This document shows, in pieces, positions 1-44,143 of a stretch of DNA of 44,143 nt; positions within the stretch are counted from its first letter, which is position 1, and each line of letters starts with the position of its first letter. Source of the DNA: Caldilineaceae bacterium (GTDB taxonomy: Bacteria; Chloroflexota; Anaerolineae; Caldilineales; Caldilineaceae); NCBI GenBank assembly GCA_026708085.1, contig JAPOVP010000020.1, forward strand, positions 1 to 44,143, in the 5' to 3' direction. Made by a program: the position numbers and the translations under genes. The notes beneath the pieces were generated by a model. It had not been told where the DNA came from. It made no database searches and worked only from the letters and a program-made list of their open reading frames with translations.

Positions 1-95
1 CGTTGCGGGGGCGGAGCCCCCGCACAAGGGAGGGCCGAATAGGCCCGACCGCCCAACTGCAGTGGTCAGTAGTCAGTAGTCAGTGGTCAGTGAAA
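1..95. repeat. Composite palindromic dispersed element, copy A
   Basis: A perfect 8-bp stem (GCGGGGGC, loop GGA, GCCCCCGC) lies at 5-23. It is followed by CCGCACAAGGGAGGGCCGAA (21-40), a small GGGCC/GGCCC hairpin, and four 7-bp tandem units of GTCAGTR at 65-92. The same order of motifs recurs near 43665-43740, and the first 18 bases are identical to the last 18 bases of the window. It resembles a REP-like or non-coding dispersed element. No gene is visible in 1-226. Confidence 0.6.
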
Positions 96-226
96 GCAAC
101 CATTGAAGGGCGATAAGATTGATAGGGATAGAGAAACGTCTTTCGCCACACTGAATTATGAGCGGCTTTGGGCAAGGACTTGGCAGTTACGATAGGTGTT
201 GAAATCGAGTCACGTCTCCTGATGGC

Positions 227-2131
227 GTGGTCTCGTCAAAACGCGTTATGGTGAAGAATCGCAGACGGTCGGCGCAAAATAGAACGACTGACCTTGGCAG
301 GCAAGGCCGCCTTCCATTGAAGGAGGAGGGCGCGGTCGTCAAGGACTGGGGAGGCCGCCTTCCCGTTGCGCTTACCTTTCCGAACAGCTATTACGTCGGC
401 ATGAGCAGCCTGGCATTTCAACTGCTCTATCGCTGGTTGAACGATGAACCGGACGTTGTGTGCGAGCGCATATTCTGGCAAAAGGGCGCGGCCGCGGCAG
501 GCAAGCCATTACTGTCGCTTGAGAGCGGGCGTCAGGCGGAAGACTTTGACATCTGGGCATTCACCATTTCCTGGGAAATGGACTATTTCAATGTCATCGA
601 GATGCTCCGCCAGGCCGGCATCCCCCCTCTTTTCCAGGAGCGACTCCAAAGCAGCCGCTGGGACGGATCGCCCTGGCCTCTCATCATCGCGGGTGGGCCC
701 GGCATCACAATGAACCCGGAGCCGATGGCCCCCTTCTTCGATGCCGTTCTCATTGGCGAAGGCGAGGAGGCTGTGCCCGAGTTCATTGCGCTGTGCCGCG
801 ATGCAGTTCACGAGGACCGAGAGGCGCTCCTTCAGGTACTTGATCGGAAGCCAGGCTTCTACGTGCCCCATCTCCGCCCTTCGAATCGCGACCACGTTGA
901 CTTTCGGCAGGTTGAGCGGCTATGGGTGCGCGAGCTGCCTGAATACGAAACGCAGTCCGTTCTCTATACACCGGATACGGAGTTCGGCGGGATGCACCTG
1001 ATGGAGATCGCGCGCGGCTGCGGGCGCGGGTGCCGCTTCTGCCTGGCGGGGTATGTCTACCGGCCGCCGCGCGAACAGCCCATGGAGACACTGTTGGGTT
1101 GGGCGGAAGCGGCCAGAGCGAAAGGACGCCAGCGAATTGGTCTCGTCAGTGCCGCGGTCAGCGATCATACGCAGATAGACGAACTGGCAACCGAACTTGC
1201 GGGCATGGGCGCTTCGATCAGCGCCAGCTCGATGAGGATGGATCCGATCAGTGTGCCACTGATCCGGGCGATGGCAGAAGGCGGGACACAGACTTTAACA
1301 GTGGCCCCGGAGGCGGGGAGCGAGCGTCTTCGAGACGTGATCAACAAGACCCAAACCGAAGAGCAGATGATGCGGGCAGTGGGCCTGGCGGCCGAACTGG
1401 ACTTTCCCCAGCTCAAACTCTATTTCATGACCGGCCACCCCACGGAGACAGACGAAGACATCCAGGAGCTGATAGAATTCACACTTAAGGCGCGTCAGAT
1501 TTTCAGGCGACGGCTGGCGATCAATGCCACACCGTTCGTGCCCAAAGCGCATACTCCTTTTCAATGGGAAGCGATGGCGCCGGCGTCCGAGCTGAAACGG
1601 CGGCAGCGCACCATTAACAAGGCGCTGGCGCGGCACGGCGTCGAGGTACGAGCAGACTCGCCCGATTGGGCTGAAGTGCAGGCCGTGTTGAGCCGAGGAG
1701 ACCGAGCACTCGCCGAGGTTCTCTTGGCGATCCCGCCGGGACAGCTGAATACGCGCCTCTTCTTCAGGACCATGGAGGAATTGGGGCTCGAGAAAGAGCA
1801 CTATCTGGGCAAGTGGGAGGCGGGAAGTCCTCTTCCGTGGGACATTGTGCAGAGCGGCGTCAGCGAGAGCTACTTCAATTACGAACTGCGGCTGGCAGCC
1901 CAAGGGCGCACGGGCCTCTCGTGCCCGCCGGACACCGCCGGTTGTCTCACCTGCCAAGCGTGTGACGACGACTGGGCATTCCGCTATGGCGCCACCGAGA
2001 ACCGCCCGATCAAGACGACTAAGGGCGGGGCATGGCGGGCGCAGGACTGGCTACCGTGGACGAAGCTAAAGGCCGAACAGCACGAGACCGGCCTGGGAAA
2101 TGTAACGATTGAACCGATCCCACTCGAATAG
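227..2131 (+). CDS. B12-binding-type radical SAM protein (TIGR03960-like)
   Basis: This 634-residue protein has the layout of the TIGR03960 radical SAM family. The N-terminal half is a cobalamin-binding-like Rossmann region (about 35-240, with GGPG and GEGEEAVPEF). The radical SAM core starts at C265-x3-C269-x2-C272, which binds the 4Fe-4S cluster that cleaves S-adenosylmethionine. The SAM-binding region continues through APEAGSERLR. A C-terminal cysteine cluster (CPPDTAGCLTCQAC) suggests a second metal site. Family members are related to RNA- or protein-modifying radical SAM enzymes, and the substrate is unknown. The longest frame starts at a GTG without a clear ribosome site. An in-frame ATG lies at 248. 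The partner DUF2344 domain often linked to this family is not seen. The next gene, pgeF, lies 92 bp downstream on the same strand. Confidence 0.88.
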   Translation: MVSSKRVMVKNRRRSAQNRTTDLGRQGRLPLKEEGAVVKDWGGRLPVALTFPNSYYVGMSSLAFQLLYRWLNDEPDVVCERIFWQKGAAAAGKPLLSLESGRQAEDFDIWAFTISWEMDYFNVIEMLRQAGIPPLFQERLQSSRWDGSPWPLIIAGGPGITMNPEPMAPFFDAVLIGEGEEAVPEFIALCRDAVHEDREALLQVLDRKPGFYVPHLRPSNRDHVDFRQVERLWVRELPEYETQSVLYTPDTEFGGMHLMEIARGCGRGCRFCLAGYVYRPPREQPMETLLGWAEAARAKGRQRIGLVSAAVSDHTQIDELATELAGMGASISASSMRMDPISVPLIRAMAEGGTQTLTVAPEAGSERLRDVINKTQTEEQMMRAVGLAAELDFPQLKLYFMTGHPTETDEDIQELIEFTLKARQIFRRRLAINATPFVPKAHTPFQWEAMAPASELKRRQRTINKALARHGVEVRADSPDWAEVQAVLSRGDRALAEVLLAIPPGQLNTRLFFRTMEELGLEKEHYLGKWEAGSPLPWDIVQSGVSESYFNYELRLAAQGRTGLSCPPDTAGCLTCQACDDDWAFRYGATENRPIKTTKGGAWRAQDWLPWTKLKAEQHETGLGNVTIEPIPLE

Positions 2132-2223
2132 ATCTGGCCTTCCTGTGGGAAGGACCGCTGCTCATCAAAGAGTTGACAGCAAACAGGATGGGAGTCGGGT
2201 TGTAAGAGGAAGCACTCTCACGA

Positions 2224-3027
2224 ATGCACCGCATTTGCTACAGCAATGGCGTAGTGGCCTATGCCTTCAGAAGTTTCGCCACCCTCCCTCTCCAGGCCCA
2301 TGTTAGTGCGCGTCACGGAGGCGTTTCACCAGAGCCCTGGCAGAGCCTGAATTTCAGCTACAGTCGCGGGGACGAGCGTGAACGCGTCCTCGAAAACTTT
2401 GCCCGTTTCTGTGCTGCACTTGGCATAGACCCCTCGCATCCCGTCCGTACACACCAAGTCCACAGTACAGACGTCGCCGAGGTCGGCTGGGAAGATGCGG
2501 GAGCCCGGCAGCAAGGGTGCGACGCCCTCATCACAGACTCGGTTGGCCTTCCCCTCTTTCTTGTGTTCGCCGACTGTGTCCCTATTGTCATTTACGATCC
2601 GGTCCACCATGTGTTGGGCGCCTGCCATGCCGGTTGGCGAGGCACTGTGCACGGCATGGCAGACGCGGCCTTACGTGCAATGGAGGCGGCATACGGTACC
2701 GACGCGGCCGACGTTCATGTTGGCATCGGTCCCAGCATCGGTCCGGAGAGCTATGAGGTTGGAGAAGAGGTCATCGAGATGGCGATTTCGGTTCTGCCCA
2801 GCGGCGAGCGGTATTTCCGCCGGCACGGTTGCGATCGGGCGAACCCCTGCTTCGACCTCTGGCAGGCGAACATCGAACAGTTGAAAGCGGCCGGTGTCCC
2901 GGGAGAGCAGATCGAATTGTCAGGAATCGACACGGCGCGCAGGACGGATGATTTCTACAGTCACCGGGCAGAAAGGGGGCGGTGCGGTCTTTTTGGACTC
3001 CTGACCTGGCTGGAACCGCGGGCGTAG
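2224..3027 (+). CDS. pgeF: Peptidoglycan editing factor PgeF / YfiH-type multicopper polyphenol oxidoreductase
   Basis: The 267-residue protein belongs to the YfiH/DUF152 family (formerly 'laccase domain'). This is a cytosolic zinc-binding hydrolase that removes misincorporated residues from peptidoglycan precursors and also shows purine nucleoside phosphorylase activity in some members. The metal ligands are visible as H80 (in THQVHSTDV), C118 (FADCVPI) and H135 (ACHAGWRG). The C118-H135 spacing of 17 equals that of E. coli YfiH. The C-terminal CFDLW and the late DDFYSHRAERGRCG segments are also typical. The length is normal. The ATG at 2224 follows a distant AGAGGA. The gene may be co-transcribed with the radical SAM gene upstream. 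Confidence 0.93.
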   Translation: MHRICYSNGVVAYAFRSFATLPLQAHVSARHGGVSPEPWQSLNFSYSRGDERERVLENFARFCAALGIDPSHPVRTHQVHSTDVAEVGWEDAGARQQGCDALITDSVGLPLFLVFADCVPIVIYDPVHHVLGACHAGWRGTVHGMADAALRAMEAAYGTDAADVHVGIGPSIGPESYEVGEEVIEMAISVLPSGERYFRRHGCDRANPCFDLWQANIEQLKAAGVPGEQIELSGIDTARRTDDFYSHRAERGRCGLFGLLTWLEPRA

Positions 3028-3164
3028 TGGCATCGTTCGCAGGTCAAGATATGATACAATAAGTGAGGAAAGTATAGTCTTGGGTTTGAAGTCGAACATC
3101 GTCCGGAGTGCAGAGCAGTTTCGCAAATGACGCAGGCGAAGTCGCCATAGGGCGGACCCATGCG

Positions 3165-4034
3165 ATGTACATGGGTTTCAAGGTTGGAGCCGCTCTGCCA
3201 TTTGTCTGTTTGGGTTTATTCTGCATGTCGGAAAACGCGAACTGGTTTGAGGAGTTGCTGCGCCGGCTTGGTCTTGACGCCCTACCGACCTACCAGCAGA
3301 TTCTTGAATCGATGGACCCATTGTCTTGGACGCTGGTATTGCTCCTGACAGGAGCAATTATACTGGGCGTTTTTTTTACACTGAACACGCGGTACCGCTT
3401 TCACGCCTTCCAGGAGGCGGAGGCTACGCCAGAAATCCTGCTGGCCCGATTGAAGCAGGATCCGACTTACCTTACGCCTCCTTCAATTGTCAACCGGCTC
3501 GGCGCTGATACGACTCTGTTGCTGCTGGAACACGGCGATCAGATTACCGCCCCGCAGTGGCGCTCGATGTGGAACCGCGTGCGTGAAGAGCTACTTGGAC
3601 TGCTCTCCTCTCAACACGCGTTTGGCCCAATTTACGCCCTGGCTCATTACTACCAAAGCACCGATACGCAGGAGCCGGACAGCATGCGTATACGGCGTAC
3701 TGCGCTGATTCACAAGCTGGGACAACGCCGGCAACTTGAACCCGGAGCGGATGGCATGGTTGCCCAACTGCGGCTTGTTCGTCATCCTGCTGAGCAACTT
3801 GGCGAATTGGGATTTGACGGCCCGACGATCTGGTTGGAAAACAATGACGAGACAATGCCGATCCAGGGTCCAATCATTCAGATGGATACGGTGCGGTTTG
3901 ATTCGGTCGATCGTGCCAGTGTCAGTCTGCTCATTCAGAGGACACCAACCGTTGGCGGGAACTTCAGCATAGAGATGGAAAAGCGGAATGACATGTGGGT
4001 GGTGGTAGGCGAACAGGTCAACTGGGCAACTTAG
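3165..4034 (+). CDS. Hypothetical membrane protein with two TM segments
   Basis: I do not recognise this family. With the ATG at 3165 it has 289 residues. A purine-rich AGGGCGG sits about ten bases upstream of that ATG. A GTG at 3108 would add 19 polar residues but has no properly spaced ribosome site. Two hydrophobic segments lie near the N-terminus, one starting almost at once (KVGAALPFVCLGLFC) and one around residues 53-73 (WTLVLLLTGAIILGVFF). A soluble C-terminal region of about 210 residues follows, with no cysteine pairs or catalytic motif I can name. The likely topology is two helices with the bulk on one side. It lies between pgeF and the GAF-HTH membrane protein on the same strand. 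Confidence 0.72.
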   Translation: MYMGFKVGAALPFVCLGLFCMSENANWFEELLRRLGLDALPTYQQILESMDPLSWTLVLLLTGAIILGVFFTLNTRYRFHAFQEAEATPEILLARLKQDPTYLTPPSIVNRLGADTTLLLLEHGDQITAPQWRSMWNRVREELLGLLSSQHAFGPIYALAHYYQSTDTQEPDSMRIRRTALIHKLGQRRQLEPGADGMVAQLRLVRHPAEQLGELGFDGPTIWLENNDETMPIQGPIIQMDTVRFDSVDRASVSLLIQRTPTVGGNFSIEMEKRNDMWVVVGEQVNWAT

Positions 4035-4181
4035 CACGCTGTTTTGAGGACCATGTGCCGGTCAGCCCTTCCGGCTGATCGCCTCATCTGCCGGCCCCAG
4101 CAGACACCCGCATATCGCGCAGCGCCTGCCCCATTTTGCAGTTGCATGAACGAGTCCCGCTGCAGTTTGCGATAGAAGACG

Positions 4182-6263
4182 ATGAACGAATTAACGTTGA
4201 CCCTTGCCGATGCCTTGGGTTTTTTGAATACCCTTGTCTCCTCGGTTGTCGTAATACTTTCCTTCTCGCTACTGGCTTACACGTTAACCTACAATTTTCG
4301 CCATCCGGTGGCGCGTCGGTTCGCCTTCCTCCTGGGGCTGGTCATGGTGACGTACGCTTCAGAAGTCGCGTTGACTCAGGTCGTCAGCTCCGATTCGGCA
4401 TCCAAATGGCTGCGCTTCGAATGGTTAGGAATTGCGCTACTGCCCGGCGCATACTTTGCTTTTTCCTATGCGGTGCTGCGTACGACAAATTACCACACTG
4501 ACCGACGCAGGTTGTTAAATCTTGCGATCGGCGTTCTTTCGATAGCGAGTGCTCTGTTAGCTTTCTTCTCCTCCTGGCTGGTAGACGTCGTCGAATTCGA
4601 TCCGCTCCTCAGTTACCTTCAACCTGGCGTACTGTTCTGGCCCTTTGCTGCATTCTTCGCAGGGGTAGTCATCCTTTCCCACCTGAACATTTGGAAGGCA
4701 CGGCAGCGCTGCCTGACCGACGAAAGCCGCAAGCGGATGACCTATCTTCTGCTGGCTTCGGCAGCGCCTGGCATCGGTACCTTCCCTTATTTGATCGCGT
4801 TGGGTAAGTCCTCGGTCGGTCTGCTGTCGCCGGAGTGGATTCTCAGTCTTGCGATCGTGGGTAACTCTGCGATCGGTGTCATGCTGATCGGTCTGAGCTA
4901 CACGGTGGCCTTTTTCGGCGTCTACACTCCTGACAGGGTCGTCCGGTACCGGTTGATTCGGTACTTCGCCCGAGGGCCGGTTGTGGCGATCCTAGTCATA
5001 CTGGCGGTGCAGACCATCCCCACGGTGGAGCTCATTCTTGGCCTGCCGCGGAACATTGTCCTCTTCAGCGTCATTACCGGTGTGATCGTGGCCGCACAGG
5101 TTATTCTGAGCGTCTCCAGGGAGTTGACCGACAGGCTGGTCTACGGTGAGGACAGGCAGGAGGTCGCGTGGCTGCGCGAGCTGGACAGGCGTCTCCTGAC
5201 GACGACGGATTTGCGGCAGTTTCTAGAGAACCACCTGACCGTCCTGTGTGAATTGCTGCGCGTCCCCTCCGGCTTCGTGGCTGCGGCGATCGGTACCGAC
5301 CTGATCCTGGAAGCGATGGTGGGACCTGCGGGAACGAGGCAGGAGATCCTAGATGACAGGGACTGGAGCGATGCAATGAGCGAGGCGTTGAGCCATGCCC
5401 GTAAGAACGGCACAGCCAACGCGGTGCGGAAGTCGAAGATTGTCGAAGGGGGAGCTGTGACGGCGGCAGATGGCAGGTTGTCGTCTCGGAAGGTGGCGCC
5501 AGAACCGGTGGAATACGGTGGATACTGGCTCTGGCCTGTTTTGGAACCTGGAGGGGAGCGAAAGGGCGAGATTGTGCTGGGTATGTTGGGTGTGCGGGCA
5601 CGCAGCGAATCGCCTGCACTCAGTTCCGAGGAAAGTGCCCTGCTGGCGCAACAGATCGACAGCGTCGCCAAGGCCTTGCTGGATCGCAAGATGCAGATGC
5701 AGGTCATGGTGGTTCTGAGGCGTATCATTCCCGGCATTGACCGCATCCAACAGATCAGAGGCATTGTACCGTATGTATCAGAGAATACGGAGGTGCCCCC
5801 GGCGGAGCTACTTGAGCCGAGCCCGATTCACAATCCTGAATTCGAGAGCTGGGTGAAAGACGCTCTCAGTCACTATTGGGGGGGACCCAAGCTAACCCGA
5901 AGCCCGTTGATGCAGTTGCGAGTGGTGGACCGAGTGGTCGAGGAGGCGGACGGCAACCCGGGCAAGGCTCTGCGGCTGGTGCTGGGGCGCGCCATTCAGA
6001 ATCTGCGGCCAGGGGGTAAACAGGATCTGAGCACGCCCGAATGGCTTCTCTACAATATCCTGGAGATGCGATTCATTCAGGGCCGGAAGATTCGCGATAT
6101 TGCAGTCCGTCTGGCCATCAGTGAGAGTGATTTGTATCGAAAGCAGCGGGTTGCAATCGGCCAGGTCGCCCAGGTGTTGACCGAGATGGAGCAGGGCGAC
6201 TGGGACGCTCTGCTCAAATTGCAGGAAGCGGAGGAATTGGAACTCGTGAAGGAAGTAGAGTGA
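4182..6263 (+). CDS. Membrane sensor: 7TM histidine-kinase-type N-terminus, GAF, C-terminal HTH, no kinase
   Basis: The 693-residue protein starts with about nine hydrophobic segments (residues 12-35, 46-66, 82-99, 111-130, 148-168, 187-208, 218-248, 263-280 and 291-311), like the 7TM N-terminal region of some histidine kinases. A GAF-like domain follows (about 335-505). After a linker, the C-terminus carries a helix-turn-helix resembling a sigma region 4 (about 635-662, IRDIAVRLAISESDLYRKQR). No H-box, HATPase or receiver motif is present, so it is not a two-component kinase. I associate this layout with Chloroflexota. By inference it could act as a membrane-tethered one-component regulator. 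It ends 16 bp before the ftsK frame, so the two are probably co-transcribed. Confidence 0.8.
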   Translation: MNELTLTLADALGFLNTLVSSVVVILSFSLLAYTLTYNFRHPVARRFAFLLGLVMVTYASEVALTQVVSSDSASKWLRFEWLGIALLPGAYFAFSYAVLRTTNYHTDRRRLLNLAIGVLSIASALLAFFSSWLVDVVEFDPLLSYLQPGVLFWPFAAFFAGVVILSHLNIWKARQRCLTDESRKRMTYLLLASAAPGIGTFPYLIALGKSSVGLLSPEWILSLAIVGNSAIGVMLIGLSYTVAFFGVYTPDRVVRYRLIRYFARGPVVAILVILAVQTIPTVELILGLPRNIVLFSVITGVIVAAQVILSVSRELTDRLVYGEDRQEVAWLRELDRRLLTTTDLRQFLENHLTVLCELLRVPSGFVAAAIGTDLILEAMVGPAGTRQEILDDRDWSDAMSEALSHARKNGTANAVRKSKIVEGGAVTAADGRLSSRKVAPEPVEYGGYWLWPVLEPGGERKGEIVLGMLGVRARSESPALSSEESALLAQQIDSVAKALLDRKMQMQVMVVLRRIIPGIDRIQQIRGIVPYVSENTEVPPAELLEPSPIHNPEFESWVKDALSHYWGGPKLTRSPLMQLRVVDRVVEEADGNPGKALRLVLGRAIQNLRPGGKQDLSTPEWLLYNILEMRFIQGRKIRDIAVRLAISESDLYRKQRVAIGQVAQVLTEMEQGDWDALLKLQEAEELELVKEVE

Positions 6264-6279
6264 GAACCAAGAGTTTCCT

Positions 6280-8631
6280 TTGGCGTATTCGGAATCGATT
6301 GCCAGTGCTCGCGTGAGCAAGAGTCTGATGGCTGCCACCAAGTCTAAGCGCAGAAAATATCAGAAAACTGGGAAAAGAACTGCCATTAAGGTGAATGCCC
6401 AGAACCTGCTTGCCAAGCATTCAAGTGTGGTTATGGGTTTCGCAGTATTGCTCTTTGGCGCGTACCTTGGGTTCACTCTCATTGTTTCGCGGCAGGATTC
6501 GTGGACACTCTGGCTGGCGGGCAGGATGGCCTGGCCGTTGGTGTTCAGCCTACTTATAACGGGCGTGGTGATGATGCTGGAAGACAGGGCCGGGTACTGG
6601 CATCCGGAGGCGCTTGTCGGTGGGGAACTTCTGCTATTGTCACTGGCCTCATTGGAACACATAAGTGGCAATCAGGTTGCCGAGTGGTCTTTACCGGCTT
6701 CCGGCCACGGCGCAGGTCTGATCGGCTGGGTGTCAGGCAATCTACTAATCAGCCTGCTGGGACAGTTACCGGCAGCCTTTACCGCAGTTCTACTTGCCCT
6801 TCTGAGTTTCTTCTTGTTGTTTCGCCATACACCCCTGATTTACCTTTTCGGATTCATAGGTCAGTTGCGCCGTGAACTGGCCGAACCTGTGGCTGGTTCA
6901 TCCGAGGCTCCCTATCGTGAGCCGGGGGAAATCCTCGTCGCGGACGAAGGGGAAGCGGAATCACCCCGGCCTGAAGAGGAGACTGCCAGACCTGCACAGG
7001 GTCCCCTTGCGGTGAATGAGCCACTGTCTGAACCGGAACCCCCGGAGTGGATTGAACCGTCGGTGCCGGGCCGTTCGGTGAAGGCGGAACTGCCTGCCCA
7101 GGAAACGGGGCCGGCCAGACGCAGGCCCAAAGGAGGTGGTTCGGGCGAGCGTCCGCTGAAGCATCTGCGAAAAGAGGAAGAGCTGCCCCTTGCCGAGCTG
7201 CTTGAAGACGATGCCGGCCAGCTTGAATGGGACATCGAGGGCATGGCAGAGATCATCCAGGAGACTTTGTCGGACTTTGACATTCCGGTAGAGATTGTCA
7301 ATATCGAGACAGGGCCGACCATCACCCAGTTCGGGGTACAGCCTCTATACGTGGAGCGGGCCGGACAGAGACGTAAAGTACGGGTCAGCCGAATTGCCGC
7401 GGTAGCCGACGACCTGGCGCTGGCCCTTGCTGCACCTGCTATCCGAATTGAAGCGCCGGTACCCGGCCAGCCTTTTGTGGGCATCGAAGTGCCGAACCCG
7501 GTAAAGTGCATGGTTGGCATGAGGGGCATCCTTGAGAGCAAACAGATGGCGAGACAAGGGGGAAGGCTGCCACTGGCTCTCGGCAGGGACACCTCGGGGA
7601 CGCCCGTTGTCACAGACCTGGCGCGTGCCCCGCATCTGCTGATCGCGGGCGCGACGGGATCGGGCAAGTCGGCATGTATCAACGGTGTAATCGTCAGCCT
7701 GCTTATGTACCATGGCCCGGAGACCCTTCGCTTCATCATGGTCGACCCCAAGCTGGTGGAGCTGCCCGGCTACAACAGCATCCCGCATATGGTTGGAAAG
7801 GTGATCACCGATCTGGAAGACGTTCACGGTGCGTTGACCTGGCTTCTCTTGCAGATGGATGATCGCTACGTAATGTTCAGGGAAAACAGGGTCCGGGACA
7901 TCGAGTCCTACAATCGTCTTGCCCGACGCCGGAAGAAGCTGGAATCGCTGCCCCACATCGTCCTTATCGTTGACGAGCTGGCGGACCTGATGATGACGGC
8001 GCCGGAGGAGATCGAGAAACAGCTGGTTCGCCTGGCCCAGATGGCGCGTGCCACGGGAATCCATCTTGTCCTGGCAACGCAGCGTCCCAGCACTGACGTG
8101 GTGACAGGCCTGATCAAGGCCAATTTCCCGTCGCGCATCGCCTTCGCCGTCACAAGTCAGGTCGACAGCCGCGTTATTATGGATTCGCCGGGAGCCGAGA
8201 AGCTGCTCGGCCAGGGCGACATGCTCTTCATGCGGCCAGATAAGGCCAAGGTCGAACGGGTGCAGGGCAGTTACGTCACCGACTCGGAGATAAAGAGCGT
8301 GGTCGAATGGTGGACGGAACGCGGCCTCCTCGAAAATCCGAGCGGCCCCGCCGTAAGGGTTGCACCGTGGATCGGCCTGCTGGACCGTTTGGACGACGAA
8401 GAGGAGCTGTTGGCAGAAGCCATTGACGCCATTCGCGGCGAGAAGTCGATCAGCGCCAGCTTTGTACAGCGAGAGCTGAAGATCGGCTATCCGCGGGCGG
8501 CACGCCTGGTCAGTTTACTCGAGTCGAAAGGTCTGCTCAGGGCAGAGGCGGGCGGGGACCAGAGAAGGACTGTTTTGTTAAAGGCCAACTCCGAGTCAGG
8601 CGAGGAAAACGAGGCGCTTGAAGAGGCTTGA
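6280..8631 (+). CDS. ftsK: DNA translocase FtsK/SpoIIIE
   Basis: FtsK moves chromosome ends across the closing division septum and directs XerCD resolution. The N-terminus holds about four membrane segments (residues 50-70, 85-100, 114-128 and 145-182). An acidic, proline-rich linker follows (200-300), then the motor: alpha-domain from about 310, Walker A GATGSGKS at 457-464, and Walker B VLIVDELADL with D565-E566. The C-terminal gamma winged helix (about 700-755, SFVQRELKIGYPRAARLVSLLE) recognises KOPS-type sequences. The 783 residues are typical of Gram-positive-type FtsK. The longest frame starts with TTG at 6280. GTG 6313 or ATG 6328 are equally possible, because the first 40 residues are basic and poorly conserved. 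Confidence 0.96.
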   Translation: MAYSESIASARVSKSLMAATKSKRRKYQKTGKRTAIKVNAQNLLAKHSSVVMGFAVLLFGAYLGFTLIVSRQDSWTLWLAGRMAWPLVFSLLITGVVMMLEDRAGYWHPEALVGGELLLLSLASLEHISGNQVAEWSLPASGHGAGLIGWVSGNLLISLLGQLPAAFTAVLLALLSFFLLFRHTPLIYLFGFIGQLRRELAEPVAGSSEAPYREPGEILVADEGEAESPRPEEETARPAQGPLAVNEPLSEPEPPEWIEPSVPGRSVKAELPAQETGPARRRPKGGGSGERPLKHLRKEEELPLAELLEDDAGQLEWDIEGMAEIIQETLSDFDIPVEIVNIETGPTITQFGVQPLYVERAGQRRKVRVSRIAAVADDLALALAAPAIRIEAPVPGQPFVGIEVPNPVKCMVGMRGILESKQMARQGGRLPLALGRDTSGTPVVTDLARAPHLLIAGATGSGKSACINGVIVSLLMYHGPETLRFIMVDPKLVELPGYNSIPHMVGKVITDLEDVHGALTWLLLQMDDRYVMFRENRVRDIESYNRLARRRKKLESLPHIVLIVDELADLMMTAPEEIEKQLVRLAQMARATGIHLVLATQRPSTDVVTGLIKANFPSRIAFAVTSQVDSRVIMDSPGAEKLLGQGDMLFMRPDKAKVERVQGSYVTDSEIKSVVEWWTERGLLENPSGPAVRVAPWIGLLDRLDDEEELLAEAIDAIRGEKSISASFVQRELKIGYPRAARLVSLLESKGLLRAEAGGDQRRTVLLKANSESGEENEALEEA

Positions 8632-8738
8632 CAACAGGAAGATTTCGGACCTCTTTCAGAAGCAAAGGGTCGGCCTCAAGTAACTACTGATGCCAAGCGC
8701 GAGCAGAGTCAGTTTCCAAAGCTGCAGGAGAAAAAGTA

Positions 8739-9575
8739 ATGCCCTACACCTTTCAACCCAATGCCATGTACCGAATGCCGACCCATTTTGGCCCGAGGAC
8801 AGGTCCGCGTCGCGGGCCTGACGGGCGAGGTTTCGACTGCGTAGACAGCCCAAAGAGTGTTTCCTATTCGGTCAGCTATCTCACGCACGGTGCGGCCGCG
8901 GAGGCGATATTGCCACCGGGCTTTGCTCTGAACGGCGAGCCGGTAGTTACGATCAGCGCGACATACATGACGGAGATAGACTGGCTGGCGGGGCGGGGAT
9001 ACAACACGCTGGGCGCTTCAGTTCCAGTTACGTATTCCGGCCGGGTGGACAACGTGAGCGGCAGCTTGCTTCTCGTGCTGTGGGAAAACCTGACCGATCC
9101 TATCCTGACCGGCCGCGAGGAGCTGGGTTTTTCCAAGATCTACTGTGAACTGCCGGAGCCTGTCGTGTACAACGGCGGCTCTCACTGCGTCGGAAGCTGG
9201 CTCGGGTTCCGCTTTCTGGATCTGCGATTGCACGAAATGACCGAACTGTCGGAGCAGGAAATCGCGGCTCAATCTGCAAGAGCAGGCGGCGACGGAACGC
9301 TACACTACAAGTACGTCCCGCGGACAGGGGAATGGGGTACCGCGGACGCGGAATACGCTGTCCTGACGCCGGCACATACGCCTAACCGCCGCGTCCTGGG
9401 CATGTGGCGCGGTCAAGGAACGGTTGATTGGCATCGGGCCAAGTGGGAGGACATGCCGACCCAGTACAACATAGTAAACTGTCTGGCCGAGTTGGAGATT
9501 CTGGAATATCGAGGAGCAACGATCACCCAGACCATTGGCGGTAAGGACCTGAGTGATCAACGCATATTAGAGTAA
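8739..9575 (+). CDS. Acetoacetate decarboxylase-like (ADC family) protein
   Basis: The 278-residue protein has the ADC-family core. The segment GREELGFSKIYCELP puts K133 where acetoacetate decarboxylase has its Schiff-base lysine, which forms an imine with a beta-keto acid or, in ADC-like enzymes, drives aldol or dehydratase chemistry. PPGFALNGEPVV near residues 59-70 is also typical of the family. AGGAG lies 8 bases before the ATG at 8739, a strong ribosome site. The protein is about 30 residues longer than classic Adc, with an Arg/Gly-rich N-terminus and a C-terminal extension. The substrate cannot be told. The neighbour is a convergent SDR, 23 bp away. It lies 107 bp after ftsK. Confidence 0.85.
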   Translation: MPYTFQPNAMYRMPTHFGPRTGPRRGPDGRGFDCVDSPKSVSYSVSYLTHGAAAEAILPPGFALNGEPVVTISATYMTEIDWLAGRGYNTLGASVPVTYSGRVDNVSGSLLLVLWENLTDPILTGREELGFSKIYCELPEPVVYNGGSHCVGSWLGFRFLDLRLHEMTELSEQEIAAQSARAGGDGTLHYKYVPRTGEWGTADAEYAVLTPAHTPNRRVLGMWRGQGTVDWHRAKWEDMPTQYNIVNCLAELEILEYRGATITQTIGGKDLSDQRILE

Positions 9576-9598
9576 GTGCGCGGGCTCAGTCCAGCCAT

Positions 9599-10429
9599 TT
9601 ACCTCATAAACGACCCACCTGTGACAGGAAGAGAGAGACCGGTGAGAAAGTCGGCCCCATCCGAGGCCAAGAACGATACGGCGTGAGCGAGATCGTCGGT
9701 CTGGGCGAGGCGGCCTATAGGCGTACTTCCGGCGGCACCTGACAGCAGGGCGTCGGTTGCTTCCTTTACTTGCAGCGAAGGGTTGGAGAACAGGTTGGTC
9801 ATGTGGCCGACGCGCTCGGTGGGCGTCAGGCTGGGGCAGATGGCGTTTACGGTGATGCCATGCTCGGCCAGTTCCTGGGCAAGTGATTGGGTCAGGCCGA
9901 CGATGCCAAATTTGGATGAACAGTAGGCAGCGAAACGGGCGATGCCGCGCAGCCCCAGAACGGAGGAGACGCTGATAATGCGTCCGCCGCCGCCGCGGGC
10001 CACCATGTGACGTGCCGCTGCCCGGCTGCAGACAAAGGTGCCCTTGAGATTGACGGACATGACCCGGTCCCATTCATCTTCGTCGAGTTCAACGACCGGG
10101 ACACGATCTCTGCCCCCGCGGGCGGCCGCGTTATTGACCAGGATATCGATTTTGCCGAACGCCTCCACCGCCTGCTGCATGGCCGCCTGGACTGAGGCCG
10201 AGTCGGTCACATCGCAGGTCAGGGCCAGAGAACGGCGCCCGAGCCCCTCTAATTCCGCCTTAAGCGCAGGAAGGCCTCCCCATTCGGCGTCAGGATACGG
10301 CTTTTCGACGTAGTCGGTAACGACAACATCTGCGCCATCCTCTGCCAACCGGTGCGCGATACCGCGACCGATTCCGTGTTCGCCTCCGGCGCCGGTGACG
10401 AACACAACCTTTCCCGACAGGTTGTACAT
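9599..10429 (-). CDS. SDR family oxidoreductase
   Basis: This is a classical short-chain dehydrogenase/reductase of 276 residues. The cofactor-binding motif reads TGAGGEHGIG at 12-21, one residue longer than the usual TGxxxGIG loop. D73 (CDVTD), N100 (NNAA), catalytic Ser around 155-156, and Y169-x3-K173 (YCSSK) are all present. The C-terminus has the usual FLASDGADFLTG and a final GG segment. It is expected to oxidise or reduce a small alcohol or ketone in the cytosol with NAD(P). The ATG at 10429 is preceded by GGAGG about seven bases upstream. It is transcribed away from tRNA-Val and converges with the ADC-like gene. Confidence 0.94.
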   Translation of the reverse strand: MYNLSGKVVFVTGAGGEHGIGRGIAHRLAEDGADVVVTDYVEKPYPDAEWGGLPALKAELEGLGRRSLALTCDVTDSASVQAAMQQAVEAFGKIDILVNNAAARGGRDRVPVVELDEDEWDRVMSVNLKGTFVCSRAAARHMVARGGGGRIISVSSVLGLRGIARFAAYCSSKFGIVGLTQSLAQELAEHGITVNAICPSLTPTERVGHMTNLFSNPSLQVKEATDALLSGAAGSTPIGRLAQTDDLAHAVSFLASDGADFLTGLSLPVTGGSFMR

Positions 10430-10471
10430 TTCTCAGTCCTCCAAATGGTAATGTATACTACGTGCCCAATT

Positions 10472-10545
10472 GGGCGGTTAGCTCAGCTGGTTAGAGCGAT
10501 TCCCTTACAAGGAATAGGCCGGCGGTTCGAGTCCGTCACCGCCCA
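10472..10545 (+). tRNA. tRNA-Val (anticodon UAC)
   Basis: A full 74-nt cloverleaf is visible. The acceptor stem GGGCGGT pairs with ACCGCCC. The D-arm is GCTC/GAGC. The anticodon stem ATTCC/GGAAT encloses the loop CTTACAA with anticodon TAC. The variable loop is AGGCC, and the T-arm GGCGG/CCGTC holds TTCGAGT. The CCA end is not encoded (CAG follows the discriminator A). It stands alone between an SDR and a Gfo/Idh/MocA gene, both on the other strand. Confidence 0.97.
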
Positions 10546-10647
10546 CAGTAAGGTTGCAATGAACTGAGTTCTTCGACATTGTGCATACGCAGTAGGCATG
10601 AGGGCGCCGGTCGCGGAGACCTGCGCCTTTGCTATTGGCAGTTTCGG

Positions 10648-11718
10648 CTAAGCCAGAAGGGGGATTGTACGCCTCTCACGGGCACTGAGGATTGCCGAAT
10701 CTACGATCTGCTGGCCGATTCGACAGATCGCGGGCGACAGCGGACCTTCAGGATCTTGCCCCGTCTCGAGGCAATTGACGAAATACTGGATTACGTTCTG
10801 ATTCGGGAGCGCTAGATTGTCAACTGGATGGTCATAGCCTTCGGGACTGAGAGGCGTCTGGACTCGCACAGTGTCCTCGTAGTCGTAGCTGCTGATCGTG
10901 CCATCGGTACCTTTCAACACGAAGCCGCATTTGGGCTGAGGCTGAAGCGTCCAGGGGTCGGTAAAGGTGCCCCAGCGAGTCTCAAACTTGGAGAGCCCGA
11001 ACTCATATTTGCAGATTGTGATGCTATGCTCGTCCACCTCCAGACCGGCCTGTTCGTCGACTACTGTCGTCACATCCAGCGGGGCGCGGCCGTCAAGAAA
11101 CCAGGTCCCGAGCGTTACCCCGTAGCCCAGGTAGTCCAGGAGTGACCCACCACCCTGGGACTTCTGATAGAACCAGCTTTCGCTCTTTCGCTGCCGGTAC
11201 TCTTCGTCGGTCTCCTCCTTGTCGGCGACGTGGAAGAGCGGCCCGCGATTGCCGTCATAGTAGTGGACCTCTACCAGATCGCCGATGGTTCCCTCAGCCA
11301 GCAGCCTTTTGGCGGTCACATGACAGGGGTACCAGCGCAGCGGCCAGTTGATGATGAACTGCTTCTGTGTTTCTGACATCGCCGCGATCATACTGTCGGC
11401 TGCGGCCAGGTCGGCGGCAAACGGCTTTTCGAGGAGAACGTGCACGTCGTAGGGAGCAACGTTGCACACCCACTCGGCATGGGTGGCAGTCGAGGGGCAC
11501 AGAATGACTATGTCCGGCTGCGTTCTTTGCAGGCACTCGCGGAAGTCGGTGAAGACCCGCTCCCCAGGGATGGCGAAGTTCTCGATTGCGGAGACCATCC
11601 TCTCGCTGTCAGTATGGCTGACTCCAACGATCTCCACCTCGGGATGCTCATGGCACTGGCGAAGGAGATCGCCCATATGGGAATGGTCGAAGTTAATGCC
11701 AGCAACTTTCCATATCAT
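10648..11718 (-). CDS. Gfo/Idh/MocA family oxidoreductase
   Basis: This 356-residue protein has an N-terminal Rossmann domain followed by a beta-sheet C-terminal domain. The Rossmann loop is atypical: GINFDHSHMGDLL replaces the usual GxGxxG. The conserved E97-K98-P99 (LLEKPF) marks the family. The segment YYDGNRGPLFHVADK and the GGGSLLDYLGYG region are typical of the C-terminal part. Members are NAD(P)-dependent dehydrogenases of sugars, inositols or related polyols. The substrate cannot be told. The ATG at 11718 has no strong ribosome site. The gene reads toward tRNA-Val on the opposite strand, ending 102 bp away. Confidence 0.92.
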   Translation of the reverse strand: MIWKVAGINFDHSHMGDLLRQCHEHPEVEIVGVSHTDSERMVSAIENFAIPGERVFTDFRECLQRTQPDIVILCPSTATHAEWVCNVAPYDVHVLLEKPFAADLAAADSMIAAMSETQKQFIINWPLRWYPCHVTAKRLLAEGTIGDLVEVHYYDGNRGPLFHVADKEETDEEYRQRKSESWFYQKSQGGGSLLDYLGYGVTLGTWFLDGRAPLDVTTVVDEQAGLEVDEHSITICKYEFGLSKFETRWGTFTDPWTLQPQPKCGFVLKGTDGTISSYDYEDTVRVQTPLSPEGYDHPVDNLALPNQNVIQYFVNCLETGQDPEGPLSPAICRIGQQIVDSAILSARERRTIPLLA

Positions 11719-11952
11719 TTTTGCGTCTGAGTTTCCAGTGGCGCCTGAACTTCAGGACTGGTTGGGAACACTTGGCTAGTTCCGGCAACGGCAAGACTGA
11801 CAACGGTAGGCCAGATAGCTAGTGGGTAGCGGAGAAAAGTCCCTGGAACAGTTGGCCTTGATTGCAGCGCCTGGCTGCTGCAAGCGAGGCATACTGGCCG
11901 GGGATCCTTTCAGCGATTATCGCAGACTTTCAATGCGCATGTCAATTGAGCC

Positions 11953-11981
11953 TTGCAAGGGCCGTCAGTATCTCTGATAAT
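11953..11981 (+). promoter_or_regulatory. Predicted sigma70-type promoter of nadE
   Basis: TTGCAA (11953-11958) and GATAAT (11976-11981) are separated by exactly 17 bp. This gives a transcription start near 11988 and a leader of about 53 nt before the ATG at 12041. The rest of the 11719-12019 gap shows no gene. Confidence 0.5.
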
Positions 11982-12040
11982 ACGTTTCGGACAGCCTGTC
12001 ACTGCATCGCCTGCGAGTTTTGAAATCGGCCCGGGGCAAG

Positions 12041-14206
12041 ATGACCGAAGACTTCAACTCTATCTATAGTCATGGGTTCGTCCGCGCGGCGGTCTGTGTG
12101 CCCCATGTAAAGGTTGCGGACCCATCGTTTAACACCACGCACACATTGGCCCTGGCGGCCCGAGCATCGGAATCCGGCGCCGCGGTTGCCTTGTTTCCAG
12201 AGTTAGGAATTTCCTCCTACGCGATCGACGACCTGCTGCAGCAAGAAGCTCTTCTGGACGGCGTCCTGGCCGGTATCAGTCAGATCGCAGAGGAAAGCAG
12301 GCAACTGACGCCAGTTCTACTGGTCGGCGCGCCACTGCGCTTCGAAAACCGCCTGTTCAACTGCGCGGTTGTCATTTACCGCGGCAGAGTGCTGGGTATC
12401 GCGCCGAAGACCTACCTGCCCAGCTACCGCGAATTCTACGAAACTCGACAGTTCAGTGCAGCTCGCCATGCGGTTGGCGGTGAAGTGCAGTTCCTGGAGA
12501 AAACTGTGCCATTTGGCAACGATCTTCTGTTCAGGGCTGGGAGGACTGCTGCGAGCGACGGAGTGGCGGGCCGGTCACGTAGTACAGAGGGAGGAACGGG
12601 CGGCTCAAAGGGCGAGTTCATTTTGCACGTGGAAATCTGCGAGGACGTATGGACGCCGATTCCACCCAGCTCCTACGCCGCGCTGGCGGGGGCCACGGTT
12701 CTGGCCAACCTGTCGGCTTCCAACATCACAATTGGTAAGTCTCTTTACCGTAAGGACCTGTGCGCCAGTCAGTCGGGCAAGTGCATTGCGGCCTATCTCT
12801 ACTCTGCAGCCGGTCCGGGTGAATCGACAACCGATCTGGCATGGGACGGTCACGCGCTCATCTATGAAGACGGTGAACTGCTTGCCGAATCGGAGAGATT
12901 TGCCGATCACGAGCAGATCATCGTAGCCGACATCGACACGGAACGACTGTCTCAGAGTCGAATGAGGCAGACCAGTTTCAATGACGCGGCGGCATTGCAC
13001 CGGTCAGAGCTCGAGGCAGTGCGGACAGTGCGCTTCGAGTTTCGGACTCCGAGCATGGGCGCGGGAGAAGAAGGCACGGGGCCGGATGCAGGTGCGTACC
13101 GAGTGGATCGTCTCCGGCGTCAGATCGAGCGCTTTCCTTTCGTCCCCAGCGATGCGGTGCGCCGCGACGAACAGGCCTATGAGGCCTACAATATTCAGGT
13201 ACATGGCCTGATGCAGCGGCTCAGAGCCACCGGTATTCAGAAGATAGTCGTCGGTATTTCAGGCGGCCTGGATTCAACGCAAGCTCTGATTGTGGCGGCG
13301 CGCACTATGGACCGGCTACGGCTGCCGCGCAAGAATATCCTCGCCTATACCATGCCCGGCTTTGCTACAAGCTCGGGCACGCGGTCCAACGCCCACCGCC
13401 TCATGGAGGCGTTTGGTGTCAGCGGACATGAGCTCGACATCCGGCCGTCTTCAATGCAGATGTTCCGGGACATCGGCCATCCGTTCGCGGAAGAGGATCC
13501 TGAGTACGACATTACATTCGAAAATGTGCAGGCAGGCGAGCGCACCAGCCATCTGTTCCGGCTGGCCAACTACAATGACGCGCTCGTCCTCGGCACAGGA
13601 GATCTGAGTGAGCTGGCACTGGGCTGGGCCACGTACGGCGTAGGCGACCAGATGAGCCATTACAATGTGAACGCCTCGGTCCCGAAGACCCTCATTCAGC
13701 ATCTAATTCGCTGGGTGATCGCCACGTCACAGTTCGACGAAGCCGCCAGCAGCGTACTCCAGTCGGTTCTGGACACGGAGATTTCGCCGGAGCTGGTGCC
13801 GGGTGACGGGACTGCGGACGGGCCGGCCCAATCCACTGAAGCCAAGATCGGGCCGTATGAGCTGCAGGACTTTTTTCTCTACTACATTTCGCGTTATGGT
13901 TTCCGGCCCAGCAAGGTCGCGTTCATGGCATTGCAGGCCTGGGGCGACCGCAGCCAGGGTTTGTGGCCGGAGTTCCTGCCGGCGCACAAGCGCAATGAGT
14001 ACGACCTGGCTGAGATCAGGAAGTGGCTGGAACTGTTCCTCTTCCGTTTCTTCCAGATCAGCCAGTTCAAGCGGACGGCAGTCCCCAACGGCCCAAAGGT
14101 GGGCAGCGGGGGGTCACTCAGCCCCCGCGGCGACTGGCGCGCGCCCAGTGATTCCTCTGCTGCCGCGTGGCTGACCGAGTTGCGCCAGAATGTGCCGGGC
14201 GGATAG
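12041..14206 (+). CDS. nadE: Glutamine-dependent NAD+ synthetase
   Basis: This 721-residue two-domain enzyme makes NAD+ from deamido-NAD+, ATP and glutamine. The N-terminal nitrilase-fold glutaminase carries the triad E54 (FPELG), K123 (APKTYLP) and C200 (EICEDVW). The C-terminal synthetase has the ATP-pyrophosphatase loop SGGLDS at 407-412, plus [12 protein letters not shown]. The arrangement matches the long NadE form of actinobacteria. I chose the ATG at 12041, preceded by CGGGG, over an in-frame TTG at 12020. A low-complexity Gly/Ser/Arg insertion lies between K123 and C200 (about 168-190). It converges with the DEAD-box gene. A GC-rich hairpin lies 30 bp after the stop. Confidence 0.96.
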
Positions 14207-14236
14207 TGCAAGACCGCCGGGGTTGCGAAACTGACG

Positions 14237-14254
14237 TGGCGGCGCCCGCCGCCA
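14237..14254 (+). terminator. Possible weak terminator between nadE and the helicase gene
   Basis: A perfect 7-bp stem TGGCGGC/GCCGCCA with loop GCCC lies 30 bp after the nadE stop and is followed by a loosely T-rich stretch (GATTGATTTCCTT). The U-tract is poor, so this is tentative. Confidence 0.35.
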
Positions 14255-14385
14255 GATTGATTTCCTTCTCTGCTGTTTGATGCGGCCCTGGCAGATTGGG
14301 GGGCCAGACTCCAAACCTTCCTCAGATCCATCACGATTTCGCGTGCCATCTGGGCGGAACCTCTGAAGCCCTTGACAGAGTTAAA

Positions 14386-15948
14386 TCAATTGCGGCGCTT
14401 GCGGGGCCGGCGTGTGCGGCCGCTGCGACGTCTTTTGCGTCCCTGCCCGGGCGCGCGTTCGGCGGGCCTTTCTTCGGGCAGCGCGGGCGGGGCGTGCAGT
14501 GAGTCCTGATAGAAGTCGTCGACCAGCATTGCCAGAAGCGACTGGCCTTCGTCAGATTGCAACCACTCGTCGATCAGGGGCCGGAACCTACGCATGCGTT
14601 CGGTTTGCAGATTGTCGCGGCTGCGCAGCTTGGCCTCCAGGAGGGAGGTGACGCGTTCGGAGACGATGGCGGCCACCTCGTCATCGGAGGGGAGCTTGCG
14701 CTCCTCCAAGGGGATGCTGTAGCGCTTTGCGATCCGCTCCATTTGCATGCGCTCGTCGAAGGAGGCCGACAGGGAGATGGCGGCCCCGGATGAACCAGCG
14801 CGGGCGGTGCGCCCCGCCCGGTGAATGTATGACTCAGGATCTTCAGGCGGCTCGTATTGGAAGACATGGGAAAGCTCGGGGATGTCGAGGCCCCGGGCCG
14901 CCACATCGGTGGCAACGAGCAGTCTCAGTTTCCCCTCCCGGACGCGGCGCATCACCTGCTCACGGTCGTTCTGATTCAGATCCGAACTGATCTTGTCGGC
15001 ATCGTAACCAAAGCGCTGCAGGACGATGGTTACGTAGTCGACGGTCCTACGAGTGTTGCAGAAAACGATTGCAGCTGCGGGATTTTCGACCTCGATAAGA
15101 CGCACGAGCGCGCGGTCTTTTTTCATGCCTGGATCGGCGTAGAGGATGTGCTCGGCCTCGGCTACGTGGACGCGATCGCGGCTGAGGCTCAGGAAGTCCG
15201 GCCCGGTCAGGAACTGCTGGGCCAGGCGCAGCACGTGGGCGGGGAATGTGGCCGAAAACATTGAACCGTGGATTCGTCTCGAAGGAAGAAAGGTCTGCAC
15301 CTGCACCATGTCAGGGTAGAAACCCATTGACAGCATCCGGTCGGCTTCGTCAAATACGAGATGGTGCAGGTTATCGAGGCGGAGGTTGCGCTGCAGAAGG
15401 TGGTCGAGAATACGTCCAGGCGTGCCGATCACGAGCTGGGCGCCGTCACGCAGCGCTGAAGTCTGGGGGCCGTACTTGACGCCGCCATAGACTGCAACTG
15501 AGCTCACGCCGGCTGCCTCGCCGAGGAGCGCGGCCTCCTTGGAGACCTGGAGAGCCAACTCACGAGTCGGCACCAGGATCAGGGCCTGGCAGACACGTTT
15601 ATCCTGACGTATCTGATAAAGCAGTGGAAGAAGAAACGCGCCCGTCTTGCCGCTACCGGTGCGCGATTGGACCATGAGGTCCCGCCCAGCTAAGAGGTAG
15701 GGGATAGCCTTTGCCTGTACAGGCATCAGGTTGGACCAGCCGGCGCTGGCGGCGGCTTTTTGCGCTACTGCCGGCAGCTCCGCCAGTGATATGTCCGGCA
15801 GCGCGTTCTCCGGCTCAACCAGGTCCAGGGGGTTTACGTTTTGGTCTGCGGTATCTATGTCAGTGGAAGGTTCAGAGCGTGTACCGTCACTTTTTCGTCC
15901 ATCAGATTCTTTGTGGGTCATGAAATCCTTAGCTTTATTTGAAGACAT
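14386..15948 (-). CDS. DEAD-box ATP-dependent RNA helicase
   Basis: The 520-residue protein carries all the usual helicase motifs in order: Q-motif (PVQAKAIP), Walker A SRTGSGKT at 95-102, PTRELA, TPGR, D200-E-A-D203, SAT, the RGLD-type motif V, and HRAGRTAR (motif VI). The C-terminus ends in a strongly basic Arg/Lys tail (RKRRRSGRTRRPRKRRN), suited to RNA binding. The role is likely RNA unwinding in ribosome assembly or decay. The N-terminal 50 residues are acidic and disordered-looking. The second Met (15921) has AAGGA four bases upstream and may be the true start. The gene converges with nadE, with a gap of about 180 bp. Confidence 0.95.
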   Translation of the reverse strand: MSSNKAKDFMTHKESDGRKSDGTRSEPSTDIDTADQNVNPLDLVEPENALPDISLAELPAVAQKAAASAGWSNLMPVQAKAIPYLLAGRDLMVQSRTGSGKTGAFLLPLLYQIRQDKRVCQALILVPTRELALQVSKEAALLGEAAGVSSVAVYGGVKYGPQTSALRDGAQLVIGTPGRILDHLLQRNLRLDNLHHLVFDEADRMLSMGFYPDMVQVQTFLPSRRIHGSMFSATFPAHVLRLAQQFLTGPDFLSLSRDRVHVAEAEHILYADPGMKKDRALVRLIEVENPAAAIVFCNTRRTVDYVTIVLQRFGYDADKISSDLNQNDREQVMRRVREGKLRLLVATDVAARGLDIPELSHVFQYEPPEDPESYIHRAGRTARAGSSGAAISLSASFDERMQMERIAKRYSIPLEERKLPSDDEVAAIVSERVTSLLEAKLRSRDNLQTERMRRFRPLIDEWLQSDEGQSLLAMLVDDFYQDSLHAPPALPEERPAERAPGQGRKRRRSGRTRRPRKRRN

Positions 15949-16112
15949 ACTCTTCGAAAGTCTGGGAATTACGGACTGTCGGTAGCCCCATTTTACTTTG
16001 TTGCCTGCCGGTCACATAGAAAAAGGAAGCGCTAGTTTCGCGTCTCCCCCTGGGCACGGCTATCGTCAGACATTCGGGTAGCAGCTGAGCCGGCGGTGTA
16101 TCTGCAGGCTTT

Positions 16113-16649
16113 TCAGTCGCCTGACGTGGAGTAGGCTTTGTCTACCTCGTACGATAGCAGCACCGTTCCCGTCTTTTCATACACCTTCTGGTCTTTCAAG
16201 ATCAGATTGACCTGCCTCGATAGGCCGGTCACAAAAGGCACGCCGCCGCCCAGCAGGATGGGAATGACTGACACTTCCACCGTGTCCACCAGACCTTCAT
16301 TGCACAAACTGCCAAAAAGGCTCCCGCCTCCAAACAGCCAGATGTCCTTGCCCGATTCGGCCCGCAGCGCGCGCACTGCCTCCAGCCAATCCTCACCGAT
16401 AATGCTCACGTCTTTGTGCTCACCCGGTTTCAGGCTGTTTGAGAAAACATAGTGCCGGTCTCCCGGCCTCTGCGGCGTAACTGCACCGACTACTTCAAAG
16501 GTCCGACGCCCTATCAGGTAGGTGTCAAACTGCGAGGAAAGTTCCTCGAAATCAATGTCCGGATCGATCATGATCCAGTCGAAGCCGTCGTTAGCGTCGG
16601 CGATAAACCCGTCCAGGCTCATTGCGCAGTTGTATCGCACTTTTCGCAT
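16113..16649 (-). CDS. Dihydrofolate reductase family protein (RibD C-terminal-like)
   Basis: This 178-residue protein has the RibD_C/DHFR-like fold. The N-terminus reads VRYNCAMSLDGFIAD, followed by YLIGRRTFEV and IWLFGGGSL, which form the NADPH-binding core. The C-terminal part has LLGGGVPF. Such stand-alone proteins resemble the reductase half of RibD or YyaP/YwjB-type proteins, and the substrate is usually unknown. GGTGAG precedes the ATG at 16649 by about three to four bases. It lies alone, in the same direction as the DEAD-box helicase downstream. The gap between the two (15949-16112) shows no gene. Confidence 0.9.
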   Translation of the reverse strand: MRKVRYNCAMSLDGFIADANDGFDWIMIDPDIDFEELSSQFDTYLIGRRTFEVVGAVTPQRPGDRHYVFSNSLKPGEHKDVSIIGEDWLEAVRALRAESGKDIWLFGGGSLFGSLCNEGLVDTVEVSVIPILLGGGVPFVTGLSRQVNLILKDQKVYEKTGTVLLSYEVDKAYSTSGD

Positions 16650-16874
16650 TGCTCACCCCACGAGATTGAAAGGATTCAGTTCCTTGTACCTGGCGCCAGA
16701 AGGTTGCCGGGCGAGGCTGCCCTTCGGGTGGAAAGGACCGGAAAAGGGGCCCGTGAAACGGGGACTGAAAAGGGAGAGAGAGTATGACTTGAGATGATTC
16801 TGGCGAGAAACCGAAGATCGTTTATGTCAGACAACCCCCATTCCTCTGGCGGGCGACCCTGGCGGACGAGTGGG

Positions 16875-17924
16875 TCAGACGGCGCCGAAGAGCCTCTGGG
16901 ACTGTTCGCAGGCCCTTCGAATCAGTGTGGGCACCTTGTGGCTGCTGTCGAGCTCCGGGCGCTGTTCAATCCAGCCGAGTGAAACCATGCTCCTGACAAG
17001 CACAAAAACGGGCAGCAGGTCGATGTCCGACCGGGATAAGGGGCGCTCAGTCAGATAGCCTGCGATAATGGCCTCACGGATTGTTTCAAAGTGGGGATTG
17101 TCCTGGTAGTAGGAGATGGCTACCGCCAACTCATATTGATGCCATCCGAAACCGGAATCGTCGAAATCGATGATATGCACGTTTTCGCCGGTTGTGATGA
17201 GGTTGCCCGGATGCAAGTCGGCGTGAATCAGACTGTAAGTCGCTTGCTCTCTGCCGTAATCGGTCAGGAGGTCATAGATTTTGTCGCGGGCGTAGATGAT
17301 CTGCGCACGTTCGGCGGGCTTCAGGTCCGACTGCTCCCAGAAGGGCCCCCAGAAGGGCGCTTCACCCATTAGTCCATCGGCGTCGAAGGCATGGCGTTCG
17401 AATCCGGCGGGCGGTGGCCAATCTGCGGCCTGGTTATGGATGCGGGCAGCAAGTTGGCCGACCTTGCGGAAGTAACTTGCAAGTCTGGCAGGATCGGCCT
17501 CCTGCTCTATAAGAGTTGCCATCGGGGTCCCTTCAACCCACTCGACCATGCTCACGTACCTTTTCTGGGACAGTTCAGGCAGGTCGAAAGGGACAAAGGC
17601 GCGCTCGTCTCTTGATAGGCGGGGCACAGGTGCGCCGATCCCCGACCGGTTCAGGGCGGCAGTCCAGTGAAATTCGCCGTGCAGCTCGGGAAGCGTATGG
17701 TAGCCGGGGCGGTGAAAGCGGAAGACGAAGGGTTGTCCGCATGCGGAGTCAATTCGAAAAACGATGTTTTCGGAATGAGATACCAAGGAGATTGCGGTTA
17801 CGTCGATGTCCCAGCCTTCCAGAGCGCGGGCGGCGGCGGTCAGCAACGCCTCCTCAAACCTTACTTCGTCCGTAAGTTGGCGCAGTCCGTCCGCCGAACT
17901 GGCTTCCATGCCGTGGCGTACCAT
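16875..17924 (-). CDS. APH/homoserine-kinase-fold phosphotransferase, last gene of the amidohydrolase operon
   Basis: The protein has an aminoglycoside-phosphotransferase/choline-kinase fold. The catalytic loop HADLHPGN (Brenner motif, D and N present) and the magnesium-binding IDFDDSGFGW are clear, at about residues 234-241 and 252-261 of the 349-residue form. I prefer the ATG at 17924, which has AAGG five bases upstream, over a TTG at 17948. Relatives phosphorylate small amines or alcohols such as homoserine, choline, ethanolamine or hydroxylysine. It lies 92 bp after a class III PLP enzyme of the phospholyase type. The two could form a kinase/phospholyase pair like vertebrate HYKK and PHYKPL. 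The substrate is inferred only. Confidence 0.88.
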   Translation of the reverse strand: MVRHGMEASSADGLRQLTDEVRFEEALLTAAARALEGWDIDVTAISLVSHSENIVFRIDSACGQPFVFRFHRPGYHTLPELHGEFHWTAALNRSGIGAPVPRLSRDERAFVPFDLPELSQKRYVSMVEWVEGTPMATLIEQEADPARLASYFRKVGQLAARIHNQAADWPPPAGFERHAFDADGLMGEAPFWGPFWEQSDLKPAERAQIIYARDKIYDLLTDYGREQATYSLIHADLHPGNLITTGENVHIIDFDDSGFGWHQYELAVAISYYQDNPHFETIREAIIAGYLTERPLSRSDIDLLPVFVLVRSMVSLGWIEQRPELDSSHKVPTLIRRACEQSQRLFGAV

Positions 17925-18016
17925 TTCCGCCTTCCGAATCTTGCCCAATTGAACCAGAGCGGGGCTATCTCCGACCTAAATCTGGCCACTGCCTGACGGA
18001 GTGCATCTCCTGGAGT

Positions 18017-19309
18017 TCAAGCATATTCAACTTGCTCTATGCTCTCCTCGAACGCGGTCAAGAAGAGGTCTGCGTGTTCCTGCTTGAAGACGAGCGGCGG
18101 CCGGATCTTCAGGATGTTTCCCAGAGGGCCCGCGCTGCCAATCAGGAATCCTTTCTCTCGCAGCCGGTTAACAACGGTGCTTGCGCCGTCGGCGTCCGGC
18201 CTCTTCGATTCAAGGTCCTGCACCCACTCCATGCCGATGAACAGTCCGTGACCGCGAACGTCGGCCATTCGCTCGCAGCTGGCCTGGAGCTTGCGTAGCT
18301 CGCCGCGCAGGTAGATTCCTGTGCGGTCGACGGCGCTCGCCAACCCCTCATTCTCGATCACGTCGATGACCGCCATGCCGGCCGCGGCCTGCAAGGGGCT
18401 GGCGGCGAAGGTATTGAAGTATCGCTTGTTTCTGCGAAACTCGTCTACCATCTCGCTCGATGCGGCGGCGCCGGCGACGGGCATTCCGTTGCCCATCGGC
18501 TTGCCCATGGTGACGATATCGGGGACGAAGCCGGTGGTCTCGTAGCCCCACCAGTCGCCGGTGCGGCAGAATCCGGCCTGGACTTCGTCGGCGATAACGA
18601 GGCCCCCGGCCGCATGTACGATTTCGGCAGCACGGCTCATGAATTCTCCCGGGATCGAAGGCAGGCCCTCGTTGGCGAAGATGGAACAGACGAGCATCCC
18701 CGCCAGGGGAATGCCGCCGGCCCGCAGACCGTCGATGGCGCTTTCGACTTCGGCCAGATAGAGCTCGGTCAATTCCTCATCGGAGACGCCGTCCCGGAGC
18801 GATCGGTAACGTTGCGGGAAGGGGAAGGCACGGATTTCGCTGGCTTTCTCCCCCTCCGCCTGCTGGCTGACGCGAGTGAACTTACTTACTTCGGCGCTGT
18901 TGCCGTGGTAGGCGGCATCGCTGCAGATGAATCCATGGCCTCCGGTTACAGCGCGGGCGATGGCCAGCGCGACTTCATTGGCCTCCGTGCCGGTGCAGGT
19001 GAATACTACAGAGGTCAGGGGGTCGGCGTGCAGGTTTGCCAGCCTTTCGGCGTAGTCGAGGACGTTTTCGTTCAGATAACGGCTGTGGACGTTTAACGTC
19101 TGCGACTGGCTGTACATGGCTTCGACGACATGTGGGTGGCAGTGACCGACGCAGGGCACGTTGTTGTACATATCCAGGTAGCGCCGGCCGCTGTCATCGT
19201 AGAGCCAGACTCCCTGGCCACGTACGATATTGACCGGTTTTTCGTAGAAGATCGGCGCGCCGGCGCCAAGCAGGTGATCGCGCCGGTCCATCAGGTCTCT
19301 ATTTGTCAT
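18017..19309 (-). CDS. Class III PLP enzyme, AGXT2L/phospholyase-like aminotransferase
   Basis: This is a fold-type I PLP enzyme of 430 residues. Cofactor residues are D241 (ADEVQAGF) and Schiff-base K270 in DIVTMGKPMGNGMPV. The GKPMGNG signature, the early VGHCHPHVVEA and the HSRYLNEN / LDYAERL segments resemble ethanolamine-phosphate and 5-phosphohydroxylysine phospholyases (AGXT2L1/AGXT2L2) more than ordinary GABA or ornithine transaminases. Such enzymes eliminate phosphate and ammonia from a phosphorylated amino alcohol. AGGAG lies five bases before the ATG at 19309. The gene sits between a Rieske ferredoxin (49 bp upstream) and a kinase downstream. An ordinary omega-transaminase remains possible. 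Confidence 0.88.
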   Translation of the reverse strand: MTNRDLMDRRDHLLGAGAPIFYEKPVNIVRGQGVWLYDDSGRRYLDMYNNVPCVGHCHPHVVEAMYSQSQTLNVHSRYLNENVLDYAERLANLHADPLTSVVFTCTGTEANEVALAIARAVTGGHGFICSDAAYHGNSAEVSKFTRVSQQAEGEKASEIRAFPFPQRYRSLRDGVSDEELTELYLAEVESAIDGLRAGGIPLAGMLVCSIFANEGLPSIPGEFMSRAAEIVHAAGGLVIADEVQAGFCRTGDWWGYETTGFVPDIVTMGKPMGNGMPVAGAAASSEMVDEFRRNKRYFNTFAASPLQAAAGMAVIDVIENEGLASAVDRTGIYLRGELRKLQASCERMADVRGHGLFIGMEWVQDLESKRPDADGASTVVNRLREKGFLIGSAGPLGNILKIRPPLVFKQEHADLFLTAFEESIEQVEYA

Positions 19310-19358
19310 GTCTTCTCCTGTTCGGTCTCAGATGCAGCCAGGTTTCCGGCCTTTATTG

Positions 19359-19736
19359 TCATTGGTCGAGATCAACAATGATATCGTTGCCAATAACGCG
19401 CACGGGATAGGTCTTGACCCGCACCCCTGGATCAACGAGACAGCGGCCGGTTGCGATTTCGAAGGGCCACTGATGCCATGGGCAACGCAGGACCTCGCCG
19501 TCTCCATCGACCGCTAACTCGGCCGCATAGGCGGAGGGCGGCGCGTCTGCATTGATGCGGCCGGTCAGCTCACCAGTGCAGAGGGGACCCCGCTTGTGGG
19601 GGCATATATTGCGGAGCGCGTACAGGTTACCGTTTACGTTGAAGACGCCGATGCCGGCCCTACCGCGAAAGGGCACGACGATTTTGCGGGATCCGGGGGG
19701 AATCTCCCAGACTTTGGCTATGACTACCCGGGTCAT
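19359..19736 (-). CDS. Rieske [2Fe-2S] ferredoxin-like protein
   Basis: This 125-residue single-domain protein has the Rieske cluster motif C45-P-H47 (NICPHKRGPLC) and C85-P-W-H88 (LRCPWHQWPFE). It is the right size for a soluble Rieske ferredoxin that passes electrons to an oxygenase or reductase. The loop between the two motifs is longer than usual, with a short Ala-rich insertion. Its ATG overlaps the stop of the preceding amidohydrolase by 4 bp (ATGA), so the two are translationally coupled. No oxygenase alpha subunit or reductase is in the operon. Confidence 0.93.
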   Translation of the reverse strand: MTRVVIAKVWEIPPGSRKIVVPFRGRAGIGVFNVNGNLYALRNICPHKRGPLCTGELTGRINADAPPSAYAAELAVDGDGEVLRCPWHQWPFEIATGRCLVDPGVRVKTYPVRVIGNDIIVDLDQ

Positions 19737-20872
19737 AGCCAGTCGTCTCCGATGCGGAGCATCTCCAAGGCGTTGTCAGCGAAGATGCGCTGCTGCGACT
19801 CGGGATCGAGTTTTGGAAAGGTTGTGACAGGGTCGTTCCAGTCGAAATGGGGGAAGTCGGAACAGTAGACGAGCGTTTCGTCGGCGTGGAGCATTTCAAG
19901 GAACTGGTAAAGCTGCTCGGTAGATTCGGCTTCGTGCAGCGGCTGCGAGCCGACGCGAATGTGCTCGCGGAAGTACTCGCTGGGCAGCCGCTTCAGCCAG
20001 GGTGTCTGGTCGCGGATGGCCTTCCAATCGGAATCCATGTGCCACATCACGGCTACAGCCCAGAGTTGCTGGGCTTCGGTGAGGGCGAACTTCAGGTTGG
20101 GGAACTTCTCGAAGACGCCTTCGCAGATCAGCGAGGAGGCGTGCGCGCTGGCCACGAAGGGGCGACTCATGCGCGACTCCATGTAGTAGGTGGGAAAGCC
20201 AACCGGCGTGGGCGTGGTGCGGGCCGCGCCGCTGCCGCCACCGATATGGGCGACGACCGGCAGGCCATGCTGCTCGCAGGCCTCCCAAATCGGGTGGAAG
20301 AAGCGGTTTCCAAACGGCATACTAGTGCCCATGGGGACCATGACGGCAACCGTGTCCTTGCGAGCGGCCAAACGGTTGATTTCACTGACGGCCTGTGCCG
20401 GGTCGGAGGGAGAGATGAGGATGGCGTTGACGACACGGTCATCCTTTTCCAGCCAGTGCTCGATGGTCCAGTCGTTGAAGGCGCGGCACAGGGCGGCGGC
20501 CCAGTCGGGGTCAGGCAGGCCGGTGTAGCCGTAGAAAGGCGGGGGGCCGGTGAGAAGCGCGTAGTCGATGTTCCACGGATCGAGATGTTCGCGCTGCATG
20601 AATTCCAACGAAAAGTTGAAGTCACGTTCCTTCAGGCCGGGGTCTTTCAGATCAGAACGATTGGTGCGGAAAGGCACATTGGAGTAGCCGGCGCTGGGAA
20701 GATGCAACCCCTGATCGATCAGGTGATTCTGCCAGAAAGTGGACAGGTAGGGCAGAAGCTGTTCGGGACGTTCAAAGTTGTGGTGGACGTCGCAGTCGAC
20801 GATCTTGACGCCTTCTTTGGGCTGCGCGGTCCAGCCTGGCGCCGAAATTGGGGCTGCCCCTATCTTGGTCAT
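19733..20872 (-). CDS. Amidohydrolase-2 family protein (third paralogue of the operon)
   Basis: The protein is a PF04909-type TIM-barrel hydrolase or decarboxylase of 379 residues. The N-terminal metal motif reads VDCDVHH (Asp in place of the first His of HxH). A metal-ligand His occurs in VVAHIGG, and the late metal Asp is in YCSDFPHFDWN. The start is the ATG at 20872, with AAGGAG eight bases upstream. A longer frame to 20923 is not supported. It lies 54 bp after the MscS gene. Family members hydrolyse or decarboxylate small aromatic or cyclic acids, and the substrate is unknown. It is clearly homologous to the two amidohydrolases upstream, sharing a CEGVFEKFPNL-type segment and the SEYxREH region. 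Confidence 0.9.
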   Translation of the reverse strand: MTKIGAAPISAPGWTAQPKEGVKIVDCDVHHNFERPEQLLPYLSTFWQNHLIDQGLHLPSAGYSNVPFRTNRSDLKDPGLKERDFNFSLEFMQREHLDPWNIDYALLTGPPPFYGYTGLPDPDWAAALCRAFNDWTIEHWLEKDDRVVNAILISPSDPAQAVSEINRLAARKDTVAVMVPMGTSMPFGNRFFHPIWEACEQHGLPVVAHIGGGSGAARTTPTPVGFPTYYMESRMSRPFVASAHASSLICEGVFEKFPNLKFALTEAQQLWAVAVMWHMDSDWKAIRDQTPWLKRLPSEYFREHIRVGSQPLHEAESTEQLYQFLEMLHADETLVYCSDFPHFDWNDPVTTFPKLDPESQQRIFADNALEMLRIGDDWL

Positions 20873-20926
20873 GGAAACATCTCCTTGAGCACAGTCGAGT
20901 CGTTCAAGACATCTGAGAGCCAAAGC

Positions 20927-21808
20927 CTATAGATCGGCATCGGCTGCGGAGACCAATGGAACGTTTGGGCCGAAGGAATCCCTCTTCAGCCACACATCCC
21001 TTTGCGGGAAAGGAATGGAGATTCCTCGCTCTTGCAGACCAAAGTAGATGGCTTCGAGGATTTCGCTAAGCGAGGAAAGCCTTTGCGATGGATCATCGAT
21101 CCAGTATTGAATGCGAAACAGAAGCGCGGAATCTGCGAACTCAACCAGAAACGTACGCGGCTCCGGGTCGGACAACACGGCCGAGTGCGCTGCGATTTGG
21201 GAGTGAAGGATTTCGTGTACAGCGCTGATGTCGGTGCCGTAGGCGACTCCGATGTGGGATTCGATACGCAGGATCTGGTCCGACTTGGTCCAGTTGTCAA
21301 GGCGCTGCGATACCATTAAGGAGTTTGGAACAATTACTTCAGTATTGCTGAACGTTTTGACAACGGTCGTACGCAGGCTCATTTCCTGAACGGTTCCGCG
21401 GATTCCATCGACCTCAATCACATCGCCATCCCGTATGGTCCCTTCGGTCATCAAGACCAACCCGGCGATATAGTTGCTGGCCAGGTTCTGAAGCCCAAGC
21501 CCCAATCCGATGCTCAGCGCGCCGAGGGGCACCAGGAAAATAGACAGGTTTATGCCCAAAGAGGACAGAGAGGTGTATACACCTGCAAACAGAATTGAAA
21601 GGAAAACAGTGGTACGGAGCAGCCGCCGGTTGGTCGCCGTAAGCCTGAGCCTTCCTTCCAAGCGATTCTGGAACTGGCGTGCGCCAACACGGGCCAGAAT
21701 GTAGAACAGGAGGACGATGCCGACCGTAATCAGCAGGTCGATCGGCGTTAGTGAAGATCCCTGAACTGTTGTTACCGGGGTATTCAGGAAGCGGATGATA
21801 CCGCCCAT
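20927..21808 (-). CDS. Small-conductance mechanosensitive channel (MscS family)
   Basis: This 293-residue protein has three membrane helices (about 22-43, 64-84 and 88-120). The last is the Gly/Ala-rich pore helix (ALSIGLGLGLQNLASNYIAG). It is followed by the MscS beta domain (GDVIEVDGIRGTVQEMSLRTT and the VPNSLMVSQ segment) and a cytoplasmic alpha/beta domain. MscS channels release solutes under osmotic stress and some act as metabolite exporters. It is flanked by amidohydrolase genes on both sides with 20- and 54-bp gaps, so it is part of the operon. The ribosome site before the ATG at 21808 is weak. Confidence 0.93.
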   Translation of the reverse strand: MGGIIRFLNTPVTTVQGSSLTPIDLLITVGIVLLFYILARVGARQFQNRLEGRLRLTATNRRLLRTTVFLSILFAGVYTSLSSLGINLSIFLVPLGALSIGLGLGLQNLASNYIAGLVLMTEGTIRDGDVIEVDGIRGTVQEMSLRTTVVKTFSNTEVIVPNSLMVSQRLDNWTKSDQILRIESHIGVAYGTDISAVHEILHSQIAAHSAVLSDPEPRTFLVEFADSALLFRIQYWIDDPSQRLSSLSEILEAIYFGLQERGISIPFPQRDVWLKRDSFGPNVPLVSAADADL

Positions 21809-21828
21809 TTATTGCGTCCGGTTCGAAG

Positions 21829-22944
21829 CTAAACCAGCTTGTAGAACTGGCGGGCATTCTCGGCCATGATGTTTCGCCGGGTTTCGAGCGGTAGAGTTGC
21901 CGGCAGCGCCCTGTCCGGAGAGTCGAAGTCCCAATGCGGGTAGTCTGTGGCGAACATCAGCTTGCTTCCGTTGTCCATCTGTTCCAGAAGCTGGACGAAA
22001 TGTTCGTGTTGCCTGGGTTCCTCCATGGGCTGTGTAGAGAGCCAGAAGTGTTCGTGCATGTATTCGGATGGCGCCTTCGTCAGATAGGGCGTTTCGGCTT
22101 TCAGTCGCTTCCAACTCTGGTCCAACCTCCATGCCAAGGAGGGCATCCAGGCGAAACCGCCTTCGATGATCACGATGCGCAGTTCGGGGAAATGCTCAAA
22201 GACACCTTCGCAAACAAGGCTGGCGACCTGGGCCTGGAAGGATTGGGCCATGCCGGTGTGATCTTCGATGTAGTAGGAGGGCCAGCCGGCGCCTGTAAGG
22301 GGATGTCCGGCACTGCCGCCGAAATGGATGCCGATTGGGAGGTCATACTCCAGTGCGGCTTCGTACATCTTCCAGTATTTGCGCCGGCCAAGCGGCTCCT
22401 GGGTTCTTACCACGAGGATGATCTGCACGAAGCCTTCATGGTCGCCAAGTCGATGTATTTCCTGCGCGGCGAGCTCCGCGTCCTCATAGTTTACGAGGAT
22501 TGACGCACGCAGACGGGGCTCAAGTTCGAGCCACTCTGCGATCTGGTAGTCGTTGATTGCCCGTGCCAGCTGCGCGCCGTACGCCAGGTTGACCTGACCG
22601 CCGGCGCCTACCAGTGGATTCAGGACGCCGTAATCCATATCGAAGGCATCCAGCAACTGCTCGCGCATAAAGTCGAGGTCTGTGCCGGGAGGGCGTCCGC
22701 TTGGGGGCCAGGCATCTGTACGGGCAGCGTTGGGTTGATGGCGGGGATAGCCAACGCCGTAATGCCCACGCATTCCGATCATTTCGTGGTAGTCGCGCCA
22801 CTCGGGCGCCAGATAGTCGGAGATAATCTGATTGAAGACGGGGTCATCGTAGACGTCAAAGTTGTGAATGTCGGTATCTATCACCGCCAGCTTTGTCTTC
22901 TCTGCTATCTGCGGTTGTTCGGTGATCTCAAGATTCTGAGTCAT
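21829..22944 (-). CDS. Amidohydrolase-2 family protein (second paralogue of the operon)
   Basis: The 371-residue TIM-barrel enzyme has metal motif VIDTDIHN at the N-terminus, the central His in IGIHFGG, and the late Asp in FATDYPHWDFDS. It therefore has the ligands expected for a mononuclear metal site, with Asp replacing the first His of the usual HxH. GGGAG lies eight bases before the ATG at 22944. The gene begins 12 bp after the stop of the first amidohydrolase. Its closest relative in the window is that protein, with which it shares the FAWMPSL and SEY/SDY segments. The substrate is unknown. The reaction could be hydrolysis of an amide, ester or lactone, or a decarboxylation. Confidence 0.91.
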   Translation of the reverse strand: MTQNLEITEQPQIAEKTKLAVIDTDIHNFDVYDDPVFNQIISDYLAPEWRDYHEMIGMRGHYGVGYPRHQPNAARTDAWPPSGRPPGTDLDFMREQLLDAFDMDYGVLNPLVGAGGQVNLAYGAQLARAINDYQIAEWLELEPRLRASILVNYEDAELAAQEIHRLGDHEGFVQIILVVRTQEPLGRRKYWKMYEAALEYDLPIGIHFGGSAGHPLTGAGWPSYYIEDHTGMAQSFQAQVASLVCEGVFEHFPELRIVIIEGGFAWMPSLAWRLDQSWKRLKAETPYLTKAPSEYMHEHFWLSTQPMEEPRQHEHFVQLLEQMDNGSKLMFATDYPHWDFDSPDRALPATLPLETRRNIMAENARQFYKLV

Positions 22945-22955
22945 GGCAGATCTCC

Positions 22956-24122
22956 CTAGAGTCGATAGAAGGAGCGGGCGTTTTCCGACCAGATATTGGA
23001 ATTGAGCGGTTCGGGCAACTCCACCGGCCAGGCGTCACCGTCATCATCATAGTGCCAGTGCGGATAGTCGGTTGAGAACATGAGCATAGTGTCCGATTCC
23101 AGCTGTTCAATTGTCTGGAGGATGTAGCGGGGGTCGGGCGGGGCGCCGACCGGTTGCACTGTCAGTCGCATGTGATCACGGATGTAGTCGGAAGGCGGGC
23201 GCCTCACCCAGGGGGTATTGGAACGCAGCCCCTTCCACTCCTTGTCGAGCCTCCACATGAGTGAAGGCATCCATGCAAATCCGCCCTCGATGAGGGCGAT
23301 GCGCAGGTCGGGGAAGCGGTCAAATGCACCTTCGGCGATGATGCTGATGACTTGAGACTGAAACACTTGCGCCATGCCGGCGTGCTCTTCGAGATATGTC
23401 GAAGGCCAACCGACCGGCGTCGGCGGGTTGCCGGGGGCGCCGCCGAAGTTGATGCCGACAACCAGGTCGTGCTCGACTGCGGCTGCGAACAGCGGATCGT
23501 AGTAGCGGTTTCCGTAGGGGATATAGGAGCGAACAGGGATGACCACCTGGACGAATTGGGGATGGTCGCCAAAGCGATGAATCTCCTCCGCGGCGCGGGC
23601 CGGGGCCTGGCTGGGTACGACCAACGAGCCGCGTAGCCGCGGTTCGGGCGTCAGCCACTCGTCAATTTGCCAGCGGTTGGCAGCGGTAGCCAAGTCCGCG
23701 GCCAGATCTTCCTGCCTCACGCTTTGGACGCGGTAGGAGCAGTTCAGGATACCAGTTTCAGTGCTCCATGGGGCCAAAGCCTGCTCCCGAACCAGCTGAA
23801 GAGTGGAGCCCGCTTGCCCGCCCTCCGCAGGAATGGAACCTGGTCGAGCAGAGGTGGGCGCCCCGCGAGGATAGTCGTTGGCGTGGGGACTGTTGAAGGC
23901 TGACCCGCGGATATAGTCCTGCCAGTAGTCGGCCAAGTAGGGCATCAACTGGTCGACCGACGACACCTCGTTGTGGATGTCGCAGTCAACCACTGGATGC
24001 GCAGGGGCAGGATTCTTCCTACCATTGACAGGTTGCGCTGCAGTTCGGCCGCGATTCGCGGGGTTATGTCCGTTTTCGGACGCAGCCGAATGGGACTGCG
24101 GTGCATGGGCGTTTGCGGTCAT
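22956..24122 (-). CDS. Amidohydrolase-2 family protein, first gene of the operon, missing a metal His
   Basis: This is a 388-residue amidohydrolase with a 40-residue polar leader that its paralogues lack. The N-terminal motif is VVDCDIHN (D46, D48, H50) and the late metal Asp is in FSTDYPHW. The central ligand His found in the two sister proteins (GIHFGG, VAHIGG) is Asn here: N225 in VGINFGG. It may bind metal differently, be metal-independent, or act as a non-catalytic partner. The gene begins about 50 nt after a strong predicted promoter and is followed after 11 bp by the second amidohydrolase. The start ATG has only a weak ribosome site. Confidence 0.9.
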   Translation of the reverse strand: MTANAHAPQSHSAASENGHNPANRGRTAAQPVNGRKNPAPAHPVVDCDIHNEVSSVDQLMPYLADYWQDYIRGSAFNSPHANDYPRGAPTSARPGSIPAEGGQAGSTLQLVREQALAPWSTETGILNCSYRVQSVRQEDLAADLATAANRWQIDEWLTPEPRLRGSLVVPSQAPARAAEEIHRFGDHPQFVQVVIPVRSYIPYGNRYYDPLFAAAVEHDLVVGINFGGAPGNPPTPVGWPSTYLEEHAGMAQVFQSQVISIIAEGAFDRFPDLRIALIEGGFAWMPSLMWRLDKEWKGLRSNTPWVRRPPSDYIRDHMRLTVQPVGAPPDPRYILQTIEQLESDTMLMFSTDYPHWHYDDDGDAWPVELPEPLNSNIWSENARSFYRL

Positions 24123-24181
24123 GGATGCCAGTTCTCACGGTCCACTTGCGATTGATGGTGTAGAGAATTGAAGTTACGCAG

Positions 24182-24210
24182 ATTTTAACGCTTTGTGCCC
24201 CGGGCGTCAA
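24182..24210 (-). promoter_or_regulatory. Predicted sigma70-type promoter of the amidohydrolase operon
   Basis: On the minus strand TTGACG (24210-24205) is followed after exactly 17 bp by TAAAAT (24187-24182). Each hexamer matches consensus at five of six positions. The predicted start lies near 24174, about 50 nt before the ATG at 24122. No terminator-like hairpin with a T-run was seen within the seven genes that follow. Confidence 0.6.
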
Positions 24211-25307
24211 CGCCAGACCGCACGGGGCCAGGCCAGACGCAATCATTTTCGGAAGCCTGGTTCTGTCACCAGAGAAGGCTTGTTTCTTCAGGCAGCCGCA
24301 CAGTCTCCTGTCTCATATTAACCCGGTTGACCTGGCTTTGGTCGGACAAAGAGAGAATAATTCGGTTCTTGTCGATTTTTGTCGGACCGAGTCGAATCTT
24401 GGACCAAGGTTCCTGACTACGCGATTCTTTCTCCGCCGTACCTGAATTGCTTTGGTAGTCGGATTCTGTGGCATTCACAGACTAGCAACGTTCTTGCTGA
24501 TCCTTCAGGTCTTCATTGGTAAAAGGCGATGGCTTTTCGGAATCAGGGGGACTTCATCAGAAATAGGCACTATGACGGTCCGTGAAGAGGGCCCAAAAGG
24601 GACCCCCAATTCCGTTCAGGCGGCATCACGGGCCCTTGTACATTTGGGATGAATTTGCCTTGGTTCGGATTGAGTTTTGGCGTGCCAAGTCGTGGTAAGT
24701 CGTGCCAAGTCGTGGTGAGTAGTGGTAAGTCGAGGGATTTTCCTTTTTTCCTGTCTTCGCAGTCATCTGTTAACTGTCTGATTGGGTTCGGTGTAGGTAT
24801 TCAGCAGGCCACTTACAGAGTTACAGCGGCCTGCTTCACCTCCCGAAATTCTGTTGGCGCGAGTCCTGGTTTGATTTGGGCAGTTCGCTATCGGATTTGC
24901 AGTCCCAGTTTCGGTCACTAACGTCATCGTACGCTCAGACTCGACCATCTCCGCATTGATTTTCGTTTCCTGAGAGTCAGCGCCAGACGATGTCACCATT
25001 ATATCACGCAGATTGATGTGCATTGTCGGCCTTTATTGCAATTTCTGTTGGTTTCGCCGATCACTCATTGGGTTAAAATGTTCTCAATTCTTTTGCGTGC
25101 TCCCTCAACTCTTGAAGTGTTGAAGTCACTGACTATCAGCTGCTACGGTTCCGGCGACACTGTCACAGGATTTTCAGTTCGGAAGCTTTGCCATGAGGAT
25201 TGAACGTGAATTTGGTCACGGAGATGGAATCTCGTCGGGATTTCACATTCGCAGACACACGCACCTAGCGGTCTTCAAGCGGCCAGAGGCTGCGACCTCC
25301 TAAATCC
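24211..25307. other. Intergenic region of about 1.1 kb without a convincing gene
   Basis: This stretch between the divergent amidohydrolase operon and the PhyH unit reads as lower in G+C than its surroundings. Short frames inside it (for example 24649-24921) show no recognisable protein, ribosome site or codon pattern. It contains five tandem 10-bp units at 24681-24730, listed separately. It may hold regulatory sequence for both divergent units. Confidence 0.5.
24681..24730. repeat. Five tandem 10-bp repeats (SGTGSYRAGT-like)
   Basis: Five contiguous decamers occur in perfect register: CGTGCCAAGT, CGTGGTAAGT, CGTGCCAAGT, CGTGGTGAGT, AGTGGTAAGT. Units alternate between the CC and GG/GT forms, giving a 20-bp superperiod. 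A spacing of one helical turn would place all units on the same face of the DNA. No function is known to me. Confidence 0.8.
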
Positions 25308-25336
25308 TTGCCTCAGAGGGGGCCTTCACATATAAT
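25308..25336 (+). promoter_or_regulatory. Predicted sigma70-type promoter of the 94-aa/PhyH unit
   Basis: TTGCCT (25308-25313) and a perfect TATAAT (25331-25336) are separated by 17 bp. The predicted start lies near 25343, about 40 nt before the ATG at 25385. Confidence 0.6.
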
Positions 25337-25384
25337 TTGCCGAAGAGAGAACCACTCCATTTCCCCTACAGGAACTGATTGCAT

Positions 25385-25669
25385 ATGGATGCTCAGACCC
25401 AGCCACGCCAGCGACTTCTGTATCTGCATGCGCGGACGCCAAGCGTGTTTTCGGAGATACTGGGGTACACACTGATTGAGCCAGTCAAGGGATTTCAGGT
25501 CGAAATCAGCGGCGGGGAGTTTGAATGGCCTTACACGACCGTACATGACGCCGTTGTTGACGGCTGGCAGATTGTTCAGTTCCCGCATTTGCAGTCCCCC
25601 TTTAGCGATACCGACCTCGATATAGTGGGCTATGAGTTCATCTTGCAGAAGATGGAGGAGATTTCATGA
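25385..25669 (+). CDS. Small conserved-looking protein coupled to PhyH dioxygenase
   Basis: This is a 94-residue soluble protein I cannot assign to a named family. It has a mixed alpha/beta look, with aromatic-rich strands such as GGEFEWPYTTVHD and GWQIVQFPHLQSPF, and no cysteines, signal peptide or membrane segment. Its stop overlaps the ATG of the PhyH gene (ATGA at 25666-25669), so it is translationally coupled. It also sits 40 nt behind a strong predicted promoter. A TTG at 25379 with AGGA upstream is an alternative start, adding two residues. By context it may be a partner or regulator of the dioxygenase. That is inference. Confidence 0.75.
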   Translation: MDAQTQPRQRLLYLHARTPSVFSEILGYTLIEPVKGFQVEISGGEFEWPYTTVHDAVVDGWQIVQFPHLQSPFSDTDLDIVGYEFILQKMEEIS

Positions 25670-26472
25670 CAGACACCAAATATCTGTTGACGGACGTTGA
25701 CATGGCGCTCTTTCTGGTAAACGGCTACCATGTCGTCGAATTGGACCTGCCCGCGGGTCTAGACGAGCAGATTTCCGAAAAGCTGGACGAGCTGACCGCC
25801 AACCCGGGCGACGCGATTACTGAATCGGTGCCTGAGCTTTGGCAGGTGGTGGAGCATCCTCAGGTGCGGGGCGCGCTGATTAGCCTTCTTGGCGAGGATT
25901 ATGCTGTGAATTCCCACCGGCACTGGCACTGTAAACTGCCCGGTTCGGGCGACATGCAGTGGCACCAGGACGGGACGAACGACCGCGGCACGACGATCGA
26001 TCGCTTGCTGGGGCTGTACTATCCACACGCCATCACTGCGGACATGGGACCAACGGTCATCGTTCCGGGGACGCAGTTTCGCAACGCGCCGACGGACAGA
26101 ATGGCGACCTATACAAATATTCGAGGCCAGGTGCCCCTGACAGTCCCGGCTGGTACTTTTGCAATTACTCACTACGATCTGTGGCACGGCACTGCCAGCA
26201 ATCGATCAGGTGTCAAGCGCCACATGATCAAGTTCCTGTTCAACCGCACGAGCGGGAACAGTGCCCCCTCATGGAACCATGACCCAGAGGCGCTTGAGCG
26301 TGAGCGCGATTGGGACGCGCGCGACAAAGCGCAGGATGCGGTAAACATACTTTCCTTTGGCAACCCATTGGGGGTCTCTCAGAGCGATCACTACAAGGAG
26401 CGGATCATCCGCCATGCTTGCTGGCAGGAGTTGATGGGGAATCATGAGCAACAAGAGGCACGCCGATTCTAG
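25666..26472 (+). CDS. Phytanoyl-CoA dioxygenase (PhyH) family Fe(II)/2-oxoglutarate oxygenase
   Basis: This 268-residue double-stranded beta-helix oxygenase has the iron facial triad H100-x-D102 (MQWHQDGTN) and H174 (LWHGTASN), and a 2-oxoglutarate-binding Arg in the following NRSGVKRHM. The reaction is hydroxylation of an unknown substrate using O2, Fe(II) and 2-oxoglutarate, releasing succinate and CO2. Bacterial PhyH proteins act on many small molecules, so substrate cannot be read from sequence. It is coupled by a 4-bp overlap to the 94-aa protein upstream. The downstream neighbour is a SAM-dependent methyltransferase 351 bp away. Confidence 0.92.
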   Translation: MTDTKYLLTDVDMALFLVNGYHVVELDLPAGLDEQISEKLDELTANPGDAITESVPELWQVVEHPQVRGALISLLGEDYAVNSHRHWHCKLPGSGDMQWHQDGTNDRGTTIDRLLGLYYPHAITADMGPTVIVPGTQFRNAPTDRMATYTNIRGQVPLTVPAGTFAITHYDLWHGTASNRSGVKRHMIKFLFNRTSGNSAPSWNHDPEALERERDWDARDKAQDAVNILSFGNPLGVSQSDHYKERIIRHACWQELMGNHEQQEARRF

Positions 26473-26580
26473 GCTCTGTTGACGATTCTGTGGAGGCCTC
26501 TCAGAATTCGACAGGAAGGTAGATCCTGCAGGAAAGTCAGGGAGGTTTCTGGCTTGAATGATGTGAAAAGCGAAACCGAT

Positions 26581-26652
26581 TGAACCGCGAAGGCACGCGA
26601 AGCGGCGCGAAGAACACCTTTGATCCACGAAGGGCCACGAAGGGCCGCTAAG
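26581..26652. repeat. Short CGAAGG-type direct repeats
   Basis: The gap between PhyH and the methyltransferase (26473-26823) contains repeated GCGAAG/ACGAAGG words, including two perfect tandem copies of CCACGAAGGG at 26625-26644. Similar repeats recur in intergenic regions of many bacteria with large genomes. No gene is visible in this gap. Confidence 0.6.
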
Positions 26653-26823
26653 GTCACCCAAAGGCTACTGGGATTTTCCTTGCGTGAATGCGTGGGTCAG
26701 CCGCACTTTGCTCACGCGATTCGCTGTTCTGCCATATGTCAACATCCTAATCTTGGAGGCGAACTACTCGCCTTTCCGACATTTTTCGGAGACAAATTCA
26801 AGAGACCATGAGAGTTAGCCTAT

Positions 26824-27630
26824 ATGGATGAGCTTTCCAGTTTCAATCGAGAGCGCTGGAATGGATTGGCACGCGCTGGTGTCCTGTACTCGCGGCCCAA
26901 ATTGGAGTTGGACGAAGCCGCAGCACGAGCAATGGTGGACGAGGCGGGCTTGCTTGGCGACGTGCAGGACAAGCGCGTTCTCGTGCTCGCAGGCGGCGGA
27001 GGACAACAGTCTGCCGCGTTGGGTCTTCTGGGGGCCAAAGTTACAGTACTGGATCTGTCTGATGAGCAGCTAGTGAAGGATCGAGTGGCGGCCGAACACT
27101 ATGGGCACTCGCCGGTGCTTTTGCAGGGTGACATGCGGGATCTTTCGCGATTCGATGATGACGCGTTCGACATCGTCTATCAGCCCTTTTCGATCAACTT
27201 TGTACCGGACGTCCGCCCAGTCTTTGCCGGCGTGGCGCGTGTTCTCAGGGCGGGCGGTCTTTACCACGTGCAGTGGCACAATCCGTATACGCAGACTTTT
27301 AACCCTGACGACTACGATCCGGTAAGGGGATATTCATCCAATTCGATCTATAGAGACGGTGAGGTCGACGTCGTTGCCATCTACGGCACCGATACCTGGG
27401 GCGTTGAAGGCGAGGATGGCTCCAAGATGGAATTGCCTGGTCCCAGGGAGTTTCGACACACGATGCCGACGTTTGTCAACGGATTGATAGCGAGCGGGTT
27501 CGAGATCCTGGCATTCAGTGAGCACACGACCTGGGAGGATGACCCGGAGCCGGGCTCGTGGGAGCACTTCAAGGCGGTCAGCCCGCCCTACTTGGCGTTC
27601 TGGACGCGGAGGGGAGGCAATAGCGACTGA
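26824..27630 (+). CDS. Class I SAM-dependent methyltransferase
   Basis: This 268-residue protein has the class I methyltransferase Rossmann core. Motif I reads VLVLAGGGGQQSA (about 57-69), followed by the acidic end of strand 2 (VTVLDLSDEQL), motif III GDMRDLSRFDDDAFDIVYQPFS and the post-motif VLRAGGLYHVQWHNP. It resembles small-molecule methyltransferases of the Methyltransf_11/25 type. The substrate is unknown. Seven codons before the start there is only a weak purine run. It is on the same strand as PhyH but 351 bp away, so it may be a separate unit. It converges with the sulfatase, 32 bp apart. Confidence 0.9.
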   Translation: MDELSSFNRERWNGLARAGVLYSRPKLELDEAAARAMVDEAGLLGDVQDKRVLVLAGGGGQQSAALGLLGAKVTVLDLSDEQLVKDRVAAEHYGHSPVLLQGDMRDLSRFDDDAFDIVYQPFSINFVPDVRPVFAGVARVLRAGGLYHVQWHNPYTQTFNPDDYDPVRGYSSNSIYRDGEVDVVAIYGTDTWGVEGEDGSKMELPGPREFRHTMPTFVNGLIASGFEILAFSEHTTWEDDPEPGSWEHFKAVSPPYLAFWTRRGGNSD

Positions 27631-27662
27631 CGAATCTGCCGAACGATGCCTACCACCTGTCA

Positions 27663-29003
27663 CTAGACGGGAAGCACGAACGGATCTGCAGTCTTTGCGA
27701 CTTCCTGTCTCAACAGTTGGCGGTGCTCGGACAGGATCTCTCCGTAGGCCGGTCGGTAAGCAAGGTTGTCGGTTTCGCCAGGGTCAGACTCCAGATCAAA
27801 GAGCATTTCGGGGCGCTGTCCGTGGGAAAAGGCGATATATTTGTAGTGGGCCGTGCGGATCATGCGGCCCTTTTTTGTTTCATCGTCCAAGAAAGGCTGT
27901 AGCTCCGTCACGAGATTCGAGCGCCCTGGTAGTGACGGATTCTCAATTGCCGGGCGTATACTCTGCCCGTCGATTCCTGCCGGGGGGGCGATGTTGGCGT
28001 AGTCGCACAGTGTCGGAAGAAGGTCTACGCCGGAAACCAAGTGTGTGCGGTCCACGCGGTTCTCAGGTACTGCCCCCGGCAGCCTAATCACGAAGGGCAC
28101 TCTGACTACTTCCTCCCAGAGCATCAGTTTGGTGACCCACTTGTGGGCGGCGACTCCTTCACCATGATCGCTTGTCAGCACGACAAGCGTGTCGTCGACA
28201 AGACCACTTTCCTCCAAGGCCCCGAGCAGGCGGCCGATTTGCTCGTCGACGCGTTCGGTAAGGCGGTTGTAGACATAGAGGTATTTGCGCCAATCTGTTT
28301 CTTCCCAGTCGTGGGTCCAGCTCATTTCGGGGCCGTACTCGGTGCGGTTGCGGCAGAGGCCGACGAACTCTGGCTCGTCCGTGACTGGCTGGAAGTTGGC
28401 GGGGAGCGGAGGAAGTTCAATGCCGGAAGGGACGTCGACAAAGTGGCGCCATTCCATCACCCAGTAGCAGATGTCATGGGGATTGTGAAGGGAAGCCACG
28501 AGTAGGAATGGGTTATCGGAGCCGGAGTCACGCGGGCCCTGATTTTGCAGGAAGTCTACGGCATGGTCTGTCCATACGGGATCGGTGTCGGTGCCGAGTT
28601 GACGGGGTATTCCTTCAGGGTATTCGTCGCAGAGGAACTCGAAGCCCTGACTGCCCTCTGCTTCCTCGATGCCTTTCCTGGGATTCGGCCCCAGATGCAG
28701 TTTTCCGGCGTAGCAGGGTCTGTAACCGGCCTGGCGGAAGTGCTGACCCATGGAAGTGATGCCAGGTTCGACGGCAGGTCCGTTGACCTCTACACCGGTC
28801 CTGTGCGGGAGCCGACCGGAGAGGAGACTGCCGCGAGAGGGACCGCAGACGGGTGAGGCGCAGTAGGCGTTTTGGAAGCTGAGCCCGCTGCGGACGAGGG
28901 AGTCCATGCGCGGCGTATGCAGGTACTGACTTCCATGTGCGCTCAGCGCGGAATGAGTCTGCTGATCGGTAAGGATGACGAGAATGTTGGGCGGTGTAGA
29001 CAT
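27663..29003 (-). CDS. Type I (formylglycine-dependent) sulfatase
   Basis: This is a 446-residue sulfatase. The metal-binding N-terminus reads NILVILTDQQ, and the maturation motif C53-G-P-S-R57 (within PVCGPSRGSLLSGR) carries the Cys that is converted to formylglycine. Later motifs include DHGEG (metal ligands) and HKWVTK. There is no signal peptide, so the protein looks cytosolic, as in choline-O-sulfatase-like enzymes. The start is the ATG at 29003; a longer frame upstream to 29120 lies over the predicted promoter and is not real. No formylglycine-generating enzyme is seen in the window. The substrate, likely a sulfate ester, is not identifiable. Confidence 0.93.
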   Translation of the reverse strand: MSTPPNILVILTDQQTHSALSAHGSQYLHTPRMDSLVRSGLSFQNAYCASPVCGPSRGSLLSGRLPHRTGVEVNGPAVEPGITSMGQHFRQAGYRPCYAGKLHLGPNPRKGIEEAEGSQGFEFLCDEYPEGIPRQLGTDTDPVWTDHAVDFLQNQGPRDSGSDNPFLLVASLHNPHDICYWVMEWRHFVDVPSGIELPPLPANFQPVTDEPEFVGLCRNRTEYGPEMSWTHDWEETDWRKYLYVYNRLTERVDEQIGRLLGALEESGLVDDTLVVLTSDHGEGVAAHKWVTKLMLWEEVVRVPFVIRLPGAVPENRVDRTHLVSGVDLLPTLCDYANIAPPAGIDGQSIRPAIENPSLPGRSNLVTELQPFLDDETKKGRMIRTAHYKYIAFSHGQRPEMLFDLESDPGETDNLAYRPAYGEILSEHRQLLRQEVAKTADPFVLPV

Positions 29004-29057
29004 TGGGGACTCGCGCGGGAAAAGTTGGGCGGCTTCAAGTCTTGACGAACCAGTCCC

Positions 29058-29087
29058 ATTTGACCCCAAGTAAAGGGGGTTGTCAAA
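29058..29087 (-). promoter_or_regulatory. Predicted sulfatase promoter overlapping an inverted repeat
   Basis: On the minus strand TTGACA (29086-29081) and TCAAAT (29063-29058) are separated by 17 bp. The hexamers are also the outer arms of an imperfect palindrome: TTTGACCCC at 29059-29067 faces GGGGTTGTCAAA at 29076-29087, with a TTG interruption. It is a likely operator, but the regulator is unknown. Confidence 0.5.
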
Positions 29088-29192
29088 GAAACTCAGTACT
29101 GAGATGGCGGCCGCGCCCACCCCCCCAACAATTTGAGACGAGGTTACGCGTACAGAGGTCTTGCTCCGAAACGTTGTCGAATACAGGGAAAC

Positions 29193-29909
29193 TTATCCCA
29201 GATTTCTCATTTTTTTCAGGTAATCTGCGTCTACTCCGTGGATTCGCATTTCGATCAACCGGTCCAGCGAAATGCCCTCGAGGCCAAGCCCTTCCATTTG
29301 GCGAATGAAGTCTGCCGTCACCCCGTGGATGCGCAGATCAATTAGCTTTCTTGCATGGAGACCTGTGTAACCGCACATTTGGAGCTCCCGCACATAGCCG
29401 GGGGTTACCCCATGAATTCTCATTTCGACCAGGAGGTCCAAGGTCAGGTCTTCGAGGCCCAGTTCCTCCATTTGATTCAAGAGGTCAGGCATGACTCCGT
29501 GAATGCGCATTTCGATCAGTTGGTTCACGGAAGGGTCCAGCCCCGCCGCGCGCATTTCCAGGACATACGCGGGCGTTACTCCGTGAATGCGCGTCTCCAA
29601 CAGTTTGTCTTTAGAGAAGCCGGGAAGATCCAGTTCACGAATGCTTTCGATGAATTCGGGTGTGACTTCATGAATCTTCATTTCTGTCATCTTTGCCAGA
29701 TCAACGCCAGAAAGGTCAACTTCATCCTCGCCACCAGTCCCGGGACGACCTGATAGCTCCGTTTCAGGAGGTAGAACGGGAATATCCTCAGGATTGCGCT
29801 CGACCGACAGGTCCGATTGCTCGATAGCATCGAGTAGCGAAGTAGCTTCGTCAACGGATATCATTCCATCTTCCAGCATCTTCAGAACAGTAAATCGCTC
29901 CTGCGCCAT
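29193..29909 (-). CDS. SHOCT-like protein with six HGVTP repeats
   Basis: The 238-residue protein opens with a SHOCT-like helix pair (ERFTVLKMLEDGMISVDEA). A Pro/acidic linker follows (about 35-70), then six repeats of 28-29 residues built on MRIHGVTPxYVxxM-GL. The last repeat is truncated. Similar repeats occur in proteins near BlaR1-like peptidases and in cell-envelope stress proteins. I know of no catalytic residues in them, and they are probably protein-binding helical hairpins. The start is the ATG at 29909, with AAGGAG eight bases upstream, rather than 29987. It follows the DUF2089 gene by 115 bp on the same strand, probably in one operon. Confidence 0.85.
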   Translation of the reverse strand: MAQERFTVLKMLEDGMISVDEATSLLDAIEQSDLSVERNPEDIPVLPPETELSGRPGTGGEDEVDLSGVDLAKMTEMKIHEVTPEFIESIRELDLPGFSKDKLLETRIHGVTPAYVLEMRAAGLDPSVNQLIEMRIHGVMPDLLNQMEELGLEDLTLDLLVEMRIHGVTPGYVRELQMCGYTGLHARKLIDLRIHGVTADFIRQMEGLGLEGISLDRLIEMRIHGVDADYLKKMRNLG

Positions 29910-30024
29910 CTTTCCGGCTCCTTGTTCTTGTTCCAGGACATATGAGGTTAGGGCGGGTCCCATCGGAAGAGTTCCGTCATTGTGCATGATGGTTCCAGAA
30001 GGATTCCGTCAGGGGCATGCGCCG

Positions 30025-30396
30025 TTATCGAATGCTGCTCAAGAGTTCTGCCGCTTCACCAGCAGTAAGCTCGCCGCGATTCACTTTTGCGAGTATGTGT
30101 TGTCTTTGGTCAGCTATGTCTTCCTTCTCTTCGGACTCAAATCCCATCTCGGTTATCAGGTCGTTGATCCGGTTGCGAATCGTCCAATATGAGATATCAA
30201 GTTCACGTTCCATTTCTTTTACATTTCCGCGATTCTTGACAAAAAGTTCAAGGAATTGGGCTGTTTCAGGAGGCAGACGGCAGAAACGGCAGGGCGTGAA
30301 GCGCCCTGTAACTTCGGTCTCACAGTTAGTGCAGGAAACTCTGGTTACTTCTACGTCTCCGCCACAGGATGGACACTCTTCCAGCACTTTTCGCAT
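30025..30396 (-). CDS. DUF2089 family zinc-ribbon/HTH regulator
   Basis: This 123-residue protein has three CxxC pairs (C8/C11, C22/C25, C36/C39), consistent with zinc-ribbon-type metal binding. A helix-turn-helix (about 55-85, NVKEMERELDISYWTIRNRINDL) follows. The C-terminus (about 97-122, ILAKVNRGELTAGEAAELL) resembles the SHOCT-like helices at the start of the next protein. DUF2089 proteins commonly precede genes of DUF4097/YvlB-type envelope proteins and are probably transcription regulators. AGGAGG lies nine bases before the ATG at 30396. The promoter immediately upstream contains an inverted repeat, which suggests autoregulation. Confidence 0.9.
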   Translation of the reverse strand: MRKVLEECPSCGGDVEVTRVSCTNCETEVTGRFTPCRFCRLPPETAQFLELFVKNRGNVKEMERELDISYWTIRNRINDLITEMGFESEEKEDIADQRQHILAKVNRGELTAGEAAELLSSIR

Positions 30397-30420
30397 TGGC
30401 TCATTCCTCCTATTTCAAGA

Positions 30421-30449
30421 AGATTAGCAAATTATTTTGCGAAAGTCAA
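30421..30449 (-). promoter_or_regulatory. Predicted DUF2089 promoter with palindromic spacer
   Basis: TTGACT (30449-30444) and TAATCT (30426-30421) are 17 bp apart, with a TGn extended -10. The spacer holds the inverted repeat GCAAA-N4-TTTGC (30427-30440). A bound protein would block RNA polymerase, so an operator is likely. Confidence 0.55.
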
Positions 30450-30682
30450 GAGTTTTTCGGTCTTTTGTCCTCGTTGGCCAATATTTTTGGAGAATTGCTC
30501 GACATATGAGTCAGGAGGGGCACGGAGGGCTGAGTAGCGGACCGTCCAGAACACGACCAGGGCCATTCCCTTCCCCGTTTCCTTTGCTTTATTCTGTGCG
30601 ATGAAAGACAATTCGCAGGACAGAAGGCACACCCAGACAAAACATACCACTTTTCTCCAAACTGATGCGAGGAGTCTTCTCA

Positions 30683-31615
30683 ATGCTCACAAAGACTTTC
30701 GGCAAACTCGGTTGGCCCGTCTCTGCGGTTGGACTGGGCGCGTGGAATATCGGCAATCAGTGGGGCGATATCGATGATGCCACGGCATGGACGACAGTAC
30801 GTGCGGCCTATGACGCAGGCATGACTTTGTTTGACGTGGCCGAGTCGTACGGTATTCCCAACGGTCTTTCGGAGATGCGGGTGGGACGGGCCCTGACCGG
30901 AGTCCGGCACAATGTAGTTCTGGTCAGCAAGATCGGAAACTGGGCTCAGCGCACGGGCGGAGAGATTCCCAAAAACAGTGTGGATTCGATCCGGATCTCG
31001 GGTCACGCTATCCTGGGGCGGCTGCGCACCGACTGGGTGGACGTGATCCTGTGCCACAAAGGCAATCTCGACGATCCTACAGTTTACCTGGAAGGGTTTG
31101 AGGCCTTAAAGGACGAGGGCTGTCTGCGAGTTTATGGGATCTCGACCAATGACCTGAGCGTGCTCAAACGTTTCAACCGCGAAGGAACTTGCAGTGTAGT
31201 GCAGGTGGACTACTCGCTACTCAACCGCGAGCCAGAGGAGGCGTTTCTGCCTTACTGCCAGGAGCACGGTATCGCCGTGATGGTACGAGGCCCGCTGGCC
31301 AAGGGACTGTTGTCAGGCCGCTACGCGAAGGGGGCGGCGTTTACGGATACTGTCAGGGCGAGCTGGAACGAAGGCGGTGCTCAACAGGAGGAGTTCGAGG
31401 CACGCGCTGCGCAGGTCGGCCGGCTAAGTGAGGTTGTATCTGCTGGCAGTGAGATGGTTCAGGCCGCGATTCGCTATACCTTTAGTCATCCGGCTGTTTC
31501 GGTGTCGATTCCGGGAGCGAAGTCGGCTGAGCAGGCGCGAACGAATGCGGACGCAGGCAGCAGAGCACTCTCAGAAGCAGAGGCGGACAGTCTGCGGTCT
31601 GCAATCGATGGGTAG
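30683..31615 (+). CDS. Aldo/keto reductase
   Basis: This is a 310-residue AKR-fold NAD(P)H oxidoreductase. The catalytic tetrad is complete: D51, Y56 (FDVAESYG), K83 (VSKIG) and H125 (ILCHKG). The cofactor-binding C-terminus (VSVSIPGAKSAEQARTN) is typical. It most resembles the AKR family that includes YajO- and L-galactose-dehydrogenase-like enzymes, but the substrate is unknown. The start is the ATG at 30683, with GAGGAG about nine bases upstream; an upstream ATG at 30665 lies before that site. It is divergent from the DUF2089 gene and lies 176 bp before the enolase-superfamily gene, so co-transcription is possible. Confidence 0.93.
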   Translation: MLTKTFGKLGWPVSAVGLGAWNIGNQWGDIDDATAWTTVRAAYDAGMTLFDVAESYGIPNGLSEMRVGRALTGVRHNVVLVSKIGNWAQRTGGEIPKNSVDSIRISGHAILGRLRTDWVDVILCHKGNLDDPTVYLEGFEALKDEGCLRVYGISTNDLSVLKRFNREGTCSVVQVDYSLLNREPEEAFLPYCQEHGIAVMVRGPLAKGLLSGRYAKGAAFTDTVRASWNEGGAQQEEFEARAAQVGRLSEVVSAGSEMVQAAIRYTFSHPAVSVSIPGAKSAEQARTNADAGSRALSEAEADSLRSAIDG

Positions 31616-31791
31616 CCTCCGTTCAGGTCTGCGACTCCAGGGTTCCAGAACGACGGAAGGAGAGTGATTCCTCCTTACTTGCCAGTTCCGGCCAAGGAGG
31701 ACGTATCGGGTTTTCGCCAAAGCGGGACATTGGATTCGGGTGTAACTCAACCCTTACCTGCCGGGATTAAAGGGAGAATTGGGAAGAAACC

Positions 31792-32955
31792 ATGAAAATA
31801 ACCGACATCAAGACCTATCCGGCGTGGGTGGGACAACGCAATCAGATGATTGTGAAGGTTGAGACTGACGAGGGCCTCCATGGCTGGGGAGAGGCAGGCC
31901 TGTCGGGCCGCGAGCTGGCTGTGACCGGTGCGGTGAACCACTATCGGGAGTTCCTCATCGGCCGGGATCCATTGCGGATGGGGGCGTTATGGCAGGAGAT
32001 GTACCGGAGCCAGTATTTTGAAGGCGGCCGCGTTCTGACCGCCGCAATTTCGGCGATTGACATCGCTCTCTACGACATTGCGGGCAAGGCGCTCAATGTT
32101 CCTGTGTACCAGCTGTTGGGAGGGAAGCAAAGGGAACTGGTCCCTTGCTTCGCCTCGACAGGGGGAGCAACCAAGGAGGAGTTGATCGAGAACGTCCAAC
32201 TGCTGGTGGAGTTGGGCTGGCCGGCCATCAGAGCCGGCCGCAGCGCCGCTCGCGACGAGGGAGAGCCTGACTTTATATTCGAACCGCGCGAATCTCTGGG
32301 GATAACGGCGCAGTGGCTGACTGCAGTGCGCGAGGCGATCGGGCCCGAACCGGTGATGGGAATCGACTACCACCACCGCTTAAGCGTGGCCGAGGCGGCA
32401 TCGTTCTGCCAGCGCATGCCTTCGGGTACGCTTGACTTTCTGGAAGAGCCGATCCGTGATGAGACGCCCGAGGCATACGAGGCGCTACGGAGCATGACCG
32501 ACGTCCCCTTTGCGATTGGCGAGGAGTTTTCGAGCAAGTGGCAGTTCCTGCCCTACATCGAGCGAGGCATTACGCAGTTTGCGCGCATTGACGTGTGCAA
32601 CGTAGGGGGCTTGACGGAGGCGGTCAAGGTGGCGGCCATGGCGGAGGCGCACTACATCGATTTGATGCCGCACAACCCGCTCGGCCCCATTTGCAGCGCA
32701 GCAACCGTACATCTGGCGGCCGCTGTTCCCAATTTCGCCTGGCTGGAGGTGCGGGTTTCCCCGACCGAGGAGGGCGGGTTCTACGATGCCGACTGGTTCC
32801 CGGAGCAGCCTGAGTTGGACGGCTTCTATTATGTTGTGCCGGACGGCCCGGGCCTGGGTGTTGAGTTCAATGAGGAACGGGCACAGGCGGAAGAGTTTCG
32901 TTTCTGGGAGGCTCCTCATTTGCGGCGCCGCGACGGCTCGTATACGAACTGGTAA
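31792..32955 (+). CDS. Mandelate racemase/muconate lactonizing-type (enolase superfamily) dehydratase, galactonate-dehydratase-like
   Basis: The 387-residue protein has the capping domain (MKITDIKTYPAWVG) and the barrel of enolase-superfamily sugar-acid dehydratases. The metal ligands D192 (IDYHH), E218 (FLEEP) and E244 (AIGEEF), and the base pair H194 and H294 (LMPHNP), are spaced 26, 26 and 50 residues. That equals my memory of D-galactonate dehydratase (D183, E209, E235, H285). The expected reaction is dehydration of an aldonic acid to a 2-keto-3-deoxy acid. The substrate is likely a hexonate but not proven. A VOC gene follows after 92 bp on the same strand. Confidence 0.92.
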   Translation: MKITDIKTYPAWVGQRNQMIVKVETDEGLHGWGEAGLSGRELAVTGAVNHYREFLIGRDPLRMGALWQEMYRSQYFEGGRVLTAAISAIDIALYDIAGKALNVPVYQLLGGKQRELVPCFASTGGATKEELIENVQLLVELGWPAIRAGRSAARDEGEPDFIFEPRESLGITAQWLTAVREAIGPEPVMGIDYHHRLSVAEAASFCQRMPSGTLDFLEEPIRDETPEAYEALRSMTDVPFAIGEEFSSKWQFLPYIERGITQFARIDVCNVGGLTEAVKVAAMAEAHYIDLMPHNPLGPICSAATVHLAAAVPNFAWLEVRVSPTEEGGFYDADWFPEQPELDGFYYVVPDGPGLGVEFNEERAQAEEFRFWEAPHLRRRDGSYTNW

Positions 32956-33047
32956 ACTGGCTGGACAGGCCTTCAGGATTCGCTTTCTTCCCGGTATTAA
33001 GGAAGGACTCTCCTCAATTTCGGGAGGAGGGTGGAAAGAACACTTCA

Positions 33048-33467
33048 ATGAACGTAAAGCAGGCAGTCCCCTTTTTCAAGGTCTCGGACATGAAAGCGTC
33101 GATCCGTTTCTATGTGGACGGATTGGGCTGCGAAATCGGGCAGAAGTGGGAGCCTGATGGGCAGCTGAGATGGTGCTGGCTGAAATTGGGAGAGGCGGCG
33201 CTAATGCTGCAACAGTTCCCTACTTCAGGTCAAGACTCATGGACACCGTCGGGGGAGGCGGGCGAGGGCGTCACCGTCGTTTTCATTTGCGAGGACGCCT
33301 TGCAGCTGTTCAACGAGTTCAGAGCGCGCGGCCTCGAGGCTTCGCGTCCCTTTGTCAGCAATGGCATGTGGCTCACTTCTCTGACCGACCCGGATGGGTA
33401 CAAGCTGGACTTCGAGAGCGACACTGATGTACCGGAAGGAACGCGCTTAGAAGGAGAACAGGGTTAA
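33048..33467 (+). CDS. VOC (glyoxalase/bleomycin-resistance-like) family protein
   Basis: This 139-residue protein has the paired beta-alpha-beta-beta-beta layout of the VOC superfamily. The first half reads QAVPFFKVSDMKASIRFYVDGLG. The second ends with LTDPDGYKLDFES, which includes the usual PDGY and a metal-type Glu. Such single proteins serve as isomerases, dioxygenases or binding proteins, and the function is not identifiable. It is the last gene of the rightward run. It converges with the giant repeat protein, and a hairpin terminator for that gene lies between them. Confidence 0.88.
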   Translation: MNVKQAVPFFKVSDMKASIRFYVDGLGCEIGQKWEPDGQLRWCWLKLGEAALMLQQFPTSGQDSWTPSGEAGEGVTVVFICEDALQLFNEFRARGLEASRPFVSNGMWLTSLTDPDGYKLDFESDTDVPEGTRLEGEQG

Positions 33468-33702
33468 TTCGACAGTCCTTCATTGGCTTAACCTTTTGGT
33501 GGTGCAGCTAGCCATTCAGCGCGAGTTGCGCACAGGCAGTGTGCTGGACTATTCCAAGCGCTGTTTACCTCTTTCTTGAATCCTTTTGCGAGTTCTAGTG
33601 CCCTTTGAATTTACGGGGAAGAAGATCACAGTCATTCTTCCTGGCATCGTCGTCAAGGTATCGGGCTAGAATCACGAAGGTCCGCCTGAAGGGCAAAAGA
33701 AG

Positions 33703-33728
33703 AGCCCCCGCCTCGACTGGCGGGGGCT
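33703..33728 (-). terminator. Rho-independent terminator of the giant repeat-protein gene
   Basis: A perfect 10-bp stem AGCCCCCGCC/GGCGGGGGCT with a 6-nt loop is followed on the minus strand by CTTCTTTTG. It lies 88 bp after the giant gene's stop. On the plus strand it lacks a T-run, so it serves mainly the minus strand. Confidence 0.75.
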
Positions 33729-33815
33729 GCAGAAAGCGCCGGGCTATGGCACCTGGTGTGCTATCGATGTCCGCATGATGTCGCACCCTGGTACGCACGC
33801 CATTGTCCGGCCCTA

Positions 33816-36800
33816 TCAGTTGGACTTTTCAGTGCCCGGCGAGGCGGCAACGGCGTCAGCCTCCGGCTGTGACGGAAGAGAGCTGTAGGTTCCTTCCACA
33901 CCGGGGTCAACCTGGACTTCCGCCACTTGCCTGCCGGCGCCGCTTGTTCCGCACCAAGCGGAAATGAGGCTTCTGTCCGGCAGCGTGAGAAAGCTCAGAC
34001 TTTTCGAGGTTGCGGTCGTGGCAATGACGGCGTTCTCCAAGGAGAAGTAGGTGTTTGAGTCGGTTTTGGAACGGTGGTAGATCTTGTAGGATTCCACACA
34101 GGTATCTGCGTCGTTCCAGCTGACTTCGAGATCGATATTGCCGTTCTGAGGCAGCGATAGCTCGACAGTTATTGAACTGACATCGACCTGCTGGGTAGAA
34201 AACAGTTCCACTGTAGAGGCCGACTCCAGGATGGTTGTCGCCTGCAACGAAGGGTAGTCGCCCGAGGCTTCCGAAGCAGTGCTTGAGGACGTCCGGGTCA
34301 CGCCGGGAAGAAGGCCGGCAAGATTTGTAAGGTTGCGGTAGACCCATGTCTGGCCTGATACGCCAGCCAGCCTGATCTGGAGCCAGTCCGTCCGGGCGTT
34401 GACGCCGATAATCCGGACCCAAGTTCCCTTTGAAATCGTAGTCACGAGACTGTAGCCAAGGCCGGGGCCATTGCGCACATTGAGCGTTGGTGTGTCGACG
34501 ATTGCGACGGGCAGAATCGCGATTTCGGCGGCGGTGATGCGCTTTACGTTATTGAGATTTCCGACCAGAACGGTAAGGTCCTCGCGAATCCACCCCAACT
34601 GGCTCAATCCGCTGATCTCGACCAGATACCAGTTCTCGTCCGGACTGAGTCCCAAAATGCTAGCCCTAGTCCCTTGCGGAACTGCCTTCAGGACACCGTA
34701 AGTCAGGCCCGGGCCTACTCGGATATTGACGAGGGCAGGATAGGTAACAGCAACCGGTCGAACAGTGTTTGTGACGCCGTTGGGCTGACCCACCTGCCCA
34801 AATCCGACCCGTCTGACCCCGGCAAGTGAGCCGACCACGGTGGTCAGATTCCGATAGATCCAGGCCGGTTCGGTCAAGCTGTCCAACTTCACCAGGAGCC
34901 ACTCTTCTTGCGGGTCGATGCCGACAATCTCTGCCCGCGTGCCCTTCACAACGGTAGTAACAATCTCGAACTGTGTACCCGGACCCCTGCGCACGTTCAA
35001 GACAGCAGGGATGGTGATTGCGATGGGGTTGGCGTTACAGGTGTCAGTTGTGACCACATCAGTCGGTGTGTATCCGTCCACTTCCGCCAACGTATATCGC
35101 TTGACGCCTCCAAGAGGGCCTTCAACAGTGGTCAGGCCTGCGTAAATCCAGGCCGGCTTGCTCAACGCGTCCAGTGTGACTTTATACCACTCGGCGTTGG
35201 GGCCGATGCCAATGATGGTGGCCTGGGTCCCCTTGGTAACGGAAGTCAGAATCCTGTAGGTAAGGCCCGGCCCGGCGCGCACATTCATGACCGCCGGCGT
35301 CGTCGTCGCGATGGGGCCGTCGGCCGGCTTGGGAATGAGATCGATTTCCCACTGTTCCAAGAATCGAACGCCACTCAGTGAACCTTCGACCGTGGCAAGG
35401 TTCTGACAGATCCAAACCATGTTGCTAGCGGCGTCAATCTGGACCTGGAACCAGTTGTCAGCAGGGTCTCTACCGTAGATGTTCCCACGAGTCCCAGCCG
35501 GCACCGTTGTCATCACTTCATAATCGAGGCCCGGCCCTCTTCGAACGTTCAGCCAGGGCGGTACGGTAATGGCTACCGGAATGGGCGCCGGCGACCACTG
35601 CTGCTGTTGCGGTGCGTGTGACGAAGCAGGGGGAACATATTTTTGTTGGTTGTTAGAACCGCTGCCTGAATTTCTCTTGGAACCCGAGTTACTACCACCG
35701 CCTTTGTTGCCGCCACCCTGATTGCCGCCACCCTGGTTCCCGCTACCTGGGTTCCCGTTTGGAGACTTGCCGCCCTGATTGCCGCCGCCATTATCGGGCT
35801 GGCCTGGCGGGCCGGTCTGACCGGCGGCGACAGTAATGGTGAATGTTTCGCTGGCAGACGCCTGGGTTCCGTCGGTAACTGTGTATGTAACGACTCTCGT
35901 CACAGCAGTTGATGGTGTTCCGGTGATCGTGCGCGTCCCTTGCACAAAGTCGAGCCCGTCGGGCAGAGTCGTGACGCCATACGTGTATGGTGTCGATCCT
36001 CCGCTGGCGGCAGGTAGTTGCTGGGTAAACTGCAGGCCCACAGTTGCCGTGAATTCTTTCGTCGCTCCAAGTGACAGTTGTAAGGGATCCTGGGTGTTGC
36101 CACTGCCAGGTCCTAAGGGCTGGCCGGTTTGCCCGGCGCTGACTGTGATCGTGAAGGTATCGCTGGCGGAGTTCAATATGCCGTCGGTCACTCTGTAGGT
36201 GACAACTTTCGTCTCAGCCGACAATGGCGTTCCTGTGATGGTACGCGTCGCATGTTCGAAGGTAAGGCCTGCGGGCAGGACTGAGACGCCGTAGGCGTAG
36301 GGTGACGTTCCTCCACTGGCTGCGGGGAGCTGCCGTGTGAACAGGACGCCAACCGTTGCGGCGAATTCTTTGCTTGCGCCGACCGAAAGTTGCAGATCGC
36401 CAGGCGTGCTGCCTCCCCCCGATTCTTCTGGCTGGATTGTTTGGGCCTCGCCTACCGCGATAATGAAGGTGTCACGGGCGGTGTTGCGGTTGCCGTCAAT
36501 CACTGAGTATGTGATGACCATAGTCACTGCAACGGCGGGCGTTCCTGTGATGGTACGCGTTGCTTGCTCGAAGTTCAGTCCTGTCGGAAGGGTTGTGACG
36601 CTGTAGGCGTAGGGTGACGAGCCGCCGCTAGCTGCCGGGAGCTGCTGCGTGAACAGCTGCCCGACAGTGGCCGAAAACCCGGTCGAGTCGGGCAGTGTGA
36701 GGGGGGCAGGGTTTACAGTGATTGTGAAGTGGTCGCTGACCTGGCTGTTGTTGGCGTCGGTCACCGTATAGGTGACATTGGTCGTGCCCGGGGATGTAGG

Positions 36801-38765
36801 GGAACCCGAAATCGTGTGAGTCCCTTCATTGAATGACAAGCCAAGAGGCAGGGTTGTGACAGAGTAACGATAGGGTGAAGTGCCTCCGTTTGCAGCCGGT
36901 AACTGTTGCGTAAACTGGTCACCAACCCGGAGCGTGAATCCTACTGTATCGCCAAGTGTGAGGGCCGGCGGGTTTTGCGTACCGCCATTGTTACCGTTGT
37001 TGTTGCCGTTATTGTTGTTGTTGTCAACCTGACGTTGGTCCAGATCGGTTACGGTTATTTTGAACGTTTCACTGTCTTGATCCTGGTCAGCATCGGTTAC
37101 GTTGTAGGTAACGTCGGCGATCTCCACCTGAGCCAGCGTTCCGGTAATGGTCCGCGTTTCTGTAATGAATTGGAGCCCGGCGGGCAGATCGGTGGCAGCG
37201 TATTTGAGGGGAGTTCTGCCCCCAGAGGCCTCGGGAAGTTGAAGGGTGAAGATATTGCCCTTCGTTCCAGACGTATCGGAGATTTGTGGCAAAACCGGGA
37301 GTGTATTGACGTTGATGGTGAAATCCACAGCGGCAGTGTCGCCGTCTGCGTCATAAACCGTGTATGTAACATCCCTGGAACCGGTTGAGTCGGGCCTGCC
37401 CGACAGAATGCGAGTGACAGGGTCGAAGTTTAATCCGGACGGTAAAGTCGAGATCGTATAGGTGTAGGGTGGGTCTCCGTTTGAGCCCGCTGGCAGTTCC
37501 GCACGCAGGAGGCTTCCGACCTTCAGGTGCATGTCGCTTATGGACGGCTCGGAGGGCTGGTTATCGGCTTCAACCGTGATGGTGAAGGACTTGCTGTCTT
37601 CGTCGCCGTCATGGTCTCGCACTTTGTAAGTTACTGTCGGAGATTCTACTGTATCGGGCGTGCCCAAGATCGTGCGGGTGGTGGTGATGAAGTTGAGGCC
37701 GGCAGGCAGATCGGTAGCGGTATAGGTCAGCGGCAGGTCTCCTCCTGTAGCCGCTGGCAGTACCTGGCTGAAAGGCGAACCTACTCTGGCTGTGTACCCG
37801 GGAATTGTGGGTAGCGTCGGCGAAAGATCGGCTGCGACAGCCAAAACAAAGGTCGTGCTATCCTCATCCCCATCGTCGTCTGTGACGGTGTAAGTCACGG
37901 TCTTGGATTCCACGGCTGTGGGCGTGCCCTGAATCGTACGTGTAGTCGTGATGAAACTGAGGCCGGTGGGCAGATTGGTAGCGGTATAGCTCAGCGGCAG
38001 GTCTCCACCAGTGGCCGCTGGCAGTACCTGGTTGAATGGTGAGTTCACTTTGACGGTGAACCCCGAAATGGTGGAAAGCGTCGGTGTCAGATCGGCGGCG
38101 ACAGTGAAGAGGAAGGTCTTGATGTCTTCGTCGCCATCCTCGTCTCGAACCGTGTAGGTTACGGTCTCGGATTCCACCTCTGTGGGCGTGCCCTGAATCG
38201 TACGTGTAGTCGTGATGAAAGTGAGGCCGGTCGGCAGATTGGTAGCGGTATAGCTCAGCGGCAGGTCGCCACTCGTGGCCGCTGGCAGTACCTGACTGAC
38301 GGACGAGTCCACCTTGACGGTGTAGGCTGATACAGTGGGCAGTTGCGGCTTCAGGTCGGCTGCGACAGTGATGGAAAATGTCTTGCTGTCTTCATCCCCA
38401 TCCTCGTCTCGAACGGTGTAGGTCACAACTGGAGCATGCTGAGTTGAGGGCGTACCCTGAATCGTACGTGTGCTGGTGATGAAATTGAGGCCGGTCGGCA
38501 GGTTGATAGCGGTATAGCTAAGCGGCAAGTCTCCACTGGTGGCCGCAGGCAGTTCCTGGCTGAATGGCGAGCCCACCCTGCCCGTGTAACCCGATATGGT
38601 GGGAAGTACCGGCTTCAGATCGGCTTCGACTGTGAGGACGAACGTCTTGCTGTCTTCATCCCCATCCTCGTCTCGAACGGTGTAGGTCACGGTTGGCGAT
38701 TCCGCCTCTGTGGGCGTGCCCTGAATCGTACGTGTGCTCTTGATGAAACTGAGGCCGGCCGGCAA
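33816..38765 (-). CDS. C-terminal part of the giant He_PIG/SH3b surface protein (frameshifted)
   Basis: This piece (1,649 residues) continues the protein that begins at 42745. It carries the second half of the He_PIG (putative Ig/cadherin-like) array. An Asn-rich linker is encoded by GTT repeats near 36988-37024. Four further He_PIG repeats follow, then a Gly/Asn-rich low-complexity linker (about 35650-35800), five bacterial SH3 domains (about 34290-35581, each with xNVRxGPGxxY) and a C-terminal FnIII-like domain. The listed start is a TTG without a ribosome site. The frame stays open up to 38850, where it meets the frameshift, so this is the 3' part of one gene and not an independent gene. 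SH3b domains suggest cell-wall binding; He_PIG arrays suggest adhesion. A hairpin terminator follows at 33703-33728. Confidence 0.82.
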   Translation of the reverse strand: MPAGLSFIKSTRTIQGTPTEAESPTVTYTVRDEDGDEDSKTFVLTVEADLKPVLPTISGYTGRVGSPFSQELPAATSGDLPLSYTAINLPTGLNFITSTRTIQGTPSTQHAPVVTYTVRDEDGDEDSKTFSITVAADLKPQLPTVSAYTVKVDSSVSQVLPAATSGDLPLSYTATNLPTGLTFITTTRTIQGTPTEVESETVTYTVRDEDGDEDIKTFLFTVAADLTPTLSTISGFTVKVNSPFNQVLPAATGGDLPLSYTATNLPTGLSFITTTRTIQGTPTAVESKTVTYTVTDDDGDEDSTTFVLAVAADLSPTLPTIPGYTARVGSPFSQVLPAATGGDLPLTYTATDLPAGLNFITTTRTILGTPDTVESPTVTYKVRDHDGDEDSKSFTITVEADNQPSEPSISDMHLKVGSLLRAELPAGSNGDPPYTYTISTLPSGLNFDPVTRILSGRPDSTGSRDVTYTVYDADGDTAAVDFTINVNTLPVLPQISDTSGTKGNIFTLQLPEASGGRTPLKYAATDLPAGLQFITETRTITGTLAQVEIADVTYNVTDADQDQDSETFKITVTDLDQRQVDNNNNNGNNNGNNGGTQNPPALTLGDTVGFTLRVGDQFTQQLPAANGGTSPYRYSVTTLPLGLSFNEGTHTISGSPTSPGTTNVTYTVTDANNSQVSDHFTITVNPAPLTLPDSTGFSATVGQLFTQQLPAASGGSSPYAYSVTTLPTGLNFEQATRTITGTPAVAVTMVITYSVIDGNRNTARDTFIIAVGEAQTIQPEESGGGSTPGDLQLSVGASKEFAATVGVLFTRQLPAASGGTSPYAYGVSVLPAGLTFEHATRTITGTPLSAETKVVTYRVTDGILNSASDTFTITVSAGQTGQPLGPGSGNTQDPLQLSLGATKEFTATVGLQFTQQLPAASGGSTPYTYGVTTLPDGLDFVQGTRTITGTPSTAVTRVVTYTVTDGTQASASETFTITVAAGQTGPPGQPDNGGGNQGGKSPNGNPGSGNQGGGNQGGGNKGGGSNSGSKRNSGSGSNNQQKYVPPASSHAPQQQQWSPAPIPVAITVPPWLNVRRGPGLDYEVMTTVPAGTRGNIYGRDPADNWFQVQIDAASNMVWICQNLATVEGSLSGVRFLEQWEIDLIPKPADGPIATTTPAVMNVRAGPGLTYRILTSVTKGTQATIIGIGPNAEWYKVTLDALSKPAWIYAGLTTVEGPLGGVKRYTLAEVDGYTPTDVVTTDTCNANPIAITIPAVLNVRRGPGTQFEIVTTVVKGTRAEIVGIDPQEEWLLVKLDSLTEPAWIYRNLTTVVGSLAGVRRVGFGQVGQPNGVTNTVRPVAVTYPALVNIRVGPGLTYGVLKAVPQGTRASILGLSPDENWYLVEISGLSQLGWIREDLTVLVGNLNNVKRITAAEIAILPVAIVDTPTLNVRNGPGLGYSLVTTISKGTWVRIIGVNARTDWLQIRLAGVSGQTWVYRNLTNLAGLLPGVTRTSSSTASEASGDYPSLQATTILESASTVELFSTQQVDVSSITVELSLPQNGNIDLEVSWNDADTCVESYKIYHRSKTDSNTYFSLENAVIATTATSKSLSFLTLPDRSLISAWCGTSGAGRQVAEVQVDPGVEGTYSSLPSQPEADAVAASPGTEKSN
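36988..37024 (-). repeat. GTT-rich microsatellite encoding an Asn linker
   Basis: A run of GTT-rich trinucleotides, broken by CC or A, encodes the Asn/Gly linker NNNNNGNNNGNNGG. It separates the Ca-motif repeats from the last four repeats. Slippage here would change linker length without changing frame. Confidence 0.7.
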
Positions 38766-38836
38766 GTCTTTCGCGAAGTATTCGAGCGGCGAGTCTCCAC
38801 CTGTGGCGGCTGGCAGCTCCTGGCTGAATGGCGAGC

Positions 38837-41800
38837 CTACTCTGCCGGTGTGTAACCCGATATGGTGGGAAGTGACGGCTTCAGGTCGGCAGCGACTGTG
38901 ATGGAAAATGTCTTGCTGTCTTCATCCCCGTCTTCGTCTCGCACCGTGTAGGTAACTGTTGGCGATTCGACGGCTGACGGCGTGCCCTGAATCGTACGTG
39001 TGCTGGTGATGAAGCTAAGGCCTGTAGGCAGGTTGGTAGCGGTATAGTCCAGAGGGGGGTCGCCGCTCGTGGCCTCTGGCAGCAACTGGCTGAATGGCGA
39101 GTCGACTCTGGCGGAGTACCCTGAAATGGAGGGCAGAGTTGGCATCAGATCGGCTGCGATGGTGAAGACAAAAGTCGTGCTGGCTTCGTCGCCATCAGCG
39201 TCGCGAACCGTGTAGGTCACGGTTGGAGCTTGCTCGGTTGTTGGTGTGCCGGTAATCGTACGTGTGGTCGTGATGAAGGTAAGGCCGGTCGGCAGATTTG
39301 TAGCGTTGTAGCTTAGCGGTGCATCTCCTCCGGTGCCCTCCGGCAGCTGCCGGGTGAAGAGACTCCCTTTTCTAGCTGAGATACCAGATATCGATGGGGC
39401 GGTCGGCTCGAGATCCTGGTTGACCGTGATTGTGAAGTCTACGTAGGCGGAGTCTCCGTCGCTATCGGTTACGGTATACCTTACCGTAAACGGTCCGTGC
39501 CGAGTCGGCGTGCCTGCAATCGTGCGCGTTGATTCCGTGAAGAGTAGACCGTCAGGCAGACCCGTAGCGCCATAAGAAAGCGTACCGTCTCCTCCGCTGC
39601 CTGCGGGCAGCTGATGGCTAAACGGGTCATTCTGCTTGGCAGTCAAAGGCGAGACGCTTGGCGCCGACGGTGTCAGATTGGGATTGACCGTGATCGTGAA
39701 TTCTACACTGTCTGAGTCGCCATCGCTGTCGGTAACCGTGTAGGTCACGGTTGGGGCTTCCTCAGATTCCGGTGTGCCCGTGATGGTTCGTGTGCTGGTG
39801 ATGAAAGTAAGGCCGGTCGGCAGATTGGTGGCGGTGTAGCTGAGCGGCGTATCTCCGCTCGCGGCCTCTGGCAACTCCTGGCTGAATAACGAGCCCACTT
39901 TGCCGGTGTACCCTGAAATGGAGGGCAGAGTTGGTATAAGATCGGCTGCGATTGTGAAGACAAAGGTCGTACTGTCGGTGTCGCCATCAGCGTCTCGAAC
40001 CGTGTAGGTCACGGTTGGGGCCTGCTCGGTTGTGGGTGTGCCCGTGATGGTACGCGTGGTCGTGATGAAAGTAAGGCCGGTTGGCAGATTCGCGGCGTTG
40101 TAGCTTAGGGGTGTGTCACCTCCGGTACCCTCCGGCAGCTGCCGGGTGAATAGACTCCCTTTCCTAGCTGAGATGGCTGATATCGACGGGGCGGTCGGCT
40201 CGAGATCCTGGTTGACCGTGATTGTGAATTCTACGTAGTCCGAGTCGTCGTCGCTATCGGTTACGGTATACCTTACCGTAAACGGTCCGTGCCGAGTCGG
40301 CGTGCCTGCAATCGTGCGCGTTGATTCCGTGAAGAGTAGGCCGTCAGGCAGACCCGTAGCGTTATAAGAGAGCGAACCGTCTCCTCCGCTGCCTACGGGC
40401 AACTGGTGGCTAAATGGGTCATTCTGCTTGGCGGTCAAGGGGGAGACGCTCGGCGCAGAAGGTGTCAGATTGGGATTGACCGTGATCGTGAATTCGACAT
40501 AGGCTGAGTCGCCATCGCTGTCGGTAACCGTGTAGGTCACGGTTGGGGCTTCCTGAGATTCCGGTGTGCCCTGAATCGTACGTGTGCTGGTGATGAACGA
40601 AAGGCCGGTCGGCAGATTGGTGGCGGTATAGCTGAGCGGCGTATCTCCGCCTGCGGCCTCTGGCAGCAACTGGCTGAATGGCGAGCCCACTTTGCCCGAG
40701 TACCCCGATATGGCGGGAAGTGTCGGCATCAGGTCCTCTGCAACTGTGAAGACAAAGGTGGTGCTGTTTTCATCGCCATCACTGTCTCGAACCGTGTAGG
40801 TCACGGTTGGAGATTCCACAGTTGTGGGTGTGCCGGTGATGGTACGTGTGGTCGTGATGAAAGTAAGGCCGTTCGGCAGATTGGTGGCGTTGTAGCTTAG
40901 CGGCGCGTCTCCTCCGGTGCCGTCCGGCAGCTGCCGGGTGAAGAGACTTCCTTTTCTTGCTGATAAGGCTGATATCGACGGGGCGGTCGGATTGAGATCC
41001 TGGTTGACTGTAATTATGAATTCTACGTAGGCAGAGTCGCCGTCGCTATCTGTGACCGTGTATCGCACAGTTGAAGGCCCTGTGCCTGTCGGTGTGCCGG
41101 CGATCGTGCGGGTTGTCGTAATAAAGCTCAGACCTTCAGGCAGCCCTGTTGCTCCGTAAGATAGCGTTCCGTCTCCTCCACTCCCTGCAGGCAGCAGCTG
41201 GCTAAACGGCGTATTCTGTTTCGCCGTATAGCCGGGGACGCTTGGCGCCGACGGTGTCAGATCGGGATCGACGGTGATTGTGAATTCGACATAGGCTGAG
41301 TCGCCATCGCTGTCGGTAACCGTGTAGCGGACGGTGGAGGTCCCGGTGCCCGTAGGGGTACCGGCGATTGTGCGGGTTGACTTGGTGAAGAGCAGTCCGG
41401 GGGGCAAGCCGGTAGCGTTGTAGTCTAGCGTACCGTCGCCGCCGGTGCCTACAGGCAGTTGCTGGCTGAAGGGGGAGTTTTGTTTTGCGGTCAGGTTCGA
41501 CACTGACGGCGCTGTCGGCGTTAGATCGGGGTAGCCAATGATAAAGTCGACGGAACCGGAAATGATTTCATTTCCCGAATTATTCTTTATTTTACTTACT
41601 ATCTTGTAGGCGCCGGCAGGACAGTCGGCGGGAATCGTTATGCGATTCAAATCAGGGTTATGGTTGAAAGTTCCTGAGACATCCACCCCCCATCCAACCA
41701 GACTACCGCCGCAGTCCATACGACCTACGGGCTGATTTGTGGATGTGTTTGTCATCGTGTCGAGACTTACAATCGCGGTGCCAGGTTGTATGTCGTAGAA

Positions 41801-42745
41801 TTTGAAAACGACGTCGAATTCGGTACCTGGAGCAATTGGAGAGGATTCGGACAGGCTGACTGTTACGGACGGGGAGGCGTTGGGGTCTGTCGTGATTTCG
41901 AATTCCTTGGCGTCCGATCCTCGGTATCGTTCGTCGGAGTCCTCCAGGTTTACTTTGATCTCGTATTCGTTTGTCGGACAATCGGCGGTTATGGTGACGG
42001 TCTTTTCTATTGGGTTCGCGGATACGTCGTTTAGCGTAAATGTTCTGTTTCTTTCCAACCCGGTGCCTTCGCAGATATCCGCAAAGTTGGGGGGGTTTCT
42101 GGCCATCAAGTAGGCCGTGTAGGTGTAGTCGTCGCCCTGGACCAGGTCATTGAATTTGATTCTTGGGTTGATCGCGGAGCCGCGGTAGTGGGGACCAGGC
42201 GGCATTTCGATTGTCACTGAGGGGCCCAGGCTAACAGTTATGTCATGTGTGCCGGAGACAATTTCGGTGTGGCTGCTTTTGTCCTTTACGCTCACCCGTA
42301 TCCTGTAACTGCCGACCTGGCAAGTCGTGGTAATTGCAAAGGGGGATGACCCGTGATCCCAGGGAGTTCTGTACCAAGTTGTGATGTATTTGTCCCCTCC
42401 GACCAAATTCTCTGCGCAGTCTTCGTCAACGTTCGTCCACGTGCCGTCAGAGTTACGATCAAAATAGTACCGGAAGTAAACGCCGAATTTTTTATCGTCA
42501 TTGGGATCCTGGGGCATGTTGTGGAATGAGACATGGACCCAGGTCACGTCGCCCTGGTTCATCGAACTGTCGCCTACAGAGATTGCGACGCGAGGGTCGT
42601 CACTCTGTGCCAGGGCAGCACGGGGCCCAGGCGACACGACGACAACAAGCAAGGCGAGCAGCATGACGCAGAGGCCGATCAGCGAGCCGATCAGAAACTC
42701 TCTCCGCCATTGCAAAAATTGTGCTTCTCTATTGTGTACTTTCAA
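38837..42745 (-). CDS. N-terminal part of the giant secreted He_PIG surface protein (frameshifted)
   Basis: The gene starts with TTG at 42745, preceded by AGGTGGG, and 54 bp downstream of a perfect TTGACA promoter element. A signal peptide with basic start and hydrophobic core (residues 17-40) ends at ALA46. A unique region (about 50-400) with three beta-sandwich segments (SVTIEMPPG and similar) precedes ten complete He_PIG repeats beginning at residue 407. Cysteines occur in pairs in the unique region only. The frame ends prematurely at 38837 because of the GT insertion. Joined with the next part, the protein would be about 2,975 residues. It is expected to be exported by Sec and shown at the surface. 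An adhesion role is inference. The last three domain types repeat as a higher-order unit. Confidence 0.85.
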   Translation of the reverse strand: MKVHNREAQFLQWRREFLIGSLIGLCVMLLALLVVVVSPGPRAALAQSDDPRVAISVGDSSMNQGDVTWVHVSFHNMPQDPNDDKKFGVYFRYYFDRNSDGTWTNVDEDCAENLVGGDKYITTWYRTPWDHGSSPFAITTTCQVGSYRIRVSVKDKSSHTEIVSGTHDITVSLGPSVTIEMPPGPHYRGSAINPRIKFNDLVQGDDYTYTAYLMARNPPNFADICEGTGLERNRTFTLNDVSANPIEKTVTITADCPTNEYEIKVNLEDSDERYRGSDAKEFEITTDPNASPSVTVSLSESSPIAPGTEFDVVFKFYDIQPGTAIVSLDTMTNTSTNQPVGRMDCGGSLVGWGVDVSGTFNHNPDLNRITIPADCPAGAYKIVSKIKNNSGNEIISGSVDFIIGYPDLTPTAPSVSNLTAKQNSPFSQQLPVGTGGDGTLDYNATGLPPGLLFTKSTRTIAGTPTGTGTSTVRYTVTDSDGDSAYVEFTITVDPDLTPSAPSVPGYTAKQNTPFSQLLPAGSGGDGTLSYGATGLPEGLSFITTTRTIAGTPTGTGPSTVRYTVTDSDGDSAYVEFIITVNQDLNPTAPSISALSARKGSLFTRQLPDGTGGDAPLSYNATNLPNGLTFITTTRTITGTPTTVESPTVTYTVRDSDGDENSTTFVFTVAEDLMPTLPAISGYSGKVGSPFSQLLPEAAGGDTPLSYTATNLPTGLSFITSTRTIQGTPESQEAPTVTYTVTDSDGDSAYVEFTITVNPNLTPSAPSVSPLTAKQNDPFSHQLPVGSGGDGSLSYNATGLPDGLLFTESTRTIAGTPTRHGPFTVRYTVTDSDDDSDYVEFTITVNQDLEPTAPSISAISARKGSLFTRQLPEGTGGDTPLSYNAANLPTGLTFITTTRTITGTPTTEQAPTVTYTVRDADGDTDSTTFVFTIAADLIPTLPSISGYTGKVGSLFSQELPEAASGDTPLSYTATNLPTGLTFITSTRTITGTPESEEAPTVTYTVTDSDGDSDSVEFTITVNPNLTPSAPSVSPLTAKQNDPFSHQLPAGSGGDGTLSYGATGLPDGLLFTESTRTIAGTPTRHGPFTVRYTVTDSDGDSAYVDFTITVNQDLEPTAPSISGISARKGSLFTRQLPEGTGGDAPLSYNATNLPTGLTFITTTRTITGTPTTEQAPTVTYTVRDADGDEASTTFVFTIAADLMPTLPSISGYSARVDSPFSQLLPEATSGDPPLDYTATNLPTGLSFITSTRTIQGTPSAVESPTVTYTVRDEDGDEDSKTFSITVAADLKPSLPTISGYTPAE
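38848..38853 (-). other. Two-base GT expansion causing a frameshift in the giant gene
   Basis: Paralogous repeat units in the same gene read CCCGTGTAACCC where this unit has CCGGTGTGTAACCC, an extra GT in a (GT)3 run. The extra pair turns GYTGRVGSP into GYTPAE-stop. Removing it joins the two parts into one frame of 2,975 codons. It may be an assembly or sequencing error, a disabling mutation or a phase switch. Confidence 0.85.
38885..41270 (-). repeat. Higher-order tandem repeat: three-domain unit of 792 bp, three copies
   Basis: Within the He_PIG array, domains 2-4, 5-7 and 8-10 recur as a trio. The trio order is AKQN-type, ARKG-type, then GYxxxVxS-type. A shared segment beginning CGGTCCGTGCCGAGTCGGCG lies at 39491 and 40283, a period of 792 bp (264 residues). 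This points to recent segmental duplication and a substrate for recombination. Confidence 0.75.
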
Positions 42746-42798
42746 GACCCACCTGTTTCTGGCGGCGAACCCAAAAAGGCCGCACGATCCTCAGTGAA

Positions 42799-42828
42799 AA
42801 TTTATGTTATCCACATTGGCCGTGTCAA
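42799..42828 (-). promoter_or_regulatory. Predicted sigma70-type promoter of the giant surface-protein gene
   Basis: TTGACA (42828-42823, a perfect match) and TAAATT (42804-42799) are separated by 18 bp. The predicted start lies near 42792, about 47 nt before the TTG start codon at 42745. Confidence 0.55.
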
Positions 42829-43664
42829 GGAGCTGGGAAAATGCCCAGGCAGGGGGACAGAGACAGTAGATTCCAGATTGCCAAGAGTCCTTATTGCGCC
42901 CTCTACCAGAGTAAATTGGGCGAAAAAGACTCGAAATTGGTCACTTTTTGTGCTCTGTTGTGCGGTGAGTTTTGCTGCCGATCTGAAGTAGACGTTCATT
43001 GTACGTAGTCCGGGCGTATAGGGATTGCCCAAGGAACATATAGCGTCCGTTGGGGCGCGTCAGACGAGTCTGTACTGAAGGTGGGAAGTGTGGCGCATTG
43101 GACCGTAAAGGAAGACAGGCAACTCTAGATGAGTTCAGGGCTTCCTCCGATACGTGATGCACAGACTGCGGAACGAATAGATCGGCGAAGGGTCGTTAGG
43201 AACAGCGAAGGCGTGCCGTGAATTGTTGCGTGACTGGGGCCCGAGTCAGCCGCTGCGCGCTTCCTCAGATCGCTCTTCAGCGGGCGGACTCTTGCAGTGA
43301 GGGTCGGTCCGGGGTCTGGCGGAACAACATAGCGGACGATGCCAATCGTTGTCCCGCTCCATTGGTCCGAATCTGGCTCAGGAGTCACCGAGTTTCGGTT
43401 ACACAAAGGCCCGGAGGATGGGCACTGTTTGACTCTGCTTCACCTGGGCTGCAGAGCGTACAGGTGGCGTTATGGGCGCGTCTGTCATTTATTTGGAAGC
43501 CGACATGAGCATGGGTTGCATCCGTTTCTTGGGCGGGAGAGGTCAGGCACGCGGCCTGCGTCTGTCGCGGTCGCGACGGTCGGCTTCGCGGCACGACGGG
43601 GTCGAGCGACCCGCGGGATAGACACGAGATCGAGACGCGGTGCCAAGGTGGCATAGCTGGGGGG
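42829..43664. other. Region upstream of the giant gene without a convincing gene
   Basis: About 0.8 kb shows only short open frames on both strands, with no recognisable domain, ribosome site or tRNA. I see no rRNA, tmRNA, RNase P or SRP RNA signature. Confidence 0.5.
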
Positions 43665-43740
43665 GGGCGTTAAGAGTGGCCCTCCCCGCACAAGGGAGGG
43701 CCGAAGGCCCGGAACTCAGTGAACAATGATCGGTGGTCAG
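43665..43740. repeat. Composite palindromic dispersed element, copy B
   Basis: GGGGGCGTT is followed by a perfect 9-bp stem GGCCCTCCC/GGGAGGGCC with loop CGCACAA, then GGGCCGAAGGCCC, then AACTCAGTG and GGTCAG. The order matches copy A, with shared CCGCACAAGGGAGGGCCGAA. Confidence 0.65.
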
Positions 43741-44120
43741 AGGGGGCACTTCTTCTGCCGGAGATTGGAACGGAAACTGACCGCGGCTTGGTTGCGGCCC
43801 TGGGGCGTGCGAGATTTCGGTGCAACTTGAGATGCACGCAACTGGTGAGGTGCATCCCAGATTTGGGGTGGGAACAGTCTGGCGGGGAATCAGAGCCAAC
43901 GGTGGCCGGGGTTGTTTGCCGTCTTTGGGCGAGACGCAGTGCAGGCGCCAGGCCAAGCCGTACGGTGGAGTCCGTCAGTTGGGGAGGGTGCGAGGGCAGG
44001 CCCACGGCCGGCACCTACGGCGATCCGATGGGACTGGCCGGACGTGGTCTGGCCAGACACCTTCGATTGGGCACCTGTTACGGATAGAGACACCAGGTCG
44101 GCGAGGCATGTTGTAGGAGA
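43741..44120. other. G-rich stretch without a convincing gene
   Basis: An open frame of 122 codons at 43719-44087 (+) and others on both strands lack ribosome sites and give low-complexity Arg/Gly-rich translations. They look like chance frames in high-GC sequence. Confidence 0.45.
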
Positions 44121-44143
44121 GGGGGCGTTGCGGGGGCGGAGCC
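44121..44143. repeat. Composite palindromic element, copy C, cut by the window end
   Basis: GGGGGCGTTGCGGGGGCGGAGCC runs into the end of the window. Its last 18 bases equal the first 18 bases of the window, so it begins as copy A does. Confidence 0.65.

Follow-up and report, generated by a model that had tools for sequence, protein, structure and literature searches.

A predicted seven-gene operon in a Caldilineaceae bacterium combining ARO-type amidohydrolase-fold proteins, a Rieske ferredoxin, a putative ammoniophospholyase and a small-molecule kinase

Gene organization of the locus

The window (the whole stretch of DNA analysed, 44,143 nucleotides) comes from a bacterium whose closest named relatives are uncultured Caldilineaceae. 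It contains seven neighbouring open reading frames, all on the minus strand and separated by 11, 20, 54, -4, 49 and 92 bp, exactly as the first-pass annotation had described them:

24182..24210 (24210-24182), minus strand: promoter-like site upstream of gene 1, TTGACG-17-TAAAAT (10/12 matches, conservation)
22956..24122 (24122-22956), minus strand: gene 1, AHS1, likely the AibH1-type partner in an oxygenase of the ARO family, the amidohydrolase-related dinuclear oxygenases (Amidohydro_2 PF04909, tree, ligands, model)
21829..22944 (22944-21829), minus strand: gene 2, AHS2, predicted catalytic subunit of AibH2 type (Amidohydro_2 PF04909, tree, ligands)
20927..21808 (21808-20927), minus strand: gene 3, MscS-family mechanosensitive channel (Pfam MscS)
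19733..20872 (20872-19733, ATG), minus strand: gene 4, AHS3, predicted SfbO-type ARO (Amidohydro_2 PF04909, tree, ligands)
19359..19736 (19736-19359), minus strand: gene 5, small Rieske [2Fe-2S] ferredoxin (Pfam Rieske, CxH and CxxH motifs)
18017..19309 (19309-18017), minus strand: gene 6, AT3, class-III PLP enzyme grouping with the ammoniophospholyases (Pfam Aminotran_3, tree with A1RDF1)
16875..17924 (17924-16875, ATG), minus strand: gene 7, KIN, APH-fold small-molecule kinase (Pfam APH, nearest solved relative 6ef6)

The Pfam domains across the cluster were Amidohydro_2 (PF04909, three times), MscS, Rieske, Aminotran_3 and APH; neither an aldehyde dehydrogenase nor an uptake transporter was found among the seven genes. 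In codon comparison with the relatives L025 and L034, all seven had substitutions mostly in third position and no stops. The Rieske gene overlapped AHS3 by 4 bp, and alternative open starts were present for AHS3 (TTG at 20923) and KIN (TTG at 17948).

Matches resembling the promoter occurred in the region at chance level (4 found vs. a mean of 3.6 in shuffles), and what favours the site upstream of gene 1 is its conservation: TTGAC-18 bases-TAnAAT preceded gene 1 in the window and in each of the 16 close loci (17/17, with 16 of these upstream regions taken into the alignment), at 57-62 bases from the gene start in 15 of them, 98 in L038 and 108 in L037. No terminator-like site was found on the minus strand from 16875 to 24122, and a second, weak promoter-like match (9/12) was present inside KIN at 17198. 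The seven genes form a predicted operon, for which we infer co-transcription.

Conservation of the gene order

The complete set, in the same order, was present in 12 of 16 close named relatives, which together with the conserved promoter-like site agrees with the proposal of one unit behind one promoter. The MscS gene was found in 15 of the 16 close named loci (missing from L038). Among 17 genus genomes, AT3 was missing in three (E-value 1e-80) and KIN in two (E-value 1e-40), in each case with AHS3 kept; L036 and L037 had the five-gene unit without AT3 and KIN, the Rieske gene being followed by a flanking helicase-like gene, and L038 had KIN without AT3. Co-conservation in relatives therefore held in full order within the genus but not outside it, where only the AHS-AHS-Rieske portion was seen. 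Rieske and AHS genes were neighbours at 61 of 79 loci, and the DNA of 63 more distant AHS1 loci gave no match to KIN or AT3. A search of 20 ARO-locus genomes, 19 of them taken from those 63 loci and the other being L038, found KIN in L038, a member of the close set, and in no other. With 0/63 distant loci and KIN in 1/20 genomes, a kinase-phospholyase link as a general ARO trait was rejected.

Among the neighbours of the distant loci, scanned for one member of each cluster, nothing pointed consistently to a substrate. The distant loci in Poribacteria had PALP, GMC oxidoreductase and beta-lactamase-fold proteins as neighbours, and L045 a Cys/Met PLP enzyme.

AT3-KIN pairs were also encoded in three other Chloroflexota genomes (400 drawn; AT3 identity at least 62%, pair present in 3/3), and the surrounding 11-12 kb contained nothing matching AHS proteins; across the whole genome, at an E-value of 1e-20, two of the three had no AHS2 match and the third had two. 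The genome G432 encodes an AT3 relative at 50%. These pairs, the two five-gene loci and the rarity of KIN in ARO-locus genomes would fit an origin of AT3 and KIN as an independent catabolic cassette for amino alcohols or phosphoethanolamine, landed downstream of an ARO unit formed by genes 1-5 and merely co-expressed with it. We give this explanation a minor, though appreciable, chance, since AT3 lay behind the Rieske gene, on the same strand, in all 14 genus genomes having AT3, the gap in the window is 49 bp and contains an AGGAGA ribosome-binding-like stretch, and the kinase and PLP chemistry would suit a hydroxylated amine.

The PLP enzyme and the kinase

AT3 formed a clade with the phosphoethanolamine phospholyase A1RDF1, which we take to be the protein of PDB entry 5g4i, and human ETNPPL (6tor), with a support of 0.972 (1.0 with A1RDF1, the split between A1RDF1 and the AT3 orthologues reaching only 0.37). 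Its bit scores were 351 and 301 against the phospholyases and 185 against the next family. The motifs NNVxxVGH, SRYL-like and GKPxGNG (the PLP lysine motif, GKPMGNG in AT3) were shared with the phospholyases and absent from the seven class-III paralogues kept from the same genome. Where A1RDF1 and ETNPPL have GNGHP and FAGNP/YGGNP, AT3 and its orthologues have GNGMP/LP and FAASP, so the substrate may differ from that of A1RDF1; a further difference is the partner kinase encoded next door. In the NCBIfam kinase-PLP fusion PRK06148, the N-terminal part matched KIN and the C-terminal part AT3, whereas the window, compared with the fusions PRK06148 and PRK06149, encodes the two parts separately, the PLP enzyme gene preceding that of the kinase; AT3 scored below the whole-chain cut-offs of both (417.6 bits vs. 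1128 and 345 vs. 973 respectively). A PbfA-type aminophosphonate lyase was rejected (210 bits vs. 418 for PRK06148). AT3 is likely an enzyme of the ammoniophospholyase type, predicted to release phosphate and ammonia from a phospho-amino alcohol.

KIN had an APH fold in the predicted model, and HADLHPGN (234-241, the HxDxxxxN motif) and DFD (253-255) were invariant in 10 aligned sequences. Its nearest solved relative was the microcompartment aminopropanol kinase 6ef6 (147 bits, 30% identity over 308 residues), compared with 23 bits for YihE; no microcompartment genes were found among the scanned ORFs of the window. These similarities make it likely that KIN phosphorylates an amino-alcohol-type product. 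Some KIN relatives carry the source annotation RdoA-type kinase. In the open-licence literature, no paper was found combining an aminopropanol kinase with a phospholyase or a microcompartment, and none pertinent by title on a gene cluster of phospholyase and hydroxylysine kinase.

An ordinary class-III transaminase next to an unrelated RdoA/YihE-type stress kinase, with no amino-alcohol route, is an improbable alternative for the pair. It would accommodate the names of those relatives, the AT3 deviations at GNGHP and FAGNP/YGGNP, the listed NCBIfam scores of AT3 and KIN, all below the curated cut-offs, and the best match of KIN (PRK11768, a serine/threonine kinase model, 61 bits with a cut-off of 194, vs. 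34 for the PRK06148 fusion), but not the scores and motifs that AT3 shares with the phospholyases nor the preference of KIN for 6ef6 over YihE. Phosphorylation and beta-elimination of an amino alcohol, already guessed in the first-pass annotation, stands because AT3 groups with A1RDF1 and KIN is nearest to the aminopropanol kinase.

The amidohydrolase-fold proteins and the Rieske ferredoxin

For all three AHS proteins the nearest solved relatives were AROs, whose E-values beat that of the best-scoring decarboxylase by 68, 75 and 97 orders of magnitude: AHS1 was placed with AibH1, AHS2 with AibH2 and AHS3 with SfbO. Support was 0.973 for the AHS1/AibH1 clade, 0.953 for AHS2/AibH2 (0.914 for the wider AHS2 node, with one node of 0.386 between) and 1.0 for AHS3/SfbO. 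AHS2 has the full set of six metal ligands (D25, H27, H207, E261, D334 and H337) and AHS3 likewise (D28, H30, H209, E266, D339 and H342), both with the residue corresponding to D342 of AibH2. AHS1 has N225 at the third ligand site and H where AibH2 has D342; one ligand short, it was classified as a likely AibH1-type partner subunit rather than a catalytic ARO. Its predicted model was nearest to AibH1, practically tied with 8sm9. AHS1 and AHS2 are adjacent (11-bp gap) and fall in the AibH1 and AibH2 clades, as in an AibH1H2-type pair.

AibH1H2-AibG-AibF is described as the 2-aminoisobutyrate hydroxylase of Rhodococcus wratislaviensis (PMC7782822, PMC10401708). Like the window, that system has a pair of amidohydrolase-fold genes clustered with a small Rieske gene. 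Identities were low (36% for AHS1-AibH1, 40% for AHS2-AibH2); AibH1 shares with AHS1 the H at the D342 site but keeps the third ligand His lost in AHS1. The aib cluster has dehydrogenases, whereas the window has a phospholyase and a kinase downstream, as well as a third ARO and the MscS gene. An AibF-type reductase, sought as PF00970 only, gave no match in the genome of origin (97% complete), the same search being positive in 8 of 14 genomes; AibF itself presumably carries PF00970.

SfbO, from the Caldilineaceae member Litorilinea aerophila, is reported as a cambialistic ARO (PMC10811679, PDB 8sm6). AHS3 is 47% identical to it and keeps, besides the ligands, the sulfate-binding N67, R232 and R235, while W341 is F, as in all 17 operon-type AHS3 proteins. 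The SfbO gene also adjoins a Rieske gene, but the Rieske gene of the window is shared with an AibH1H2-type pair. The fifth SfbO oxyanion residue is printed as 280Y in PMC10811679, with D at that chain number; the comparison covered N67, R232, R235 and W341. The genome of origin encodes a closer SfbO relative in another gene, on C5 (L012), with W kept.

The Rieske protein has the cluster motif CxH..CxxH as CPH and CPWH, and its gene lies beside AHS3; the discoverers of the AROs identify the family by a Rieske gene neighbour (PMC10811679, PMC10401708). Powell et al. catalogued 555 AibH2-like proteins in which the six ligands are complete, with Rieske proteins in 90% of the neighbourhoods, permeases in 40% and, as far as that account goes, few other co-occurring proteins hinting at function (PMC10401708).

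Three hydrolases or decarboxylases opening a ring or amide stepwise, with the Rieske protein serving an oxygenase elsewhere, would be compatible with PF04909, which includes carboxylases, hydratases and hydrolases (PMC10811679), but this is very improbable and such roles were rejected, given the E-value margins, the complete dinuclear ligands and D342 residue of AHS2 and AHS3 and the frequent Rieske-AHS adjacency. The AHS proteins are most likely ARO members or partners, with predicted oxygenase activity, and the Rieske protein would feed these adjacent AROs; both points depart from the first-pass annotation, and the family-based name "amidohydrolase" is corrected.

Proposed pathway

We regard it as somewhat probable that the AROs and the Rieske protein, encoded in one predicted operon with KIN and AT3, hydroxylate an amine in an O2-dependent reaction, after which KIN would phosphorylate the product and AT3 eliminate phosphate and ammonia. 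AHS1 and AHS2 would form one AibH1H2-type oxygenase (AHS2 catalytic, AHS1 its partner) and AHS3 a second, SfbO-type oxygenase recognising an anionic group, a single Rieske protein serving both. A hydroxyl installed beside the amine would be the handle for phosphorylation by KIN, and AT3 would yield a carbonyl compound, NH3 and phosphate. We infer the heteromer, a Mn/Fe or Fe2 cofactor, the O2 chemistry, the order of the steps and the coupling of both halves. The 3 of 17 genus genomes without AT3 and the kinase-PLP pairs elsewhere without AROs nearby are points against tight coupling.

A more elaborate version, which we consider doubtful, concerns inert amines: after AibH1H2-type hydroxylation and phosphorylation by KIN, AHS3 would act in N-dealkylation, its N/R/R oxyanion site holding the phosphate while N-alkyl groups are stripped off the phospho-amine, and AT3 would set free an aldehyde or ketone together with NH3 and phosphate. 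In that scheme one Rieske ferredoxin would be common to two different dinuclear-metal oxygenases.

For the pathway proposed first, two kinds of ARO, an amino-alcohol-type kinase and an ammoniophospholyase in one unit point to a phosphorylatable amine as product, probably a vicinal amino alcohol. If true, the cluster would represent an oxygen-dependent deamination route for amines without a reactive handle, and would yield a short list of substrates to test for these metal oxygenases, a family little studied so far.

Organization and conservation of the cluster

The features of the window were as follows:
16875..24122, minus strand: AHS1, AHS2, MscS, AHS3, Rieske, AT3 (PLP enzyme) and KIN (kinase), in this order; AHS1-3 have the amidohydrolase fold
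24210-24182: -35/-10 pair
25666-29120, 5' of the cluster: phytanoyl-CoA dioxygenase family (PhyH), methyltransferase and sulfatase genes
33816-42745: a pair of repeat proteins of great length (1649 and 1302 aa) packed with He_PIG Ig-like domains, one also with SH3_3 repeats

The seven genes, starts and gaps described in the first-pass annotation were all reproduced, and the minus strand within the cluster had no terminator-like site that could split the unit. The -35/-10 pair, proposed as its strong promoter, was one of only as many promoter-like matches as chance predicts (4 vs. 3.6 expected), but it was conserved: TTGAC-18-TAnAAT preceded gene 1 in 16/16 close loci as well as in the window, in surroundings that differed in large part among them.

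Gene order was surveyed with tblastn, using the seven proteins against 79 named loci with an AHS1 relative (from the best 80 of 83 AHS1 matches, among which the closest named relatives were Caldilineaceae MAGs). Sixteen loci formed the close set (AHS1 78-94% identical), and 12 of these kept all seven genes in order; the others were L026 (contig ending within the PLP gene), L036 and L037 (genes 1-5 only) and L038 (lacking MscS and the PLP gene). Close loci also shared flanks: PhyH (10/16) and methyltransferase (11/16) genes upstream, and helicase-like and NAD-synthetase-like genes (named by eye) downstream (14/16); some of those lacking a shared flank gene stop at contig edges.

In a family survey of 46 genomes (17 of the genus and 29 others), the AHS3 gene was present at 89-100% identity in 17/17 genus genomes and 0/29 others, 15 of which had a relative at 45-51% (E 1e-100). 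AT3 was detected in 14/17 genus genomes (E 1e-80), always on the same contig and at most 0.75 kb downstream of AHS3; the three genomes lacking it carried the most divergent AHS3 (89-90%). KIN was present in 15/17: it adjoined AT3 in 13, lay at the end of a different contig in one and occurred without AT3 in one. Outside the genus it was found in 0/29 genomes at E 1e-40.

Amidohydrolase-fold proteins as probable oxygenase-family members

In the known amidohydrolase-related dinuclear oxygenase (ARO) system, AibH1 and AibH2 (amidohydrolase superfamily), the Rieske protein AibG and the flavoprotein AibF hydroxylate 2-aminoisobutyrate (Hibi et al., PMC7782822). AibH2 holds a Mn/Fe site, and its D342A mutant showed diminished activity (Powell et al., PMC10401708). 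Another ARO, SfbO, was found via its Rieske neighbour in Litorilinea aerophila (Liu et al., PMC10811679), also of the Caldilineaceae.

AHS1, AHS2 and AHS3 all fell with AROs in searches of solved structures, and AibH1 chains ranked first for the AHS1 structure model. In an alignment of 168 sequences (the window's included) plus six PDB chain stretches, the six AibH2 metal ligands (DHHEDH) were kept in 75/75 AHS2 (D342 in 74) and, with D342, in 19/19 AHS3. In AHS1 the third ligand was H, N, Q or Y (47, 14, 9 and 4 sequences), and D342 was H in 63/74. FastTree grouped AHS1 with AibH1, AHS2 with AibH2 and AHS3 with SfbO; labels were assigned by best hit and some did not fit. L088_AHS2 grouped with the AHS1 half of the tree and L100_AHS1 with the opposite half, while L103_AHS3 and five sequences labelled AHS2 lay not within the AibH2 clade but in a wider group with 8sm7, 8sm8, 8sm9 and SfbO. 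SfbO residues N67, R232 and R235 were kept in 17/17 operon-type AHS3, whereas W341 was F. The fifth SfbO sulfate ligand is given as 280Y in PMC10811679 vs. D in the 8sm6 chain (phmmer); the other four agree. Judged by homology, the cluster amidohydrolases are very probably oxygenase-family proteins.

Rieske partners and other ARO-like loci

In 61/79 loci (from the best 80 of 83), an AHS gene had a Rieske gene no more than 400 bp away: 16/16 close loci and 45/63 others. The 18 remaining loci included nine from Poribacteria, five (L040-L044) that hold another, paralogous pair, and three truncated by the end of a contig (L064, L071, L090). The [2Fe-2S] cluster motif was present in 62/62 Rieske segments. 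The window's genome had six Rieske matches, the operon's own included. It also carried further ARO-like sets, an AHS1-AHS2-Rieske set (contig C52) and an SfbO-like gene with a Rieske gene (C5); no AibF-type reductase (PF00970) was found in this genome.

The paralogous AHS1-AHS2 pair (74-76% identical; L005 and L040-L044, own contig C103 and relatives) had no Rieske match beside it; its neighbours were a gene for an RraA-like aldolase on the opposite strand (L005, L041-L043) and, 5', a zinc alcohol dehydrogenase gene (L042-L044). In L010 (own C61) and L043, an AHS2-like gene lay among genes for an ABC transporter (a solute-binding protein and two permeases) and for an enoyl-CoA hydratase, with no Rieske match nearby. 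In Poribacteria (L050, L053, L054, L057, L058, L060, L061, L063, L077), GMC oxidoreductase and PALP-family genes (one member of each scanned) preceded AHS1, a context distinct from the window's.

AT3 and KIN

AT3 scored 351 bits with the phospholyase A1RDF1 and 301 with human ETNPPL, against 185 for the next family. Its orthologues and A1RDF1 formed a clade (support 1.0; inner branch 0.37) separate from seven class-III paralogues of the same genome. Two AT3 homologues (L138, G006:C118:5273-6547; L186, G432:C125:5249-6514) had one in-frame stop each within the match; such a stop may be a sequencing error, a sign of decay or simply where the chain ends. For KIN, the closest solved structure by sequence and fold was 6ef6, a microcompartment aminopropanol kinase; the best NCBIfam model, PRK11768 (serine/threonine kinase), was below cut-off. 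A kinase-phospholyase identity of KIN and AT3 is likely, at almost the confidence given to the oxygenases.

NCBIfam PRK06148 spans AT3-type and KIN-type domains, the AT3-like domain of other Caldilineaceae genera lay in open frames of 998-1123 aa (12/13 matches, the remaining one cut by a contig end), and AT3-KIN pairs occurred in three other Chloroflexota genomes (400 drawn), which together tie AT3 to KIN. No AHS match was found in the 11-12 kb fetched around these three pairs, and AHS2 matches were absent genome-wide in two of the three genomes, which weakens the link between the AT3-KIN pair and the oxygenases.

Proposed pathway

Each component (ARO, phospholyase, amino-alcohol kinase) is already known; searches of an open-licence paper library did not turn up their combination, in which two kinds of ARO go with a single Rieske gene. 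A reductase would supply electrons, by way of the Rieske protein, to both AHS2 and AHS3, and an amine would be hydroxylated or N-dealkylated, as PIPES is by SfbO (PMC10811679). KIN would then phosphorylate the hydroxyl and AT3 would eliminate phosphate and ammonia; MscS could release an osmolyte or the product. Given both identities, coupling of the two halves in one pathway is fairly probable, and the odds that both identities and the coupling hold together are somewhat better than even.
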